This document shows, in pieces, positions 1 to 64,000 of a DNA stretch of 64,000 bases. The notes under the pieces are model-generated. The model was not told the origin of the DNA. It was given only the letters and a program-made list of their open reading frames with translations, and searched no databases. A program made the position numbers and the translations under genes. The stretch is from Olivibacter jilunii. GTDB taxonomy: Bacteria > Bacteroidota > Bacteroidia > Sphingobacteriales > Sphingobacteriaceae. The DNA lies in contig NZ_LR027854.1 in assembly GCF_900607235.1 (NCBI RefSeq), positions 1 to 64,000 of the forward strand, in the 5' to 3' direction. The stretch's first letter is position 1; each line of letters begins with the position of its first letter.

Positions 1-100
1 TCACCGACATGCTACACTCCCTGTCCAGTTTCCCTTCCAGATAAGTCGGTTGATGATAGGCTTCAAAGAACACTCGCCTAATACCTCGCTACAGGTATAT

Positions 101-458
101 TTATTGCACATCCAGTACGGGCGCATCAGTAACAGCATTGTACGCACCGAACAGCGTGCCTTTGGTTGTGTCCATTTGCTGTGTATCGCTTGTCATGGCA
201 TACGCATATGCATCGTTTACGACATTTTTGAATACCGTGGAAATTTCATCCTCAGCTCCCTTTCTGATAAATTCGAGGGTTTCCCTGTTCGGACAGAGCG
301 CTTTTCACCACTTCATAATCAAGCCCCGCATGTTTTATGGCTTCTGCACTTGTTGGGTACCCATCAATGATCTGCCCCAATCCGTGCCATGCTTTCTCTT
401 TCACCGAAAAAAACGAATGCTGTCCCGTTAACTCATTATAAAAAATGTTATGTGCCAT
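101..458 (-). pseudogene. DUF932 protein, internally deleted and frameshifted
   Basis: The first ~60 codons (start ATG at 458) give the typical N-terminus of DUF932 plasmid/phage-like proteins: MAHNIFYN, then KAWHGLGQII and SAEAIKHAGLDYEV. The frame stops at 252. The next frame reads EDEISTVFKNVVNDAYAYAM and then TTKGTLFGAYNAVT, which is the C-terminal part of the same family, and stops at 101-103. Family members are usually over 300 residues, so roughly 200 central residues are missing and the C-terminus is cut short. DUF932 genes are common accessory genes of Bacteroidetes conjugative elements and of unknown function. A decayed copy is the best reading; a sequencing error could explain the frameshift but not the deletion. 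Confidence 0.75.
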
Positions 459-499
459 GATTCAAAAATTAAAATGTCCATCACTGTTTACTATCCCGA

Positions 500-910
500 C
501 TAAAAAGGAAGGTCATCGTCCTTCTCCCCTACGACTTCCACGGATTCCGTCCCCTGTTTTCCCTCCTGCTGCCCTTCACTTTCTTCCGACTGCCCAATTT
601 TTTTGCTACCAGTCAGAAAGTCAATATCGTCCACTTCCATGCGGATACCTGCCCGCGCATGACCATCCCTGTCCACCCACGCATTGGCAGTGATGAAGCC
701 TGAAAGAGCAATCAATAAACCTTTTGTGAGATAGCCCGTAATGTTGGGTCTGTTCCAGTAGCTGCAATCCACATAAGTGGTGCGCTGTACCTTTTCGCCT
801 TCACTGTTTTTAAAGCTTTTGTTCAGTGCCACGGTGAAGGATGTAACCTTTTTCCCTGTTTTGGTTTCCCTGAGCCTTGCATCGGAAACCAGTCTTGCTG
901 GAAATTGCAT
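500..910 (-). CDS. ssb: Single-stranded DNA-binding protein (ICE-borne)
   Basis: A 136-residue protein with an N-terminal OB-fold region (about residues 1-100) and an acidic, glutamine-rich tail ending DDDLPF, the usual SSB tip that docks partner proteins. I chose ATG 910 (MQFPARLVSD) because homologues begin right at the first OB strand. ATG 940 is possible, but the open frame further upstream to 1261 looks non-coding. It would coat single-stranded DNA during transfer or replication of the element. It lies next to a broken DUF932 gene, a pairing common in Bacteroidetes conjugative elements. It is a second copy to whatever chromosomal ssb the host has. Confidence 0.85.
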   Translation of the reverse strand: MQFPARLVSDARLRETKTGKKVTSFTVALNKSFKNSEGEKVQRTTYVDCSYWNRPNITGYLTKGLLIALSGFITANAWVDRDGHARAGIRMEVDDIDFLTGSKKIGQSEESEGQQEGKQGTESVEVVGEKDDDLPF

Positions 911-1390
911 AACGTTAAATTTTAGTGTTAAAAAATCCATTTCTACCCAATTCGGGCTAAAGCCATTTCCCGGCTTTTTGATAGATGCCGAAAATTTGCG
1001 CGCGGGGCGAGTCTGCAAGGCTGCCCAGAAAAAATACACTCTCCGGGAATGGAGAGGAAGATTTTTTTGCAGGCATTTGCAACGGGCTTGCTGACTGAAG
1101 AGGTATAAATTTGCATCGCAAAAAGCCGGAAAATTTCCATCACCGTGTGGGTTCTTTGCAGCAAAAAGGTCTGGACTTCTTTCGGGTGGGTACAACCTAG
1201 AGAGGCTCGCTGTTCCTAAGGGACGGCTGCCCTGCACGACGCATGGGGAGTGCCGTGGCACCGATAGGCAAACCGGAACGGTTTGGCCGTTTCCGTTAGC
1301 AGAAAACGAACGGAAAGAGGTCGTATAAACTAAGAATTAATAGGTTTACAGCCCAATTGAGATATGAAAAAACAAGATCATTCTTTATCT
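911..1390. other. Non-coding stretch upstream of ssb
   Basis: No convincing gene. It contains small inverted repeats: AAACCG/CGGTTT near 1270-1285 and TTTCCGTT (1290-1297) with AACGGAAA (1309-1316). The 1190-1260 part is GC-richer and may fold. It may hold the ssb leader or promoter; nothing shows that it is oriT. Confidence 0.4.
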
Positions 1391-1429
1391 TTAAAAAAGA
1401 AAAACCCACTTATGTTTCGATAAGTGGGT
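1391..1429 (-). terminator. Rho-independent terminator closing the LytTR/RteC operon
   Basis: Perfect 9-bp stem ACCCACTTA (1404-1412) / TAAGTGGGT (1421-1429) with an 8-nt loop. On the minus strand the stem is followed by a T-rich run (complement of TTAAAAAAGAAAA, 1391-1403). It lies downstream of the lipoprotein gene at 1544-2077 and is the first good terminator after the run of minus-strand genes that starts at 6799. Confidence 0.8.
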
Positions 1430-1543
1430 AAAGTACTTATTGGCTTTTAACTTAGCTCTGCTTTTTTAGTTCCGCCGTTATACCGTCCGTAGGTTTTCGA
1501 TACAGGTAGGTGATCCGAGACTTTCTGTATCAAATCGGCAAGT

Positions 1544-2077
1544 TTATTTTTTCGTTAATATAATGCAGTCATTGTTCTTCCAAAGAATGGTGACTTTGTG
1601 TAATTCCTTTTTATTATAATCTCTTGCAGATAATTTAGAAAATGGAGTTACACCGGTAAAGTATGTTTCATATACTGCTTCATAGTGATTCTGCCCAATT
1701 TTCTTCAAGTCCGTTAACTTCTCTACAACAGCGTAGGCCATGACGACATTCTTTTGCGACTTCTTGTTTGAAGTGCCTACGCTGTATTTCCGACCCAAGT
1801 GCGTTAAAGCTGTGAGGGGGCTGCCCACATCTTTTATCTTCACATTTTTTATCGGCTCTAGAAGACTGTCATTCATTAGACCTGCTCGTTGGTATTTTGA
1901 TACCTCGATAGGATCTGACAGATAAAGTTCATACGTTAATGTATCGGTAACAGCGATTTTATCCAACATACAATCCAAAACAGCTTGTTTTTCCTTTCGC
2001 TTCGTATCACAGGAAGCCACAATGGTAAAAATCAAAGACACTACCGGTAAAAAAAGAGTTCTAATATAAGTTTTCAT
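1544..2077 (-). CDS. Predicted lipoprotein, unknown function
   Basis: A 177-residue protein with a signal sequence and lipobox ending in Cys23 (VASC), so probably anchored to the outer membrane or facing the periplasm. I recognise no domain. The mature part is rich in Lys, Asp and Thr and has no obvious repeats. It is the last gene of a minus-strand run: the RteC-like gene ends 42 bp upstream and a terminator follows about 115 bp downstream. That position suggests co-transcription with the kinase/regulator genes, but a role in that circuit is only inferred. Confidence 0.7.
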   Translation of the reverse strand: MKTYIRTLFLPVVSLIFTIVASCDTKRKEKQAVLDCMLDKIAVTDTLTYELYLSDPIEVSKYQRAGLMNDSLLEPIKNVKIKDVGSPLTALTHLGRKYSVGTSNKKSQKNVVMAYAVVEKLTDLKKIGQNHYEAVYETYFTGVTPFSKLSARDYNKKELHKVTILWKNNDCIILTKK

Positions 2078-2119
2078 AATTTATGGTATGATCAATCCAA
2101 CAATTGGAATATATTTCTA

Positions 2120-3292
2120 TCATTTTGTTTTATATTTCGCATTCAATAGATTCAACATGGAAATCAGAACCGCGGAGACCTTGTTCACAACGTCTTTATC
2201 GGGTCGGGTATACTTACTCCTTATGCTTCCAATAGAGATATTGTCTTTTCGTGTTGTGCCTACATGGTTGACCAGAAACTCGTTGAGGTCTTTCCGGTGC
2301 CTGACAATAACCACTCCCGTCTCGGTAAACAGGCGGAAAAGAAAAATCAGTTGTGAAACAGTCAGCGACACATGAAAATAATAAGGATAAACCGCCCGAC
2401 CTAGTTTACCGAATATAGTTGACCTATGGAGCTTTTCTTTCTTTTTTACGTACCTGATCTGCTCGATAACATATTCCATCAGCTGTGTCCTGATATCTTT
2501 CATACTATCATCATAACAGATATCCCGGCAGACAATAAATGCACTTAAATTCCTGCGATAGTCCAGCCATTCCCGCCGTTCCTGTAAATAAGTATCAACA
2601 CCCTGAATCTGGTTATGCATATAACGCACATAATAGGAAAAGAAAGAAGGATGGTTGAAATTGAGACGGAAGAGGTTCTGCAGTATATCCTGTCTGTATT
2701 CCACTGTTTTCCCCTTGTCGGTTATCCAACTGACCTCTGATGATACTATATCAAGATAAGAGAGATCCTGCCAGGTCATCTTTCTATCCATAACACCATT
2801 CTTTCCAACATTGAAAAATCCATTCAGAACATCAATTAATCCGGGATCTATTTTATTATGCTGCAGAGACTTTTTTATATTGAACCAGCGTTTGAGGATT
2901 TTGGTCATATAAAAGGGATATAATATTTGCGGGATAGCCATGTTCCGATCAAAATAATCGGGATAACGACTTTTGATCAATTCGATGAACCTGAACGAAC
3001 GTTTTATGACCACCCAAAGGACATACCTGTACTTTTTTCTCGCCTTTAAGGGCAGCTTGCCCTCATCGATGGTCTTTATCAGCAAGCCGGTCTTTTCCAA
3101 TAGTGAGGTAATATCCAATTGATAATGGTAAATGCAATTGTGGAGATTTTCCGTATCACTACCTTCGAGTACATGCCGGATCTTTCCATATAGCGCATCA
3201 AAATATTGTTTTATCGTTCTGATCTGTCCAAAATGGTCTATAACGCTATCTCCGGATAAAGCGACATTCTGATCACAAGTCAAATGTTCCAT
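2120..3292 (-). CDS. RteC-like regulatory protein
   Basis: A 390-residue, helix-rich soluble protein resembling the RteC group of Bacteroidetes mobile elements; in CTnDOT, RteC acts downstream of a two-component system to switch on excision. Visible marks are an NFNHPSFF segment near the middle and a C-terminal block (LTVSQLIFLFRLFTETGVV, then a conserved I-S-x-x-S-(I/L)-RS). A second gene in this window (29972-31120) has the matching marks NFNHAHF and LSVDQYGILLRAAD, so both belong to one family. It follows the kinase, LytTR regulator and 98-aa genes, and its start lies inside the preceding gene (20-bp overlap), pointing to coupled translation. The RteC assignment is from recognised pattern and context, not from a database match. 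Confidence 0.6.
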   Translation of the reverse strand: MEHLTCDQNVALSGDSVIDHFGQIRTIKQYFDALYGKIRHVLEGSDTENLHNCIYHYQLDITSLLEKTGLLIKTIDEGKLPLKARKKYRYVLWVVIKRSFRFIELIKSRYPDYFDRNMAIPQILYPFYMTKILKRWFNIKKSLQHNKIDPGLIDVLNGFFNVGKNGVMDRKMTWQDLSYLDIVSSEVSWITDKGKTVEYRQDILQNLFRLNFNHPSFFSYYVRYMHNQIQGVDTYLQERREWLDYRRNLSAFIVCRDICYDDSMKDIRTQLMEYVIEQIRYVKKKEKLHRSTIFGKLGRAVYPYYFHVSLTVSQLIFLFRLFTETGVVIVRHRKDLNEFLVNHVGTTRKDNISIGSIRSKYTRPDKDVVNKVSAVLISMLNLLNAKYKTK

Positions 3293-3569
3293 TTTCGTTT
3301 AGTTTTTCCTTATTAAGTCTCGTCCACCATTTCTCTAATATGTTGGTCATACTGGATTGGTATTTGTCAACCAATATATATCTTCTTGGTGCCCCATGAA
3401 AGATCATGTCGGAATCAGTATTTTCCAGACTTGAAAAATACTGCTGCAACGCCTGTTTATAGGAAGTGAAATTTTCCCTGTAACCTTCCGAAACCAGCAT
3501 CTCATCTATGAGTGCATGGAGATCTTCCGGACAGGCTAATTGGTTTGATCTGGCATATATTTTCATCAT
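3273..3569 (-). CDS. Conserved-looking 98-aa protein between LytTR regulator and RteC-like gene
   Basis: A small soluble protein, acidic in the first half and with a basic, Trp-containing end (ILEKWWTRLNKEKL). No signal peptide, membrane segment or known motif. It starts 4 bp after the LytTR gene and overlaps the RteC-like gene by 20 bp, so it is clearly part of the operon. The start could be either of two adjacent ATGs (3569 or 3566). It could be a partner or modulator of the RteC-like protein, but nothing in the sequence proves it. Confidence 0.65.
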   Translation of the reverse strand: MMKIYARSNQLACPEDLHALIDEMLVSEGYRENFTSYKQALQQYFSSLENTDSDMIFHGAPRRYILVDKYQSSMTNILEKWWTRLNKEKLNENGTFDL

Positions 3570-3573
3570 GGCA

Positions 3574-4281
3574 TTAGTGTGGATATAGCGTCTTCAAAAC
3601 ATAATCCTTATATGTTCTTCCGATTTTAAGTGCTTTTTTGTTTTTAAGTTTTACCAGTCCTTCATCGATGACATCAATCATTTTGATCGATACAATGTAA
3701 GATCGGTGTATACGTATAAATCCGTCGGTCACGCGTAGTTCCGGTTCAATATCATCCATACGCATGGCAGATACCACAAATTCATCGTGCGCATGGAATA
3801 CTACATCATTTCCCCTTGCCGCAATGTAAATGATGTCACTGAAATCTATTTTCTTCAGTTTGCCCTTGTGTTCAACCTGTACAAAGATGTAATCGTTTTT
3901 GACTACCGGTAGTTCCAATGTTCTGTGCAATACCCTTTCTTTCAGCTTTTCCACAGCTTTTTCAAAACGGTCAAACTGTACGGGCTTCAACAGGTAGTCC
4001 ACGGCATTAAGTTCAATGCTCTCGATCGCGAATTCAGTATAGGCCGTACACACGATCACCTTGATCGAAGGATCAAGCCTGCGCATAACCTCCACACCTG
4101 TCATTTCGTCCATTTCCATATCAAGGAAAATTGCATGCACCTTCAGCTCACCCGCCATTTCCAATCCTTCAACGGGTCTGGTCGTTGTTCCGATCAGAGC
4201 AATATCGGGCACCAGCTTCAGGTAACGGCTGATCTGTTCCAACGCCGCAGGTTCATCATCAATGGCTATACAGTTTATCAT
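3574..4281 (-). CDS. LytTR-family response regulator
   Basis: 235 residues. The receiver domain occupies about residues 1-120, with the acidic pair D8/D9, phospho-acceptor D54 (IFLDMEM), T79 and K99 (DYLLKP) all present, so it should be phosphorylatable. The LytTR DNA-binding domain covers about residues 130-233 (FVQVEHKGKLKKIDFSDIIY, then FIRIHRSYIV). It is encoded 6 bp after the LytS-type kinase, its obvious partner. LytTR regulators of the AgrA/ComE type bind direct repeats spaced 21-22 bp, and such repeats exist at 6938-6986 upstream of this operon, so autoregulation is a reasonable inference. Confidence 0.93.
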   Translation of the reverse strand: MINCIAIDDEPAALEQISRYLKLVPDIALIGTTTRPVEGLEMAGELKVHAIFLDMEMDEMTGVEVMRRLDPSIKVIVCTAYTEFAIESIELNAVDYLLKPVQFDRFEKAVEKLKERVLHRTLELPVVKNDYIFVQVEHKGKLKKIDFSDIIYIAARGNDVVFHAHDEFVVSAMRMDDIEPELRVTDGFIRIHRSYIVSIKMIDVIDEGLVKLKNKKALKIGRTYKDYVLKTLYPH

Positions 4282-4287
4282 AGCTGG

Positions 4288-5355
4288 TTATTTGGGATTA
4301 TCTAAAAAATCAATAAACAGCTCAACGGTATACGTATTGTCCTCCTCGGTGCGTGTCATTGTTGCCCGCTCTCTAAAAGCACCTTTTAACCGTCTTTCCA
4401 CATTCTTTAGCCCGATATGGTTGGCCGAGGTATCCAATTTTCCGGCGCCTCTTTTTTTATTGGTGCAGTAGAAATAGATTCTGTTACGGTCAACCGCGAT
4501 CTTGATCTGCAAAGGGTACATCGGATCTGACAGGTCACCATATTTAAAGGCATTTTCTACAAGCGTTATAAAGGACAATGGCGGGATTGAATGCAGATAG
4601 GGATCGCCATTGAATTCATAATGGAACTGTTTTCCGCCACCAAATCGCCTTCTGTTGATTTCCAGATAGATTTCAAGGTATTCGAGCTCTTTGTGTACCG
4701 GAACCAATTGTTTGCCCTTGATGGCATTGTCAAGCGAGTAGCGCATCATGATGGAAAGCAGGTAAATACTTTCGGCCAAAGACTTGGATAGAGCGAGTGC
4801 TTCGGTATAGATGAAATTAAGGGTGTTGTGCAGAAAGTGCGGATTGACCTGGGCCCTTAAAAAAGCCTGTTCATACTCGAACTTTTCACGCTCCATTTCG
4901 TAATGGGCCTTTTCCATCCGGCGCTTATACGCCAGATCGGCAAACCATTTGAGCACAAAGTACAGGATAATGGCATAGCTGGCGTATTTAATATAGGGAG
5001 AAAGTATGTTACGCAGGTACAGACTGATTGTAAACGGGACACCTTCATAGTACAGCCTGATCCCGAATAACGGGAACACATTATATACGGCAAGATAGCC
5101 AAGTGCTGCAAGGATCAAAAAGACCGATGCAATCATCAGGATGACGGTACCGAGATTGGTTTTCCTGTTTTCGATAAATTTAAAGAGAAAGAAGTTGCTG
5201 TAAAATACTATTGCGTACAGGAAACAGAGTCCGATAATGTGAAAATAATCGACATGGTCTATTTTGGGCAGGTTATAGATATATACAAACTGGATATAGA
5301 TTACCCAGCAGAGAATATTGAACAGGAATGGATGTTTACGGAAAAAAGCGACCAT
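4288..5355 (-). CDS. LytS/YehU-type sensor histidine kinase
   Basis: With ATG 5355 this is a 355-residue kinase. It has four predicted membrane segments (about 10-28, 38-58, 68-92, 118-140), a short coiled linker, the His_kinase motif NPHFLHN with the phospho-acceptor at H173, an N-box (LVENAFKYG) and a G-box (HIGLKNVERRL). There is no large periplasmic domain, so a signal would be sensed in or near the membrane, as in AgrC/ComD-like kinases. An upstream ATG at 5472, only 7 bp after the acyltransferase stop, would add 39 residues. I prefer 5355 because family members normally begin just before the first membrane segment, but the tight operon spacing favours 5472. Confidence 0.9.
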   Translation of the reverse strand: MVAFFRKHPFLFNILCWVIYIQFVYIYNLPKIDHVDYFHIIGLCFLYAIVFYSNFFLFKFIENRKTNLGTVILMIASVFLILAALGYLAVYNVFPLFGIRLYYEGVPFTISLYLRNILSPYIKYASYAIILYFVLKWFADLAYKRRMEKAHYEMEREKFEYEQAFLRAQVNPHFLHNTLNFIYTEALALSKSLAESIYLLSIMMRYSLDNAIKGKQLVPVHKELEYLEIYLEINRRRFGGGKQFHYEFNGDPYLHSIPPLSFITLVENAFKYGDLSDPMYPLQIKIAVDRNRIYFYCTNKKRGAGKLDTSANHIGLKNVERRLKGAFRERATMTRTEEDNTYTVELFIDFLDNPK

Positions 5356-5479
5356 ATCTTCCGGTTTTTTTGGTTCATCATACCACAATATAAAGATATT
5401 GGGCCACTTTCCATAAAAAATTGAACAAAGAAAATCATTTTCCCGTTCCTTAAAGGTTCCTATTGATTGCATGATGTTT

Positions 5480-6616
5480 TTATTGGATCTCTAAAACCAC
5501 CCTATTTGTTACAAGACTACCCATGCGGTTACGCTTCAGCATGGCTACGGTATAGGCATAGTCTTGCATGTAAATCCCTATTAATCTCTGATATAGCCAA
5601 CGTTCGATCTCAAAGCATTGGTAATTGCTTTTTCGGAAAAGAAAATACTTGCCGTAGACGGAGAAAAAGCTATAATCCTGCTCATTGAACCTTACCTGCC
5701 TTTTCTTCTTTCCCTCCGCTCGGATTGGCAAGGACTCCTGTTCGGGGATCGGGTTTGTAATTCCGGCGTGCTCGTGCAGGTATAGCCATGCCTCCCATTG
5801 CCACGGCTTTTTTTCCACCGCCTTTTCGAGGTACTTATAAATTCGTGAAATAGCCTGTTCTGCAAACACCTGTCTGTTCAGCTTTTTATCAGGCAAAATT
5901 GGCCGGAAAAAATCCAGGCAGGGTACGTACTTCCATTGCCTTGTAGAGATCACGGGATATATCGGTACTGAAGTGAGGTGGGAAATAAAGGCTGCTCCTG
6001 CCCTTGCCCTGATCTGCTGGTTCAGGAAAGGAATGGATAGCAGGTTATGGCCGGAGCGCTCATCGCCTGTTCCGGTATTGCCGTCAGCATAAATCAATAT
6101 GCTTTTTCCCTTTCTCAATTCTCTGGTTATTCTGAACAGGCTGTTGCTATCATTGGCGTCTATTAGGTCGAGGCCGAGCATCTGCCGTTGACGTTCATCG
6201 TATTTCCGGCTTGCCAGTTCATCCTCCCGTTGTAAACCGTCTTTTGAAACGAGCAGTACAAAGGATATACCGTTCTCTGCAAGATAATGCCCGATCATTC
6301 TGAAAGACCCGCTGTGAAAGGTGCAGATAATGCCTGGCCTATCTTTGATGTCCTGTAAGGTATAACCGTGGAAACGTACTTTAAGCTTATCCGGTAGGCC
6401 GGAAATATATTGCTCGGCATACGTCCGTTTCTGGTTCTCCAGCAGCCTTATGAAATTCGGTTCATGTTCCCGGTATTCAAGGGAAGGAAGGAAATTGTGG
6501 AAACTCGCGCTCACCACCTGAAATTTGTACCATAATGAACTGATCGGTGCGAAACGGTTATTTTCATGGCCGGAAGTAAAAAATCCGGCAGGTATTATTA
6601 ACTTGTCCTTAACCAT
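5480..6616 (-). CDS. LpxL/HtrB-like acyltransferase (divergent)
   Basis: About 378 residues resembling the lauroyl/myristoyl acyltransferase (LABLAT) fold: CTFHSGSFRMIG carries the catalytic-type His (H101 with the 6616 start), followed by IYADGNTGTG and AGAAFISHLTSVPIYPVI, the usual acceptor/acyl-site region. The family motif is HX4(D/E), but the acidic residue is Arg here, so either catalysis differs or activity is lost. I chose ATG 6616 (MVKDKLIIPAG) because ATG 6646 lies inside a stem-loop. It follows a 42-residue peptide gene and precedes the kinase, so its substrate may be that peptide rather than lipid A; this is inference. Possible alternatives are lipid A or another lipid acylation. 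Confidence 0.7.
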   Translation of the reverse strand: MVKDKLIIPAGFFTSGHENNRFAPISSLWYKFQVVSASFHNFLPSLEYREHEPNFIRLLENQKRTYAEQYISGLPDKLKVRFHGYTLQDIKDRPGIICTFHSGSFRMIGHYLAENGISFVLLVSKDGLQREDELASRKYDERQRQMLGLDLIDANDSNSLFRITRELRKGKSILIYADGNTGTGDERSGHNLLSIPFLNQQIRARAGAAFISHLTSVPIYPVISTRQWKYVPCLDFFRPILPDKKLNRQVFAEQAISRIYKYLEKAVEKKPWQWEAWLYLHEHAGITNPIPEQESLPIRAEGKKKRQVRFNEQDYSFFSVYGKYFLFRKSNYQCFEIERWLYQRLIGIYMQDYAYTVAMLKRNRMGSLVTNRVVLEIQ

Positions 6617-6630
6617 AACCTGAAAAATTG

Positions 6631-6656
6631 GCCCGACGGTATACATACCATCGGGC
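6631..6656 (-). terminator. Stem-loop terminator/attenuator between peptide gene and acyltransferase
   Basis: Arms GCCCGACGGTAT (6631-6642) and ATACCATCGGGC (6645-6656) pair over 12 bp with one wobble. Read on the minus strand it is followed by CAATTTTTC. It lies 15 bp after the stop of the 42-aa gene, so most transcripts would end here and some read through into the acyltransferase and kinase genes. This gives a high peptide-to-enzyme ratio, as is usual for precursor-peptide operons. Confidence 0.7.
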
Positions 6657-6670
6657 AGTGAAACTGTTTA

Positions 6671-6799
6671 CTAAAGCCCTTCATAAGGGATGCATTTATC
6701 TTTTTTTTCTGCTACTTCCATGAGAATTGCCAGTGCGGTCAGCGTAATCGGTGCGCTGAAAAGCCTGCCTGTCCATGATATTCCTCTTTTACGTTTCAT
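6671..6799 (-). CDS. 42-aa peptide, candidate signal or precursor peptide
   Basis: An ATG at 6799 opens a 42-codon frame with a basic N-terminus (MKRKRGISWTG), a hydrophobic stretch (SAPITLTALAILME), a charged linker and a C-terminus with a single Cys (KCIPYEGL). The layout resembles secreted or membrane-associated pheromone and modified-peptide precursors. It is the first gene of a minus-strand operon: an attenuator follows, then an acyltransferase, a LytS kinase and a LytTR regulator. Phased direct repeats of the LytTR type lie about 140-190 bp upstream. It was too short for standard ORF calling. No family is recognised; coding status rests on context, length and peptide-like composition. 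Confidence 0.6.
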   Translation of the reverse strand: MKRKRGISWTGRLFSAPITLTALAILMEVAEKKDKCIPYEGL

Positions 6800-6859
6800 T
6801 TTTTTGATATTTTTTAAAACCATTGCCTACTCTGATCAAGGGTTTTCGGTTACGCCCTA

Positions 6860-6873
6860 CTTATGGCCATAAG
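6860..6873. promoter_or_regulatory. 14-bp perfect palindrome upstream of peptide gene
   Basis: CTTATGGCCATAAG lies about 60 bp upstream of the 42-aa peptide start. A perfect palindrome in an otherwise gene-free stretch suggests a dimer-binding operator; the protein is unknown. Confidence 0.4.
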
Positions 6874-6937
6874 GTTCTCTTGGGATATCCGTTGTCGAAT
6901 TTCGGGTGCGGTATAGGTAATTTCAATCAACTTGGTT

Positions 6938-6986
6938 TGAATGACAGGATTCTATATGTGAATGTCGCTTTTCTACATGTGAATGT
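6938..6986 (-). promoter_or_regulatory. 21-bp phased direct repeats, likely LytTR regulator box
   Basis: Two 15-bp repeats, TCTATATGTGAATGT (6951-6965) and TCTACATGTGAATGT (6972-6986), match at 14 of 15 positions and start exactly 21 bp apart. A third partial copy sharing TGAATG (6938-6943) keeps the same 21-bp phase. On the minus strand the core reads ACATTCACAT. LytTR regulators (ComE, AgrA) bind such two-turn-spaced direct repeats. The box lies upstream of the peptide-kinase-regulator operon and is the best candidate site for the regulator at 3574-4281. Confidence 0.6.
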
Positions 6987-7044
6987 TTTGGACGGTTTTT
7001 TCGATCATTCACGGCACATATTCCGTCTATTTTTAGTAATACAT

Positions 7045-7076
7045 TTGTATTTACTAAATATTTTAGTATAAATTTG
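7045..7076 (+). promoter_or_regulatory. dinB promoter with palindromic operator
   Basis: A Bacteroidetes-type promoter: TTG (7045-7047), a 21-nt spacer, then TAAATTTG (7069-7076). The spacer contains the perfect palindrome ACTAAA-TAT-TTTAGT (7053-7067), and a further half-site TTAGTAA sits just upstream. A closely related palindrome occupies the same place in the imuA promoter (31436-31450). Such overlap between -33 and -7 fits a repressor. Confidence 0.65.
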
Positions 7077-7102
7077 TGATTAAAATCTAACTTAAGTGAG
7101 GT

Positions 7103-7623
7103 ATGGTAACAGGAGAACGAAATATTATCCACATGGATCAAGATGCCTTTTTCGTAGCAGTAGAGGTACGTAAAAACCCCAAATTGAAAGGCGCTCCCGT
7201 TATTATCGGTGGTACTTCCGATCGTGGTGTTTTGGCGAGTTGCAGTTATGAAGCACGTAAATATGGTGTACACTCTGCCATGCCTTCCCGTGTGGCCAGA
7301 CAGCTCTGCCCTCATGCCATTTTTATCAGGGGCAACATAGAAGAATACAGCAAGACCAGCCATGCGATAACGGATATACTTAAAGAAAAAGTACCGCTAT
7401 TGGAAAAAGCGTCTATTGACGAACATTATATAAATATGAGCGGGATGGAACGTTTTTTCGGTTGCATGAAATTTGCCCGTGAACTAAGGGAGAAAATCAT
7501 AAAGGAAACGCATCTGCCGATTTCTTTTGGCCTTTCTATTAAAAAGACTGTCAGTAAAATGGCTACAGACGAATGTAAGGCCCAGTGGTGAAAAACAGGT
7601 CGAGAAGCAAGCTGTCCGGCCCA
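7103..7623 (+). pseudogene. dinB: DNA polymerase IV, truncated and frameshifted
   Basis: The first 162 codons give the N-terminal palm and fingers of a Y-family polymerase, with catalytic motifs HMDQDAFF and SIDEHY intact. After ...SKMATDECKA the frame shifts and stops at 7591. The shifted frame continues as SGEKQVEKQAVRP, still polymerase-like, to about 7620. There the sequence switches to the 3' end of an Rpn-family gene. A normal Pol IV has 350-390 residues; the thumb and little-finger domains are lost, so it cannot work as a polymerase. Its promoter and operator are intact, so a truncated product may still be made when the system is induced. Confidence 0.85.
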
Positions 7624-7746
7624 GAAGCAAAAGGTGAACTAAAAGGAGGAATTGCCATTGCCCGTGAGCTAAAAAAAGAAGGTTTGGCACTTGACTTCAT
7701 TGCAAAAACTACTAAGCTTCCCATTGGAGAAATCTAGAAGTTGTAA
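7624..7746 (+). pseudogene. 3' fragment of an Rpn-family nuclease gene
   Basis: Translation gives EAKGELKGGIAIAREL and continues ...FIAKTTKLPIGEI up to a stop. This matches the last ~40 residues of the intact Rpn-family protein at 9739-10566, with a few substitutions, so it derives from a related but not identical copy. The DNA similarity continues past the stop through the shared 3' flank. It is joined directly to the broken dinB. Confidence 0.8.
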
Positions 7747-7780
7747 TCTTTTTCATAATAGATATAATAACAAAAGCCAT
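7624..7780 (+). repeat. Direct repeat of the Rpn gene 3' end (partner 10444-10600)
   Basis: 7624-7780 aligns without gaps to 10444-10600 at a constant offset of 2820 bp. Similarity is highest from 7657 (GCCCGTGAGCT) through the stop-codon region and the 3' flank ending at the terminator. The repeat brackets the ATPase module and could permit its deletion by recombination. Confidence 0.8.
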
Positions 7781-7800
7781 CCAATAAAAAGATGGCTTTT
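7772..7800 (+). terminator. Terminator of the Rpn fragment
   Basis: Stem AAAAGCCATC (7772-7781) / GATGGCTTTT (7791-7800). It corresponds to the terminator after the intact Rpn gene. Confidence 0.65.
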
Positions 7801-7930
7801 GTGCATAAAAAGATTACGATACTCAGATAAATAAAATTCTTAGAAAAATCAACCTTACTAAAAAGAGCTTATAAGATCCTCTATAGTGAATACTATTTTC
7901 TATAACGCTTTGCTAATTCAACATTTATAG

Positions 7931-8377
7931 TTATGGAAGTTTTAGTGCTGGGATAGGCTTAATCCCAGCCTGAACAACCGTTCTGAATTGTTTTGAAGTA
8001 GCCGGAATATTAAACTTTGACGACTGAATCCAATAAAAAGGATGTCTGCTACTTGCTTTTAACTTGTTAAGCTCTGGAGCTTGATGGTTTAACCAATCTT
8101 TCAACCATTGTAATTTCCGAATTACTGTAGAAACTTCTGTAGTATTCGCTGTATGAACTTCCACGAAGTAAATTTCATTTCTGTAGCAAAAGCAATAATC
8201 CCATCGATTGCTCTGAGGATACAGCGTGCGGGTGCAGTTGTCAATATCCAAGCTTCCTTCACATTTTGAATTATCTGCCAAAGAAATTTTCCGACTATTG
8301 CCGCCTAAGGCTTTTAATCCTTTCTGGAAACACATACGAATATCAGGTGTTGCGGTAACAGCTTTTTTGAATATCAT
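7931..8377 (-). CDS. Partner protein of OLD-like ATPase, possible nuclease
   Basis: With ATG 8377 a 148-residue soluble protein beginning MIFKKAVTATPD; a TTG at 8401 is an alternative start. The central part (CEGSLDIDNCTR, NRWDYCFCYRNEIYFVEVH) resembles a small alpha/beta core. D60 followed by E73-V-H75 could be a PD-(D/E)XK-like active site, but I cannot confirm this. It follows the AAA ATPase gene at 8398-9555 by about 20 bp in the same direction, so the two form one transcription unit. I take it for the second subunit of a two-gene module, possibly a defence effector. No experimentally known name is recognised. Confidence 0.7.
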   Translation of the reverse strand: MIFKKAVTATPDIRMCFQKGLKALGGNSRKISLADNSKCEGSLDIDNCTRTLYPQSNRWDYCFCYRNEIYFVEVHTANTTEVSTVIRKLQWLKDWLNHQAPELNKLKASSRHPFYWIQSSKFNIPATSKQFRTVVQAGIKPIPALKLP

Positions 8378-8397
8378 AATAGATTGTGTTGGTAAAT

Positions 8398-9555
8398 TCA
8401 AGCTTCTTGTGACATTACCCTTGAGATGATATCGGAGGCCTTTGAACTAAAGGAAGACAAGCCTCCCCATTCGGCTACGGAAGGATCTGCATTGCCAGCG
8501 TCCAAAGTAGATATGTCCTTAATATCGACCTTATCATTTACCCTATCGAAATAATAGGTCTGTATCGTTTTTGTTCTAAGGATACCCTTAAAAAGTTCGT
8601 TTACACTTTCCGATAGAGGAAGATTAAACAGTTCAGCCAATAAACTGTCCCCAGCCTTTGATTTCTTCAGATATTGGAAAGCCCATGCAAACTCCAGCAA
8701 TACAGGCGAATGGGTCGAAATGATTACCTTATAATCTCGCGAAAGTAGATCGATCACCTGTAAGATTACAGACTCAATAGCTTGCGGATGCAACCCCATT
8801 TCCGGTTCTTCGATGATTACATATTTAACATGTTCCTTTCGGCCTGCTAATGATGACGGACAGAGCCAGTAAAAGCTCAATAATAACGGCATAAACTCCT
8901 TTTGTCCAGCACTCCATGCCATGTAAGGAATACTTGAACCGCTGACGTTCAATTTGAAGCGCTTTTTAACACGCTGATCCAAAGTAATTTTTCCATCGTG
9001 AAAAATACTATCATTAAAAGAATCCCTTAATGGTGTTCTTAACCGTTGATTTTGCGGAAAAATGACATCACCTGAAGGGCCTGTACTACTTTCCAGAAAA
9101 TGGCGTAATGTTTCACTGAAATGCCGGAGCACATAAGGCACAGAGTCTTCATAGTCCGTGAAGAAACGTGGCCATCCGTTCTGAAGGCATACCACCCGTT
9201 GAGCTGGAATATAAAATAAGGTTTCTGCTGCAGGTTTCAATTTATCGTTTACCTCTGGCAATAATTCGGCAAGCGGGCAATCTTTTCCATCAAACTCTAT
9301 AGTAGAGTCATCACCCAATATGCGGGACATACCTTCACCAAAGTACCGATCCAATATTGAGTGGACGTCCGTTCCCCAAACGTATCCATATTGCTCGATA
9401 GTCTGTCTGATCTGCTCCTTATCAACCAATAATTTTATCAATTGGAGTAAAATACCTTTACCACTTGCATGTGGTCCGACAAGGACTGTTAAACTTCCAA
9501 AATTGACATCAGCGTTGCCGATAGGTCCCAGTTTGTTTATCTTGATATTCTCCAT
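8398..9555 (-). CDS. AAA (OLD/ABC-type) ATPase
   Basis: 385 residues of the AAA_21/OLD-like ABC ATPase type: Walker A GPHASGKG (G27-K33), a signature-like WSAGQKEF (~213), Walker B YVIIEEPEMG (~247) and an H-loop ISTHSP (~279). It lacks the C-terminal TOPRIM nuclease of true OLD proteins; the effector may instead be the small protein encoded next (7931-8377). Such split ATPase-effector pairs are common among phage-defence systems, and the location in the accessory region of an ICE fits. Divergent from the Rpn-family gene at 9739. Function in defence is inferred. Confidence 0.85.
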   Translation of the reverse strand: MENIKINKLGPIGNADVNFGSLTVLVGPHASGKGILLQLIKLLVDKEQIRQTIEQYGYVWGTDVHSILDRYFGEGMSRILGDDSTIEFDGKDCPLAELLPEVNDKLKPAAETLFYIPAQRVVCLQNGWPRFFTDYEDSVPYVLRHFSETLRHFLESSTGPSGDVIFPQNQRLRTPLRDSFNDSIFHDGKITLDQRVKKRFKLNVSGSSIPYMAWSAGQKEFMPLLLSFYWLCPSSLAGRKEHVKYVIIEEPEMGLHPQAIESVILQVIDLLSRDYKVIISTHSPVLLEFAWAFQYLKKSKAGDSLLAELFNLPLSESVNELFKGILRTKTIQTYYFDRVNDKVDIKDISTLDAGNADPSVAEWGGLSSFSSKASDIISRVMSQEA

Positions 9556-9738
9556 TTCATTTTATAGGCAATATGTATGAGCATACCTTTAAACTTTTAG
9601 AAATTTTTTATCAGGTCTACTTTTATTCTTACCGTTTGCCGTAACACCAACCGTTCGTCTTCGTAATATTTTTCTTAACAACAAGAGCTAATATAGATAA
9701 ATCTATTCCGTCTAACATAAAAATCCCTAACTTTGTAC

Positions 9739-10566
9739 ATGCCCGATAAAAAGGAGAACCAAAGCCGCAGGCAGACAAACCAATACGACAAAATACTGCG
9801 AGAAAATCTTGAAATCACCCTTCCCGTCATTATTAAGGAGATTTTGGGTCTAGACATAGTCAAAAGTGAAGAGCTACCGGATGATGTTCAACATACAAAA
9901 GAAAGGAAGCCCGACGCCTTAAAGAAAGTAACAGATGTGGCGGGCAATACATTTGTACTGCATGTGGAATTTCAGGTAAAAGAGGAGAGTGATATGGTTT
10001 TTCGGATGCTTGAGTATTACGCCATGCTGGCGCGCAGGTATCGTCTTCCGATACGGCAGTATGTTGTTTTTTTGGGGGATGCCGATCCACGAATGTCCAC
10101 GGAAATAGATACAGTCCACATGAAATTTAGCTATGAGCTTATTTCCGTTCGAAAAGCAAATTATCGCCTATTTCTAAAATCTGACAATCCGGAAGTAAAA
10201 ATGTTGGGAATTTTAGGTAACTTTGGAAGTGGTGACAGTTATCTTGTTGTAAAAGAGATTATCGAGGGCGTGAAATCGCATACAACAGGAGATTTTGCAG
10301 AGAGCAGGTATTTCAAGCAATTACGTATCTTTGTACAATTACGTAGCAGTCTGGAACAACAATTTGAAAAAGCTATGGAAACAGTAAGCAAATTTTTTAA
10401 GGAAGAGAAAGATTTTCTTTATCGCAAAGGTGAGGCAAAAGGAGAAGCAAAAGGCAAGCATAAGAAAGCTATTGATATTGCCCGTGAGCTAAAAAAAGAA
10501 GGTTTGGCACTTGACTTCATTGCAAAAACCACTAAGCTTCCCATTGAAGAAATCGAGAAGTTGTAA
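9739..10566 (+). CDS. Rpn-family recombination-promoting nuclease / PD-(D/E)XK transposase-like protein
   Basis: 275 residues from ATG 9739 (a TTG at 9733 is less likely). The N-terminal nuclease core has KPDA (D59) and HVEFQ (E77, Q79), the PD-(D/E)XK residues of the Rpn/YhgA family. The C-terminus has a short EAKG repeat and a helical tail ending FIAKTTKLPIEEIEKL, the family's usual flexible end. These proteins are DNA endonucleases that stimulate recombination in E. coli; the Bacteroidetes versions are often abundant and multicopy. A 3' fragment of a sister copy lies at 7624-7746. A strong terminator follows. Confidence 0.85.
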   Translation: MPDKKENQSRRQTNQYDKILRENLEITLPVIIKEILGLDIVKSEELPDDVQHTKERKPDALKKVTDVAGNTFVLHVEFQVKEESDMVFRMLEYYAMLARRYRLPIRQYVVFLGDADPRMSTEIDTVHMKFSYELISVRKANYRLFLKSDNPEVKMLGILGNFGSGDSYLVVKEIIEGVKSHTTGDFAESRYFKQLRIFVQLRSSLEQQFEKAMETVSKFFKEEKDFLYRKGEAKGEAKGKHKKAIDIARELKKEGLALDFIAKTTKLPIEEIEKL

Positions 10567-10592
10567 TCTTTTTCATAATAGATATAATAACG

Positions 10593-10620
10593 AAAGCCAT
10601 CTTTTGGGATGGCTTTTTTA
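10593..10620 (+). terminator. Rho-independent terminator of the Rpn gene
   Basis: Stem AAAGCCATC (10593-10601) / GATGGCTTT (10609-10617) followed by TTTA; lies 27 bp after the stop codon. Confidence 0.8.
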
Positions 10621-10639
10621 GTTATCAAAAAGATTGAAA

Positions 10640-11053
10640 TTATTTGTACTCGGACAATTTCAACTCAAGTTCCTTTATTTTTTCTTCTTTTTGAAAAATA
10701 ACTTCCTTTAAATCATTTATATAGAACGTATAACCATCTCTTTGTTCATTTTTCAGAATTACCTTTCTTTCTCCGGGTAAAACATTTTGACTATGGTTAA
10801 AAACCTGTACAATCTGAAGATTTAAAAGCTGCTGTAAGGTAACATTGAAATAATTTGCAATATCTACGATCAGATTTAAGTTGAGGCCTGAAAATGCTCC
10901 TTTTTCAATCTCTTGAAGTGTTTCAATGTCAAGATTCAATTCACGTGCGGTAACTTCAATTGCTTCTTTGCGAAAAGTTCTATAAGCTGAAATATTTTTT
11001 CCAATAGTAAGGGCTAAGATGTCTAAGTCTATTTTGTCTAACATTTTCTTCAA
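10640..11053 (-). CDS. XRE-family helix-turn-helix regulator (second of pair)
   Basis: 137 residues. An N-terminal XRE/Cro helix-turn-helix (about 15-75: IGKNISAYRTFR...LQEIEKGAFSGL...) is followed by a linker and a C-terminal charged helix (KEEKIKELELKLSEYK) likely to dimerise. It has the same length and layout as the upstream neighbour (11076-11489), showing an old tandem duplication. The recognition helix is less canonical than in the neighbour. Targets unknown; they could include its own promoter or the structured RNA region at 11700. Confidence 0.85.
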   Translation of the reverse strand: MKKMLDKIDLDILALTIGKNISAYRTFRKEAIEVTARELNLDIETLQEIEKGAFSGLNLNLIVDIANYFNVTLQQLLNLQIVQVFNHSQNVLPGERKVILKNEQRDGYTFYINDLKEVIFQKEEKIKELELKLSEYK

Positions 11054-11075
11054 ATTTATACTTGTTTAAATATCG

Positions 11076-11489
11076 TTATTTTTTTTGTTGTTTATCTAAC
11101 AAAGAAGTTATTAGTAGCTGATTTTGGTCTTGCAATTGCTGAATTTGCTCTTTATAGGCTTTAATGGCAATTTCATAACCATCACCTATCTGATTGTTTA
11201 ACGTATGATTTCCAGTAGGTTGATTGATGTATTGTGAATAATTGAAAATTTTTGAACCATTTATATCCAAAATTTGCTCAAAAGTCACCCCATAATACTC
11301 ACACAATGTAAAAAGCAAGGCCAGACTTAAACCAGGATATCTACCATTCTCAATTTTACTAAGAACGGGATGGGTAATATTAAGATCAGAAGCAACTGCT
11401 TCAAGCGTCTTTTTCTTTGCGTTTCTGACTGTATGAAGGTTAGCCCCGATAGTTGCAAAAATTTTTGTTTGTTCAAGCTTAGTTTCCAT
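11076..11489 (-). CDS. XRE-family helix-turn-helix regulator (first of pair)
   Basis: 137 residues. A canonical XRE domain (about 13-70: IGANLHTVRNAKKKTLEAVA, then HPVLSKIENGRYPGL) is followed by a Gln-rich C-terminal coil (KAYKEQIQQLQDQNQ). Precedes its paralogue by 22 bp on the same strand. This type of small XRE protein with a C-terminal coil is common in Bacteroidetes accessory regions. No toxin or peptidase domain is attached, so it is a plain DNA-binding regulator. Confidence 0.88.
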   Translation of the reverse strand: METKLEQTKIFATIGANLHTVRNAKKKTLEAVASDLNITHPVLSKIENGRYPGLSLALLFTLCEYYGVTFEQILDINGSKIFNYSQYINQPTGNHTLNNQIGDGYEIAIKAYKEQIQQLQDQNQLLITSLLDKQQKK

Positions 11490-11667
11490 AACGATAATTT
11501 AAATTGTTCCTCTAAGTTACAAAATCTAAATTACAAACACAAAATGAAATAAATTCACAGAGGTACATGTAATTCATCATATTAGCATTACAAAAATCTA
11601 AGAAGGATTTTTTAAGTAAGATAAGCATTAATATTATGAATGAGCTGAGTTTTAGCCGTTCAATAAA

Positions 11668-11699
11668 TTTTTATGCTAAATATAAAGATAGTACATTTG
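11668..11699 (+). promoter_or_regulatory. Bacteroidetes-type promoter ahead of structured RNA
   Basis: TACATTTG (11692-11699) matches the TAnnTTTG -7 element, with a T-rich -33 region about 20 bp upstream. Transcription should begin near 11704-11706, just before the first stem of the structured RNA. Confidence 0.55.
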
Positions 11700-11704
11700 C
11701 AGTC

Positions 11705-11902
11705 TTAAAGTAAGGACTGCTTTCGAGCCTCGCCGCGAAATCTGGTAAATTTCAATCCTGCGAGTGTGAGTGAAAGCGTCCGGTTTCTATAGATCAATAT
11801 AGGGCCGGAAGCCCACTTGCGTCTCTGACAGGAGCTATTTCGCAAGAAGTAGTGGCTTACCAGAGCCTCGCGGTCTTAGACAGCGGTGGGCTTCCAGTCC
11901 TT
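11705..11902 (+). ncRNA. Candidate structured, pseudoknotted RNA of about 190 nt
   Basis: Nested complementary segments: AAGGACTG (11712-11719) with CAGTCCTT (11895-11902); CCGCGA (11733-11738) with TCGCGG (11868-11873); CTGGTAA (11742-11748) with TTACCAG (11857-11863). Inside the big loop are two hairpins (11780-11808 and 11816-11846, CTTGCG/CGCAAG). A perfect 10-bp pairing of GGAAGCCCAC (11807-11816) with GTGGGCTTCC (11886-11895) crosses the main helix, which makes a pseudoknot. A promoter sits just upstream. It could be a free small RNA or the leader of the gene at 11943. I do not recognise the family; no clear T-run terminator follows. Confidence 0.6.
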
Positions 11903-11942
11903 CACACATAGTCTAATAGGCTCGTTATCACGATTAATGATA

Positions 11943-12551
11943 ATGACCATTGATAACCAAATATCGCAATTTGCCTACCAAACAATTAAAGATTTCTTTA
12001 ATGAATATCCCTTCGGTATTCATTCGGAGCTATTGTATGATATTATCTCAATTTGCGCTATTGATGAAAAATCCGGAATCAGCGACAATCGAAAATATTC
12101 CCTTGTTTCGTTTCTAGAAAGATGCAATAAATTGTTAATCGAAATACAGCCTACCGAAGCCGCATTTAAAACACACCAAATCCCGCAAAGAAACCATAAT
12201 TTAAAAGAATCTAAATCCCTATTATGCCAACCTTTTTTTGAAAGAGAACCGACCGCCGAACACATTGAAAAGAGATTCAACTATGACCAATATATAGACA
12301 ATAAATTAATAAAGCTACTTTCAGGCAAACAACCACAACCCGCAGATATCCTAACACGTTTTTTCGTCCGTTATGGACTAAAGGAAGCGCTAGACCTTTT
12401 GGCCTCTCTTAAGAGCGAAACTTCTGATCGTAATGAAACGGTCAAGTTCAAAGGGGATTTAAAGCACCTTCTTTTTGCCTTATATACTTCCTTTAAAGAA
12501 GAAACTGTAAAACCATTGATAAAAAAGAAAGGAGAATGCTATGCAAAATAG
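11943..12551 (+). CDS. Hypothetical protein downstream of structured RNA
   Basis: About 202 residues from ATG 11943 (MTIDNQISQFAYQ); ATG 11937 is also possible, and codons upstream to 11886 overlap the structured RNA and are not likely translated. Soluble, mostly helical, with no signal peptide and no recognised motif. The C-terminal half (ILTRFFVRYGLKEALDLLASL, then LKHLLFALYTSFKEE) looks like a helical bundle. It could be regulated by the RNA element 40 bp upstream. Function unknown. Confidence 0.55.
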   Translation: MTIDNQISQFAYQTIKDFFNEYPFGIHSELLYDIISICAIDEKSGISDNRKYSLVSFLERCNKLLIEIQPTEAAFKTHQIPQRNHNLKESKSLLCQPFFEREPTAEHIEKRFNYDQYIDNKLIKLLSGKQPQPADILTRFFVRYGLKEALDLLASLKSETSDRNETVKFKGDLKHLLFALYTSFKEETVKPLIKKKGECYAK

Positions 12552-12778
12552 GTATCTCCTCAATATGCCATTATTTAAGCAGAAATGTTCAAATCTTAAG
12601 AACCTCTATAAGAACATCATTAAATCCCCTGTATAAAAATTTTTCTTTTACATCATACCTAAAAGCGTATTTATTCTTAACCAACCTAATGAGTAAAAGA
12701 AATGAATTTAAATTTCATAATGGGATTTTTATGCCCTAACCAATTTATTAACACCATTACCAATCAATATAACGAACT

Positions 12779-12862
12779 GTGTTTGTTTGCCGCCAAGGAA
12801 GTGCAGGCTCTATTGCGACATGAGCCTGCCGCCAAGGCGGTCTTTATACTTCAAACAAACAC
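12779..12862 (+). promoter_or_regulatory. Long inverted-repeat leader before first susC
   Basis: The stretch 12552-12901 has no gene. It holds an outer 11-bp inverted repeat GTGTTTGTTTG (12779-12789) / CAAACAAACAC (12852-12862), and within it a perfect hairpin GCAGGCTC (12803-12810) / GAGCCTGC (12822-12829) and the palindromic CCGCCAAGGCGG (12829-12840). TGCCGCCAAGG occurs twice (12788 and 12827). This folds into a strong branched stem about 40 bp before the susC start, so it may control expression post-transcriptionally. Confidence 0.5.
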
Positions 12863-12901
12863 TGAAAGAAATATAACATCAGAGAAAGGAGCGTTTATCC
12901 A

Positions 12902-15871
12902 GTGAAAAATCTCTTATTCTCTTTAGTTATCCTCTTTTCTACTCACATTGTTTGTAGTCAGATGCATTCTATAACAGGGCGTGTACACTCGGCGGTTGAT
13001 AGTTCTTCGCTGTCGGGGGCTACAATACAAATAAACGCCGCTTCGACGAAAACGGACCGGAACGGAAATTTTACTATAAATACAGACAAAAGTAAGGGAG
13101 TATTAAATGTCACCTTTCTAGGTTTTCAAAGTAAGGAAGTTTCTTTTGATATCTCATCAACTGCATACTATACCATAAGTCTTTCGCCCCAAGAAAACAC
13201 ATTGGATGAAGCTGTTGTAATCGGCTATGGTGAGACAAGCAGACGCTTTAACACGGGTAGTGTCTCCTCAATCACCGCTAAAGAAATTGGGTCACAACCG
13301 GTGACGAATGTTCTATCTGCACTATCAGGAAGAATGCCAGGGGTATTCGTGCAAACAACAAATGGCTTGCCAGGAGGCAATATCAATATCCAAATCCGTG
13401 GAAAAGGGTCCATTGCCGCTGGGACGGCGCCGTTGTATATCATTGACGGGGTGCCGTATGACGGAGGAACGATTAATGAAGGTTCAAGATTGGGGATAGA
13501 AAATATAGCAGGATCTATTAGCCCATTGAATAATTTAAATCCAAACGATATAGAATCCATAACGATTTTAAAGGATGCAGATGCAACAGCTATATATGGA
13601 AGTAGAGGTACGAATGGTGTTATATTAATAACGACAAAAAGGGGCGAGGCTGGTAACACGAAATTTGATGTAAATTTTGTTCAGGGTTATAACAAAATTG
13701 CTAATCAACCTAGATTGCTGAATGTTCAGGACTATTTGCAAATTCGTAGAGAAGCGTTTCAAAATGATAGTCTTATACCTTCCTCCGATCCGACCTCTCC
13801 TAATTATGCGCCAGATTTAACAATATGGGACACAACAAGAACTACGGATTGGACTGATTATATTATAGGTAATGTAGGCAATTTCAGCTCCATACAAACA
13901 AGTCTTTCAGGTGGAACCGATAAGATAAATTTTCTTATAAGTGCCAACTACAGGAAAGAAAGTACCATATTAATTGGTAATTCCAGCTTTCGTAGAGGCG
14001 GATTTAATTCTAGTTTACATTATAGGTCTACAGACCAAAAATTCTCAATCAATCTTTCTAACAACTATAGTCAAAATTTAACAAAACTACCAAATCCTGT
14101 TACCAATCTCTCATCAAATATATTGCTGCCACCGCATTATCCAATTTATAATGACGATAATAGCTATAACTGGTATGCTGGTACGAATATATTAGCTGAA
14201 CAAAACGCTCAAAGTAAAAACAGTACTAACAACTTTATTAATAATATAAATCTGAACTATAGTCTAATTGAAGGACTAGACTTAAAGTTAAGTGGAGGGT
14301 ATACAAGGACAAACTACGATCAAGTTCAAAAATTCCCTTCAATATCCTTATATCCCGGTACGGTCAACTATACGAATTTCGGAATCAACTCAAGTGAATC
14401 TATTATTGTTGAGCCGCAGATCACTTATCAAGCAAAGCTCAATAAAACATTGTTCACTATTTTAGGTGGTGGCACATACCAAAATAGATCTTCCAAAGCA
14501 CAATTTATTAATGCCGGTAATTTTAGCGTTGAAAGTTTAATGGAAAATCTGGCCTCTGCTGGTGAAATCAATGCTAGAACCAATAATTATACACAGTATA
14601 AATATTTATCATTCTTCAGCAGGGTTACTTTTAATATTGAAGACCGATATATTCTTAATGGAACTTTAAGAAGAGACGGATCTTCAAGATTTGGTCCTGG
14701 CAATAAATTTGGAAATTTTGGTTCTATCGGTGCAGCATGGCTAATAAGTAATGAGAAATTTTTGAAATGGGCATTGCCTATTGTTAGCTTCGCTAAAATA
14801 CGGGCAAGTTATGGTACCACAGGCAATGACCAAATAAGCGACTACCAGTACCTTTCGACTTATGGGAGTTCTGGATCAACATTATATCAAGGATTACCGA
14901 GACTTGTTCCAAGCCGTATTGCCAACGCAAATTTTCGATGGGAAAATACCAGAAAAATAGAATTAGCAATGGAGCTTGGCTTTTTCCAAGACCGTGTCCT
15001 TATAAATACCAATTATTTTTTAAATCAAAGTAGAGATCAACTGGTCTCATATAGTATACCACAAATAACCGGTTTCTCCTCCTATCTTGCCAATCTTCCT
15101 GCTGTCATCCAAAATAAAGGTTGGGAAATTGAACTTAATGCCAAAATAATTCAAAATAGAAATTTCAATTGGTCTGGAATCTTTAACATCACACTACCTA
15201 AAAATCAATTGAAGTCATTTGAAAATTTTGAAACATCGAGTTATGCGATGCAATATGAACTTGGCTATGATATTAATAGATTTTACGGTTATAAATTTCT
15301 TGGAGTAGATCCTGAATCAGGTAATCCTCTGTACGCTGGTGAAGATGGAAAAGAATCTGCCACACCTTATTTCTATTATACACTTGGCAAATCCACTCCA
15401 GATTTTTACGGAGGTTTTGGAAATACTTTAAGCTTCAAAGAGTTTCAATTTGACATTTTCTTCCAATTTACAAAGCAGGTGAGTAAAGGGGGCTTGCAGT
15501 ATTACCCTGGAGTTTTCGTGTATAATAACTATAGATTAACAACCGATAGATGGAATGAAATTGGAGAAAAAACAGATGTTCCAAAAGCAACAACACTTTG
15601 GGATTCCTATTATAGTGCTTCATCTGCAAATATATTCAACGCGTCCTTTATAAGGCTAAAGAACGTCTCCTTTTCTTACAGTCTTCCATCAGAAATTTCG
15701 AATAAAATTAAAGTTAAAGGGATTAAAATTTTATTTCAGGGACAAAATCTTATTACATTTTGGGATAAAAACGCTGCAATTCTCGACCCTGAGTCGGGAG
15801 CGTTAACAGCATCTTCAAAAAACATTCCTCCAGTAAAATCTTACGCTTTAGGATTACAGCTAACTTTTTAA
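12902..15871 (+). CDS. SusC/RagA-family TonB-linked outer-membrane transporter (set 1)
   Basis: 989 residues. Start is GTG 12902, preceded by AGAAAGGAG; it yields a clean signal peptide (MKNLLFSLVILFSTHIVCS), whereas the next ATG would remove it. Order: signal peptide, carboxypeptidase-D-like beta-sandwich (about 24-100), plug with the SusC signature ATAIYGSRGTNGVI, then a 22-strand barrel ending in a C-terminal aromatic. Unlike the second susC here it lacks an N-terminal STN domain, so it does not signal to an anti-sigma factor. It imports an unknown substrate with the SusD partner that follows 5 bp downstream. Confidence 0.95.
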   Translation: MKNLLFSLVILFSTHIVCSQMHSITGRVHSAVDSSSLSGATIQINAASTKTDRNGNFTINTDKSKGVLNVTFLGFQSKEVSFDISSTAYYTISLSPQENTLDEAVVIGYGETSRRFNTGSVSSITAKEIGSQPVTNVLSALSGRMPGVFVQTTNGLPGGNINIQIRGKGSIAAGTAPLYIIDGVPYDGGTINEGSRLGIENIAGSISPLNNLNPNDIESITILKDADATAIYGSRGTNGVILITTKRGEAGNTKFDVNFVQGYNKIANQPRLLNVQDYLQIRREAFQNDSLIPSSDPTSPNYAPDLTIWDTTRTTDWTDYIIGNVGNFSSIQTSLSGGTDKINFLISANYRKESTILIGNSSFRRGGFNSSLHYRSTDQKFSINLSNNYSQNLTKLPNPVTNLSSNILLPPHYPIYNDDNSYNWYAGTNILAEQNAQSKNSTNNFINNINLNYSLIEGLDLKLSGGYTRTNYDQVQKFPSISLYPGTVNYTNFGINSSESIIVEPQITYQAKLNKTLFTILGGGTYQNRSSKAQFINAGNFSVESLMENLASAGEINARTNNYTQYKYLSFFSRVTFNIEDRYILNGTLRRDGSSRFGPGNKFGNFGSIGAAWLISNEKFLKWALPIVSFAKIRASYGTTGNDQISDYQYLSTYGSSGSTLYQGLPRLVPSRIANANFRWENTRKIELAMELGFFQDRVLINTNYFLNQSRDQLVSYSIPQITGFSSYLANLPAVIQNKGWEIELNAKIIQNRNFNWSGIFNITLPKNQLKSFENFETSSYAMQYELGYDINRFYGYKFLGVDPESGNPLYAGEDGKESATPYFYYTLGKSTPDFYGGFGNTLSFKEFQFDIFFQFTKQVSKGGLQYYPGVFVYNNYRLTTDRWNEIGEKTDVPKATTLWDSYYSASSANIFNASFIRLKNVSFSYSLPSEISNKIKVKGIKILFQGQNLITFWDKNAAILDPESGALTASSKNIPPVKSYALGLQLTF

Positions 15872-15876
15872 TAAAA

Positions 15877-17250
15877 ATGAAAAAGCAAAAAATATCTAAA
15901 CTTCCCGTGGTTTTAAGTTCTCTTATTACCATTTGCTCCTGCTCCAATCTGATTGAGGTACCACCGCCTCAAAATCAACTTGAGGCCGAGATAGTGTTCT
16001 CAGATTCATCGTCCGCTGTTACTGCCCTAACAAGTGTTTATAGTTATTTTAGCACTTCAGTTCACGGTGCAAGTAAGCATTTGGCACTGTATGTAGATGA
16101 CTATGTTTATACTTCTTCGTCTACACCTATTCTAGAATTTAGTCAAAGTAAATTGTCCGTAAATAATAGTAACAATGAAAGTCTTTGGAGCAATTTGTTT
16201 TTTATTATTTATCAATGTAATTCTATTTTAGAAAATATTGATAGTGAATCAACTATATCTCTTCTCTTTAAACAAAGGCTAACCAGTGAAGCTAAATTTT
16301 TAAGAGCTTACGCATATTTCTATCTGATAAATCTTTATGAAAACATTCCTTTAATACTTACTACAGATGTTTCTGAAAATTCCGTTGTCCGACAATCAGA
16401 ACCCCAACTAGTATATGAACAGATAACGAAAGATTTATTAGATGCTAAGAAAGGTTTAGCTGAGGAATATGATGGAAATGACAAGGTTCGGGCCAACAGG
16501 TGGGCTGCTGCCGCATTGCTTTCGCGAGTATATCTGTTTCAGGAACAGTGGCAATTAGCAGAGCAGCAAGCCTCTGAGATTATCAATTCAAAAATATATT
16601 CTTTAACGTCTTCTTTGGATGAGGTGTTTCTAGCGAATAGTAAGGAAGCGATTCTACAGTTTTGGACACAAAACGGATATATTAGCGATGCTGCCCAAAT
16701 TATTCCTTCATCCAGTTCCAATATACCAACATACACATTAAATCCGGCTTTATATGAAGCGTTTGATATAAGCGATAAAAGGAGAGCAAGTTGGATCAAC
16801 ACAAATACCATTATATCAGGTGATGAAACTGCTAGTTATCACTATTTATTTAAGTATAAAAACAGGACAAACAATACCACAAAAACAGAATATCTTATGG
16901 CTTTAAGATTAAGTGAACAATATCTGACACGTGCTGAAGCAAGAGCCCACCAAAACAATCTTATCGGAGCTTTAGACGATATTAACACAATAAGAACAAG
17001 AGCAGGGTTATCTATTTTTCAGAGCAGTGGAGCGATTGCCGAATACCTGGAAGAAATTATTCATGAAAGAAGATTAGAATTTTTTGGAGAATGGGGTCAT
17101 CGCTTTATGGACTTAAAACGGATTGGAAAGTTAGACGAAATAATCGGTTCAACGAAATCTACATGGCGAAATGGCCTGTCCGATGTATTTCCCATTCCAC
17201 AAAACGAAATAATATATAACCGTAATTTAAGACAAAACAATGGTTACTAA
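15877..17250 (+). CDS. SusD/RagB-family outer-membrane lipoprotein (set 1)
   Basis: 457 residues. Lipoprotein signal with a Cys-containing lipobox near residue 22 (TICSC), TPR-like helices (SEAKFLRAYAYFYLINLYE), and the C-terminal SusD domain (EIIHERRLEFFGEWGHRFMDLKR). The lid that captures ligand for the SusC channel. It starts 5 bp after SusC, and its 3' end overlaps the next gene by 11 bp, so the three genes are one operon. Substrate cannot be deduced; no glycan-degrading enzymes are present nearby. Confidence 0.95.
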   Translation: MKKQKISKLPVVLSSLITICSCSNLIEVPPPQNQLEAEIVFSDSSSAVTALTSVYSYFSTSVHGASKHLALYVDDYVYTSSSTPILEFSQSKLSVNNSNNESLWSNLFFIIYQCNSILENIDSESTISLLFKQRLTSEAKFLRAYAYFYLINLYENIPLILTTDVSENSVVRQSEPQLVYEQITKDLLDAKKGLAEEYDGNDKVRANRWAAAALLSRVYLFQEQWQLAEQQASEIINSKIYSLTSSLDEVFLANSKEAILQFWTQNGYISDAAQIIPSSSSNIPTYTLNPALYEAFDISDKRRASWINTNTIISGDETASYHYLFKYKNRTNNTTKTEYLMALRLSEQYLTRAEARAHQNNLIGALDDINTIRTRAGLSIFQSSGAIAEYLEEIIHERRLEFFGEWGHRFMDLKRIGKLDEIIGSTKSTWRNGLSDVFPIPQNEIIYNRNLRQNNGY

Positions 17251-18610
17251 ATCTAAAAACAGCACTTTTTTATTAATAATAAAGCACTCAGTAGTGATAA
17301 TATTGCTCTTAGCTTCCATTAAGAGCTTCGGTCAAAATGAATTAAAAATAGGCGATCAAGTTCCTGATTTAGAAATAAACAATATTATAAATCAGTCCAA
17401 AAATAAGCTGCAACTAAAGGACCTTTATAAAAACGGTTTACTGATTATTAATTTTTGGGCAACTTGGTGCGCTCCCTGCCTAAAAGAACTTACACTTTTA
17501 GATTCGATAAAGAAAAAACAGCCTCAAAAGTTTAATGTATTATCGGTCTCTTACGAAAAATCGCAAAGCATTTCTACTTTTCTATCCTCAAAAAGAAATC
17601 AGGATATAAAGACTTCCAGTCTTAATGTTGAAACTGATGATACATTGTTAACAAAATATTTTCCCCATAAATTTCTTCCGCACAATATATGGATCGACAG
17701 TCTTGGCATTGTTAGAGCTATTACAGGCGGGAAAGATATTACCGAGGCTAATGTGCTTAATTTCTACAACGAAAGCCGTAATCTAGCAGCAAATATAAAA
17801 AAGGACAATATGACTTTTAATCCACTTGAAACTTTTCATCTTGGCGACTCATTATTTAAATATAGATCGATAATAACTCCACGTTTTAATGGTATAAATG
17901 GTGGAATGTCAGTTCGATCTTCTGGAGGACTAACAGATAGATTTTTTCAATATAACGGAACCATTACTCAGTTATATTGGGCTGCATACAGCTTTTTTAA
18001 TCCAAGAATTAAACATAATCTAATAAAAGTTCAAACGCAGGACTCTTTAAAGTTCTATTGGCCTGTCGGAAAGAATAAGCATCTGTTGGCTGGTTCAAAG
18101 TATGATGATAAAGATGAATGGGCAAAAGAAAACACCTTTTGCTATGAGCTGTCCCTTGACCAGCCTGTTCCAGATTCTGTTTTCAGAAACTATATGTTTA
18201 ACGACTTAGAACGATTCTTTAAGATTTCTGTCTCATTTGACATGACTAAAATCCCTTGCTGGGTAGTTTCAATGGATAAAAAGAACAATAAGCTTCTATC
18301 AACTGCCTCTTCTAATGAGGCTATGATCTCTTTTTCGGCCAGTAAAATGATAGTACAAAATAGCACGTTAGAAGAACTGCTTAAATTTCTGTCAATGAAT
18401 TTTCAAAAACTCGATGAACCTTTTATAAACGAAACGGCAGACGCATGTCAAACACGTCTGAACTTTGTCCTGGATTTTTCCTCAGATACTGATTTTGCCG
18501 AGAAAAAAATCTTCACTTTAGAAGCAGTCTTCAAAAAACTTCGGCGACTGGGCCTTTCATTTCGAAAAGAAATGAGAACCTATCCTATATTAGTATTAAA
18601 GGATACCTAG
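17240..18610 (+). CDS. TlpA-like thioredoxin-fold protein (set 1)
   Basis: 456 residues. An N-terminal membrane anchor or signal (about 12-30) leads to a TlpA/AhpC-TSA domain with the redox motif WCAPC (C77, C80) and a cis-Pro region FLPHNIWID. The C-terminal ~260 residues have no recognised motif and are shared in layout with the second TlpA-like protein (26431-27789). It would reduce or isomerise disulfides in the periplasm. Linkage to SusCD suggests a substrate, or a system component, containing disulfides. Its ATG overlaps the end of the susD gene. Confidence 0.88.
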   Translation: MVTKSKNSTFLLIIKHSVVIILLLASIKSFGQNELKIGDQVPDLEINNIINQSKNKLQLKDLYKNGLLIINFWATWCAPCLKELTLLDSIKKKQPQKFNVLSVSYEKSQSISTFLSSKRNQDIKTSSLNVETDDTLLTKYFPHKFLPHNIWIDSLGIVRAITGGKDITEANVLNFYNESRNLAANIKKDNMTFNPLETFHLGDSLFKYRSIITPRFNGINGGMSVRSSGGLTDRFFQYNGTITQLYWAAYSFFNPRIKHNLIKVQTQDSLKFYWPVGKNKHLLAGSKYDDKDEWAKENTFCYELSLDQPVPDSVFRNYMFNDLERFFKISVSFDMTKIPCWVVSMDKKNNKLLSTASSNEAMISFSASKMIVQNSTLEELLKFLSMNFQKLDEPFINETADACQTRLNFVLDFSSDTDFAEKKIFTLEAVFKKLRRLGLSFRKEMRTYPILVLKDT

Positions 18611-18624
18611 AATATCTATTTAAA

Positions 18625-18655
18625 CTATTGGAAGTACCAAGTGTACTTCCAATAG
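18625..18655. terminator. Bidirectional stem-loop between convergent genes
   Basis: Perfect 13-bp inverted repeat CTATTGGAAGTAC (18625-18637) / GTACTTCCAATAG (18643-18655) with a 5-nt loop, placed between the end of TlpA set 1 and the end of the DUF6520 gene. No long T-run, so termination is likely but not certain. Confidence 0.65.
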
Positions 18656-18666
18656 TCACACAACTA

Positions 18667-18954
18667 CTATTCCTCTTCGTTGTAATAAATAGTTGTCGAT
18701 ACCCCTGGAGCAGTTCCGGTAGCACAAATAGACTCCGTTTCATCGTTACATCCAAGATCTTCTCGGACGTTAGCTTCAGTATCATTGAATGGTGAACCAA
18801 CGGGTTGCTGTGTTTCCCGGTCATATTTTTGCCAACTCAATGTCTGTTGCTGTGAACTTGTTATTCTCTGAGCAATTTCAGTTGCACCTGCTATGCTTCC
18901 TCCGAGGATAAATGCAGTAAGCAGGATTTTTGGTTTTAAACTTAGCTTTTTCAT
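18667..18954 (-). CDS. DUF6520-type small secreted protein
   Basis: 95 residues: MKKLSLKPKILLTAF signal sequence, short mature part and two Cys near the C-terminus (C69, C77) followed by a low-complexity acidic tail. This is the pattern of DUF6520 proteins, which in Bacteroidetes often lie beside MauE and TlpA genes. The paired Cys could form a disulfide made or broken by those partners. Function of the family is unknown; it may be a secreted peptide or a structural surface protein. It is encoded 35 bp downstream of the MauE gene on the same strand. Confidence 0.75.
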   Translation of the reverse strand: MKKLSLKPKILLTAFILGGSIAGATEIAQRITSSQQQTLSWQKYDRETQQPVGSPFNDTEANVREDLGCNDETESICATGTAPGVSTTIYYNEEE

Positions 18955-18989
18955 GATACTAAAATTTAAGAGTTAAACAATATATTGAA

Positions 18990-19520
18990 TTAAGATTTGC
19001 TTATTTGTGCGTGCATTTTCTTATACCAGTTAGTAGATAACAACAAGAGTACGATTACACTGGCATTAAAGATGAGATGCGTTAGCCACCCCATAGAGCT
19101 TATAATACCTCCACAGGTACACGGTAGATGAATACCTGTCTTGATGGACACGATCTTCATCCATGAAATGTATATCTCGAACAGTATCATCAACACCAGA
19201 GAAGCTCGATAGCCGAAATAACGGGTGTTTTCAAAATAGAGCATAGCGGCCAAAGCCAGCTCCACCCAAGGCAAAACCCTCCCAATTATAGGCGCCACTG
19301 TTTTGATCAGGGGTACAGGTGCCAACCGCATTTGGAACACAAATTTCTCGTAATCTAACAACTTGCTGATACCGGTATAGGCGAACAGCAGGATAACAAA
19401 TCCAGCTGTACCTACCATGATAATCTCTCGCCAGTTCCATGAGCGAGCCGTATCCCAATATCGTTGGGTCTTACTTTTGCTTTCTCCTTGACCTAGATCT
19501 TGTAAAACTGTTACCTTCAT
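18990..19520 (-). CDS. MauE/DoxX-like redox membrane protein
   Basis: 176 residues with four predicted membrane helices (about 32-52, 80-97, 103-123, 147-167) after a charged cytoplasmic N-terminus. LPCTCGG carries a CxC pair between helices 3 and 4. MauE-type proteins support disulfide formation in exported proteins. Together with DUF6520 (downstream) and the TlpA-like proteins on both sides this forms a periplasmic thiol-redox neighbourhood. The divergent sigma factor gene begins 316 bp away. Confidence 0.85.
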   Translation of the reverse strand: MKVTVLQDLGQGESKSKTQRYWDTARSWNWREIIMVGTAGFVILLFAYTGISKLLDYEKFVFQMRLAPVPLIKTVAPIIGRVLPWVELALAAMLYFENTRYFGYRASLVLMILFEIYISWMKIVSIKTGIHLPCTCGGIISSMGWLTHLIFNASVIVLLLLSTNWYKKMHAQISKS

Positions 19521-19570
19521 TGCTATTGGTTTGATATAGTAAAGTTCGGTAACAAGTAAATGATTTTTTG

Positions 19571-19649
19571 TGTCGGTTTTCGAAAACTTTTGTCAAAAAT
19601 GAGACATGGATTGTCGTAAAAGACACAAGTTTCTGTCGTAAAACCGACA
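19571..19649. promoter_or_regulatory. Cluster of GTC-centred repeats between MauE and sigma genes
   Basis: In a 316-bp gap without genes: TGTCGTAAAA occurs at 19612-19621 and 19634-19643 (22 bp apart), and TGTCGGTTTT (19571-19580) is the inverse of AAAACCGACA (19640-19649). Short GTC...GAC inverted pairs repeat through the block. This looks like a binding region for a regulator of the MauE and/or sigma operon. Confidence 0.4.
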
Positions 19650-19836
19650 AAAACTAAAATGGCAAATTCATTGAAATTTACCTCTTGATACCATAGGACC
19701 GTTTATTGAGTCTGCCACAATAGTTGCCGTAAAGAAAATTGTTTTTTCAAGCATGGAAAATTTATGACTAATTTTTTGACAAAAATAAATTGGCTAATGA
19801 TCCTTTTTACATATATTTTTATAGATTAGCTTTTAA

Positions 19837-20442
19837 ATGCATATCCTAACCGCAAAATATATCGCATTAAACGACCAAGAACTCTGTTCTCTTTTAAAAA
19901 AAGAGGATTATGGTGCCTTTTCTGAAATCTATAACCGAAATTGGGAAAAAATACTTCGCTATGTGAGCAAGGTAATCTCAATTGATAGCGAAGATGCACA
20001 AGATGTAGTTCAAGAGATTTTTCTTTCCCTGTGGAAAAGAAAAAATGAGATACAGATCGATAATCTGATATCTTGGTTATATGCCGCAGCAAGGAAACAA
20101 GCGCTTTTTCACTTACGCACAAACAGTAATAGAAAGAAATACCTGCTCTCATTAAGTGAAAAACTATCGGAAATTTCCGATTCGCTCAATGAACAACTGG
20201 CGGAAAGTGAACTGGCTGCTCTCATAGACCGTGAAATCGACAAATTACCAGCGAAAATGCGCGAAATTTTTATTCTTAGCAGAAAAGAGAATCTATCTTA
20301 CAAGGAGATTGCCGAAAAGCTGGGTATATCTGACAAAACGGTAAAGAAGCAGATCAATAACACGCTCAAGAAGTTCAGGATTAAGATCGATGCGGATAGT
20401 CTTGGAAGTCTTATACTCGTTGCTTTTTTACTGCATCCGTAG
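19837..20442 (+). CDS. ECF RNA polymerase sigma factor (FecI-like)
   Basis: 201 residues. Sigma-70 region 2 (about 25-95: YNRNWEKILRYVSK...EDAQDVVQEIFLSLW) and region 4 (about 130-185: LPAKMREIFILSRKENLSYKEIAEKLGIS, helix-turn-helix). Belongs to the Bacteroidetes FecI-like ECF group. Followed by a FecR anti-sigma gene and a SusC gene with an STN domain, the standard trans-envelope relay: ligand at SusC frees the sigma factor to express the operon. No promoter could be confidently placed. Confidence 0.95.
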   Translation: MHILTAKYIALNDQELCSLLKKEDYGAFSEIYNRNWEKILRYVSKVISIDSEDAQDVVQEIFLSLWKRKNEIQIDNLISWLYAAARKQALFHLRTNSNRKKYLLSLSEKLSEISDSLNEQLAESELAALIDREIDKLPAKMREIFILSRKENLSYKEIAEKLGISDKTVKKQINNTLKKFRIKIDADSLGSLILVAFLLHP

Positions 20443-20525
20443 ATTCGGGAAACCTATTCAATTTTTTTTATTTTTATCTACTACCTCAATCCCTGAACTG
20501 CAACAAGGAAGTATAAGGCCATATT

Positions 20526-21683
20526 ATGGACATCAAGAAAGCAGAGCAGATTTTAGACAAATACCTTTCTGGGCATTGCACAGTAAAGGAAAAGCAAACT
20601 GTGGAAGAATGGTTTGATGTATTGCCAGAAGAGGAACTACAATTTGATACTCAAAACAAGGACAGGCTCGCCAAAAATATGAAGGTCCAAATCGATCGTA
20701 AATCGAAGCGAAATACGGTTAAAGTCTGGTCTTTAAATGCTACGCGATGGATGACGGCAGCTTTATTTTTACTTTTTGTTGGTATGGGCACTTACCTGTA
20801 CTTAAACCAGCAACCCCAAAAAAAGAAGCAACAGATTGTGCAACATGATGTAGATCCAGGTGGTGCTAAGGCAACCCTTTTATTAGCAAATGGAACAGAG
20901 ATAGATTTGACCGATGCCACAAAAGGGCAACTTACAGAAGAGGATGGCATCAGAATTAGTAAAACTGATGACGGACAATTAGTCTATAAAATCGTAAGTA
21001 GAAGAAACGAATCGAAGAAAACTACAAAATCTTTAAGCTATAACGAAATAAGAACTCCAAAGGGAGGCAAATATAAAGTCATTTTACCCGACAGTTCATG
21101 TGTTTGGCTCAATGCAGCCTCATCTTTAAGGTATCCCACACGCTTTGACGATAAAATACGGCGTGTGGAACTTAAGGGTGAGGGATATTTCGAGGTCTAC
21201 AAAAATAAGGGACAGGTTCCGTTTATCGTGACAACTGCTACCCAGCAGTTAGAGGTGCTGGGTACTCATTTCAATATCAATGGGTATATGGATGAATCTA
21301 CTGTGAAAACAACTTTAATAGAAGGCAAAGTACGGGTTTATGGTGTTAATGAAGGATCAACCACCCATCTGGAACCCAAAACACTAATTCCAGGCCAGCA
21401 ATCCCAGATTTCTACCAAGGGAATACAGATAACGAAAGTGGAGGTAGCTGAGGCTGTTGCCTGGAAAGACAATTTCTTTTACTTCAAAGGAACTGACTTG
21501 ACCAGTGTCATGCGGCAGCTGGAGAGATGGTACGATATAGAGGTGGACTATGAAAGTTTGCCTAAAAGGAAATTGCGGGGAAAGATCCCGCGCAATGTAA
21601 AACTATCTACTGTATTGAAAACTATTGAAGAGACGAGTAATTTAGAATTTCATTGGCAAGGAAGGAGGCTTATGGTAGAATAA
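20526..21683 (+). CDS. FecR-family anti-sigma factor
   Basis: 385 residues. Cytoplasmic N-terminal sigma-binding part, one membrane span (WMTAALFLLFVGMGTYLYL, about residues 75-95), a periplasmic FecR domain (TPKGGKYKVILPDSSCVWLN), and a C-terminal DUF4974 region (FFYFKGTDLTSVMRQLERWYD). It holds the preceding ECF sigma factor inactive until the STN domain of the SusC encoded next contacts its periplasmic part. Gap to sigma 83 bp; gap to susC 110 bp. Confidence 0.95.
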   Translation: MDIKKAEQILDKYLSGHCTVKEKQTVEEWFDVLPEEELQFDTQNKDRLAKNMKVQIDRKSKRNTVKVWSLNATRWMTAALFLLFVGMGTYLYLNQQPQKKKQQIVQHDVDPGGAKATLLLANGTEIDLTDATKGQLTEEDGIRISKTDDGQLVYKIVSRRNESKKTTKSLSYNEIRTPKGGKYKVILPDSSCVWLNAASSLRYPTRFDDKIRRVELKGEGYFEVYKNKGQVPFIVTTATQQLEVLGTHFNINGYMDESTVKTTLIEGKVRVYGVNEGSTTHLEPKTLIPGQQSQISTKGIQITKVEVAEAVAWKDNFFYFKGTDLTSVMRQLERWYDIEVDYESLPKRKLRGKIPRNVKLSTVLKTIEETSNLEFHWQGRRLMVE

Positions 21684-21793
21684 AAGACTTCTTTTACGAT
21701 AAAAACCGGAAGTGCTGACAACACTACCGGTTCATCGGTCAATCGCAGACATTCATTTCACTAAATATTTAACAACTAACCTAACACAAATGT

Positions 21794-24700
21794 ATGAATA
21801 AAAGTATTCATATCAGTCTATTACTGCGTCGAAAAACACGCAGCAACGGCCTTAATTTAAGCAAAACGCAGATTAGAACCCTTGTTTTAATGAAACTAAA
21901 TATCCTACTATTGCTAGTTTTAAGTTTGCAGGTATCGGCGAAAGTTTATTCACAGCAAGTTAGTTTGTCGGTTCGGAACACACCTCTTGAAGAAGTATTG
22001 GAAGAATTAAGTAAGCAGAGTGGATATAGTTTTTTATATGACGAAGTCTATCTGTCCCAGGCCAAGCCTTTAACACTTAAGGCTACTAAGGTGGAAATTT
22101 TAAAAGTACTACCGTGGGTCTTTGCCGATCAACCTTTTCTATACAAAATAAACGAGAAAATTATCACTTTAGTCCCGAAGTTCAACGTAAAACCGAATGA
22201 AACTGAAACGAAACAAGACAGCGTAAGGGGAAAGATAACGGACAGTTTGGGGAGGCCATTGCTTGGGGTGACAATCCGGATTGAAAGCACTAATATAACT
22301 ACTAACAGTGATGAGAACGGTGAATTCAGGTTAAAATTTGTACCTAAGGGCGTAAATATTCGTTTTTCATACATTGGCTATGCACCGGAAAATAGGATTT
22401 ACGACGGCTTAAAAACACTGAAAACTGTCATTCTTAAACCACTTAGTTCCAAGCTTGACGAAACGGTAGTAATTGCTTATGGGCAAACTACCAAACGCTT
22501 GAATACCGGAAGCGTAGGTAAGGTTACAGCGGCCGAAATTGCGAGACAACCTGTCGCGAATCCAATAGCAGCCTTACAAGGACGCATCCCTGGAGTGGAG
22601 ATAACACAACAAAGTGGACGAACAGGATCGAATTTTAATATATTGATCCGCGGCCAGAGCTCAATTGCAAACGGGAATGAACCGCTATACATTATAGATG
22701 GCGTACCTTGGCTAAGTACAAGTTTATCACAAATAGCTGGCTCGGCAGGGTCACAAAGCCCTTTTAACAGTATAAATCCACAGGATGTTCAGAGCATTGA
22801 AGTGTTGAAAGATGCTGATGCAACGGCTATTTATGGAAGCAGAGGTGCCAATGGAGTGATTCTTATTACAACTAAAAAAGGTTCTATAGGAAGAACCACA
22901 GTAGACCTAAACGCTTATACCGGTTTCAGCAAAGTCGGTCACACAATGCCTTTAATGAATACGGAGCAATATTTGGCTATGCGTAAAGAAGCACTGGCCA
23001 ATGACGGCATTACGCCTACAAATACCAATGCTCCTGATCTTTTACTATACAACCAAGAGCGCTTTACGGATTGGATGCAAGTACTGATCGGGAATACCGC
23101 AAGTCTTACCGACATTCAGGCGGCCCTATCAGGCGGTAGTATCAACACGCAGTTCCGGTTGACCGGTGGATTTAGAAGAGAAACCAATGTTTATCCAAAT
23201 AAAGATGCTGATAAAAGAGGAAGTGGGCAATTAAATTTCACCCATCGTTCGGAAAACGGAAAACTACGCTCATCATTAACTTTAAATTATTCGAATGATG
23301 ACAACAATTTGCCTTCATTTGATCTTACATCAGGAATTTACAGTGCTCCAAATCTAAAACTTTATAACGAAGACGGTTCTTTTGCATGGAATGAAAATGG
23401 TTCTGCTAACCGAAGCAATCCCATAGCTCAAACTTTACAGACGATCAATTCGGTAACAGATAATATGGTTAGTAATTTGAGTCTCGGATATTCAATTAGT
23501 AAGAATTTCCAGGTTAAAGTAAATACAGGATACACCTATCTCCAATTGGAAGAAACAAAATTATTTCCGTTGGCGTCCTATGTGCCTTCGGCCTCACGGA
23601 CGAGTGGTCAATCCCAATTTGCGAAATCCCGCATTAGAAATTGGATTATAGAACCACAAATTAGCTATAACCAATCCTTTGATAATCATAGAATAGATGT
23701 ATTATTGGGAGCTAGTTGGCAGAAGGAAGAAACCATAGGAACAACTATTAATGCAAGTAATTACAGTAATGAAGCCCTCCTACACACTTCTGCGGGCGCT
23801 GGAACTATAAGTACGAGTGAACTGTACAGTCTGTATAAGTATCAGTCTGTCTTTGGTCGAATTAATTATCAGTTTAAAAAACGTTATTTACTAAACCTTA
23901 CCGCTCGTCGAGATGGTTCATCCAGATTCGGCCCTGGCCAACGGTTTGCCAACTTTGGCGCTATCGGTGGGGCTTGGATCTTTACTGAAGAACCTTTCAT
24001 TAAAGACGACGTATCTTTTTTAAGTTTTGGAAAGATCAGAGCCAGCTTTGGATTAACGGGCAATGATAAAATAGGTAATTACCAGTTTATGGATACCTAT
24101 GGCAGTGTTAAATATCCTTACGGCGGAGTTAGCGGTTTAGTTGCCCAGCGGTTATTCAATGCCGTGTATAAATGGGAAAGCAACCGAAAACTGGAGTTTG
24201 CGTTAGATCTGGGATTCTTAAAGGATCGAATTTTACTATCAGGTGGATGGTTTAGAAATAGAAGTGGGAACCAATTATTGCAATATTCCCTTCCTTCACA
24301 AACGGGATTTACGGGAGTTATTCGGAATCTTCCCGCACTGGTTGAAAATGTGGGATTCGAATTTGAAGTGAATACCTTGAATATTCAAAATAAAAACCTT
24401 ACTTGGAAAACCTCCTTCAATCTGACCAGGGCAGAAAATAAGCTTTTAGAATTTCCGAATCTCAAAGCTTCCAGCTATTCAAATAAATATGAAATCGGGC
24501 ATTCCTTAAATATTGCGAAAGCATATCCTTATAATGGAATTGATCAAAAGACAGGTTTATGGTCAGCTGATGTCAATGCCGGACAATCGGCCATTACCAA
24601 TCTTACTCCAAAATTCTATGGGGGATTTAATAATAGTATAGAGTATAAGGGATTTGAACTAAATATATTTTTCCAATTTATTAAGAAAACAGGTAGAAAT

Positions 24701-25087
24701 TTCATTTATACCTTACCTGCCCTTGCCGGAGGAATGAATTATAATATGCCTGTGATCTTTGAGGATAGGTGGCAATCACAGAACGAAGAGACAGATATTC
24801 AGCGTTTCGGCACTACAGGAATAGCATCCTCTTCGAGAACTAACTATCTTTTATCGAATGGCGTAATGACCGATGCTTCATTCATACGTCTTAAAAATGC
24901 TTCTCTAAGTTATTCTATACCGTCTAATTGGGTAAATAGATTTAATATCCAGCGGTTTCGGATTTATCTACAGGGACAAAATCTCTTAACATTCACTGGA
25001 TATGAGGGAAATGATCCTGAAGTTAACAGTATGGTCGTCTTACCGCCTTTAAGGACGGTTACTTTAGGCTTTCAGCTAACAATTTAA
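21794..25087 (+). CDS. SusC/RagA-family TonB-linked transporter with STN domain (set 2)
   Basis: 1097 residues: N-terminal extension and signal (cleavage near VSAKVYSQ), STN domain (about 55-105: VSLSVRNTPLEEVLEELSKQ), carboxypeptidase-D-like domain, plug with ATAIYGSRGANGVI, and a beta-barrel. The STN domain marks a signalling transporter that talks to the FecR upstream. The start could be the internal ATG of MKLNILLLLVLSL (about codon 34). Strong relationship to the set 1 SusC in plug and barrel suggests both sets handle similar substrates. Confidence 0.95.
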   Translation: MNKSIHISLLLRRKTRSNGLNLSKTQIRTLVLMKLNILLLLVLSLQVSAKVYSQQVSLSVRNTPLEEVLEELSKQSGYSFLYDEVYLSQAKPLTLKATKVEILKVLPWVFADQPFLYKINEKIITLVPKFNVKPNETETKQDSVRGKITDSLGRPLLGVTIRIESTNITTNSDENGEFRLKFVPKGVNIRFSYIGYAPENRIYDGLKTLKTVILKPLSSKLDETVVIAYGQTTKRLNTGSVGKVTAAEIARQPVANPIAALQGRIPGVEITQQSGRTGSNFNILIRGQSSIANGNEPLYIIDGVPWLSTSLSQIAGSAGSQSPFNSINPQDVQSIEVLKDADATAIYGSRGANGVILITTKKGSIGRTTVDLNAYTGFSKVGHTMPLMNTEQYLAMRKEALANDGITPTNTNAPDLLLYNQERFTDWMQVLIGNTASLTDIQAALSGGSINTQFRLTGGFRRETNVYPNKDADKRGSGQLNFTHRSENGKLRSSLTLNYSNDDNNLPSFDLTSGIYSAPNLKLYNEDGSFAWNENGSANRSNPIAQTLQTINSVTDNMVSNLSLGYSISKNFQVKVNTGYTYLQLEETKLFPLASYVPSASRTSGQSQFAKSRIRNWIIEPQISYNQSFDNHRIDVLLGASWQKEETIGTTINASNYSNEALLHTSAGAGTISTSELYSLYKYQSVFGRINYQFKKRYLLNLTARRDGSSRFGPGQRFANFGAIGGAWIFTEEPFIKDDVSFLSFGKIRASFGLTGNDKIGNYQFMDTYGSVKYPYGGVSGLVAQRLFNAVYKWESNRKLEFALDLGFLKDRILLSGGWFRNRSGNQLLQYSLPSQTGFTGVIRNLPALVENVGFEFEVNTLNIQNKNLTWKTSFNLTRAENKLLEFPNLKASSYSNKYEIGHSLNIAKAYPYNGIDQKTGLWSADVNAGQSAITNLTPKFYGGFNNSIEYKGFELNIFFQFIKKTGRNFIYTLPALAGGMNYNMPVIFEDRWQSQNEETDIQRFGTTGIASSSRTNYLLSNGVMTDASFIRLKNASLSYSIPSNWVNRFNIQRFRIYLQGQNLLTFTGYEGNDPEVNSMVVLPPLRTVTLGFQLTI

Positions 25088-25098
25088 CTCCTGACACA

Positions 25099-26421
25099 AT
25101 GAACAGTAAACTCAATATTTTTTGGTTGATAACAATAGCATTCATTTTTACAGGATGCGAAAAATTTGTAGAGGTTGATACACCTCCCAACCAGTTGATT
25201 GGATCAAATGTATATAATGATAAACAAACGGTAGACGCTGTATTCTCCGGTATTTATAGTGACCTATCTTCCATTAGTCATACACTTAATGCGGAAATGC
25301 AGATTGCAACATCGTTAACTGCTAAGGAAATAACCTTTGCCGCTTCTGATCAGCAGCTTATTGATTTTTTAAACAACTCTATTCAGATAAACAATTCCAT
25401 AATCACCAATTTGTGGACTAATACCTACTCGACTATCTATAGTCTGAACGCCGTAATAGAGGGATTGAATGACTCGAATAGTCTAAGTGAACCCGTGAAA
25501 CAGAATTTTATCGGTGAGGCTAAATTTTTAAGAGGATTTTGCTATTACTTCCTCACAAACTTATATGGCGATGTACCTTTAATTTCGGGCACGGACTACG
25601 AAAAAAATGCAATCGAACCAAGAACTGATAGTAAGCTGATATATGAACAAATTATTTCAGATTTAGAGGATGCAATAGGAGCTCTAAACAAGGACTATAG
25701 TAATCCTGAAAGAATAAGACCGAATTATTTTGCAGCATGTGCATTGTTGGCAAAAGTCAATCTTCTTTTAGAGAATTGGGAAAAGGCCCAACAGTTTTCA
25801 GATATCATTATAGAAAGCAATTTATATCAATTAGAGTATCCAGAAACTATATTCTTAAAAAACAGCAAAGAAACGATATGGCAATTAATGCCAGTTACTC
25901 CTTCCTACAACACTAATATTGGACGGATATTGGTTCCTCCATCTCTTACCAACGAGGCGATTCCAGATTATTATTTCACCGATGAGACAATTCAGTCATT
26001 TTCTGGAGATGACCTAAGATTAACTTCCTGGATAGGTAAGAAAGAAATCAAAAGCCAGACATACTACTTTCCTTATAAATATAAAATCCAGAGAAGTGAA
26101 AACTTAACGGAGTATTTAGTCGTATTCAGGCTAGCTGAACAATACTTAATAAGAGCCGAGTCAAGGCTAAAGATGGGTAATATCAAGGGTTCAATAAATG
26201 ACATTAACACAATACGAAAAAGGGCCGGTTTATCAGATTTAGCACAGGATAATGAAAATCTAATTAATGAAATTGATAAAGAGAGAAAAAATGAACTGTT
26301 TCTGGAATGGTGTAACGTATGGATAAATCTGAAACAAAAAGGTAAAATTGAAATGTTGTGGCCCATACCTCAATCGCAAATAGAATCTAATCCATTTTTA
26401 ACACAAAATCCGGGATACTAA
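25099..26421 (+). CDS. SusD/RagB-family outer-membrane lipoprotein (set 2)
   Basis: 440 residues. Lipobox FTGC near residue 20, SusD-like TPR helices (GEAKFLRGFCYYFLTNLYGDVP) and C-terminal region (EIDKERKNELFLEWCNVWINLK). The usual partner of the SusC encoded 12 bp upstream. It is a homologue of set 1 SusD (15877-17250). Operon continues into the TlpA-like gene 10 bp downstream. Confidence 0.95.
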   Translation: MNSKLNIFWLITIAFIFTGCEKFVEVDTPPNQLIGSNVYNDKQTVDAVFSGIYSDLSSISHTLNAEMQIATSLTAKEITFAASDQQLIDFLNNSIQINNSIITNLWTNTYSTIYSLNAVIEGLNDSNSLSEPVKQNFIGEAKFLRGFCYYFLTNLYGDVPLISGTDYEKNAIEPRTDSKLIYEQIISDLEDAIGALNKDYSNPERIRPNYFAACALLAKVNLLLENWEKAQQFSDIIIESNLYQLEYPETIFLKNSKETIWQLMPVTPSYNTNIGRILVPPSLTNEAIPDYYFTDETIQSFSGDDLRLTSWIGKKEIKSQTYYFPYKYKIQRSENLTEYLVVFRLAEQYLIRAESRLKMGNIKGSINDINTIRKRAGLSDLAQDNENLINEIDKERKNELFLEWCNVWINLKQKGKIEMLWPIPQSQIESNPFLTQNPGY

Positions 26422-26430
26422 ATCAACACT

Positions 26431-27789
26431 ATGAAAACAGTTAAAATACTTTTTATTATAATAATTTGCACTAAGTGCCTTTTTGCCCAAAAAATACGTC
26501 CTATTGATATCGGAGATTCCATTCCTCACAACTTTGTATTGGGAAAATCAACCAAATACAAAGGTAAAACCATACTTTCCGATTTTAAAGGGAAACTGGT
26601 CATTCTTGATTTTTGGGCAAGTTATTGTCAAGCGTGTATAAACGCATTACCAAAACTTCAGAAACTTCAGGATAAATATGCTGATAGAATACAGATATTA
26701 GTGGTTACTTCTGAAGATCTTCAAAAGGTAAACAGCTTATTGAAGAGATCAGAAATTACCAAAAATGAAAGCATCACTTTACCATTTATAACAGAAGATA
26801 GTATCCTTAAGAAAACATTTCCACATATTATTATACCTCATGAGGTAATAATTGATTCTGATAGGAAGATAATTGCGCTCACCAGTGAATCTGAATTGAC
26901 TGATCACAATATAAAAAAGCTACTTGCGGGAGAAAAAACAACCTTGGCTTTGAAAGACGATTTTGGTGGAAGCCATAGCTCAAGCAATGATAAATTAGAT
27001 GATACAAATGTTATCTGGTCCTCATCATTAAAGGATGGAGGACTTGGCCGCGGATCACTTAGTAGATATGATGATGACAGATTTATCAAAAGTGTGAATT
27101 TGGAGCTTACTCCGATAGGTATGTTTTATACTGTATTTTCCTACTTTAAGTTAGGATTAATGGCACCAATAAATTCCCAAAGAGTGTTTGTTGAGGTTAA
27201 AGATTCTGTTGTATACAAGCGTTATGCGAATAAAAAACTGTCTCCATTGCCATTTTTTCCTCGACATTTCCCTTATTTAAATTATTCAAACCGTCAAGAA
27301 TACGACAAGGATAACGTTAAAACTTATAATTTAAAGCTGCCATATGGGGTTCCAGATAGTATTGTTTTTAACATAATATTTGATGATCTGAACAGATATT
27401 TTCCTATTAAGGCCAGAATAGAAAAGCGGACAATCCCAACTGTTGTTGTCAGGAAAGGGAATTCAGGAAACATATTACAACCTTCATCGTGTAATAAAAG
27501 GACAATACTTACGGCTGATTCTATAGGCGTTTTAAATCAGCCTATAGAAAAGTTTTTTAACCTATTTAAATATTTCATTAACGCCGAACCTTTGATCAAT
27601 GAAACGGGTATTGATTATCCTGTCAACATCGTAATAGATTTTCATGACTCATCCCTTAGAGATCCCAGAAACGGCCTTATTATAAATAATAAATTCGATG
27701 TTAAGCTGTTTAAGGAAACGCTGGAAAAATATGGTTTTGTTGTTAATATAGAGCCTCGGCTTGTAGATGTTCTTGTTGTCTATGACTAA
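26431..27789 (+). CDS. TlpA-like thioredoxin-fold protein (set 2)
   Basis: 452 residues. Signal peptide (MKTVKILFIIIICTKCLFAQ), thioredoxin-like domain with FWASYCQAC (C66, C69) and a long C-terminal region of the same kind as the set 1 protein. The intervening residues (Q-A) differ from the usual WCxPC, so its redox potential may differ. Its 3' end overlaps, on the opposite strand, the end of a decayed beta-propeller gene. Confidence 0.87.
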   Translation: MKTVKILFIIIICTKCLFAQKIRPIDIGDSIPHNFVLGKSTKYKGKTILSDFKGKLVILDFWASYCQACINALPKLQKLQDKYADRIQILVVTSEDLQKVNSLLKRSEITKNESITLPFITEDSILKKTFPHIIIPHEVIIDSDRKIIALTSESELTDHNIKKLLAGEKTTLALKDDFGGSHSSSNDKLDDTNVIWSSSLKDGGLGRGSLSRYDDDRFIKSVNLELTPIGMFYTVFSYFKLGLMAPINSQRVFVEVKDSVVYKRYANKKLSPLPFFPRHFPYLNYSNRQEYDKDNVKTYNLKLPYGVPDSIVFNIIFDDLNRYFPIKARIEKRTIPTVVVRKGNSGNILQPSSCNKRTILTADSIGVLNQPIEKFFNLFKYFINAEPLINETGIDYPVNIVIDFHDSSLRDPRNGLIINNKFDVKLFKETLEKYGFVVNIEPRLVDVLVVYD

Positions 27790-28269
27790 AGGAAACTGAA
27801 TCAAAATTCAAATCATATCGTACCAGTACATTATCATAATACAAAGCCGCCAAGATCTGACCATCATACACAAAACTCTTGATCAATTTATTTTCGGACA
27901 AAGGAATGTAAAAGCTTCCCTCATATATTCCAGTATGTATATTGTAAATATCTATCGGGATATTTTGCTTATAAAGTTTGGGATCTTCATTGTCTGCGTT
28001 TAGATTTGAGCATACGAATAGAAATTCTCCGGATAGAACAGACTTTTGGTTTTTTATGAACCGCGGTCCATTATCACCTTTTCGTAGGCTATTGATAATC
28101 GTATCCATAGTATTTTTAACTGTAATAATGTCTCGAATACTACGGAGCTATTTTGGTAATAATGAGTAGATACAAAAAATTGCATTGAATCGTCAGAAAT
28201 AAGATTGCCCTCGAGGACAATGCCTTTCGATTTGAATAAAATTAGTCTGATACAGAGAAAACCAGTCAT
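27743..28269 (-). pseudogene. Beta-propeller (BF3164-like) lipoprotein fragment, frameshifted
   Basis: From 28269 one frame reads ILFKSKGIVLEGNLISDD and on to FVSTHYYQNSSVVF. Near 28130-28140 the sense moves to the other frame, RDIITVKNTMDTIINSL, continuing GEFLFVCSN, DIYNIHTGIYEGSFYIP and NVLVRYDLNFDS, then unrelated residues and a stop at 27743. The pattern fits six-bladed propeller lipoproteins (BF3164/TolB-like) often found with TlpA, MauE and DUF6520. At ~170 residues it is under half of normal length. Assignment moderate; the frameshift is seen directly. Confidence 0.6.
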
Positions 28270-28283
28270 AAAGGTAGGTGGTT

Positions 28284-28841
28284 TTACTTAATAATCTTGT
28301 ACAGATATCTCCTGTCAACTTGCAGGTACTTGGCCTGTTGTTCAATGGTCAGTTTTCGAGCCAGATCAGGGTACTCCTTAAGAAAGTGATCATATCGGTC
28401 TGTTATATTTTTAATCCGCAACATGATTTCCCTTCCTGCTCCTTCTACCAAAGCTTCTTCATAAATTTCCAACAACATTCTATACATATTGATATTATTA
28501 CGGGCAATGGTATCTGTCCGTAAAAGATTCAGAGCGTAACCCTTAGTATCATTGAGTACCTCAATAACTTCTTCTTTCTTTTTTCCAGTTAGAAAACCGT
28601 TCCCCGGCACTATAAAACCTTTATTAATTATCCATAAACAGTAGTCTTCATCGGGTTTCGAAATAACACTCATTACCAGACCATCTGTGATATAATAAAG
28701 GTTTGCCGCAGAAATACCCGTTGGATAAGAAATTACCCAATTCCGTTTGAACGTTACTGGGATAAAAAGGTTTTCCAATAAAGTGACAGTCTTTTCATCA
28801 GCGGTTTTTAGAGATCGCAGTCTTTTCCTTAATTCTTCCAT
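28284..28841 (-). CDS. Crp/Fnr-like regulator
   Basis: 185 residues. A cyclic-nucleotide-binding type beta-roll (about 20-115) followed by the long helix and a short C-terminal helix-turn-helix-like end (LTIEQQAKYLQVDRRYLYKIIK), typical of Bacteroidetes Crp-like proteins. It overlaps the upstream gene, also Crp-like, by 13 bp, so both are co-expressed. Ligand-binding residues of true CRP are not preserved, so the effector is unknown. Confidence 0.75.
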   Translation of the reverse strand: MEELRKRLRSLKTADEKTVTLLENLFIPVTFKRNWVISYPTGISAANLYYITDGLVMSVISKPDEDYCLWIINKGFIVPGNGFLTGKKKEEVIEVLNDTKGYALNLLRTDTIARNNINMYRMLLEIYEEALVEGAGREIMLRIKNITDRYDHFLKEYPDLARKLTIEQQAKYLQVDRRYLYKIIK

Positions 28842-29377
28842 AGCATTGAGTTTTGCAGTAAAGAGAAAATTACTCTTTCAATAAAATGGGTGGTTACGGT
28901 AGATCGGATAACCACGTCCAAATGTTTTTCCGGCGAAAGATAGGAGAGCCTATAATTTTGATCCTCCATTCTTTTAAAAGCTTTTGCCAAAAAATATTGC
29001 ACCATAAACCGTGCATCGCCGTGCCTGTTGCAAAGTTTGATAATATCCAAGGTGTTCAGGACATAAGTAGACGACAGTTCAAGGAACTGAACATATATTG
29101 CCTTGTCTTTATTTTCTCCAAAAATATTATTCCCGCAAATGATTATCTCCCCTTGCTCCCATAGGTTGCATATCTGCCTTTTCCCGTCAAGCGGGCGAAA
29201 ACCGACAGCAGTCCCTTTATGGACGAAGGGGATTTCCATCGCAGAATTCTGCTCTCCCTGCCATAAATCGCCCTTTTCAAAATACCTGATCATCAATAAA
29301 CTCCTGACCTGTTGACGGAAATCATTTTTCAACATTCTCTTGTTATCCAGAATATCAAAGAAATCTTCAAACTGCAT
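28829..29377 (-). CDS. Crp/Fnr-like regulator, divergent
   Basis: 182 residues from ATG 29377 (MQFEDFFDILDN); an upstream ATG at 29488 would add 37 residues that do not look like the family. Beta-roll region (YFEKGDLWQGEQNSAMEIPFV...GFRPLDGKRQI...) with a degenerate C-terminal part (YLSPEKHLDVVIRS). Paired with the Crp-like gene downstream; the pair may act as a heterodimer, which is a guess. No clear DNA-recognition helix is visible. Confidence 0.65.
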   Translation of the reverse strand: MQFEDFFDILDNKRMLKNDFRQQVRSLLMIRYFEKGDLWQGEQNSAMEIPFVHKGTAVGFRPLDGKRQICNLWEQGEIIICGNNIFGENKDKAIYVQFLELSSTYVLNTLDIIKLCNRHGDARFMVQYFLAKAFKRMEDQNYRLSYLSPEKHLDVVIRSTVTTHFIERVIFSLLQNSMLWKN

Positions 29378-29657
29378 ATCTTCTGACGGTTTAACTGTTG
29401 ATACTAATAAAAACGGAATGCGTAAATCCGTCAAGTGGCAAAAGTTAAAAATGGTTGAGCTTACCACGGTTTTATTACAGCTGAGCACTATTTAAAGCCA
29501 GTTTTTCGGGTGGTATAAAGTGGCTTCAATTTTTCATCATGATAACCATCAGTGTAACTGAAAGAGGGTTAAAAGCAGCTCAAAAATCTATTTTGGTTAC
29601 CGGTAAAGAGGTTACAAAACAATTCTATTAAGGGGAGCAATTTTAGGCTTAAGCCAC

Positions 29658-29672
29658 ACTAAATATTTTAGT
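29658..29672. promoter_or_regulatory. Third copy of the dinB/imuA palindrome
   Basis: ACTAAATATTTTAGT is identical to the 15-bp palindrome in the dinB promoter (7053-7067). It lies in the 29489-29971 stretch, which holds no convincing gene (only a 30-codon frame at about 29540 and a 67-codon frame at 29749). A TAnnTTTG-like TAATTTTG follows at 29756-29763, upstream of the RteC-like gene. Confidence 0.45.
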
Positions 29673-29971
29673 AGCGAGTGGCTACTGGCTTTAGCAAAAA
29701 ATACCTTTTAGCTTACCCTGGTTAAATATTTTCTTTTTTTCTACTAAAATGAGTTTAATTTTGATAGAATTCCGCACTGACCATCGAGTTTTCCTAATGG
29801 CACTTAATAGGGAGCCAAAAAAATGGAGGCGAACAATGCCACAATTTTTTGGTGTTAAGGTGCGTGATTGCCTGATTTCGCGTATGGAAGCGGTTTATCC
29901 CACCACTTTATCCACTTTTTTAAAAGGGAATCAAGTCTTTTTTTTGTCCTGAGTTCTGGGTTTTACTTAAT

Positions 29972-31120
29972 ATGGTGGATATGGGAGCGATTTACTCTTT
30001 TAAATGGTTGGACAACCTGATCATCAATAAACTTTCAGCAGCGGGTTCCGCAGTCACTCCCCTAAATCGGGAAGAAGTTATACTGGTAGCCAGAACATTG
30101 GCCGAAAATAAAGAAACACTGCCATTTGAATTTCTGCAAAAATTATTATCGCTTAAAAATGAGCGGCAATGCAAGCGTTTGGTTAACCGGTATCATCTTC
30201 AGTTTGTACTGCTTCGGGAACATGTCAGACGTAACCTGAAACATACGAAAACAACCTATCCGCGGATTTATGAACTGAATTGCTATGCCGAGGAGTTTGT
30301 AGAATATCTGTTATCTCTGATTGAAATGAGATTTCCAAACTATCTACATAATGACTCGCCGGTATCGGATACATTCAGGAATATCACGGTAAGCGGTCTG
30401 AAAAATCTTTTAAAGAAAGTTAAAGAAAAGGCTTTTTTTAGACATGAACCCATCATTGATCGGATTGTAATCCCATCTGCAATATCAACTCTTGAAAACA
30501 AAGAGGTGACCTTTGGTCAATTGAACTATTGGCAGGAAATGCTCGGGGGACTGTTGTCTATGGAGGCTATACAGCAAATTTCCCATTTCAATACCCTTGA
30601 AGAATTTTTGATCAATATGAATTTCAACCATGCACATTTCGTCTCCTATTTACAGCAAAAGATTTTGAAAGGAGCAAAGAATAACATTGATGGCCGAAAG
30701 TATTTTCGGGAAATAAATATACGAAGGGATATCTATTACTCTAATACTCATCAATCCCTTCATAGAATTATGCATAACTGGTTTACACGGAATCCGTATA
30801 CCCCCATGATTGAAAGTTCATCCGTCCCGGCCGTAAAAGAAAGTCCACTATCGCGAAAAACAAAGAATACAAAGGTGATTCTCAAACTTTCTGTGGATCA
30901 GTACGGTATTCTTCTGCGGGCGGCCGATCAGACAAAACTACTCGATGCACCATCCTTTAGCCACGTCTGTGAAACAATGGCTCCGATATTTGCAACAGCA
31001 AATCAGGAAGAAATCTCTGCGAACAGCCTAAGAAGCAATGCTTATCCAACAGAGGAAAACGATAAACTGGTTACTATCCGTTCGCTGGAAAAAATGATCC
31101 GATGGATCAGGGAGTGTTGA
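29972..31120 (+). CDS. RteC-like protein (second copy)
   Basis: 382 residues, helical and soluble, with the same landmarks as the protein at 2120-3292: NFNHAHFVSYL mid-protein, RRDIYY, the C-terminal LKLSVDQYGILLRAADQTKLL and the ISANSLRS tail signature. The overall identity is low, so the two are old paralogues. In CTnDOT-type elements RteC regulates excision; this copy lacks its own two-component genes nearby and instead follows two Crp-like regulators transcribed the other way. Confidence 0.6.
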   Translation: MVDMGAIYSFKWLDNLIINKLSAAGSAVTPLNREEVILVARTLAENKETLPFEFLQKLLSLKNERQCKRLVNRYHLQFVLLREHVRRNLKHTKTTYPRIYELNCYAEEFVEYLLSLIEMRFPNYLHNDSPVSDTFRNITVSGLKNLLKKVKEKAFFRHEPIIDRIVIPSAISTLENKEVTFGQLNYWQEMLGGLLSMEAIQQISHFNTLEEFLINMNFNHAHFVSYLQQKILKGAKNNIDGRKYFREINIRRDIYYSNTHQSLHRIMHNWFTRNPYTPMIESSSVPAVKESPLSRKTKNTKVILKLSVDQYGILLRAADQTKLLDAPSFSHVCETMAPIFATANQEEISANSLRSNAYPTEENDKLVTIRSLEKMIRWIREC

Positions 31121-31429
31121 AAAACAGTATTTGGTATAGATGATAACAAACTATCGATTTAGCCAATCATTTTAAACTATGGATGAAATATTCTTTGATT
31201 TACCGCATCAAAGCCTTTCTGGCCCCCCTCATAAGAAACAATATCTTTATCTCTGAAACAGACTGCCAAACCATCCCTCAGCCAGCTTTTGCACGGTTAG
31301 GTAAGATTTTAAACAATATTGTTTGCTAAAGATCTAAATAGGAATTTATAAATAGAAAAACTCAATATTATGCCTACAATACTTGACAGATGGTTTCTCT
31401 ATTCAACCAAAAGCAATGGCAAAAACATC

Positions 31430-31460
31430 TTGTTTACTAATATTATTAGTATTAGTTTTG
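31430..31460 (+). promoter_or_regulatory. imuA promoter with palindromic operator
   Basis: TTG (31430-31432), 20-nt spacer, TAGTTTTG (31453-31460): a Bacteroidetes promoter 20 bp before the imuA ATG. The spacer holds ACTAAT-ATT-ATTAGT (31436-31450), in the same place and of the same form (ACTAA-N5-TTAGT, preceded by TTT) as in the dinB promoter. The 31121-31429 stretch upstream has no convincing gene. Confidence 0.7.
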
Positions 31461-31480
31461 TTGTCCTAATTTGTAACGAT

Positions 31481-32224
31481 ATGGCTAAGATATCAGAAGA
31501 TAAGCGTGCGTTGATAAGCAGGTTGAAAAAGAACATGTTGCTCTGGCAGGGAGTGAGGCCGAAAGAAAGCCAAGAGGACAGTATTGGCCTTGGACCAATG
31601 GAAGAAGCTTTTCCGAACGGCATTTTCCCTAAAGGAAGCGTGCATGAGTTTATCAGTACGGATCGGATAGGAAGTGCCGTTTCATGTGGCTTTATGAGCG
31701 GGTTACTGGGCAATCTGATGAAGAATGGTGGTATCTGCATCTGGATCAGCAGTTTCAAAGCGCTGTTTCCTGCATCACTTAAAACATTCGGCGTAACGCC
31801 GGAACATATCGTTTTTGTTCGTATGAAACACGAGAAAGATATCCTTTGGGCAATGGAGGAGGCGCTTAAGTGCGAAGGACTCGCTGCAGTTATTGCCGAG
31901 ATCCATAAACTCGATTTTGTACAATCACGTCGTCTTCAACTGGCCGTAGAGAAAAGCAGGGTTACGGGTTTTATACTTCGGCATAATCCACGTTCGCTGG
32001 ATTCCACGGCCTGCGCTGCCCGGTGGAGGATCACTTCCCTACCAAGCAAATTAAAAGAAAACATGCCGGGAATCGGCTTTCCGCGTTGGGAAGTGGAACT
32101 GCTAAAGGTACGTAACGGCAATCCGGGAAAATGGCGGGTGGAGTGGTCAGCAGATGGACTGATTCCGCTGCGCAAACAAAGCCAATCAGAAAAATGGTCG
32201 CAACGGATTCAGCATTTAGGATAA
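31481..32224 (+). CDS. imuA: ImuA, RecA-like accessory protein of error-prone repair
   Basis: 247 residues from ATG 31481 (MAKISEDKRALISRL); the frame extends to 31370 but the extra 37 codons overlap the promoter. RecA/SulA-like fold (FPKGSVHEFIS..., CGFMSGLLGNLM, GICIWISS...). ImuA works with ImuB and the polymerase DnaE2 in damage-induced mutagenesis. It heads a three-gene operon: imuB starts 2 bp after its stop. Promoter contains a likely operator shared with dinB. Confidence 0.88.
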   Translation: MAKISEDKRALISRLKKNMLLWQGVRPKESQEDSIGLGPMEEAFPNGIFPKGSVHEFISTDRIGSAVSCGFMSGLLGNLMKNGGICIWISSFKALFPASLKTFGVTPEHIVFVRMKHEKDILWAMEEALKCEGLAAVIAEIHKLDFVQSRRLQLAVEKSRVTGFILRHNPRSLDSTACAARWRITSLPSKLKENMPGIGFPRWEVELLKVRNGNPGKWRVEWSADGLIPLRKQSQSEKWSQRIQHLG

Positions 32225-32226
32225 AG

Positions 32227-33732
32227 ATGATGAAAAGACGATTTGCTTCGATATGGTTTCACCACCTGACCACAGATTGGATGACGGTCCGTAGGTCTGT
32301 AATGAAGGATGTTCCCTTCGTCTTTGCCGCTCCCGTACATGGCCGGATGGTAATCTGTGCCGCCAATCCGGTAGCGGAACAGCAAGGGGTTACCCGCGGT
32401 ATGGTAGTTGCTGATGCCAAGGCTTTCCTTCCATCGCTGCAAGTCATCGATGAACGTCCAAGGCTATCCGAAAAACTGCTTAAAGCCATCGGTCATTGGT
32501 GTATACGTTTCACACCAATCGTTGCGCTGGATGAACCTGACGGTCTTATTCTGGACATCAGTGGCTGCGCCCATCTTTGGGGCGGCGAACGGAAGTACCT
32601 GAAAACTCTCGTTTCAAGGTTAAAGGAGCGCGGTTATGATACCCGCATGGCCATAGCCGATACCATCGGTACCGCTTGGGCTATTGCCCGCTTTGGCAAG
32701 GTAAAACCGATCATTGAAAGCTGTGACCAACTTGATGCCCTGATGCCCCTACCTCCTATCGCATTGCGGTTGGAACCGCATACGCTGGAGCGGTTGCAAC
32801 GTTTGGGATTGAAAACCGTCGGAAGCTTTGCCGCGATGCCGCGTACAGTTCTGCGCAGGCGCTTCGGTGACACATTCCTGTTACGGTTGGGTCAGGCTCT
32901 CGGCTATGAGGATGAATTTATTGTGCCCCTAAAACCAATTGTCCCTTATGAAGAACGCTTACCCTGCCTGGAGCCGATCAGTACGGACAAGGGAATAGAG
33001 TTTGCTCTTCAGAAATTGTTGGAAAATCTCTGCAAACGCTTGTCCGGCGAAGGAAAAGGGTTGCGGGAAGCTTTGCTCAAGTGCCACCGTATTGACGGAA
33101 AAATGGAACAGATCAGCATCGGCACCAGCCATGCAACGGCTAATGTGCCGCATCTCTTTAATCTGTTCGCATTGAAGATATCGCAGATAGAACCGGCATT
33201 GGGTATTGAACTGTTTATACTGGAAGCTCCTAAAACAGAAGATGTCGATCCCGTACAGGAGTCGATATGGAGCAGTCGAACAGGTCTGGAAAACACAGCG
33301 GTATCGGAATTGTTGGATCGGTTGAAAAGCAGGGATGGTTCCTGTGAAATTTCCCGTTATTTGCCGGATCAGCATTATTGGCCGGAGCGGTCAGTGAAGG
33401 AAGCATCTTCCATTAAAGAAAAACCGATTATCGATTGGCCAACGGACAGGCCACGACCAACACGACTGCTATCTACACCGGAGCCGATTACGGTTACCGC
33501 TCCCATACCGGATTATCCACCTATGTTATTCCGCTATAAAGGGAAAATGCACACCATTAAAAAAGCAGACGGCCCCGAGCGTATCGAACGGGAATGGTGG
33601 ATGGATAAAGGCGAACACCGGGACTATTACTATGTCGAAGACGAGAAAGGCCAACGTTTTTGGTTATATCGCTCAGGCCACTATGGGAGCAGCCAGTCCG
33701 GCCAATGGTTTCTGCACGGTTTTTTTGCCTAG
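32227..33732 (+). CDS. imuB: ImuB, catalytically inactive Y-family polymerase-like hub
   Basis: About 501 residues; start at ATG 32227 or 32230 (MKRRFASIWFHHL). Y-family fold, but the first catalytic motif (usually DMDAFF) reads IWFHHL with no Asp, as expected for ImuB, which bridges ImuA, DnaE2 and the sliding clamp rather than synthesising DNA. The second motif region reads ALDEPDGLILDISGCAHLWGGE. The C-terminal ~100 residues carry an ImuB-type tail (REWWMDKGEHRDYYYVED). Four bp upstream of dnaE2. Confidence 0.9.
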   Translation: MMKRRFASIWFHHLTTDWMTVRRSVMKDVPFVFAAPVHGRMVICAANPVAEQQGVTRGMVVADAKAFLPSLQVIDERPRLSEKLLKAIGHWCIRFTPIVALDEPDGLILDISGCAHLWGGERKYLKTLVSRLKERGYDTRMAIADTIGTAWAIARFGKVKPIIESCDQLDALMPLPPIALRLEPHTLERLQRLGLKTVGSFAAMPRTVLRRRFGDTFLLRLGQALGYEDEFIVPLKPIVPYEERLPCLEPISTDKGIEFALQKLLENLCKRLSGEGKGLREALLKCHRIDGKMEQISIGTSHATANVPHLFNLFALKISQIEPALGIELFILEAPKTEDVDPVQESIWSSRTGLENTAVSELLDRLKSRDGSCEISRYLPDQHYWPERSVKEASSIKEKPIIDWPTDRPRPTRLLSTPEPITVTAPIPDYPPMLFRYKGKMHTIKKADGPERIEREWWMDKGEHRDYYYVEDEKGQRFWLYRSGHYGSSQSGQWFLHGFFA

Positions 33733-33735
33733 CTT

Positions 33736-36700
33736 ATGGGATACATTGAATTACAGGTTACCACAAATTTTAGCTTCCTACGGGGAGCCTCGCATCCGGA
33801 TGAGCTGATGGAACAGGCCGCGGAATTGGGATATACCGAAATCGCAGTTACTGATCGGAATACTTTAGCGGGTATTGTCCGTGCACATATAGCCGCAAAA
33901 AAACACGGCATCCGTCTTATTCCAGGCTGTCGCCTGGACTTATTGGATGGGCCCAGTTTATTGGCCTATCCGACGGATAGGGAAGCTTATGGACGGCTAT
34001 CGACACTGCTCACGGTGGGCAACCTTCGTACAGAGAAAGGCCAATGTCATCTATATAGAACTGATGTTTACCAACATAGTGAAGGCATGAAGTTTATCGT
34101 CCTTCCGCCCGACAAACTCACCCTCTCATTTGAGCTAGAAACCGGATATATGCAGCACGTTCAGGAATACCGGGAAATGCTAGGACATGCGCTTTATCTT
34201 GGAGCAAAACGTCTTTATAGGGGCGATGATGCCAAGATGCTGTTCCGGCTCAACCAACTGTGTGAACGACTGGATATCGGGTTGGTTGCTATTGGCGATG
34301 TATATTATCATGTGCCCGAACGGCGTGAGTTACAGGATATCCTGACCTGTATCCGCGAGAAATGCACCATTCATACCGCAGGTTTCAAATTGCATCCGAA
34401 TGCAGAACGTTATCTTAAACCGACGCAGGAAATGGAACGGTTGTTCCGTCAGTATCCTGACGCCATTTATCATACCGGAGAGATTGCAGCAGCATGCAGG
34501 TTTTCACTCGACAGTCTTGAATATGTGTATCCCCACGAGCTGGCTCCAAATGGCCGTACACCACTGGAAGAACTGGTCTACCTGACGTGGAACGGTGCCA
34601 GAGAACAGTTCGGAGAGGATATCCCTGAAGCCATTCGGGATACCATAAATATGGAACTGGATTTTATCGAACGGAAGAATTATGCTTCGTATTTCCTGAC
34701 TGTTTATGATTATGTGCGCTTTGCACGGGAAAGGGGCATCCTTTGTCAGGGCCGTGGCTCTGCGGCCAACTCTACCGTTTGTTATTGTCTTGGTATAACA
34801 TCAGTAAATCCTTCGAAATTCAGGTTGCTCTTTGCCCGCTTCATGTCCGATGCGCGGGACGAAGCCCCTGATATTGATGTGGATTTTGAACATCAACGCC
34901 GTGAAGAGGTAATCCAGTATATCTATGAAAAATATGGCCGCAACCGTGCAGCAATTGTAGCCACGGTAACGCAGGTACATTCAAAAGGGGCGATACGGGA
35001 TGTGGCAAAGGCGATGGGATTATCACTGGATGCCGTAGGCCGGTTGTCGGGCATTATCAGCAGCCATTGGGATGACCATATCGATCTGGAAAGATTGGCT
35101 GAACAGGGCTTTAATCCCGATGATCCGCATTTACGGAAAGTGCTCGAATTGACGCATCAGTACATCGGATTTCCAAGGCAGCTGGGTCAACATACCGGAG
35201 GCTTCGTCATTACGCAGGGTAATCTCCATGAACTTTGTCCCCTCATCAATGCCCGGATGGAAAACCGTACAAATCTGGAATGGAACAAGGATGATCTGGA
35301 AGCGTTGGGTTTTTTGAAGGTTGACGTATTGGCCTTAGGCATGTTAACGTGTATCCGGAAAGCTTTTGATCTTGCCAAACAACATTATAACCTGGATCTC
35401 ACTTTAGCAAACATTCCGCAAGACGATTCTGACGTATACGAGATGATAAGTCATGCTGACACACTGGGTGTATTCCAGATTGAAAGCCGTGCACAGATGT
35501 CGATGCTGCCAAGACTAAGACCAAAAGTATTTTATGATCTGGTTATCGAGGTAGCAATTGTCAGGCCCGGACCGATACAGGGAGATATGGTACATCCTTA
35601 CCTTCGCCGCCGCAACGGCGAGGAACCGGAGGACTATCCTTCGGAGGAAATCAAAAGTATTCTTAAGAAGACGCTCGGGGTTCCGCTCTTTCAGGAGCAG
35701 GCCATGGAAATCGCCATCATAGCCGCTGGATTCACACCGGCAGAGGCAGATGGGCTCCGACGCAGTATGGCTACCTTCAAAGCCAAGGGAAAAGTATCGG
35801 AGTACGAACGGATGTTGGTGGAGGGAATGATGAAAAAGGGATACAAAGAAGAGTTTGCCCGACGGGTGTTCAGGCAACTGGAAGGATTTGGCAGTTATGG
35901 GTTTCCGGAGAGCCATGCGGCAAGTTTTGCACTTCTGGTGTACATTTCATCGTGGATCAAATGCTACTATCCGGATATTTTCGCCGCTTCCCTACTGAAC
36001 AGCCAGCCCATGGGCTTCTACCAACCTGCCCAGATCGTTATCGATGCGAGGAAACACGGTGTAAGTGTACTGCCAATCGATATCAATCATTCCCATTGGG
36101 ACAATATGCTGGAAGGCGAAAGAGGCAAACAGCATGCCTTACGATTGGGTTTACGTCAGATAAAAGGTTTTCGGGAAGAAGATGCTATTATATTGGTAAA
36201 AGCGCGGTGTAAAGATTATACTTCCATAACTTCCCTGATGGATGCGGGCCTATCCTTATCCGTAATGGAAAGGCTTGCAGACGCGGATGCCTTTCGCTCG
36301 CTCGGTATTGACCGTAGGCGGGCATTGTGGGAGATATCAGCATTGGCTGACAGACCATTTGCACTTTTTGAAGGACAACTGTCCGAAAGCGCCAGAGAAG
36401 GACAGATCGAATTGCCTTTGATGACCGCAGGTGAACATGTAGTCCATGATTATTCCACTACAGCCCTTTCTATCAAAGCACACCCTGTCAGCTTTCTTCG
36501 TGCAAAACTGGACTTACTGCATGTGGTGCCAACGGAAAAGCTGGGCCTTATGAAAAATGATATGCCTGTAAAGGTTTGTGGACTCATTACCGTACGCCAG
36601 CGTCCCGGCACGGCAAAAGGCGTCCTGTTTGTCACCATAGAGGATGAAACGGGCTTTGCCAATCTCGTAATATGGGGAAAGGTTTTTGAACAGTATCGGA

Positions 36701-36873
36701 AAGAAATCCTTCGGTCGAAACTGTTTATGGTAGCGGGTAAAGTACAGCTAGCGGGGGAAGTCATCCATGTGGTGGCTCAACGCTGCTTGGACATGTCCGG
36801 ATTGTTAAAAGGCCTGACAGACGATAAAGATGATGCGAGCGGTGCTTTCCATAAAGGACGGAACTTTCAATAG
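33736..36873 (+). CDS. dnaE2: Error-prone DNA polymerase III alpha (DnaE2/ImuC)
   Basis: 1045 residues, the usual DnaE2 length. N-terminal PHP domain (TNFSFLRGASHPDEL...), the catalytic PDIDVDF motif (about 376) in the C-family palm, helix-hairpin-helix region and a C-terminal OB-fold (VKVCGLITVRQRP...VHVV-type strand). Extends past DNA lesions with low fidelity. Together with imuA and imuB it makes a complete mutasome cassette carried inside the mobile element, which could raise mutation rates in the host after damage. Confidence 0.95.
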   Translation: MGYIELQVTTNFSFLRGASHPDELMEQAAELGYTEIAVTDRNTLAGIVRAHIAAKKHGIRLIPGCRLDLLDGPSLLAYPTDREAYGRLSTLLTVGNLRTEKGQCHLYRTDVYQHSEGMKFIVLPPDKLTLSFELETGYMQHVQEYREMLGHALYLGAKRLYRGDDAKMLFRLNQLCERLDIGLVAIGDVYYHVPERRELQDILTCIREKCTIHTAGFKLHPNAERYLKPTQEMERLFRQYPDAIYHTGEIAAACRFSLDSLEYVYPHELAPNGRTPLEELVYLTWNGAREQFGEDIPEAIRDTINMELDFIERKNYASYFLTVYDYVRFARERGILCQGRGSAANSTVCYCLGITSVNPSKFRLLFARFMSDARDEAPDIDVDFEHQRREEVIQYIYEKYGRNRAAIVATVTQVHSKGAIRDVAKAMGLSLDAVGRLSGIISSHWDDHIDLERLAEQGFNPDDPHLRKVLELTHQYIGFPRQLGQHTGGFVITQGNLHELCPLINARMENRTNLEWNKDDLEALGFLKVDVLALGMLTCIRKAFDLAKQHYNLDLTLANIPQDDSDVYEMISHADTLGVFQIESRAQMSMLPRLRPKVFYDLVIEVAIVRPGPIQGDMVHPYLRRRNGEEPEDYPSEEIKSILKKTLGVPLFQEQAMEIAIIAAGFTPAEADGLRRSMATFKAKGKVSEYERMLVEGMMKKGYKEEFARRVFRQLEGFGSYGFPESHAASFALLVYISSWIKCYYPDIFAASLLNSQPMGFYQPAQIVIDARKHGVSVLPIDINHSHWDNMLEGERGKQHALRLGLRQIKGFREEDAIILVKARCKDYTSITSLMDAGLSLSVMERLADADAFRSLGIDRRRALWEISALADRPFALFEGQLSESAREGQIELPLMTAGEHVVHDYSTTALSIKAHPVSFLRAKLDLLHVVPTEKLGLMKNDMPVKVCGLITVRQRPGTAKGVLFVTIEDETGFANLVIWGKVFEQYRKEILRSKLFMVAGKVQLAGEVIHVVAQRCLDMSGLLKGLTDDKDDASGAFHKGRNFQ

Positions 36874-36986
36874 TACTGATCAGCTGAACTTTGACACAGT
36901 TGTCGTTTATTTCCATCGCATATCTTATCAGCGCAAAGGTATGGTTTCAAACAAGTTTATAGATTACAGACAGTTTTATGGAATTT

Positions 36987-37364
36987 CTATCTTAACTTTC
37001 TTCTTTTCCAGTAGAGCGAGTAGGCAATGGCATTTACACTAATAACAATTACCACTAAAACAAATTGGATATTCCGAGTCAGGTCCTCCTGATATATTAT
37101 CGGAACTAAGTGTCTTGTAATGAAATCTTCTTCGTAGGTTGAAAGCCCGGCATGATAACCGAAATAATTTTCAAGCGCAGTAAGCGGGCATAGCACGCCT
37201 GACGATAATTCCGCGTATACACCCCAAATAACTGAGACCGGATGTAGAATCCTGACCCATAAGCTTTTATTTAGAAAAAAACCGCCAATAACAACAAAAA
37301 ATATAAACAACAAATGGATGATTACCGTAAGTTGCGTGAGAAAAAGATAGATATATTTTTCCAT
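36987..37364 (-). CDS. DUF2784 membrane protein
   Basis: 125 residues with three to four membrane helices and the DUF2784 hallmarks: HLLFIFFVVIGGF, WGVYAELSSGVLCPLTALEN and RHLVPIIY. Function of the family is unknown. Convergent to dnaE2 and unrelated to conjugation; likely cargo. The gap to the tra operon on the other side holds a gene remnant and a promoter region. Confidence 0.85.
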   Translation of the reverse strand: MEKYIYLFLTQLTVIIHLLFIFFVVIGGFFLNKSLWVRILHPVSVIWGVYAELSSGVLCPLTALENYFGYHAGLSTYEEDFITRHLVPIIYQEDLTRNIQFVLVVIVISVNAIAYSLYWKRRKLR

Positions 37365-37465
37365 CGGCTTTAGCTTTAACTATTGTAAATATCAACTCTC
37401 TTTCCCAAAAAGGGAAAAACGTTTATAAAGACATTGTTCAGGAAAGTCCTTCCCTCGAAATCTAA

Positions 37466-37658
37466 TCATGAATCGCCCCAGATAACATCACTATATTTAA
37501 GGTCGACTTTACTTCTCAGTACTTCACTTCCCAGCTCCGCACCGAACAAAAATCCTCCCCTTGCAACCTTTCTACTACTTCCAGCCAATCCATAACTTAT
37601 TCCATTTTTGGAACCATATGGATTATTGGTATATGTACGACCAATGGCACATATTTTT
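37466..37658 (-). pseudogene. C-terminal remnant of an unidentified protein
   Basis: An open frame without a start runs for about 63 codons: ...CAIGRTYTNNPYGSKNGIS, YGLAGSSRKVARGGFLFGAE, LGSEVLRSKVDLKYSDVIW, then GDS and stop (37466-37468). Composition is protein-like and Gly/Ser-rich with amphipathic beta character, suggesting the end of an outer-membrane or surface protein. No start codon or upstream portion remains. It may be chance; stated with low certainty. Confidence 0.4.
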
Positions 37659-37704
37659 TACGCCCTCATAATATAAAGATAATTCCCTGATCTACAAAGG
37701 ATAC

Positions 37705-37743
37705 AGGGATACAATTTTAGGATACAGCAAAAGTTGTATCCCT
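37705..37743 (+). promoter_or_regulatory. Inverted repeat at probable tra operon promoter
   Basis: AGGGATACAA (37705-37714) and TTGTATCCCT (37734-37743) form a perfect 10-bp inverted repeat, and GGATACAG occurs twice in the same 30 bp. The right arm overlaps a TTG that could be the -33 element of a promoter with CACCTTTG about 25 bp on. It precedes the first gene of the tra operon (37801) and is a likely operator for control of conjugation. Confidence 0.5.
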
Positions 37744-37800
37744 GAGCCGTTTCTGCTCTTGCCACCTTTGTTCCAACAAAACGAAGCAAACAAAAAAGTT

Positions 37801-38277
37801 ATGTTAAACGGAATCACCTGGTCAGAGTATTTAACGGCATTGTTCATAGCAGTGATTATTTATTACCTGCTTATCGCCTTGCGGTACTACCCGAAAGAAC
37901 TAAAGCGCTGCCTTTCCGGAAAGCGAAAAGGAAACGAAGAACAAGAAGAGGATTTTGATACAGAAAGCGGGTCTGCGACGAAAGCGGATGAAGTACACAA
38001 CCTTTTTTCGGATGAAGAGTCAACTGAAAAAGCCTTTGCTTCGGCCGAAGAACTATCGAATCAGATTCGGATTACCGTAATGGAGGCTGTTGATAAAAGC
38101 CTTTCCAAAGATAATCTCTGCTTATTGCTTGGTACCTTATTGGATGACTATCCACAGTTCCGGGACAACGCTTTTCAGGTTGCTATCAATAACGTGATCA
38201 ATACTGAATTGGAAAAATACGGTTCCGTCCCCCTCAGTGCTGTAGAGCTAGATGGGTTGTGGAAAGAGGGAAGCTGA
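37801..38277 (+). CDS. Membrane-anchored protein at head of tra operon
   Basis: 158 residues from ATG 37801 (MLNGITWSEYL). One membrane helix near the N-terminus (YLTALFIAVIIYYLLIAL), then a basic stretch and a long acidic cytoplasmic part. Genes of this kind stand first in many Bacteroidetes tra operons, before the DUF4134 gene, and are annotated as hypothetical or TraD-like. Its role in transfer is unknown. Confidence 0.75.
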   Translation: MLNGITWSEYLTALFIAVIIYYLLIALRYYPKELKRCLSGKRKGNEEQEEDFDTESGSATKADEVHNLFSDEESTEKAFASAEELSNQIRITVMEAVDKSLSKDNLCLLLGTLLDDYPQFRDNAFQVAINNVINTELEKYGSVPLSAVELDGLWKEGS

Positions 38278-38359
38278 CGGAAGCCCGCTCCATCCCCTGC
38301 CCTATCCGGCAGGGGAAAACGGGGCAAAGCGCAGGAATTTAACCTTTAACAAGTGAAGT

Positions 38360-38689
38360 ATGGGAAAGTGGAGAAAGATGGAAAAGGGAAAACTACGTGC
38401 AGTAATGACAGCAGCGCTGGTTGTAATGTTTGTGGCAGCTGTAAAAGCGCAGAGCGGATTGGATGGCATTGAACAGGCCAATACGGAAGTGAGAGGATAT
38501 TTCGATGCGGGAACAAAATTGATGTACGGGGTGGGCGCGATGATCGGTTTGATCGGCGCGGTCAAAGTGTATCAAAAATGGAACGGGGGAGAGCAGGATA
38601 CAAATAAAGTTGCGGCCGCCTGGTTCGGAAGCTGCATCTTTCTGGTTGTGGTAACCACGATTATCCGCTCGTTTTTCGGGATCAATTAA
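38360..38689 (+). CDS. traE: TraE-type conjugation protein (DUF4134)
   Basis: 109 residues. Signal-like helix (VMTAALVVMFVAAVKAQ), then two membrane helices (LMYGVGAMIGLIGAVKVYQ; IFLVVVTTIIRSFFGI) around a WNGGEQDTNKVAAAWFGS loop that is the DUF4134 hallmark. Inner-membrane, VirB2/3-like component of the mating-pair apparatus. First clearly recognised tra gene, 82 bp after the leading membrane-protein gene. Confidence 0.92.
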   Translation: MGKWRKMEKGKLRAVMTAALVVMFVAAVKAQSGLDGIEQANTEVRGYFDAGTKLMYGVGAMIGLIGAVKVYQKWNGGEQDTNKVAAAWFGSCIFLVVVTTIIRSFFGIN

Positions 38690-38697
38690 AGTGATTT

Positions 38698-39132
38698 ATG
38701 CAGAAAATATTAAAGGAACGGTTATACAGCTATCTGGTGGACAACAGGGTTGACCTTTTTCTGGACCTACAGCACAAAGGCGGGCTGAAGGAGTACCTGA
38801 ACTCAAGTGTGTCGGCCATTGCACCGCAGATCAGGGAAATGCAGGAATCGGGAGAACCCGATCTGTACATCGAGGAATACTGTATGGATGAGCTGACCAG
38901 GAAACTGCGCCCATCCCCGTTCCTTTACCTCTACCGTGTGCTGGAAGAGGAATTTGAGGAGGATTTTCACCGCATGCGTGAGGATGGTATCCTCACCTAT
39001 GAGCTGATCAATATACTCGGCTGCTGCCGCGACATTTTTGAGCGAAATGCCTTTTCGGAGGAAACGGAAGAAGACCGTTACCTGCGGTATGAAATTACGG
39101 GCGCCGTCGGGGATTATCTATCGGGATCATAA
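38698..39132 (+). CDS. DUF1896 protein
   Basis: 144 residues, acidic and helical, with the DUF1896 pattern (LYSYLVDNRVDLFLDLQ, PFLYLYRVLEEEFEEDFHRM, YELINILGCCRDIFE). Unknown function; it nearly always travels in Bacteroidetes conjugative elements next to the large methylase-helicase gene, as here. Starts 8 bp after traE. Confidence 0.88.
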   Translation: MQKILKERLYSYLVDNRVDLFLDLQHKGGLKEYLNSSVSAIAPQIREMQESGEPDLYIEEYCMDELTRKLRPSPFLYLYRVLEEEFEEDFHRMREDGILTYELINILGCCRDIFERNAFSEETEEDRYLRYEITGAVGDYLSGS

Positions 39133-39166
39133 ACCAGAGCATTGGTGATGGAAGGGAAAGTGCGAT

Positions 39167-42100
39167 ATGGGATACAATGTAAAGGAGAAACTGAAAGATA
39201 ACCTGGCGGCTATCCGTATAGCTTTTGACTACCGTAATGGCAAGGTACTTGCAGCGGATGAAGCAGCAGTATTATCGCGTTACAGCGGCTTCGGGGGGAT
39301 TAAAGCTGTCCTCTACGACTGGAGGGACCGCGAAGACTGGATGGACCAGATTCCTTCGGAAAGGGACCGGGAGCTCTATCCGCTCCTAGATGATCTCCAT
39401 ACGGTACTGAGGAAAAATTTTACCCCGGATGAATATCGCAGAACACTTTCCTCCCTTAAACACAGCGTCCTAACCGCTTTTTACACGCCGGACTTTCTTC
39501 CGGAAATCATTTACGGAACGATGGACAAGCTGGGTATCAGCCTGCGGAATATTTATGAGCCAAGCGCAGGAGCGGGCGTCTTTGTCGCCGGTGCTGTAAA
39601 AATGGTACCTAAGCTTGAAAGCGTGACAGCTATCGAAAAAGATCAGCTGACGGCAATGGTGCTGGAAGCATATGCCTCTACATTTCCCGTAAATGTACAG
39701 GTTCAGGAAAAAGGTCTGGAAGAAACTTCCCGTGAGGAGAACGGCCGGGCTGATCTGGTGATCAGCAATATTCCTTTCGGAAACTTTTCGGTGTACGATC
39801 CCACGGTAACGGATAAAAACCTTACCGGAAGGATCCATAATTATTTTTTTGCCAAAGGTCTCGATAAACTGAGGGACGGTGGGCTTCTTGCCTATATCAG
39901 TACGGACACCTTCCTTAACAGTTCGCTGAACCGTGCCGCCCGGGAGCATTTATTCTCCCGTTCTGATCTTGTCACCCTTGCCGTGCTGCCTGAGAACCTG
40001 ATGCGGGATACGGGAAATACCGACGCTCCCTCCCACCTGATCATTGTCCAGAAAAACAACAGTAAGAAAGCCCTTACGGAAACGGATAAAATCCTGTTGG
40101 AAACCGTGAGCCGGGAAAATGACTTTGGCAGCTATACGCTCAACCGGTACATAGCCGAGTATAGTGATATCATTTTGGGTAACCGGATGGTTGAAGGAAG
40201 AAACCAGTATGGCGAGGCGCATCTTAAGATCCTGCAGGAGGGTGAGATCAGCGGTATCGGCAGGCGCCTTGAGGCTCTTCTGCTGGACGGTTTCGGTAAA
40301 AGATTCGAGAGGAGCCGCTACGAAACCGTTCACGACCCCATTGAGCCGGCAAAGGTTGTAAAAGAGGGTAAAAAACTCACCTTTTTACCGCCGCCCGAAG
40401 GTGGTAAAAGGGAGCAGGTAACTGTACAGCTCGGGCTTTTCGATATACCACGGGAGGCTCCCGACAGATCTGCTGCCTACCTCAACGAGCTGGACAGGGC
40501 CTCGATGCGTGCGGATACGGCCCGTATCATTGCCACCATTAGGACTCCCGAAGAAAACGACCATGAAAGCGTTGTGCTAATTACGGCACAGCAGGCAAAA
40601 ACGGGCAGATATCTGTACAGGTTATTTTCCAACCTGCGGGAGATCACCTTCCGCTCGATGTGGCACAGCGGTAGGAGCCTCGGCCCTGAACTGGAAAGAC
40701 TCCGTAACCTTCTTTCGGTTTACGGCAATACCTTCCGTTTTGAGGGTGACCGGAGCCTGGAAAAAGCTTTTGGGCTGTCTGAAAAAAAAGAGGATATCTT
40801 CCATGGTCTGCAGCCTTTCCATAAAGAAGGGATGCCGCTTATATACGAAGGGCGGATCGTCCGTTTGCTCAAGCCGGATTTTGGAAAGGACCGTGCGGGC
40901 TTTGAGCCACTGGAAGTTGGCAAAAACAGACTGGAAGCTTCCCATGCTTATATCGGTCTGCGGGACGGCTACCTGCGACTAATGGAGCTGGAATCGGCGG
41001 AACAGGATACCGGCTATGCCCGCAGCGAACTCAACAATCTGTATGATCGGTTCGCCAGCGAACATGGACAGCTCAATTCGGCGCAGAACAGGCAGCTGGC
41101 GACGCTGGATCCGGTATATTCGCACGAAGTATTTTCCTCTCTGGAACGACGGGAACACGACCGTTTTGTCAAGGCCGATATGCTGGACGGTCCGCTCGGT
41201 GCGGACCATGATTTTCACACAGAAGATCCGGTAGAGGCGCTGGCGGTCAGCCTTAACGATAAGGGAGGCGTCGATCTCGATTATATTGGAAAGCTTACGG
41301 GAAAAGAGCAGCACCTGCTGATCGCGGAACTCAAAGGTCATATCTATTTTGAACCCGGAGAACGAAGATGGGTAACAGCAGATAGCTACCTCAGCGGCAA
41401 TGTGGTTGCAAAACTTAAAGTCGCCAGGGAGCAGGTATCAGAAGAGGCAGAAACCCCTTTTTTTGCCGACAGTCTACAGGCCATTGAAAAGGTGCAGCCC
41501 GAAAAGATCTCTTTTGAACTGCTGGATTTCAACCTTGGGGAACGCTGGATACCGCAGGAATACTACAGCCGTTTTGCCTCCGGGCTTTTCGGAACACCGG
41601 CAACGGTCAGTTATTACCGTTCGGTGGACATTTTCAAGGTTGAGATTCCAGATGCCAATCTGGCCGTGACCGAAGAGTATGCGATCAAGCCCAAAAGTGG
41701 CAGGACAATGTACGGCTACACGCTTTTCGAACATGCACTGGAAAACACCTTTCCCTCCTTCAGTTACCCTATTGCCAATGCCGAGGGAAAGGAAGTGCGG
41801 GTCCCCGACAATGAGGCCATCCAACAGGCGCACGAAAAGATCGAAAAGATACGGGACAGGTTCCTGTTGTTCATGAAAGAGCTCCCGGGCACCGAAAAAA
41901 AAGCGATTGAAACGGCCTATAATGAACTCTACAATTGCTACGTCCTACGGAAATTCGATGGTACTCACCTGAAATTTCCGGGACTCAGCAGGAATGCGCT
42001 GGGAATACATGATCTTTACAATTCCCAGAAAGATGCCATATGGCGGATTATCCAGTCCCGGGGTGCCCTGATTGATCACGAGGTCGGTCTGGGAAAAACA

Positions 42101-44674
42101 CTGACCATGGTAGTCGCCAGTCGAGAAATGAAACGGTTGGGTATTGCGCATAAACCGCTTATTCTGGCATTGAAGGCCAATGTAGCCGAGATTGCAGTTA
42201 CCTATCGGAAAGCCTATCCCAACGCCCGAATACTTGCCCCCACTGAGAGTGACTTCGTTCCGGCCAAAAGGACGCGGATTTTCCATGAGATACGCAACAA
42301 CAATTGGGACGCCGTTATCCTGACCCATGACCAGTTCGGAAAGATCTTGCAGTCGCCCGAGATCCAGCAGCAGATTTTACAGACCGAGCTTTTCAATCTG
42401 GAGCGGGACCTGGACGCCATGGAAAAGGGTAATGGCAGGACCGGCAAGCAGATCATGAAAGGACTGGAGATCAGGAAGAACAATCTGCAGAACCGTCTTT
42501 CAGAAGTTCAGCGCAGCATGGATAACCGCAAAGATCAGGACATTTACTTTCTGGATATGGGCATTGACCATATTTTTGTCGATGAATCCCATAAATTCAA
42601 GAACCTGACCTTTTCTACCCGGCACGACCGCGTAGCAGGTCTGGGGAATACGGAAGGTAGCCAAAAGGCACTGAATATGCTCTTTGCGGTTCGCAGCCTC
42701 CAGCAAAAGTTCCAGAGTGACCTCTGCGTTACCTTCCTGTCGGGCACACCGATCAGTAACAGCCTGACCGAGCTTTACCTGATCTTCAAATACCTGCGCC
42801 CCAATGAACTTCAGCGGCAGAACATTTCAAATTTCGACAGCTGGGCTGCCGTTTATGCCCGGAAGACCACCGACTTTGAGTTCTCCGTGACCAATGAGAT
42901 CATTGCCAAGGAACGTTTCCGCCATTTTATCAAAGTGCCCGAGCTCGCCCTGTTCTACAATGATATTACCGATTACAAAACAGCCGAACACATCAAACTC
43001 GACCGCCCGCAGGTGGATGAAGTGCTGGTCAATATCAAGCCTACACCCGAGCAGGAAGAATTTATAGCCAGGCTGATGAGCTTTGCCCAGACAGGTGACG
43101 GAACGCTTCTCGGTAGGGATCCCCTAACAGATACAGAAGACAAGGCCCGTATGCTGATTGCGACCAATTACGCCAAAAAGATGGCCGTGGATATGCGCCT
43201 GATCAGTCCGGAATATGAAGACCATCCCGATAACAAGGTCAATACCTGTGCCCGCAATGTTGCTTTGCTTTACGGGGAAACTGCTGCATTCAGGGGAACA
43301 CAGCTCATCTTTTCCGATATCGGCACACCGGGCAATAAAGGATTCAACGTATACGATGCACTTAAAAAGAAACTGGTGGAAGATTTTCACATTCCGGCTT
43401 ATGAGATCACTTTTATCCATGACTGGACCGACCGGAAAAAACCGGAGCTCTTCCGCAAAATGAACAGCGGAGAGATACGCATCCTGATAGGCAGTACCGA
43501 AAAGGCCGGTACCGGCCTGAACGTCCAGCGGCGGATGGTGGCCCTTCACCACCTGGATATCCCCTGGACACCAAAAGATCTCGACCAACGTGTGGGCCGT
43601 GGTGCCCGTCAGGGTAACGTGGCCGCCAAGGAACACAAGGGAAACAAGATCAAGAATTTCATTTATGCCGTTGAACAGAGCCTGGACAACTACAAGTTCA
43701 ATCTGCTCAAGAACAAACAGCTGTTCATCAGCCAGATGAAAAATTCCGGTCTCTCGGTAAGGAGCATCGACGAAGGTGCTTTTGACGAGAAGAGCGGCAT
43801 GAACTTCTCGGAATATATTGCCATCCTGTCCGGAGATACCACGCTACTTGAAAAATCACGTGTGGAGAAAAAGATCACCGTACTGGAAAACCTCCATCAC
43901 TCCCACCGGCAGGAACAGGCTCGGCTGCGCTATGAACTGGAAGACCTGCAATCGGAACATGAAAAAACCGGTTCCACGCTCGAAAAGCTCAGGGCGGATG
44001 AAAAACATTACAGTGAAAATCTGCTCCGGGATAAGGACGGCACCAAAATGAACCCTATTCAGTTGAGTGACCTGAGTGCGGGTGATCCGGAAATCATTGG
44101 AAATGCCCTGATCAAAATCCATTCGGGCTGGAAACCGAAAGGAGGTTCGGGAGACCGTGAACAGATCGGCTCGCTGTACGGTTATGATCTTTACGTGCAC
44201 CACCACTGCGAAACCAATGGTTTCGGGAAAAATGGCTGGACGTACCGGTATTTTAACACACTTTACGCCGAAAGTCCCGCTACCGGAATACGCTATACGT
44301 ATTCGGGCGGAGAGCCCAACAGAGATAACCCGAAAACCGCATCACGCTATTTTCTCAGTGCTATTGACCGTGTCGGCAAACTCCGCGAGAAATCGGAGAC
44401 AAAATATAATCAACAGGACGAAAAGCTCAAAGGCCTTGCCTCTCTGATGGAGAAGCCCTTCCAGCGGGCCGAAGAGCTCGCTGCACTGAAAGAAGAGTTA
44501 AAAGATCTGGAGGAAAGACTGACAAAGAAAATGGAAGCCACACAAAAGATCCAGGAAGGAACGGAAGTTTCCGACAAAAAGCAACGGGAAGATATGGACG
44601 TACAAGTACCTGTCATTCCTCTGAAAAAGGAAGAAGAACCGGCAGGACGTAAGACTTCTGCCGTACGGTTATGA
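39167..44674 (+). CDS. Giant N6-methylase/SNF2-helicase fusion (DarB-like)
   Basis: 1835 residues. N-terminal adenine methylase part with a SAM region ([14 protein letters not shown], ~127) and NIPFGNF (~201) in place of NPPY. A long middle part leads to an SF2/SNF2 helicase: Walker A HEVGLGKT (~970), DESH box (VDESHKFKN, ~1138), LSGTPISNS (~1190) and motif [14 protein letters not shown] (~1475). The C-terminal part is coiled. Resembles DarB of phage P1, which shields incoming DNA from restriction. Acting in cis on transferring ICE DNA is the likely role; this is inferred. It is the largest gene in the operon. Confidence 0.88.
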
Positions 44675-44701
44675 CACAGTACCCTTTAACTATAAACAGC
44701 C

Positions 44702-45040
44702 ATGGCAAACAGTGTATACGAAATCAATAAAGGGGTAAATGCTCCGGTAGAATTCAAAGGTCTGAAAGCACAGTATATCTGGTACCTGGGAGGACTGATC
44801 GTTGTGCTTCTTATCCTTTTCGCGATACTTTATATGGTCGGTATCCCTTCGCTGATATGCATTGTCCTTACCGGCGGCGGTGGCACACTTGCCGTCATGC
44901 GGATTTACAGGCTATCGGAAACCTATGGGCCACATGGCCTAATGAAACTGACGGCCAGCAAAAGAATACCTAGGGTAATCAGGTCAAACAGCAGGAAAAT
45001 ATTCAGGCAGAGAACCGGTAGTCCAAATGTTAACCGTTAG
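44702..45040 (+). CDS. traF: TraF-type conjugation protein (DUF4133)
   Basis: 112 residues with two membrane helices (WYLGGLIVVLLILFAILYMV; LICIVLTGGGGTLAVMRIY) and a KGLKAQYIWYL motif, diagnostic of DUF4133/TraF of Bacteroidetes conjugative transposons (VirB3-like). In the usual order traG follows directly, but here three repeat-protein genes intervene. Confidence 0.92.
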   Translation: MANSVYEINKGVNAPVEFKGLKAQYIWYLGGLIVVLLILFAILYMVGIPSLICIVLTGGGGTLAVMRIYRLSETYGPHGLMKLTASKRIPRVIRSNSRKIFRQRTGSPNVNR

Positions 45041-45052
45041 CAAAAAAGAAAG

Positions 45053-46186
45053 ATGGAAGAGCAAAAGAGAATTTTCTTAGCCGATATCCTGTTTAGGATT
45101 GATCCTATTTTCGGACGCTTCATACAGGTGGGAAATCCCGACAATGAGATCCATTTCGATAGCTTACAGGATCGATCAGGCTACTATTCGACGGTAATCG
45201 ACAAGGCCAAATTCCAGATTGACCCGGCAACGGATGGGGAAACACCAAGCGAAATCCAAAAGATCAATATTCCAGAGGCAGTTATCTATGGAGAATATGA
45301 AGAAGGTTCCGACTATGCGCAGAATTTTAACATGGAGCATGCCCGGGAGTGTAATATCCGATTGGTTGACAGAGAAACACTGGCGGAACTGGAAGAATAC
45401 CCATTGACATTTAAACACCGTCACCTTCCCACAATCGATATCGGCGGATTTGAATATGAGATCGATGTATCCTTTGATGTACTAAGGCAAAAAGAGGACC
45501 CCCTCTCCGTGATCGAGTTCTGTGATATGGAAAAAGAGGAACAGGGATATTCTTTTGTTTTTGACAGGGAGAGCCAGCCAATCAATTATTTCGAAGAGGG
45601 CGTTGAAGACCGGATCAAAATCCATCTGCCTGAAATGGTCGAGCTTGATCCGGAAGGGATGTCGCTTAAATATGGCGTACCGGTAGAAAAATTGCCGGAA
45701 AAGGACAAAGACATCGAGTGCAGCCACGAAATGATCCATCATAGGATACATGAAGGGAATCTTCCGGTTATCCGCATCGTTGATAGAGACTATTATGTTG
45801 ATCTGCGCATGGGTCAATTAAGGGCAACTGATCAATTCTGGAAGACAATTGATCTAAACCGTACCGAAGAAGCACGTGATTCATCTTTACTTTTTGCCTA
45901 CAACTACCACAGGCATGAGCTGGTGGACATCAACGAAAATATCACTGCGTATCCAAAAAATACGGTTCTGGTGGCCCTTCCACATGAATCTAAACTGGAC
46001 CCTGTCGGCGCGGGCAGAAAAGACTGGGGTGACGAGCTGGCTTTACTGGATCAATACCCGATCCAGCAGCGGATGGAGGCCCGGATTTTTCCGCTGGAAA
46101 AAATAAAGCCCATTGCAGAAATGATCGAAGAGAACCTGAAAAAACAACAGGTCAAACAGGATAGAAAAAAAGGAAGGAGAATGTAA
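45053..46186 (+). CDS. Repeat protein A (three repeats), unknown family
   Basis: 377 residues, soluble, acidic. It contains about three copies of a ~100-residue unit whose marks are (L)PxI-I-(x)4-Y/F-x-(I/V)D near the start, a D/N-P-D-N-x-I-x-F piece, a Y-x-F-x-(Y/F)D piece, and I-x-(L/I)P-x(4)-LDPxG at the end (for example ELDPEGMSLKYG and KLDPVGAG). The basic C-terminus (KKQQVKQDRKKGRRM) could bind nucleic acid. It ends at the first base of the next paralogue. Not found in canonical tra operons; I cannot name its family. Confidence 0.75.
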   Translation: MEEQKRIFLADILFRIDPIFGRFIQVGNPDNEIHFDSLQDRSGYYSTVIDKAKFQIDPATDGETPSEIQKINIPEAVIYGEYEEGSDYAQNFNMEHARECNIRLVDRETLAELEEYPLTFKHRHLPTIDIGGFEYEIDVSFDVLRQKEDPLSVIEFCDMEKEEQGYSFVFDRESQPINYFEEGVEDRIKIHLPEMVELDPEGMSLKYGVPVEKLPEKDKDIECSHEMIHHRIHEGNLPVIRIVDRDYYVDLRMGQLRATDQFWKTIDLNRTEEARDSSLLFAYNYHRHELVDINENITAYPKNTVLVALPHESKLDPVGAGRKDWGDELALLDQYPIQQRMEARIFPLEKIKPIAEMIEENLKKQQVKQDRKKGRRM

Positions 46187-47805
46187 TGCTATTACCACGC
46201 ATCATTATTGATCAGGCACTTTTTTATATTGATATCTCAGGTAAACAGCTTGTTGAGACCGATAATCCGCACAATATTATTCCGTTTGCCGAAATGGAAA
46301 GACGCGAAAGACATTACGATCTGGTCTACAATGCGGCTTCAAAGAATGTAGGAAACCTCAGTGCCTTCCCTATGAGCGATATACCGCCGTTTGAACTCAT
46401 TAAAATCCCTAGGCGCCTGCTGGAAAAGGGATATAAAGAGGGGTCCGAGTATGCTGACACTTTCAATGAACGGAGCTATGAAATAGATGCGGGTGTTCTG
46501 CTAGTTGACAGTTATATGGAAAAAAGGCTGTCCGGTGAACTTCCGACTGTCAGTATCGCCGCCACAAGTTATGAGGTGGACGTTTCAAAGGGCGAACTGA
46601 CAGGCGTGGGCCATTCCGCTACCATTTCCGTTCACCATTTCACCGAGGTTGATAATCACCTTCTCGGCTTTTTCCAGAAAGGAGTTCCTGTCATACCGAA
46701 TATCAATTCGATGGCGGAAATCCCGAAAGACCTGTCAATCATCGAAATTCCAAAAATGGAAGCTATGGACCCGATAGGATATGCCGATCACCGCTTCGGC
46801 AGATGGTATAAGTCCCTGAGAAAATTTTCAGGTGAAGGCGCATCATTTGCCGGATGGGGATTTTCTCCCGATCGGACAATTCTGAGCGACATTGTCCGAG
46901 GCAACCGCGAAAAGATAGATTCCGTTCGCACACGGATACAGATCAGCTCTGGGAGCTCCGGTCCGCAAACCGAAGAATATCCCTCGGACCAGATAAGTGA
47001 ATCGCTGGTCACACTGAAGGAAACCGGCATGCCGAGGATTATTATCGACCAAACCGTTTTCGGTATCGATACTGTCCGTCAACATCTTATTGAGCTGGGA
47101 GATCCCGGTAATACAATTTCGTTCGCTGGATTGGAGTCCGGTAACTACTTCGCCTTTGAGTATGATAGAAAAACAAGGAATATTGCCAAAAATCCGAGCT
47201 TCAGTGACAGTCTGTACACCAGGATAATGCATATATGCATCCCCACGGATCTACTCAGATCCGGTTACAAAGAGGGTTCGGCATATGCTTATGCATTTAA
47301 TCTCGAGTGCAAACATCAAAGCGTTCCTGTGCAGCTCGTGGACAGAACCATACTTGATCGGTTTGACGGTCATCTTCCTATACTGGAAATCGCACACAAG
47401 CCATATTTCATTGATATCGCGAATGAAAAATTTGAGGCATGCGATAAGACCGGTACGCTTCATTTCGATCAATTCGAGCAGTGGGATGGGCTGTTAAAGG
47501 GGTTTATGGACATTGAAAATGGCACCATGTCCGATGCCGGTAAATTGACGGAAATTCCCAGAGGATTACGTCTTTTGGAAATACCCCACCCGATGAACCT
47601 GGACCCGATCGGTTATGCCGCCCGCCGCTGTGACTGTTGGGCATATTTGCTGAATGACAACAATATCTATGAGATGAAACATGCAGTTGAAATCAACCCA
47701 AAGGAAACAATGCTTGTCAAAACCGTCAGAAAAAACCATTTCGTAAAGAAATACAGCGATGATCTGAAGCTCAATCCGAGAAAACAGTATAAAAGAAAGC
47801 TATGA
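46186..47805 (+). CDS. Repeat protein B (tandem duplication, four repeats)
   Basis: 539 residues. Two long halves each begin PRIIIDQ (residues ~4 and ~283) and contain GYKEGS-A/E-YA and a MDPIGYA/LDPIGYAARR piece, so the protein is an internal duplication; each half holds two of the ~100-residue units seen in the neighbours. No signal peptide or membrane span. The start overlaps the stop of gene A and its end overlaps the start of gene C by 4 bp, so the three are translated as a unit. Function unknown. Confidence 0.75.
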   Translation: MLLPRIIIDQALFYIDISGKQLVETDNPHNIIPFAEMERRERHYDLVYNAASKNVGNLSAFPMSDIPPFELIKIPRRLLEKGYKEGSEYADTFNERSYEIDAGVLLVDSYMEKRLSGELPTVSIAATSYEVDVSKGELTGVGHSATISVHHFTEVDNHLLGFFQKGVPVIPNINSMAEIPKDLSIIEIPKMEAMDPIGYADHRFGRWYKSLRKFSGEGASFAGWGFSPDRTILSDIVRGNREKIDSVRTRIQISSGSSGPQTEEYPSDQISESLVTLKETGMPRIIIDQTVFGIDTVRQHLIELGDPGNTISFAGLESGNYFAFEYDRKTRNIAKNPSFSDSLYTRIMHICIPTDLLRSGYKEGSAYAYAFNLECKHQSVPVQLVDRTILDRFDGHLPILEIAHKPYFIDIANEKFEACDKTGTLHFDQFEQWDGLLKGFMDIENGTMSDAGKLTEIPRGLRLLEIPHPMNLDPIGYAARRCDCWAYLLNDNNIYEMKHAVEINPKETMLVKTVRKNHFVKKYSDDLKLNPRKQYKRKL

Positions 47806-48653
47806 ACAATACTCCGGTTTATGGAACAGATGATTCATCAGAAAAGAGGACGAATATGAAAAGAGGACTACCGAAATATTACCTGGAGAACTGCTGGTTC
47901 ACGGTCGATGTAATGAAGGACGAACTGCGTCAGGTCGATAGGCCGGACAATACCATATCATTCAAGGATATGACCTATGAAGGAAAGTGGTACCAGTTCT
48001 GGTATGACCAGCAGACCCACAACATTGCCCGCCATTTCCCCGGTATTGATGACCTTTTCGCGCTTGTCCGCCTTCCACCGCTGACCGTGCTTGACCCTGA
48101 AGGAATGGCAAAGCTGAGCGGATTGAACGAGGCGGAGATTAGGGGACGAACGGATACGGAACTGCTTACAGACCCCGGTATGCTTGAACGCAGACGTAAC
48201 GGGGAACTGCCCGTCATTCACGTCGGAGGGCATGACTTCGAGATAGATTGGAATGAAAGAGTATTACGTCACGTCCATGATAGCCGAAAGATTATCAATC
48301 TGCGGTCAGTCCCCAGCAGCTCAGAAGGTAAAGAGATAGACTTTTATTTCCATACCGGAAGTGGTGAACGGATATACCTACCGGCGGCACCGACCAGACT
48401 GCCGGAAAATGTAGTACTTGTTACACTTCCCAATGAAATTCACCTTGATCCGCTGGGTGTGGCAAGGAGTCTGGGTCTGGACGACTTGTATTTTATGCGG
48501 AAATATCCATTACAGATGCGGCACGTTGCCAGGGTAACCCAGCTGAAGGATACCGCGCTGCCCGAAATCGTACGCAGAAACCAGATCGAAAAAGAGATTG
48601 CTATCGGAGAGAGACAAAAGACAAAGTCAAGAAGAGCGAAACATATCAAATAA
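47802..48653 (+). CDS. Repeat protein C (two repeats)
   Basis: 283 residues with two units: residues ~25-120 (YYLENCWFTVDVMKDELRQV, then LTVLDPEGMAKLSGL) and ~130-240 (LPVIHVGGHDFEIDWNERVL, then IHLDPLGVARSLGL). Basic C-terminus (RQKTKSRRAKHIK), as in protein A. The internal ATG at codon 19 is another possible start. A 100-bp gap separates it from traG. The three genes likely arose by duplication inside this operon. Confidence 0.75.
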   Translation: MNNTPVYGTDDSSEKRTNMKRGLPKYYLENCWFTVDVMKDELRQVDRPDNTISFKDMTYEGKWYQFWYDQQTHNIARHFPGIDDLFALVRLPPLTVLDPEGMAKLSGLNEAEIRGRTDTELLTDPGMLERRRNGELPVIHVGGHDFEIDWNERVLRHVHDSRKIINLRSVPSSSEGKEIDFYFHTGSGERIYLPAAPTRLPENVVLVTLPNEIHLDPLGVARSLGLDDLYFMRKYPLQMRHVARVTQLKDTALPEIVRRNQIEKEIAIGERQKTKSRRAKHIK

Positions 48654-48754
48654 TAAACAGTCGGAATCGGAAGAAACCGGTTTCCGCTTCATAAACTGAA
48701 CAGAATTCAGTGTGGGTTCAATATCCCCATCACTGAAGATAAAATAATAAGGCA

Positions 48755-51208
48755 ATGGTGAAAATGGAAAAGTGGTTGGAAGAAGTATTGCCCATCATGG
48801 ATGTTGAACATAACTGTATTATATCCAAAAAAGGAGATATTACCATCGGATATCGGATGGAATTGCCAGAACTGTTCACCTTGGTAGGTGAAGATTACGA
48901 AGCCCTGCACCAGTCATGGATCAAGGCGATAAAAGTACTTCCAAAGCACTGCGTAGTGCACAAACAGGACTGGGTCATTGAAAAGTCGTTCAGCTATCCA
49001 CATGACAACCGAAGTTTTCTGACCGACGCAGCTGCGCGCCACTTTAATGGCAGGAAATATTTCGATCATACGGCCTACCTCTTCCTCACCAAGAAGCCCG
49101 AGGGACGCAAACCCGGTTCTTCCATGGCGTCCCATCTGATCGGTCCAGGCATTATTCCCGAGCAACTGATAAATGACCGGATGTTGCAGGAGTTTTCTGC
49201 CAGCTGCCAGCAGTTCCGACAGATCATCAATGATTCGGGTCTTGCTTCAATGCAGCGATTAAAGGATGACGATCTGCTCAGCACAGGCAAAAAAGCGGGT
49301 ATCATTGAGCGTTACTGTTATTTATCAGAAAAAGAGGATAGCCCGATTGTAAAGGACATTCAGATAGAAGGAGAAGAATTTAAGATAGGCAGACAGCGCG
49401 TTGAACTCTATGCGCTTTCAGATGCAGCAGACCTGCCGTCATTGTCCGGAAGCAGGATTACCTACGATAGGTTCAGTACGGACAGGAGCAGTTTCAGTGT
49501 CGGTTTTGCCTCTTCCCTTGGACTTCTATTGCCCTGTAACCATATCTACAACCAGTTCATTGTTCTCGAAGACCCACAGAAAACGATTGTAAAACTGGAA
49601 AAGAAAAGGTTACGCTTGCAGTCTCTGGCAGCCTATTCACGAGAGAACGCCATTGCGTGGGAAGCGACCAACGCTTTCCTGAACGAGGCGATCGGACAGC
49701 AGCGCCTCCCCGTCAAGTCCCATTTCAACGTGATCGTTTGGGCCGAAAACAGGGAGGAGCTTAAAGATCTGCGTAACCAGGTAACTACGGCCATGTCGCG
49801 GATCGACGCCTCTACCAAGCTCGAAACGGTTGGTGCGGCTCAGCTGTTCTGGGCGGGTATCCCTGGGAATGCTGCCGATCTTCCCTTGAATGAGTGTTTC
49901 GACACCTTTGCCGAGCAGTCTGCATGTTTTCTCAATGTCGATACGAATTACCAAAGCGACCCGTCCGGTACGGGTATCCGTTTCTGCGACCGGCTGAGCG
50001 CGCGTCCTGTTTTTACGGACTTTTTCATAGGTCCGAGAAAAAAGGGAATCACTTCGAACATGGGAACCCTCATCTGCGGTTCAAGTGGTGGCGGAAAGAG
50101 CATGACCACCAACCACATCCTACATTCGCTGTATAATCAGGGAGCGCACTGTGTGGTGGTTGACATTGGCGCAAGTTACCGCGCACTGTGTGAAATGCTG
50201 GGAGGCTATTACTTCACTTATACCGAAGATGATCCGATCCGGTTCAATCCGTTCTATCTGCCTGCGGGTCAGGTATTGGATACCGAGAAAAAAGAAAGCC
50301 TTAAGGCCCTGCTCGTATCCCTATGGAAAGAGGAAAATGAGAGCTTCAATCGTTCAGAATATGTCGCGCTATCTAACGCCATCAGCGGTTATTATCGGCT
50401 TCTGGCGTCCGATAAAAACATCTTTCCCTCCTTTGATACTTTTTACGAATACCTACGGGACACTTATCGCCATACACTTGAAGAAAGCAGGGTAAAGGAA
50501 ACCCGCTTTGATATCGACAACTTTCTATACGTCCTGCAACCATATTATCGCGGGGGTGAATTTGACTTCCTGCTGAATGCCACGGAAAATCTCGACCTGC
50601 TTGACCAGCCTTTCATCGTGCTGGAACTCGACAATATCAAGGATCATCCCACGATTTTTCCGGTCGTAACACTCACGATTGTTGAGCTCTTTATTTCCAA
50701 GATGCGCAAACTTCCCGGAGTGATCAAGGTGCTTACGGTTGACGAGGCATGGAAAGCTATCGCCAAATCGGGCATGGCCGAATTCCTGAAATATGCGTTC
50801 AAGACCATCCGTAAATTCAACGGTATTCCGATGGTCATTACACAGGAACTCGATGACCTGATCAGTTCGGAGATCATAAAGGAGGCGATCATTAACAATG
50901 CCGACATCAAAATCCTGCTCGACATGCGCAAGTTCATGAACAAGTTCGATAAACTGCAGGATACGCTCGGGTTCTCCGAAAAAGGCAGAACGCAGCTCCT
51001 GTCCGTCAATCGAGACAACCGCGAAATATTTGTGGACCTCGGCGGTCAGGTGATGAAGGTTCTACGCAACGAACTCTGCCCGGAGGAATATTATGCCTTT
51101 ACGACCGAAGGAAAGGAACGTGTGGAAGTGATTGAGTATGCCAGAAAATATGGCAGTATGGAGGAAGGGATACGGCACCTGGTAGAAGATAGTAAAAGAA
51201 AGGAATGA
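48755..51208 (+). CDS. traG: TraG, VirB4-type conjugation ATPase
   Basis: 817 residues. VirB4/TraG family of Bacteroidetes conjugative transposons: N-terminal part KWLEEVLPIMDVEHNCIIS, Walker A GSSGGGKS (~443), Walker B LTVDEAWKA (~658) and a downstream arginine region. Powers assembly and transfer of the mating channel. Start ATG 48755 (a second ATG at 48764). Overlaps the next gene by 4 bp. Confidence 0.95.
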   Translation: MVKMEKWLEEVLPIMDVEHNCIISKKGDITIGYRMELPELFTLVGEDYEALHQSWIKAIKVLPKHCVVHKQDWVIEKSFSYPHDNRSFLTDAAARHFNGRKYFDHTAYLFLTKKPEGRKPGSSMASHLIGPGIIPEQLINDRMLQEFSASCQQFRQIINDSGLASMQRLKDDDLLSTGKKAGIIERYCYLSEKEDSPIVKDIQIEGEEFKIGRQRVELYALSDAADLPSLSGSRITYDRFSTDRSSFSVGFASSLGLLLPCNHIYNQFIVLEDPQKTIVKLEKKRLRLQSLAAYSRENAIAWEATNAFLNEAIGQQRLPVKSHFNVIVWAENREELKDLRNQVTTAMSRIDASTKLETVGAAQLFWAGIPGNAADLPLNECFDTFAEQSACFLNVDTNYQSDPSGTGIRFCDRLSARPVFTDFFIGPRKKGITSNMGTLICGSSGGGKSMTTNHILHSLYNQGAHCVVVDIGASYRALCEMLGGYYFTYTEDDPIRFNPFYLPAGQVLDTEKKESLKALLVSLWKEENESFNRSEYVALSNAISGYYRLLASDKNIFPSFDTFYEYLRDTYRHTLEESRVKETRFDIDNFLYVLQPYYRGGEFDFLLNATENLDLLDQPFIVLELDNIKDHPTIFPVVTLTIVELFISKMRKLPGVIKVLTVDEAWKAIAKSGMAEFLKYAFKTIRKFNGIPMVITQELDDLISSEIIKEAIINNADIKILLDMRKFMNKFDKLQDTLGFSEKGRTQLLSVNRDNREIFVDLGGQVMKVLRNELCPEEYYAFTTEGKERVEVIEYARKYGSMEEGIRHLVEDSKRKE

Positions 51209-51900
51209 ACATGGATCTGATCAGAAAATTATTTATCGGAACGGCACTGTGTGTCCTTGTTCTATTTCCGCGGAGCACGGGTGCAGCTGTTCCTGCAGCT
51301 ATCCTTGCGGTAATACAGGCAGGGGTAAAGCGCGTGATCAAAGCAGTCGACCTTAAGATCCAGCGTGAACAGAACAAGATCATCTGGCTGCAGAATGCGC
51401 AGAAAACCATTGAGAACACATTGTCAAAACTTAAACTGGACGAGATCACCGACTGGACGGAGCGGCAGCGTACCCTCTATGCAGACTATTTCGATGAAAT
51501 GTGGAAAGTGAAGAGTGCGATCAGCTATTACGGACGGGTGCGTGACATGGTGCAGCTGCAGGTCGATATGGTCAATGAATACCAAAGGGCGTGGAAACTA
51601 TTCAGGCAAGACGACCATTTCAGTCCGGACGAGCTCAGTTTTATGGAGGAAGTCTATAACGGGATGCTGGAACAGAGTGTTAAAAACCTCGATCAGGTAG
51701 AGCTGGTAATACAGGCGTTCAGCACGCAGATGAGCGATGCCAAGCGACTTGAAACGATCAACGCAGCAAAGGAGATGATGGAAGAAAACCTGTCGGACCT
51801 ACGGCAGTTTAATCGCGGGAATACACTTTTGAGCCTGCAGCGCGCGCGGGACCGGGGCGACATTGACCGCGTGAAACAGCTTTATGGAATCAAAAATTGA
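51205..51900 (+). CDS. TraI/VirB5-like exported protein (copy 1)
   Basis: 231 residues: signal peptide (FIGTALCVLVLFPRSTGA), then a long helical hairpin. C-terminal landmarks DELSFMEEVYNGML, MSDAKRLETINA and RDRGDIDRVKQLYGI match the DUF4141/TraI proteins, which are thought to sit in the transfer pilus. Two further genes nearby (52357-53013, 53003-53665) share this plan, so it is one of three paralogues. Confidence 0.75.
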   Translation: MNMDLIRKLFIGTALCVLVLFPRSTGAAVPAAILAVIQAGVKRVIKAVDLKIQREQNKIIWLQNAQKTIENTLSKLKLDEITDWTERQRTLYADYFDEMWKVKSAISYYGRVRDMVQLQVDMVNEYQRAWKLFRQDDHFSPDELSFMEEVYNGMLEQSVKNLDQVELVIQAFSTQMSDAKRLETINAAKEMMEENLSDLRQFNRGNTLLSLQRARDRGDIDRVKQLYGIKN

Positions 51901-51911
51901 AAGGAGTATTG

Positions 51912-52352
51912 ATGAGAAACGATCTGGAAAGACTGCTTGAAAATATAGATGGTTTTGATCGCTTGCTAAAATCGAAAGGTTACGAAGGTTATTTTCTAAC
52001 CAATGCGGGGTGTCCGGGCAGATTCCGTGAAAGTATCATGGATTATATCTATGGTATTATTGCAGGAACCGAGTCCCGCACGGAGAAAGGATTGTCTTTC
52101 TCAACCTACCTGCGCTGGAGCGCAGATCCGGAATATTCCTCAATCCATCTGAACATGAATGTCGATTACTCAAGGACGCAGAGCTTTCAGGTAAGAGAAA
52201 TGACCATCAGAACCGAAAATATTTACGGCGAGACCGGAAACGAGAAAAAGATAGAAAATATACAGGGCAACCATAAAATACCCGATTGTAAGCAGGCGAT
52301 GAATATGGTTTTAAATAAGCCAAAAAAACAAAGTAGGATAAGAAAAATATAA
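51912..52352 (+). CDS. Hypothetical protein between TraI-like genes
   Basis: 146 residues from ATG 51912, preceded by a good AAGGAG (51901-51906); the TTG at 51897 is a weaker start. Soluble, no signal peptide. The first half (LERLLENIDGFDRLLKSKGYEGYFL) is helical; the second half has beta character and ends in a basic tail (KPKKQSRIRKI). No family recognised. Position inside the tra operon suggests a transfer-related or regulatory role. Confidence 0.65.
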   Translation: MRNDLERLLENIDGFDRLLKSKGYEGYFLTNAGCPGRFRESIMDYIYGIIAGTESRTEKGLSFSTYLRWSADPEYSSIHLNMNVDYSRTQSFQVREMTIRTENIYGETGNEKKIENIQGNHKIPDCKQAMNMVLNKPKKQSRIRKI

Positions 52353-52356
52353 TAGG

Positions 52357-53013
52357 ATGAATGGAAAATCCATAATGTTAACTGCAACCTTGGGATTACT
52401 CTCCTCTTGGGTCTGCGCGCAAACCTTCTCGGAGTGGTTCTCACAGAAGAAAACGCAGAAAAAGTATCTCGTTCAGCAGATCGCGGCTTTTGAAGCTTAT
52501 AAAGGAGTACTCGCAAAGGGATACGAAATAGCCCGTACAGGACTGAATACCTTTTGGGACATACGCAACGGGGAATTCAATCTCCACAATGACGTATTTA
52601 ACCGGCTTCTCGGACTCAACCCCAAAATTAGAGACTATGCGCGGATATCAGAAATCATATCCATGCAGGTTGAAATCCTTGGGATGCGACGTAAATGTCT
52701 TGGCAACGTCAGCGCTTCGGGGATATTCAATGAGCAGGAGATGAACTATGTATCCTCGGTTTTTACAAAGCTGACGGAAGACTGTGCGGAACTGATCGAT
52801 GAACTGGCCGACCTCAGTTCCGCCAGCGGGCTGAGCATGTCGGATGATGAGCGGCTTAAACGCCTGGATGAGCTATACCGGAGAATGCAGGAAAACAAAC
52901 AGTTTTCAGCTTATTTCTCCGGAGAAACAGGCCTTCTGGTAGCCGCCCGCACCAAAGAACTTAAGTCGGTAGAGAAAGTGAAAGAATTATACAAAACAAC
53001 AAATGAAGAGTAA
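52357..53013 (+). CDS. TraI/VirB5-like exported protein (copy 2)
   Basis: 218 residues: signal peptide (MLTATLGLLSSWVCAQ), EWFSQKKTQKKYLVQQIAAF, NGEFNLHNDVFNRLLGLNP, and MSDDERLKRLDELYRRMQ, with a C-terminal KELKSVEKVKELY. Proteins of this kind are sometimes labelled tellurite-resistance TerB, which I think is misleading. It overlaps copy 3 by 11 bp. Confidence 0.72.
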   Translation: MNGKSIMLTATLGLLSSWVCAQTFSEWFSQKKTQKKYLVQQIAAFEAYKGVLAKGYEIARTGLNTFWDIRNGEFNLHNDVFNRLLGLNPKIRDYARISEIISMQVEILGMRRKCLGNVSASGIFNEQEMNYVSSVFTKLTEDCAELIDELADLSSASGLSMSDDERLKRLDELYRRMQENKQFSAYFSGETGLLVAARTKELKSVEKVKELYKTTNEE

Positions 53014-53665
53014 AATGGGGAAGTGTAAAATTGTCGTTTTTATTGTCCTGGCACTGACGGTGTTTCCACCTCTGGCTAGGGGGCAGAGCCAGGAAATTAC
53101 ACAGCTGCTGCTGAACGTGACGAAACTCGAGGCTCTGAACGGTATCCTGAAGAATATGGAAGACGGCTGGCGCCTGGTCAGTTCCGGCTATCAGGCAGTA
53201 AAAGATGTCTCAGAGGGAAATTTCAGCATTCATAACGTTTTTCTGGACAATCTGCTGAAAGTAAACCCTGTCGTCAGGAATTACCGGAAAACAGGGCTGA
53301 TCATCGGCGACCAGCTTACGATCGTCCGGGAATATAAGGCATCCTTTAAACGCTTTCGGGATGCCGGTACTTTCAATGCCGATGAAATTGCCTATCTGGG
53401 AAGGGTGTATGACAAGCTGTTCAGTGAGAGCCTGAAGAACCTGGATGATCTTGCTTTAGTTATCACTGCCGGCCAGCTACGTATGTCGGACGAAGAACGG
53501 CTGGAGTTGATTGACGGAATCTATGAAGGTACGCAGGACCAGCTTGCCTTTCTACGTGATTTTAATAGCAGAACCTCGGTTCTTTCTGCGCAACGTCACC
53601 GAGAGAATAACGATGTGCTCGGAGTCGGGGATATCTACGGGATCAATCAAAAGGTCAGACCATGA
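53003..53665 (+). CDS. TraI/VirB5-like exported protein (copy 3)
   Basis: 220 residues: signal peptide (VVFIVLALTVFPPLARGQ), NGILKNMEDGWRLVSSGY, EGNFSIHNVFLDNLLKVNP, FNADEIAYLGRVYDKLF and MSDEERLELIDGIYEGTQ. Closer to copy 2 than to copy 1. It overlaps traJ by 4 bp, giving the usual TraI-TraJ adjacency. Three versions side by side suggest a hetero-oligomeric tip or alternative adhesins. Confidence 0.75.
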   Translation: MKSKMGKCKIVVFIVLALTVFPPLARGQSQEITQLLLNVTKLEALNGILKNMEDGWRLVSSGYQAVKDVSEGNFSIHNVFLDNLLKVNPVVRNYRKTGLIIGDQLTIVREYKASFKRFRDAGTFNADEIAYLGRVYDKLFSESLKNLDDLALVITAGQLRMSDEERLELIDGIYEGTQDQLAFLRDFNSRTSVLSAQRHRENNDVLGVGDIYGINQKVRP

Positions 53666-54885
53666 AAAAGGGAAAGAAATTTTTCAGCTCCACGGTTGGG
53701 ATGCTCCTTCTCCCCTGTCTCGCGTTCGCTCAGGGGTTTGAGGGAGAGGTCAATGGACTCCACGGCATACTTTCCGACCTATATCAGGAAATGATGCCCT
53801 TATGCGCGGATATGATATCCGTAGGTCAGGGTATTGCGGGCTTTGCCGCACTGTGGTATATCGCTGTGAGGGTATGGCGACATATTGCCAATGCAGAGGC
53901 CATTGATTTCTTTCCACTTTTCCGGCCGTTCGTGCTGGGATTTGCCATCATGAACTTCCCTGCAGTTCTGGCCATCATAAACGGGGTTATGGAACCTGCC
54001 GTCAGTGTGACCAAAGTTATGGTCCAAAATTCCAATGAAGCCATAACCGCCCTGCTCAAAGCCAAAGAGGAAGCAATCAAGGAAAGCAAATATTGGGAAA
54101 TGTACGTCGGTATGGAAGGTCAAGGGGACAGAGAGAAGTGGTACAAATATACGCATGAGGGAGAGACTTCCAAGAATGAAGACTGGTTAGACGGCATCGG
54201 CAACGATATCCGCTTTGCCATGTCCAAGGCGCAGTACAATTTCAGGAACTCAATCAAGGAATGGATGTCAGAAGTACTCCGGGTGCTTTACCTGGCCGCA
54301 TCGCTATGCATCGATACGATAAGGACCTTTAACATGGTAGTCCTTTCCATACTTGGCCCCCTGGTTTTTGGTCTGGCAGTGTTTGATTCGTTCCAGAACA
54401 GCCTAGTCGCATGGCTCAGCCGTTTCATCAATGTCTATCTATGGTTACCCGTGGCGAACCTGTTCGGTACGATAATAGGCCGTATTCAGCAGAAAATGCT
54501 GGAACTGGACTTCGGGCAGATCCATGATGCGGGCGATACATTTTTCAGCAGTACTGACACAGCATATATGATTTTCATGATTATTGCCATCGTGGGTTAT
54601 TTCACAGTTCCATCTGTGGCGGGCTATATAGTCAATGCTGGAGGTGGAGGCGCAATGCTACAGAAAGTCACCAGTCTTATGACCAGCTCCGCGTCTGCGA
54701 CGACTCACACCGCAGGTACCCTTGGTGGACGTGCCATGTCGGGAGCTGGCAATATAATACATGCAGCTGGTCAATATGGTGAGGGTAGATCAGGAAAGAG
54801 TGACGGTGCCGGAATTTCCGGTTCTATCGGACGCAGCCTAGGCAAAAATGGGGCATGGATGCACGACAAACTTTCGGGAAAATAA
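53662..54885 (+). CDS. traJ: TraJ, VirB6-like polytopic conjugation protein
   Basis: 407 residues with signal-like start (MLLLPCLAFAQG) and at least six membrane helices, including the conserved FFPLFRPFVLGFAIMNFPAV and MVVLSILGPLVFGLAVF stretches. TraJ of Bacteroidetes conjugative transposons, inner-membrane core of the secretion channel. Gly/Ser-rich C-terminus (GNIIHAAGQYGEG...). Confidence 0.93.
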   Translation: MKKGKKFFSSTVGMLLLPCLAFAQGFEGEVNGLHGILSDLYQEMMPLCADMISVGQGIAGFAALWYIAVRVWRHIANAEAIDFFPLFRPFVLGFAIMNFPAVLAIINGVMEPAVSVTKVMVQNSNEAITALLKAKEEAIKESKYWEMYVGMEGQGDREKWYKYTHEGETSKNEDWLDGIGNDIRFAMSKAQYNFRNSIKEWMSEVLRVLYLAASLCIDTIRTFNMVVLSILGPLVFGLAVFDSFQNSLVAWLSRFINVYLWLPVANLFGTIIGRIQQKMLELDFGQIHDAGDTFFSSTDTAYMIFMIIAIVGYFTVPSVAGYIVNAGGGGAMLQKVTSLMTSSASATTHTAGTLGGRAMSGAGNIIHAAGQYGEGRSGKSDGAGISGSIGRSLGKNGAWMHDKLSGK

Positions 54886-54894
54886 AATATTGAA

Positions 54895-55515
54895 ATGATG
54901 TTCACTAAAGCAAAAAATATAGACACGACTTTCCGGCAGTTCAGGCTATTCTGCTTTTTGATAACGTGCTGCAGTAGCGCGATCACCTGCTTTACAATCT
55001 ACAGGAGCATAAGCGTCGAAAGCAGCCGCAATGAAACAGTGCTGATCCTGCCGACCGGAAAAGTAGTGGAAGCAGTAACAACCGACCGCAAGGAAAACCT
55101 TTCCGCAGAGATCCGCGACCATATCCGCACTTTCCATGAATACTTTTTCTGGCTTGAGCCTGATGACAGACTGATCCAGTCCCGTATATCAAGGGCACTT
55201 TATCTGGCGGACGGGTCAGCAAAAAGGGAGTATGAAAATCTGAAGGAAAGTGGTTTTTACACTAACATCATCTCAGGAAATGTGACCCAGCGGATCACGA
55301 TTGATAGTATCCAAGTAAGCAACAACGGTTATCCCTATACCTTCAGGTGCTTTGCTAGGCTTGAAATTACCCGCCCCACCACTGTGGCGCTAAGGAACCT
55401 GGTGACCGAAGGGAGACTACGGGAGGTGAAGAGATCAAACCTCAATTCCCACGGTTTTCTGATCGAAAACTGGTCAGTAACGGAGAACAGGGATATAAGC
55501 GTAAAACAACGGTAA
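54895..55515 (+). CDS. traK: TraK, VirB8-like conjugation protein
   Basis: 206 residues. Single N-terminal membrane helix (FCFLITCCSSAITCFTIY) and a periplasmic VirB8/NTF2-like domain with HEYFFWLEPDD and NGYPYTFRCFARLEITRPT. Nucleates assembly of the channel. Start at 54895 or 54898. Standard position after traJ. Confidence 0.92.
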   Translation: MMFTKAKNIDTTFRQFRLFCFLITCCSSAITCFTIYRSISVESSRNETVLILPTGKVVEAVTTDRKENLSAEIRDHIRTFHEYFFWLEPDDRLIQSRISRALYLADGSAKREYENLKESGFYTNIISGNVTQRITIDSIQVSNNGYPYTFRCFARLEITRPTTVALRNLVTEGRLREVKRSNLNSHGFLIENWSVTENRDISVKQR

Positions 55516-55959
55516 ATGATGAAGATAAGTAACGGAGGAGCGGGCAGAAAACGGGAAAAAGCGGCGCAGAAATTTGCGGATCGATTGACAGGTTTACAAT
55601 TGAAGTGGGCGCGTTTTATGGGACGCACATTCGGGAGTCTTTCTCCCAGAACACAAAAGATACTGATAGCATGCTTTTTCGCAGCCGCCATATGTTGGAA
55701 TCTCCGACTGATGTCCGGTAGTCCTGCGCAGCACACCGTACTCAATATGCTTGAAAATCGGCATGACAGCGTGAATCTCCAGCCGGTAAGAAAACAGGAA
55801 TCTACCGATACGGGCATTATCCGGCGTACAAAGGATTTTCTTTACTGGTTTGACAGCTTGGATAATACGGTCACAGGAAGATTTAAAAGAGATAGTATAC
55901 AGCGCAACCGTCCGGGACTGATCGACAGCGCCAGAGCTTTGCTGCAAAATATGGAATGA
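55516..55959 (+). CDS. TraL-position protein of conjugation operon
   Basis: 147 residues. One membrane helix (KILIACFFAAAICWNLRLM, ~48-66) after a basic cytoplasmic segment, then a periplasmic tail. It begins at the base following the traK stop. In CTnDOT-type elements the slot between TraK and TraM is TraL; sequence identity to TraL is not evident, so the label is positional. Confidence 0.7.
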   Translation: MMKISNGGAGRKREKAAQKFADRLTGLQLKWARFMGRTFGSLSPRTQKILIACFFAAAICWNLRLMSGSPAQHTVLNMLENRHDSVNLQPVRKQESTDTGIIRRTKDFLYWFDSLDNTVTGRFKRDSIQRNRPGLIDSARALLQNME

Positions 55960-55979
55960 TATAAAAGAGAAGGACGATT

Positions 55980-56804
55980 ATGGAGTTGCATCTAAACAGT
56001 ATTATTAAAGGAGATTGCCTGGAAGTTATGAAAATAATTCCTGAGGGAGCAGTGGATATGGTGTTATGTGACCTACCCTATGGAATGACCCGTAACGCAT
56101 GGGATAAGCAGATCGACCTGGACCGGCTTTGGGAGCAGTACAGAAGAGTGGTGAAACCCAACGGGGTGATCGCTCTTACCTCTCAAGGCAGGTTTACCGC
56201 CACTCTGATCGAAAGCAACCCTGAATGGTTCCGCTATAAGATTGTCTGGATAAAATCCAAGGCATCCAACTTTCTGAATGCTTCAAGGCAGCCATTGAAG
56301 AAACATGAGGATATCTGCATATTTTACCGAAAAAGCCCAGTATACAATCCCCAGAAAACTATAGGCAAACCCTATACTGGTGGGTTAAGGAAGAAAAACA
56401 CTTCGGACATTTACGGAAAGTATGGCGGTGCGTACATAGGAAGTGAAGACGGCAGTCGCTATCCCACGGATATCCTCTTTTATGAGGAAGAGGATATTTC
56501 CGACTGGGTTTATTTCACCACTGCAGAAAAAGACGGCTCGTTCCATCCAACCCAGAAACCCATAAGTCTGGGAAGATGGCTTATCCGGACTTATTCCAGG
56601 CCTGGAGAGATCGTCCTAGACAATGCCTGTGGAAGCGGCTCCTTCCTAGTCTCTGCCATACTCGAAAATCGGTCCTTTATAGGGATAGAAAAGAACGAGC
56701 GGACATACAAACTTGGAAAACCGGTTGATTTCATAGCGACAGCCTGGAAAAGGATCAAGGAAGCAAGGATACAGGCTTCCCAAGTTGACCTCGACCACTT
56801 TTAA
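55980..56804 (+). CDS. Orphan beta-class DNA methyltransferase
   Basis: 274 residues. Catalytic motif DLPYGM (~31) precedes the SAM motif DNACGSGSF (~213), the order of beta-class N6-adenine/N4-cytosine methylases. TQKPISL upstream of the SAM motif is also typical. No restriction gene is nearby. It sits between the TraL-position gene and traM and likely methylates ICE DNA for protection against host restriction or for regulation. Target site unknown. Confidence 0.88.
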   Translation: MELHLNSIIKGDCLEVMKIIPEGAVDMVLCDLPYGMTRNAWDKQIDLDRLWEQYRRVVKPNGVIALTSQGRFTATLIESNPEWFRYKIVWIKSKASNFLNASRQPLKKHEDICIFYRKSPVYNPQKTIGKPYTGGLRKKNTSDIYGKYGGAYIGSEDGSRYPTDILFYEEEDISDWVYFTTAEKDGSFHPTQKPISLGRWLIRTYSRPGEIVLDNACGSGSFLVSAILENRSFIGIEKNERTYKLGKPVDFIATAWKRIKEARIQASQVDLDHF

Positions 56805-56848
56805 AGAATCTGCGAATGAATTTTTTTAACCACTAATATATATTGTCT

Positions 56849-58117
56849 ATGGGAAATTCTCAAAAAACTTCCAGGTTTCTCAAGGAACGTAGCTTTATGA
56901 CTGCGCTTCCCATCCTGGTATTGCCGTTCGTTACTCTGATCTTCTGGGTACTCGGTGGAGGCAGTGCTGCCGAAATAGCTGCTGGGCAACCGGATGCAAA
57001 AAGCGGGCTGAATCCGGATCTTCCCGCTGCAAAGCTTAAGGACAAACAGCTTGACAAATTCAGTTATTATCAACAGGCCGAAGCGGATTCGGCCAAACTG
57101 AACCAACAGCAGCGACGCGATCCCTATTATAATGAAAATAACAGCACAGATGAATCAGCGACGACCGGTAAAACGGGTTATTATCGCGCTCCTCTGGGTA
57201 CTCCCTATTCTAACGGAGACGGATATAGCGCAAGCGAAAAGAAAGTTTACGACAAACTTGCCGAGCTGGACCGCACACTCAATGCGCCCGATCCAATGGT
57301 AGCTGAGTCCGCTCAGCCCCCAAAAGAGTCGACTCTGGAATCACGTGATGTAGACCGGCTGGAGGGACTTTTGGAAAAAATGCAATCGGATAGCAGTACC
57401 GAAGATCCTGAAATGGGGGAACTGAACAGTATGATGGAGACCATTCTCGATATCCAGCACCCCGAAAGGGTTCAGCAGCGCCTTGTTGAAAAATCCGTTC
57501 AGAACCGGGGTAAGGTATATCCCGTTCTGGCGGCAGGAAGAAATGCCTCTGTTACCTTGCTTGGCAGAAGCAACGGGAAATTACCTGACTCCGTCGTAGC
57601 CAGAAGTCAGGGCGGCTTCTATTCAATGGAACCAGTTCAGGAACGGAAAGAGCAGAACGCCATTCGCGCGGTTATACACGAAGATCAGACCATTGTGAGC
57701 GGCTCCACGGTCAAATTCCGGCTGATAGATGAGGTTGTCATCAATGGAGTGCAGGTTCCCAGGAATACATTTGTTTTCGGTGAGGCCGCGTTAAGTGGTG
57801 AACGTCTGAACTGCACGATAAAAAGCATTTCGTATGGGAACTCGATTTTCCCGGTTAACCTAGAGGTGTTCGGAGCCGACGGAATGAACGGCATCCATAT
57901 CCATGGAGCTATTTCAAGAGATGTTTCCAGACAATCGGGAGAAAGGGCGGTACAGGGAGTGGGAATGACAGGAATCGGTACTTCCCTTGAAACCCAAGCT
58001 ATGGGCGCTGCGATCGAAGGCTCCAAAAGTCTCTTCACTAAAAAACTCAAACTGATAGAAGTCGACCTGAAAGCCGGTGATATGGTATTGCTGAAAGATC
58101 GGGAACAGAAAGATTGA
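56849..58117 (+). CDS. traM: TraM, VirB10-like conjugation protein
   Basis: 422 residues from ATG 56849 (an upstream TTG is unlikely). N-terminal membrane helix (FMTALPILVLPFVTLIFWVLGGG), a Gln/Ser/Pro-rich linker, and the C-terminal TraM domain (IRAVIHEDQTIVSGSTVKFRL, VFGEAALSGERLNCTI). Spans the envelope like VirB10. Confidence 0.92.
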   Translation: MGNSQKTSRFLKERSFMTALPILVLPFVTLIFWVLGGGSAAEIAAGQPDAKSGLNPDLPAAKLKDKQLDKFSYYQQAEADSAKLNQQQRRDPYYNENNSTDESATTGKTGYYRAPLGTPYSNGDGYSASEKKVYDKLAELDRTLNAPDPMVAESAQPPKESTLESRDVDRLEGLLEKMQSDSSTEDPEMGELNSMMETILDIQHPERVQQRLVEKSVQNRGKVYPVLAAGRNASVTLLGRSNGKLPDSVVARSQGGFYSMEPVQERKEQNAIRAVIHEDQTIVSGSTVKFRLIDEVVINGVQVPRNTFVFGEAALSGERLNCTIKSISYGNSIFPVNLEVFGADGMNGIHIHGAISRDVSRQSGERAVQGVGMTGIGTSLETQAMGAAIEGSKSLFTKKLKLIEVDLKAGDMVLLKDREQKD

Positions 58118-58151
58118 ATAATTAGATTAATAAACAATAATTACCTGCAAG

Positions 58152-58976
58152 ATGAAAAAGATAATAGTGCGTGCGATAGCAGGACTTCTCCTTATATCCA
58201 CAATTCCGGCCATTGCCCAAACGGACATTGAGGCCATGAACTTGGAAATATCCGATAACAAGACCACCAATCTAGTGTATCCCTACGCTGTCATCAGTGT
58301 TGACCGGGGAAGCCCTGATCTGCTTGCCCAAAAGGCAGCAGGCGTTGAAAATGTCTTGCAGATCAAAGCGGCAATTGCAGATTTTGAAGAAACCAACCTG
58401 ACAGTTATTACAGCCGACGGGAAGCTCTACTCCTATGTGCTGAACTACAGTAATAACCCATATCAGCTGAACATCAATTACAAAGGAAGCGATGTTACGG
58501 GTAGCCTGACAGACGTATCCGGCGGACCGAACGCAGCTGTTCTTGAAAAGACGGCTGCTTTGGTAACACAACGGAAGAAGGCCATTTCCAGCATGAACGA
58601 TGATGCCTTCGGTATCAATCTGTCGGTAATGGGGATTTATTCAACCGGAGACCTGTTCTATTTCCAGGCAAAGATTGAAAATAATTCGAATATCGATTTC
58701 GATACGGACCAGCTGAGGGTCTTTGTTCGTGATGACAGCCGGGCAAAGCGAACCGCGACGCAGGAGGTTGAGATCCATCCGGTCTACCGGTATGCCGAAC
58801 CTTCCAGGATTCCCGGCCAAGCGTCACAGCATTTTGTTCTGGTATTCCGGAAGTTCACTATACCCGACAGGAAGCATCTGGTGATTCAACTCTTTGAGTC
58901 CAATGGCGGACGGAACCCGGAACTCAAAATCAAAAACCGTAAACTGGTAAAAACGGTCCGCCCCCTATCGGAATAA
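58152..58976 (+). CDS. traN: TraN, VirB9-like conjugation protein
   Basis: 274 residues: signal peptide (IAGLLLISTIPAIAQ), then the beta-rich TraN domain (KTTNLVYPYAVISVDRGS, DLLAQKAAGVENVLQIKA, LTVITADGKLYSYVLNY). Outer-membrane-side partner of TraM. Follows traM by 34 bp. It is the last recognised transfer-apparatus gene here. Confidence 0.93.
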   Translation: MKKIIVRAIAGLLLISTIPAIAQTDIEAMNLEISDNKTTNLVYPYAVISVDRGSPDLLAQKAAGVENVLQIKAAIADFEETNLTVITADGKLYSYVLNYSNNPYQLNINYKGSDVTGSLTDVSGGPNAAVLEKTAALVTQRKKAISSMNDDAFGINLSVMGIYSTGDLFYFQAKIENNSNIDFDTDQLRVFVRDDSRAKRTATQEVEIHPVYRYAEPSRIPGQASQHFVLVFRKFTIPDRKHLVIQLFESNGGRNPELKIKNRKLVKTVRPLSE

Positions 58977-59007
58977 ACTAATTCTTTAACCATAAAACAG
59001 TTTAATC

Positions 59008-59808
59008 ATGAACATTGAAAATTTAGAATTCCTGAAAACTCAGGTTATGTATGCCGGATTTGGTGATATCCCTGAAAGAGATCTCGTAGAGAATATCATC
59101 TCGGGTAAAAAAGAGTTCAAAATCGATTACCAGAAAGAATTCTTTGGTGGAAAAACTTTCTCTGCGGAACTCAATTTCAGAAAATCGGATACACAGGATC
59201 GGTATTTCTTTAATAGTTATGACCTTTCCGTTCAAAAAGAAGATGGTGAAATACTCAAACAGCGCTTCCGTGTGGAATTGGGAAATACCTATACTTTCCG
59301 CGAAGGCGTCAATATGTTGGAAGGCCGTCAGGTGGGAAAAGAACATACCACAAGGTCAAAAGAAAAGTATGAAGCTTGGTCCTATATCGATTTTCAGGAT
59401 AAGGACCAGTTTGGAAATGGGAAAATAAAAAAACTGGGAAGCAAAAATGAGTTTGATCTGGGAAAACTTTTAAAGGAATATCCCATTAAGGCCTTACAGA
59501 ACGAGGCTGAAATGGCGACGTTGGAGAGTTCCCTTAAAAAAGGTAACAGGCAATCTACTGTTTTTGTCGATGCCGTCGGTAAGGATGTTACCCGCTATGT
59601 TGAAGTAGACGCACGCTATAAAAAACTTAACGTCTATGATGAGAACCAGAAGCCAATGCTCCTTTCCCAAAAAGGTTCGCTGGAGGATAACCTGGCGGCC
59701 GGTAAAAAAAAAGCGGAATCACAGACCCAGAGCCGGGAAACTGAAAATACTCCCTCCCCGCAACAGGAACAGAAAAGAGAAAGAAAACGAAAAGCTCAGG
59801 GAGTTTAG
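59008..59808 (+). CDS. DUF3945-like protein (copy 1)
   Basis: 266 residues. ELNFRKSDTQDRYFFNSYDL, then FREGVNMLEGRQVGKEH and YEAWSYIDFQDKDQFGNGK match the DUF3945/DUF4099 type of Bacteroidetes mobile-element proteins. A Gln/Glu/Arg-rich tail ends the protein. Function unknown; soluble. Its neighbour 59827-60903 has the same order of motifs. Confidence 0.75.
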   Translation: MNIENLEFLKTQVMYAGFGDIPERDLVENIISGKKEFKIDYQKEFFGGKTFSAELNFRKSDTQDRYFFNSYDLSVQKEDGEILKQRFRVELGNTYTFREGVNMLEGRQVGKEHTTRSKEKYEAWSYIDFQDKDQFGNGKIKKLGSKNEFDLGKLLKEYPIKALQNEAEMATLESSLKKGNRQSTVFVDAVGKDVTRYVEVDARYKKLNVYDENQKPMLLSQKGSLEDNLAAGKKKAESQTQSRETENTPSPQQEQKRERKRKAQGV

Positions 59809-59826
59809 CGATCATTTCATTTTTTA

Positions 59827-60903
59827 GTGATGGAAGAACCAATAAACAGGGTGGAAAGGGACCTGCTGGCATGGCAGTCGAGGGAAGAGCGATTTGAAAA
59901 ACTCTTCCCTGGCAGCCTTGTGGGAAACAGGCCGTTTCTCGTGGATAAGCTGCGCTTTCTGGAAGAACTGAGCCTCCTTTATGGCAGAAGTGAAAACCGG
60001 GAAGAGCAACTTACCCTGCGGATATTGCATGTGGAAAAAAGTGCGATGGAAAGAAAACTGTATCCAAATAGGTTGCAAAGACTTTTTCGTAGGCTCTGGT
60101 CTTACCTGACAGCGCCCGGCAGATCTGCTAAACTGAAAACGCGGATAGCCGGGAATCTAGACGAGTTGAAAGTAACCGTAAGGAAAATGGGGTTTGAGGG
60201 ACTTGACAGCAAGATCGATCGCGAGATAGCTCATGGAAAGCACGCCTTTCATTTGCCGATTTCCTATTATGTATCGGACACCCAACGGATGGATTATAGT
60301 CTTAACATTATCAGGGAAGTAAATGGAAATTATCAGTTAAAAGATTACATCGCATCCCTCTATGATGAGAGGAAACCTTCGCATATCCGCAAACAAATTT
60401 TTGGAGGTGAAGATGGCTATCGGATAAACGCACGACAGGCCCGGAAACTGCTGGAAGGAAAAGCCATCGCTTTGGAAGAAGTAGGGTCAATGGGTTCTTC
60501 AGTAACGGTATGGAAGCAGCTTGATTTCACGGATAAAGATAATAACGGAAATTTCAGGATAAAGGAATTCCCACCAGCCTATGGTTTTGATCTTCTGCAA
60601 CAGTTGGAGAGATTGCCTTTTACCGAGGAAATAAAAGATCAGATAACAAAGGCCTTGAAGATGGGTGAGGAAGAAAAGGTTACCGTTCAGCTTGATGGGA
60701 AGCCCATTGATCTTTTTATAAGTACAGACCCTCAGAAAAGAGCACTTTACATAAAGAACCGGCGGGGTAAACATCTGGATTATGGGGATATTATACGCCA
60801 AAAAACCAATAAACCAGTCCGTACGACAAAGCATGTCACTGAAAAGGATAACGAGGCCGGCAAGATAATTAAACTGTCCCGTTCAAGGGGCAAATCAATC
60901 TGA
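59827..60903 (+). CDS. DUF3945-like protein (copy 2)
   Basis: 358 residues. The N-terminal ~110 residues (LLAWQSREERFEKLFPG...) are extra; then come ISYYVSDTQRMDYSLNIIRE, NARQARKLLEGKAIALEE and VWKQLDFTDKDNNGNFRIKEF, parallel to copy 1. A basic C-terminus (KIIKLSRSRGKS) suggests nucleic-acid contact. Followed by a small gene after 7 bp. Confidence 0.75.
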   Translation: MMEEPINRVERDLLAWQSREERFEKLFPGSLVGNRPFLVDKLRFLEELSLLYGRSENREEQLTLRILHVEKSAMERKLYPNRLQRLFRRLWSYLTAPGRSAKLKTRIAGNLDELKVTVRKMGFEGLDSKIDREIAHGKHAFHLPISYYVSDTQRMDYSLNIIREVNGNYQLKDYIASLYDERKPSHIRKQIFGGEDGYRINARQARKLLEGKAIALEEVGSMGSSVTVWKQLDFTDKDNNGNFRIKEFPPAYGFDLLQQLERLPFTEEIKDQITKALKMGEEEKVTVQLDGKPIDLFISTDPQKRALYIKNRRGKHLDYGDIIRQKTNKPVRTTKHVTEKDNEAGKIIKLSRSRGKSI

Positions 60904-60910
60904 TACCATT

Positions 60911-61204
60911 ATGGAAAAATCAAGAAATGTGCTGTTGAATTTTCTTGTCACTGCGAAAAAGGATCCTTTTTTGGGTACTGTTCATATTGCTCTGTACATG
61001 GCAATTTTCCGTAAGTGGATAGAGACCGGATTCAATAACCCCATTTCAATTGGTAGCAAAGAATTGATGCCTGATGCTAAAATACAAAGTTCTATCACTT
61101 ATTATAGGGCACTCAGACAACTTCATGAAAGCGGCTATATCGATTATAAAGCTTCTCATAACAAAACGAAATCAAGTAAGATTTACGTCCATAAAGAGTA
61201 CTAG
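60911..61204 (+). CDS. Small protein, possibly winged-helix
   Basis: 97 residues: IALYMAIFRKWIETGF, SIGSKELMPDAKIQSSITYYRALRQLHESGYIDYK fits a winged-helix DNA-binding fold (the last part as the wing). Small proteins of this sort occur in Bacteroidetes mobile elements and may act as transcription or replication regulators. Last gene before the integration module. Confidence 0.65.
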   Translation: MEKSRNVLLNFLVTAKKDPFLGTVHIALYMAIFRKWIETGFNNPISIGSKELMPDAKIQSSITYYRALRQLHESGYIDYKASHNKTKSSKIYVHKEY

Positions 61205-61431
61205 TCTGAAATAGCATCCCTTACTCGGATATAGAGATTTCGCCAACAAAAATCGAATCTCTGATCAGCAAGAAGTCGAAATTATGCAGAAATCTGATTT
61301 TACTTACTGCTATCACGCTGCCTATTTCATAAGGTATTTACTCGATAAGCCAATCCAACTTTAAATCACCTTGTGCCGTCCAGAAATCGTCAGCACTGTA
61401 GCAACATTTCCCCACTGATAAATCAATTTTT
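61205..61431. other. Intergenic stretch before integration module
   Basis: 227 bp without a convincing gene. Likely carries the promoter of the small gene and recombinase, but no clear -33/-7 pair was placed. Confidence 0.4.
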
Positions 61432-61608
61432 ATGAGTTATATAAAGAAGAAAGAAAGTTACTCCAACCCCATTTTGATAGTGGATAACACCTCATCAACA
61501 CCTAAAAAACAACACATTAACAATAAAAACCTTAATGAGAACGACAAAATTTTCCTAACTTTACTAGCTAACCTAATTGTAGAGATCATTTTGGAGGAAC
61601 AACTATGA
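61432..61608 (+). CDS. 58-aa protein coupled to serine recombinase
   Basis: An ATG at 61432 opens a 58-codon frame (MSYIKKKESYSNPILIVDN, then basic Asn/Lys-rich, ending FLTLLANLIVEIILEEQL). Its TGA (61606-61608) overlaps the recombinase ATG (61605-61607) as ATGA, so translation is coupled. A small gene here could encode a recombination directionality factor or simply serve to set recombinase translation. Too short for common ORF filters. Confidence 0.6.
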   Translation: MSYIKKKESYSNPILIVDNTSSTPKKQHINNKNLNENDKIFLTLLANLIVEIILEEQL

Positions 61609-63152
61609 ATGCTATCGGTTATATGCGCCTAAGTTCAAAAGACCAATCTAAATCACTGGAATATCAGGAATCGTCCATAAGACAGTATTGCGCAAAAAAT
61701 GAGCTAAAAATAATAGGCTTATTTAAAGACAACGGAGAGTCCAGCTATACTTTTGATAGGCCAGACTATAAAGCATTGGAAGCGTACCTAAAGAAATATA
61801 AAGGTGAATGCCAATATTTGATAGTATTAGATCATGACAGGTTCAGTCGAAACTTACCGGAAGCGTTAATGAAGATTGCAGAGCTCGAAAGAAAATACGG
61901 TGTAAAAGTGTTATCGACAAGCGAACGTATTGACCTCGACACATCTGATCCCGATGTGTTTATGAAGAGGGCATTTGACTATATGATGGCCAATAAAGAG
62001 CTATTTAACATTCGCCAGAGAACTAAACAGGGGATCCGAAATGCCAAAGAAAAAGGCCGTTATCTGGGACGAGCTCCTTTTGGTTACAAAAATATAATAG
62101 ATGGAACGAAACGAAATCTGATTGAAATTGATAAGGTACAAGCCCTAATCGTTGAAAGAATCTTCCGAGATTATATATCGGGTATTCCACTCTATATTAT
62201 ACATAAAAACGTCAAACCGCTAGGCTTTCATCATACGGGTAAGTCTGCTATACAGAGTATATTAGAAAATTGCGTATACGCTGGGCTAATCAAGGTGCCG
62301 GCATTTAAAGATCAACCCGAAAAATATGCTAAAGCTTTACACGAGCCTATCGTTTCAGACGCCGAATTCTGGCTTGTTCAAAATATGTTAAAAGCTGGTA
62401 AAAGACGGACAAGAGTGCAACCCGCGGAGGATTTCCCTTTAAGAGGAGTCTTGAAATGCTGGTGCGGAAAAAAGATGACCGCCGGATGGACAAAAGGGCG
62501 TAAAGAATATTATTTATATTACAGATGCATAGAACATACAAACTTCAATTTAAAAGGGCCGCTATTACATGAAACATTTGAAAAGGTTTTAAAGGCGCTA
62601 AGCTTTCAGCCTCATCAAATCACGTTTCTTATCGAAACGTCAAAAGCGCTATTGGTTGAACCTCTAAAACTAAAGCAGGAAAGACTGAACCAAAAACTTC
62701 AAGCTCTTCAAAACATAAACGAAAAGATCTTCAAACTAGAAGAACGGCTTATGAATAATGAAATTGAAGCCAGCACATATAAAACATGGTTTCAAAAATT
62801 CAAAGAAGAAAAGGCCTTGTTAGAAATCTCTTTAGAAGGAAAAAAGAAACCGAAGATTGACACAAGTGATGACATTATCCAGCGTCTGCTTCCTGAACTT
62901 TCGAACCTTTATCAGATTTATGAGAAAAGTAATATCACCCAAAAACATATGCTGATTAGAGGTGTGTTCAAAGATAATCTGGTATGGGGTAGCAATATGT
63001 TTAGAACCACTTTTATAAACCCGATCTTTGAAGATAACTTGTTGAAAATCAAAGAAAAAGGGTTGCTTTTTTATGAGCAACCCTCTCTTAAATCGGGCAT
63101 TATCCCGCTTAGTACCCAGGGCCGGGATCGAACCGGCACGGTTTCCCACTAG
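61605..63152 (+). CDS. Large serine recombinase (integrase), reading into tRNA-Leu
   Basis: 515 residues. Resolvase domain with catalytic Ser10 (YMRLSSKDQ), DHDRFSRN and RQRTKQGI motifs; recombinase domain (APFGYKN...); zinc-ribbon (LKCWCGKKM ... YYRC, ~283-310); coiled coil (~345-410). The last ~30 residues are encoded by the tRNA-Leu terminator and gene in antisense (...TQGRDRTGTVSH), so the original C-terminus may be altered by integration at attR. It would insert and excise the element at tRNA-Leu. Confidence 0.92.
   Translation: MNAIGYMRLSSKDQSKSLEYQESSIRQYCAKNELKIIGLFKDNGESSYTFDRPDYKALEAYLKKYKGECQYLIVLDHDRFSRNLPEALMKIAELERKYGVKVLSTSERIDLDTSDPDVFMKRAFDYMMANKELFNIRQRTKQGIRNAKEKGRYLGRAPFGYKNIIDGTKRNLIEIDKVQALIVERIFRDYISGIPLYIIHKNVKPLGFHHTGKSAIQSILENCVYAGLIKVPAFKDQPEKYAKALHEPIVSDAEFWLVQNMLKAGKRRTRVQPAEDFPLRGVLKCWCGKKMTAGWTKGRKEYYLYYRCIEHTNFNLKGPLLHETFEKVLKALSFQPHQITFLIETSKALLVEPLKLKQERLNQKLQALQNINEKIFKLEERLMNNEIEASTYKTWFQKFKEEKALLEISLEGKKKPKIDTSDDIIQRLLPELSNLYQIYEKSNITQKHMLIRGVFKDNLVWGSNMFRTTFINPIFEDNLLKIKEKGLLFYEQPSLKSGIIPLSTQGRDRTGTVSH
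63050..63083 (-). terminator. Terminator of tRNA-Leu, inside recombinase 3' end
   Basis: Stem GGGTTGCT (63060-63067) / AGCAACCC (63076-63083). On the minus strand it is followed by a T-run (TTTTTCTTTGA). It ends transcription of tRNA-Leu about 30 bp after the tRNA, and lies within the serine recombinase coding frame on the other strand. Confidence 0.75.
63113..63152. other. Candidate attachment site (attR region)
   Basis: The 3' half of tRNA-Leu, which overlaps the last codons of the recombinase. Element on the left, chromosome (rseP) on the right. The exact core could lie in the T-arm or further left near the tRNA terminator; the matching left junction is outside the window. Confidence 0.45.
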
Positions 63153-63192
63153 TGTTTGAGACTAGCGCGTCTACCAATTCCGCCACCTGGGC
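63113..63192 (-). tRNA. tRNA-Leu (anticodon CAA)
   Basis: Acceptor arm GCCCAGG (from 63192) pairs with CCTGGGT near 63114-63120 (one G-U at the end); D-arm with AATTGGTAGACGC; anticodon stem CTAGT/ACTAG with loop CTCAAAC, anticodon CAA at 63156-63158; short variable arm; T-arm GCCGG-TTCGATC-CCGGC. No encoded CCA. The serine recombinase gene converges on its 3' end, so this is the likely integration target. Confidence 0.95.
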
Positions 63193-63277
63193 ATTCCCTC
63201 GTGAACGGGATGCAAATATATTGCTAAATAGAACAATCACCAAATAAATTTTAAAAATTTATTTATCGTTCAGATTA

Positions 63278-64000
63278 TCAAGGAAGTTTATCCCCCATTG
63301 CCTTCATAATATCGTTTCCTAACGCAAAAATCATTAAGGCAACGATAATTACGAATCCTACAATTTGCGCTCGCTCCATGAATTTATCACTTAGCGGCTT
63401 ACCCTTAATCATCTCTACGATTAAGAATAAAGCATGGCCACCATCCAAAGCTGGAATCGGTAAAATATTCATTAAGGCCAGGGCCATCGATAGCAAGCCC
63501 ACCAAACTCCAGAATTTCACCCAATCCACCTCTCCGCCAAACATACGGGCAATACCAACGGGCCCGGATAGGGCCTTATTCGCTTTCACCTGCCCCGTTA
63601 CCACCTTGCCCAAAGCTTTTGCATTGTCTGTCAAAGACCCCCATGCTTTACCGGCACCAATCGGCAGTGCTTCTAAAAATCCGTATTTAATCTGCTCTTG
63701 CGGAATCCGACTAATATCACGACCCGCGGCAATACCCAACTTACCTTCCGGATCTATCGTTGCCTGCACGGTATCAATTTTACCAGCTCTCCAAAACACT
63801 ATACTGGTTTCTTTATTTTTGTTTGCCAATAAGGCGTCTGACATCTGATCCCAAAACACGATCGGCTGATTATTGATAGCGATTAGACTATCGCCCGGTT
63901 TCAACCCTGCTTTTTCGGCGGTTCCACCTTTTTGCAAACTTTCGATATGCGTGACTCTAAACCGAGGTATAACAAATTCGTCTATACCTAAATCTGAAAC
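63278..64000 (-). CDS. rseP: RseP-type site-2 zinc protease, partial
   Basis: C-terminal 240 residues; the 5' part continues past the window edge (frame open through 64000; the TTG at 63937 is not the start). A PDZ domain (GGTAEKAGLKPGDSLIAINN) precedes the membrane region with NILPIPALDGGH, the second metal-ligand motif of site-2 proteases, and two further helices. The HExxH motif should lie outside the window. Chromosomal housekeeping gene flanking the element. Confidence 0.92.
   Translation of the reverse strand, partial: VSDLGIDEFVIPRFRVTHIESLQKGGTAEKAGLKPGDSLIAINNQPIVFWDQMSDALLANKNKETSIVFWRAGKIDTVQATIDPEGKLGIAAGRDISRIPQEQIKYGFLEALPIGAGKAWGSLTDNAKALGKVVTGQVKANKALSGPVGIARMFGGEVDWVKFWSLVGLLSMALALMNILPIPALDGGHALFLIVEMIKGKPLSDKFMERAQIVGFVIIVALMIFALGNDIMKAMGDKLP

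Follow-up and report, generated by a model that had tools for sequence, protein, structure and literature searches.

A predicted acylated-peptide signaling circuit with an LpxL-like enzyme and a LytS/LytTR pair in Olivibacter and its relatives

Background

The described systems closest to the locus reported here are peptide autoinducer circuits. In ComQXPA of Bacillus, a short precursor with a C-terminal signal (ComX) is combined with a lipid-adding enzyme, a membrane kinase and a response regulator, and the tail, the enzyme and the sensor are variable. ComQ is an isoprenyl transferase, ComX is prenylated on a tryptophan, and the kinase ComP acts with ComA, a regulator with a LuxR-family helix-turn-helix domain. 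In AgrBDCA of Staphylococcus and others, the maturation enzyme is AgrB, the precursor has a charged C-terminal recognition tail, and a multi-helix membrane sensor is paired with a LytTR regulator; these loci exhibit mosaic divergence. Among mobile elements of Bacteroidota, CTnDOT carries the two-component regulators RteA and RteB, as well as RteC, near its transfer genes, and its regulation responds to tetracycline without a peptide gene or an acyltransferase. A 2022 census of two-component quorum sensing assigned Agr and ComXQPA pathways to other groups, not to Bacteroidetes (PMC8895600). Lipidated ribosomal peptides (RiPPs) do occur in Bacteroidota in the form of DAG-RiPPs, which depend on an MNIO enzyme and the lipoprotein pathway; quorum sensing, pheromones and LytTR are unmentioned in the available portion of that paper (PMC12636315).

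We analyzed a stretch of 64,000 nucleotides (the window) that forms the start of contig C7 in the 6.7-Mb genome of Olivibacter jilunii. A minus-strand run of frames with two hairpins, at positions 1391-6990, forms a candidate operon within a mobile element. An initial annotation, made from the sequence alone, had listed in this order a 42-amino-acid peptide, an attenuator, an LpxL-like acyltransferase, a LytS kinase, a LytTR regulator, a 98-amino-acid protein, an RteC-like protein, a lipoprotein and a terminator, and had proposed that the peptide, perhaps acylated, is sensed by the kinase and turns an integrative and conjugative element (ICE) on or off. All of the frames are present in that order, as are both hairpins. 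Pfam names only the acyltransferase, the kinase and the regulator; the peptide and the 98-, 390- and 177-amino-acid proteins are unnamed.

The first four genes share the four-gene logic of ComQXPA and the LytTR regulator of Agr, and differ from both systems in their components. The enzyme belongs to PF03279 and has the LPLAT fold of LpxM and PatA, in place of the isoprenyl transferase ComQ or of AgrB, whose family (PF04647) has no match in the host genome. The conserved precursor residue is a cysteine, not the tryptophan of ComX (tryptophan occurs in only some precursor tails). This cysteine lies approximately five residues before the predicted signal end, as in Agr, if the mature peptide is taken to run to the last codon of the frame. 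However, the frame ends with the core and has no charged recognition tail. The kinase is of the PF06580 (LytS) type, unlike ComP and the Agr kinase, and the regulator is of the LytTR rather than the ComA type. As with the DAG-RiPPs (PMC12636315), a lipid would be added to a ribosomal peptide of Bacteroidota, but here a single LpxL-like enzyme is present and a lipoprotein signal is absent. The circuit most likely works like ComQXPA or Agr while belonging to neither, and we consider it probable that the four genes form a self-contained signaling circuit in which an acylated ribosomal peptide is the autoinducer for LytS/LytTR. Literature searches, whose coverage extends to only a minority of subscription journals and preprints, found no published description of the system.

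Results and discussion

Survey of relatives

Whole-genome searches were performed with the acyltransferase alone as the query, so the peptide played no part in the choice of loci. Relatives of the enzyme were found in 83 of 400 genomes of the host family, often several per genome. We fetched 120 stretches, reaching about 7 kb to either side and containing 124 enzyme genes, from Olivibacter, Sphingobacterium, Parapedobacter and others. A LytS gene lies within 400 bases after the enzyme at 106 of the 124 loci, a LytTR gene within 2 kb at 107, and both at 103. The gene order of the window thus recurs elsewhere, which supports the view that peptide, acyltransferase and LytS/LytTR are a conserved unit. 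We found no exporter or leader protease in this unit, no immunity gene conserved within its four genes, and no copies of the cassette on plasmids or viruses.

Precursor peptide

The 42-amino-acid precursor (MKRKRGISWTGRLFSAPITLTALAILMEVAEKKDKCIPYEGL; positions 6671-6799, minus strand) has a predicted core of CIPYEGL and no signal peptide. An alternative upstream ATG at 6823 would give a peptide of 50 amino acids; the shorter start is backed by homologues in cassettes L161 and L165. Absence of the frame near homologous enzyme or kinase genes had been named beforehand as counting against the proposal. Instead, a frame of 30 to 75 amino acids ending in [KR]C plus four to eight residues lies within 450 bases upstream of the enzyme at 83 of 123 loci. 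The corresponding counts are 6 in antisense, 4.8 in shuffled sequence and 5 in distant upstream regions, and tails of the same type therefore occur next to the enzyme more often than chance allows. Most loci without such a frame have related frames with a cysteine tail, for example, those of a clade whose tails read C[DE]xxLPG.

Precursors were assigned at 108 loci, a few of them with some uncertainty. They have 28 to 75 amino acids and nearly always a single cysteine near the end. Their tails are mostly five to nine residues long, such as CIPYEGL (found in two sister ICEs as well as in the window), CNIVFPF, CPIKTI, CWPSSF, CFFRTI and CDIFII. The cysteine is missing from L099 and L138, and most of the tail from L197 and L200.

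Comparison of the coding sequences indicates that the peptide frames are under purifying selection, which bears out the suggestion that the 42-amino-acid frame is conserved at the amino acid level. For 21 close pairs taken together, pN is 0.106 and pS is 0.404, and in the group of the window peptide dN/dS is 0.12-0.37 where dS is not saturated. Conservation of the core (93%) exceeds that of the leader (71%), in a comparison that is partly circular because pairs were picked by similar tails and to which we give no weight.

Acyltransferase

The enzyme gene (positions 5480-6646, minus strand) matches PF03279 with an E value of 1.8e-7. Because the intergenic hairpin overlaps its first ATG, translation probably starts at 6616. 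The best structural matches of an AlphaFold model (pLDDT 74) are LpxM (5kn7, E 4e-11) and PatA, which points to an acyltransferase fold. In 93 complete sets of genes, His111 and Asp188, which correspond to the catalytic histidine and the invariant Asp-Gly of LpxL/LpxM and PatA, are kept in every enzyme. Unlike in those enzymes, only 3 of 93 retain the glutamate of the HX4D/E motif of LpxL and 90 have lost it, so that acyltransfer activity is not certain. The gene partners also differ, being a peptide and LytS/LytTR rather than genes for lipid A or PIM. We predict that the enzyme is a peptide acyltransferase. Residues 325-377 of the model form a small C-terminal domain of three strands and a helix that, when read by eye, resembles a peptide-binding RRE.

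Kinase, regulator and co-divergence with the peptide tail

The LytS-type histidine kinase (positions 4288-5472, minus strand; PF06580, E 8.7e-19) is predicted to have four helices in the membrane and to lack a large extracytoplasmic domain. It is followed by the LytTR response regulator (3574-4281, minus strand), which has PF00072 and PF04397 domains. The phospho-acceptor histidine is present in 92 of the 93 complete sets, and the phospho-acceptor aspartate in all 93.

In peptide autoinducer circuits, the signal, the maturation enzyme and the sensor diverge jointly, and we found such joint divergence by correlating distance matrices, a procedure that removes shared ancestry only in part. Over the 93 complete sets, distances between tails correlate with distances between enzymes (0.60), LytS sensor halves (0.56) and kinase cores (0.47). 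With the kinase core taken into account, partial correlations of 0.43 for the enzyme and 0.35 for the sensor persist (permutation p 0.001 each, values that are nominal because pairs are not independent), whereas the kinase core retains only 0.03 after the sensor is removed. Thus, by these measures, the peptide tail appears to co-diverge with the membrane sensor half and the enzyme, not with the kinase core. Among pairs with kinase identity of 40% to 92%, the identity of the sensor lags behind that of the kinase core by 0.052 when tails are alike and by 0.145 when they differ; for the enzyme, the same comparison gives no lag behind the kinase, the gap not being significant. The pair L143 and L150 illustrates an Agr-like mosaic, in that the regulator (80%) and kinase (83%) are similar, the sensor (50%) and enzyme (49%) are not, and the tails differ.

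Control elements

Three direct repeats with 21-bp spacing (ACATTCACAT, ACATTCACAT and GTCATTCAAA; positions 6935-6986, minus strand) lie upstream of the peptide gene. Direct repeats spaced by 21 bp are the geometry of LytTR operators such as AgrA-type sites, and we predict that they are an operator for the regulator. Among 90 nonredundant upstream regions, 10-base repeats with at most one mismatch occur at a period of 21 in 25 regions and at a period of 20 in 10, as compared with zero to four regions for other periods from 12 to 44. In the host genome, the window's operator box exceeds chance only at the promoters of three ICE cassettes. A wider regulon was considered and rejected, as matches elsewhere in the genome do not rise above the controls, and no operator turned up at the transfer genes.

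The 5' leader of the peptide mRNA contains a DUF805b RNA element (RF02914; positions 6824-6859, minus strand), which also precedes cassettes L161, L162 and L165. The hairpin annotated as an attenuator lies between the peptide and the enzyme (6631-6656, minus strand), with 11 bp followed by CAATTTTT, and a second terminator-like hairpin, with 10 bp followed by TTTTCTTTTT, ends the run (1404-1429, minus strand). Across the relatives, terminator-like hairpins occur after the peptide at 37 of 108 loci, as compared with 2.8 in shuffles.

Alternative roles of the peptide

At L173, L193 and L194, distant relatives of the enzyme adjoin short precursor-like genes and either radical SAM enzymes or M50 proteases; in two genomes of another family (L191 and L192), their neighbors are peptide genes, a regulator of the LuxR type and a LytTR protein bound to the membrane. 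These RiPP-like settings connect the enzyme family with ribosomal peptides in a way that does not depend on LytS. The radical SAM and M50 clusters also lend weight to another role of the peptide, as an exported RiPP, antimicrobial or otherwise, whose lipid tail is made by the enzyme, with LytS/LytTR controlling its production on another cue; bacteriocin genes are often under two-component systems. We nonetheless regard this as unlikely, because neither an immunity gene nor an exporter is conserved in the unit, the tails are so short, and they co-diverge with the kinase's sensor half to a degree that its core does not explain.

Somewhat less likely again, in our estimate, is that the acylated peptide stays within the cell as a membrane-bound ligand or inhibitor of LytS and so serves as a private regulator rather than a cell-to-cell signal. 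Such a role would fit the lack of an exporter and of a signal peptide, as well as the modeled LytS structure. However, the many tails with matching sensors resemble the specificity groups of a released signal, and SusC-like and SusD-like genes for outer-membrane transport are found upstream at 89 and 88 of 121 loci, respectively. These genes are on the same strand, 3-4.4 kb upstream and almost never downstream, and TlpA-like and MauE genes are also common around the cassettes. In the window itself, SusC-, SusD- and TlpA-like genes (plus strand, opposite to the cassette) and a MauE gene (minus strand) are at positions 12902-19520, separated from the cassette, and the window's ICE has genes of these kinds over 12902-27789. 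Some SusC/SusD pairs, such as RagAB, are peptide importers; a role in passage of the signal across the outer membrane is therefore a fair guess.

It is improbable that the peptide is instead an attenuation leader, in which ribosome stalling at the conserved end governs the hairpin and hence expression of the enzyme and kinase: terminator-like hairpins do follow the peptide at those 37 loci and the end is the most conserved part of the peptide among close relatives, but about two-thirds of loci have no recognizable hairpin, the frames are selected as proteins, and the end varies between clades together with the enzyme and sensor, whereas arrest peptides have a fixed end.

Downstream genes and the ICE

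After the LytTR gene, the window encodes the 98-amino-acid protein (positions 3273-3569, minus strand), which resembles the N-terminal part of the following 390-amino-acid protein (2120-3292, minus strand); relatives of this pair are one frame of about 400 amino acids. The 390-amino-acid protein belongs to an unnamed family whose members come after LytTR in many cassettes. Its label as RteC-like does not hold, in that it has no Pfam hit, is missed by the PF09357 profile and reaches a probability of less than 1% when its family profile is compared with RteC. The initial proposal is supported in part: peptide, acyltransferase and LytS/LytTR form a conserved unit in which the tail covaries with the sensor half and enzyme, as in circuits of the Agr or ComQXPA type, whereas its RteC part is withdrawn. 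Across loci, the slot after LytTR is occupied by the unnamed family (195 to 400 amino acids), a genuine RteC or a small helix-turn-helix protein. Genuine RteC occurs at nine loci, in some cases behind the unnamed family; in two sister ICEs of the host genome (contigs C12 and C9) it immediately follows the cassette, and L161:5330-6196 matches the RteC profile (PF09357). DUF6266, CHAP and DUF5675 proteins are often found further downstream. For the last gene of the run, coding for a 177-amino-acid lipoprotein-like protein (1544-2077, minus strand), no relative was found at the corresponding place in other cassettes.

The window's ICE backbone (positions 38360-63192, plus strand) includes DUF4134 (TraE), TraG, TraJ, TraM and a serine recombinase, and the element ends at a tRNA-Leu(caa) (63112-63192), its left end lying outside the window. 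It therefore resembles CTnDOT-type ICEs in TraG/TraJ/TraM, in having a recombinase (of the serine type) and in insertion at a tRNA. The placement of two-component regulators and RteC near transfer genes is likewise shared with CTnDOT through the genuine RteC of the two sister ICEs; the window's own 390-amino-acid protein is not RteC.

Transfer genes are near at least 7 of 121 cassettes, namely those of the window, two others in the host genome, two in genome G608, L096 and L157; this is a lower bound, because each stretch covers only about 7 kb on either flank. With so few, a general role of the system as an ICE switch is not supported. Five of the seven are Olivibacter ICE copies, including the window. 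Where compared, ICE transfer genes are mostly 30% to 60% identical to those of the window, yet the tail CIPYEGL/F is common to the four Olivibacter ICEs in which the peptide is retained, so it is possible that rival elements have a signal in common. A link of the cassette to transfer is plausible in the window and its sister ICEs, given the genuine RteC genes of the latter, but the predicted operator stands out at cassette promoters alone; control of conjugation by the window's circuit is possible.

Proposed mechanism

From the gene set, the peptide conservation, the catalytic residues, the operator geometry and the co-divergence of tail, sensor and enzyme seen in these sequences, we infer acylation and its site, cleavage, export, sensing and autoinduction as follows. 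The 42-amino-acid precursor would be a substrate of the LpxL-like enzyme, which would most likely attach a fatty acyl group either to the single conserved cysteine or beside it. The last seven to nine residues (K|CIPYEGL) would be released, pass into the periplasm or the medium and be detected as a lipopeptide by LytS through its four membrane helices. The kinase would then phosphorylate the LytTR regulator, which would bind the 21-bp-spaced repeats before the peptide gene and raise transcription of the whole operon, together with that of the genes that follow. Termination at the hairpin downstream of the peptide gene may allow precursor to be produced in excess of the enzyme. In the window, the output probably includes the ICE-borne 98- and 390-amino-acid proteins.

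Conclusions

A broader claim, which we put forward tentatively and at somewhat less than even confidence, is that these loci represent a family of peptide quorum-sensing systems, the first in Gram-negative Bacteroidota. Its signals would be ribosomal peptides bearing a fatty acyl group, produced by a new class of peptide acyltransferase derived from LpxL, and would fall into dozens of specificity groups, some of them ICE-borne with CIPYEGL as a common signal. ICEs with one common signal could sense each other's presence. If confirmed, the system would give Bacteroidota a diversified peptide language, add a class of acyltransferase to RiPP chemistry and provide a handle on when the ICEs of this group decide to transfer.

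Leader RNA and neighboring genes

The mRNA leader of the peptide gene contains a DUF805b RNA (6824-6859, minus strand), and two stretches from another genus, L100 and L147, share a similar pattern of sequence. Adjoining the cassette is a truncated gene for a UmuC/DinB-type polymerase (7103-7591, plus strand), and the same place in L162, another stretch with the cassette, holds a piece that is 86% identical to it.

Downstream of the LytTR gene, the 98-aa protein (3273-3569) is similar to the N-terminal portion of its 390-aa neighbor (2120-3292). This pair represents either a duplication of part of the gene or the splitting in two of what is one frame in relatives. In many loci (for example, L118, L107 and L198), a block encoding DUF6266, a CHAP hydrolase, a small membrane protein and DUF5675 recurs 3' of LytTR, and these are possible output genes of the circuit.

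Peptide loss and enzyme multiplication

The second cassette of an Olivibacter genome (L166, G608:C1:5659000-5676000) retains LytS, LytTR and transfer genes, but lacks the peptide gene and the enzyme start; an IS-transposase-like end occupies their site (~8370-8560). L166 is thus possibly a receiver-only ICE. The precursor of L197 (G655; minus strand, upstream of 6991) stops immediately after EKC, and so has lost the tail CWVEIP present in its close relative L187; the regulators of the two are 99% and their sensors 95% alike.

At L189 (G649:C16:14000-33000), the enzyme occurs four times in tandem, with slightly different peptide tails among copies (CNFYYV, CNLYYL and CNLNYF). No LytS was recognized beside these four copies.

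Variant architectures

Two loci from another family (L191 and L192) carry one or more short peptide genes with an enzyme of the same family, a divergent gene for a membrane-bound LytTR protein and, further out, a LuxR-type response regulator. In L173, L193 and L194, LpxL-like enzymes adjoin RiPP-like precursors whose leaders carry an EELExRLELA-like motif, and their neighborhoods include M50-type proteases and, in L193 and L194, radical SAM enzymes. These three gene sets possibly represent an undescribed class of acylated RiPPs.

Follow-up and report, generated by a model that had tools for sequence, protein, structure and literature searches.

A conserved 42-codon gene beside a divergent acyltransferase in Olivibacter and its relatives as a candidate precursor of Cys-tail signalling peptides

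The window, by which we mean the whole 64,000-nucleotide stretch of Olivibacter jilunii DNA that was analysed, carries on its reverse strand a very small gene followed by genes for an acyltransferase, a histidine kinase and a response regulator. The small gene (6671..6799, –) encodes a peptide of 42 amino acids, MKRKRGISWTGRLFSAPITLTALAILMEVAEKKDKCIPYEGL, in which a basic N-terminus is followed by a hydrophobic middle, a charged stretch and the C-terminal tail KCIPYEGL. An earlier note on this DNA had pointed to an overlooked 42-codon gene at this place with one Cys near its C-terminus. The single Cys is indeed seen (codon 6692..6694, –), seven residues from the end. When the window peptide and other sampled peptides were scanned against Pfam and NCBIfam, nothing exceeded a cut-off.

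A homologue search of 41 genomes revealed a 71% identical copy of the peptide elsewhere in the same genome, two further copies in a congener (67% and 64% identity) and, on contig C9, another that is more divergent. The C-terminus of all these copies reads [DE]KCIPYEG[L/F], with the KCIPYEG[L/F] tail invariant, and in all close copies the same acyltransferase lies directly 3′ of the peptide gene. Both close copies in this genome possess the full kinase and regulator set; in the congener, one copy has a transposase 3′ of the kinase and the other is truncated by a transposase within the acyltransferase. Among the four copies of equal length, dN ranges from 0.05 to 0.23 and dS from 0.46 to 1.04, and the differences at codon positions 1, 2 and 3 number 40, 41 and 85. 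The earlier note had named Ka/Ks on homologues as a check and frameshifts or stops in orthologous loci as evidence against the gene; dN/dS is about 0.1–0.4 in the close copies, and the orthologues hold the frame. Given these ratios, the third-position excess and the homologues in other genomes, the ORF is not a product of chance. It is a real, conserved gene under purifying selection. We prefer the 42-residue start to a 50-residue ORF beginning at 6823, as the upstream ATG is lost or followed by a stop in the close copies.

Between the peptide gene and the acyltransferase lies a hairpin (6631..6656, –) of 11 pairs, seven of them G-C, with a 4-nt loop and followed by CAATTTTTCA. It starts 14 nt past the peptide stop and represents a putative attenuator or 3′-end stabiliser, in agreement with the terminator-type stem-loop and T-run that the earlier note had described here. 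The region 5400–7200 contains no other terminator-like site, and since shuffles give 2.1 such sites, the window hairpin on its own is not beyond chance. It gains significance from its conservation in the close copies and throughout the class described below. Compensating changes preserve the stem in all five close copies, whereas only the window has a strong T-run and the other four have a weak one. Class-wide, 69 of 82 loci have a stem of at least 7 bp 3′ of the peptide gene, where shuffles give 8.2, and in 32 of the 82 the stem is followed by at least four T within the next 8 nt, where shuffles give 0.9. The stem begins a median of 11 nt past the stop, and the folding energy between peptide gene and acyltransferase lies below that of shuffles, with a median z of –3.9. 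The natural reading of this element would be attenuation, or stabilisation of the 3′ end of the peptide message. The hairpin also bears on where the enzyme begins. The ATG at 6646 falls within it and is not conserved, whereas a start at 6616, which had been proposed in place of 6646, is favoured because it aligns with the homologues’ starts just past the hairpin.

The acyltransferase itself (5480..6616, –; 378 aa) is a divergent member of the LPLAT family (Lip_A_acyltrans, PF03279; 1.7e-7, 31.2 bits against a cutoff of 22.3) and the proposed maturase of the peptide. Its AF2 model has a pLDDT of 80, and the top PDB matches of this model in Foldseek are LpxM (5kn7; 4.5e-12) and PatA (about 1e-9). 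The window family shares with LpxL, LpxM and PatA the fold and the catalytic His of the HX4D/E motif, which is kept in 93 of the 94 LPLATs from kinase-linked loci. It differs in the acid of that motif, which in the window enzyme is replaced to give HX4R; the five commonest residues at this +5 position are R (55), Q (12), A (8), M (4) and L (4), none of them D or E (n=94). The Asp of a YxDG motif is invariant in the family (94/94 and 34/34). A further difference lies in the genomic context, as the family nearly always adjoins a small peptide gene and not a gene of the lipid A pathway. We rejected an ordinary lipid A enzyme on the basis of HX4R and the near-constant peptide partner, and the family may modify peptides rather than lipids. 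Without the acid of the HX4D/E dyad, acyl transfer may be altered or absent. In three loci (L137, L142 and L170), LPLAT homologues follow the end of an apparent agmatinase/arginase-family gene, recognised by eye, and no Cys-tail peptide was found there; this context is possibly another use of the enzyme.

HX4R also suggests that the LPLAT may be non-catalytic, and the basic N-terminus and hydrophobic middle of the Olivibacter copies could form a membrane helix. Both features would suit a small regulatory membrane protein that is never exported or modified and acts inside the cell as a partner or inhibitor of the LPLAT or the kinase. We regard this as quite improbable, because the LPLAT His and the YxDG Asp are nearly invariant and because distant peptides share the Cys tail but not the hydrophobic-helix layout.

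Downstream of the acyltransferase, the window encodes a LytS-type membrane histidine kinase (4288..5472, –; PF06580), the proposed receptor, whose acceptor His is aligned in 85 of 85 kinases, and a response regulator (3574..4281, –) with a receiver and a LytTR DNA-binding domain. The LytTR domain (PF04397) was found in the regulators of the window and of locus L012. The operon showed neither an exporter gene nor a gene for a leader protease. In Olivibacter-group copies, the regulator is followed by a protein of about 400 residues and of unknown function. The window holds an N-terminal fragment of this protein (3273..3569, –; 98 aa, 47% identity to residues 1–87 of the 401-aa protein of L009) and a relative of it (2120..3292, –; 390 aa, residues 25–387 matching 37–400 of the L009 protein), which gave no Pfam hit. 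Since the fragment and the relative cover overlapping parts of the protein, two copies may have recombined.

On the other side of the peptide gene, three CATTCA direct repeats (6938..6985, –; 6980-6985, 6959-6964 and 6938-6943) occur at an exact 21-bp spacing and are candidate LytTR sites; the two upstream copies extend to about 10 bp. A repeat spacing of 20–21 bp is that of LytTR-family sites. The repeat region and the surrounding leader are strongly conserved as DNA in five close copies. When direct repeats were assessed by spacing alone, 10-bp repeats with at least 9 matches were found upstream of the peptide gene at a lag of 20 in 12 loci and at a lag of 21 in 20 (n=93). The expectation is 1.0 loci at each of these lags, and all other lags gave at most 5 loci. 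Nearer to the gene, 24 nt upstream of the peptide ATG, lies a structured 5′ leader element, the DUF805b RNA (Rfam RF02914; 6824..6859, –; 37.6 bits against a gathering threshold of 35.6, E 4e-9). It is also located upstream of the peptide in L002, L008, L011, L012, L023, L069 and L072; a role as universal leader is ruled out by its presence in 8 of the 34 regions scanned. Another clade (L079, L080, L081, L085, L086, L090, L099, L109, L110, L114 and L115) carries a different, two-stem RNA leader, CTTCA..GGCC.GAAGCCG followed by a stem with a GCGAGA loop. This leader shows compensatory changes in 6 of 11 pairs, and those of the two-stem leaders that were scanned gave no Rfam match.

These leaders bear on the possibility that the ORF is spurious and lies in a conserved non-coding leader with an attenuator or RNA element. 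The strong DNA conservation around it and the Rfam element just upstream are what such a reading would draw on. It is nevertheless exceedingly improbable in view of the third-position bias, the dN/dS values and the finding that Cys-tail ORFs occur behind unrelated leaders far beyond chance. The earlier note had taken a tiny gene and a partial terminator ahead of enzyme genes as the usual arrangement for precursor peptides. The small gene, the hairpin and the 6616 enzyme start hold up in the homologues, while the downstream acyltransferase and two-component system and the LytTR-like repeats upstream of the gene indicate a signalling peptide and not just any precursor.

To delimit the class, LPLAT homologues were gathered by profile search and 128 non-redundant ones were analysed; a narrower LPLAT alignment search gave eight loci. 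A LytS-type kinase adjoins the LPLAT in 94 of the 128, mostly in Sphingobacteriaceae, and a response regulator usually lies 3′ of the kinase where the available sequence reaches that far. Directly upstream of the LPLAT, 89 of the 94 kinase-linked loci possess a short ORF of the Cys-tail type, and 86 of these 89 peptides have the tail Cys. In the other five no recognised peptide was found; a transposase interrupts one of them, and another is an incomplete locus. With a fixed scored caller, 76 of 93 loci score at least 5, compared with 1.4 in dinucleotide shuffles and none either on the opposite strand or in the stretch upstream of the kinase. The observed count is somewhat optimistic because the scoring rule was written after the first peptides were known; the shuffle and strand controls apply the same rule. 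An earlier, looser Cys-tail test (82/127 against 23 expected) was dropped, as it was too permissive and mixed in Spirosomataceae. The window peptide is a member of an undescribed family of short peptides encoded beside a divergent acyltransferase and usually a kinase and regulator. The complete set looks like a peptide-signalling system in soil Bacteroidota.

The peptides of the kinase-linked loci have a median length of 45 aa. Among the 85 tallied peptides with a tail Cys, the Cys is preceded by K in 63 and by R in 7, and it is followed to the stop by five residues in 53, six in 19 and seven in 4 (76/85 in total). These residues are mostly hydrophobic, and the last one is F, L or I in 68 of 85. 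We counted 60 distinct tails, for instance CDFVIL, CDIEIL, CNIVFPF, CFFRTF, CPIVTP, CWIGSL and CKLYYI, and several versions often occur in one genome. The Olivibacter genome under study has five LPLAT loci, with the tails CIPYEGL (twice), CIPYEGF, CEYWDL and CPFEIF. In L113, L117 and L124, KKND or KKSD (KKNDLVWL, KKSDIIWL) replaces the Cys tail in otherwise complete peptide-LPLAT-kinase-regulator loci, with Asn at the position equivalent to Cys in L113 and L117 and Ser in L124. Modification of the Cys is thus not universal, and these three loci form a natural test of the role of the Cys. Acylation of Lys as a universal site was also considered and discarded: beyond the 63 of 85 peptides with Lys before the Cys, the position holds R, S, P, D, N, I or L, and the Cys is the more widely kept residue. 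Two side observations concern individual loci. Divergent Crp/Fnr-like regulator genes, recognised by eye, lie upstream in L019, L020, L021, L024 and L027 and are a possible target of the circuit. In genome G002, one copy of the system has apparently been split by insertion-element transposases into L011 and L026, about 75 kb apart, with the peptide and the LPLAT N-terminus at C1:5743393-5743912 and the LPLAT C-terminus and kinase from C1:5667536.

Correlated divergence was measured by partial Mantel tests over 84 loci. Peptide distances correlate with those of the kinase sensor (r=0.29, 0/500 permutations) and of the LPLAT (r=0.16, 0/500 permutations), with r=0.006 for the kinase domain (P 0.44). 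For the tail alone, the values are 0.24 for the LPLAT, 0.14 for the sensor and –0.06 for the kinase domain. This pattern fits a peptide that would contact both the enzyme and the receptor; in part it may reflect shared phylogeny, which is only partly controlled, or poor resolution in the conserved kinase domain.

Spirosomataceae, including Persicitalea, Arundinibacter and Rhabdobacter, carry the LPLAT without a kinase, mostly still beside a peptide of 50–65 aa with a leader-like N-terminus (MKK.F.IK..) and a core containing Cys or CysCys (SCY, SCF, CC). Loci with peptide and LPLAT were noted at L143, L127, L145, L130, L163, L135, L166 and L169. By their sequence features, these RiPP-like precursors are a second undescribed class of LPLAT-linked peptides. 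Because Spirosomataceae retain both genes without the kinase, the peptide with its LPLAT seems to be the minimal unit, which makes the LPLAT the best candidate for the modifying enzyme. The kinase-free loci would also suit a RiPP natural product, one that matures into an antimicrobial or some other metabolite while the kinase-regulator pair only regulates the cluster, and lipidated RiPPs do occur in Bacteroidota and cyanobacteria (PMC12636315, PMC13060382). We consider such a product unlikely, since the kinase follows in nearly every Sphingobacteriaceae case and neither an exporter nor an immunity gene was encountered, and since the tails show great diversity and the peptide diverges in step with the kinase sensor.

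Comparing the module with described lipidated RiPPs, both those that depend on GNAT enzymes (selidamides, nostolysamides) and those of the lipoprotein pathway (Chryseobacterium ChrH-type), reveals a ribosomal precursor beside a modifying enzyme and a proposed lipidation in each case. However, the window enzyme is an LPLAT similar to LpxL, LpxM and PatA and not a GNAT or Lgt/Lsp/Lnt, its Cys tail has no lipobox, and the module is coupled to a two-component system. As expected of a RiPP, a short precursor is conserved beside a candidate modifying enzyme, and the window peptide may represent a new kind of RiPP.

On balance, we think it probable that the 42-codon gene codes for a pheromone precursor, whose secreted signalling product is matured by the LPLAT, sensed by the kinase and fed back through the regulator in an autoinducing circuit. 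The adjacent LPLAT-fold protein would mature the peptide, most likely by fatty-acylating the C-terminal Cys tail CIPYEGL, perhaps through S-acylation. After a presumed proteolysis and export, the matured peptide would leave the cell or partition into the membrane, where the LytS-type kinase could sense it and phosphorylate the LytTR regulator. Binding of the regulator to the repeats spaced by 20–21 bp upstream of the peptide gene would then lead to autoinduction. The hairpin, for its part, would let the peptide message exceed the downstream message for maturase, kinase and regulator.

The overall arrangement is reminiscent of the agr system of Bacillota (AgrB-AgrD-AgrC-AgrA). In both systems the precursor peptide is short and carries a Cys and hydrophobic residues, and a single operon contains the peptide, its maturase, a membrane histidine kinase and a LytTR regulator. 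The direct repeats about 21 bp apart upstream are as for AgrA, and we take Cys tails such as KCDFVIL and KCDIEIL to resemble staphylococcal AIPs. However, the window maturase has an LPLAT fold and is not an AgrB peptidase, the phylum is different, and the stop codon directly follows the Cys tail, leaving no C-terminal recognition tail. The LytS-type kinase (PF06580) also differs in class from AgrC. Among the genes adjoining the peptide, no AgrB-like gene was found, the partner being the Lip_A_acyltrans protein, and Pfam and NCBIfam scans of the window peptide and ten diverse members gave no AgrD match.

The AIP-like tails, together with the Ser at the same place in the Cys-less peptide of L124, raise the idea of an agr-like cyclisation, in which the LPLAT-fold protein would close a Cys thiolactone, or a Ser lactone, with the C-terminal carboxylate and add no fatty acyl group. 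Against it stand the lack of a C-terminal tail for exchange as in AgrD, the lack of AgrB or an evident energy source, a fold that is that of acyl-CoA/ACP transferases and the Asn at that place in L113 and L117. We therefore hold it to be improbable and retain acylation by the LPLAT as the favoured step of the pheromone circuit.

Bacillota are well known for peptide quorum sensing; to our knowledge, no counterpart has been described in Bacteroidota. In line with this, our search of open-licence PMC papers found no description of the peptide class and no Bacteroidota peptide quorum sensing. We see an even chance that the loci represent a new class of quorum sensing by peptides in Bacteroidota, built on Cys-tail pheromones lipidated or cyclised by the LPLAT, with a dedicated maturase, a LytS-type receptor, LytTR autoinduction and many specificities, and with the Spirosomataceae loci as a sister class of LPLAT-modified Cys peptides. 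The module supplies testable signal sequences (the 60 distinct tails) along with their receptors and promoters. Much of the class is probably unannotated, because genes of this length escape standard annotation and none of the sampled peptides matches a family model.

A separate observation concerns the neighbouring gene on the forward strand. An in-frame stop truncates a DinB/UmuC-type polymerase with an IMS domain (7103-7591, +) at 162 aa, whereas its L012 homologue is complete, with 386 aa and IMS_C. The ORF at 7585-7737 shares the terminal sequence KKEGLALDFIAKTTKLPI with the C-terminus of the ORF at 9733-10566, which indicates that a duplication or insertion probably broke the polymerase gene.
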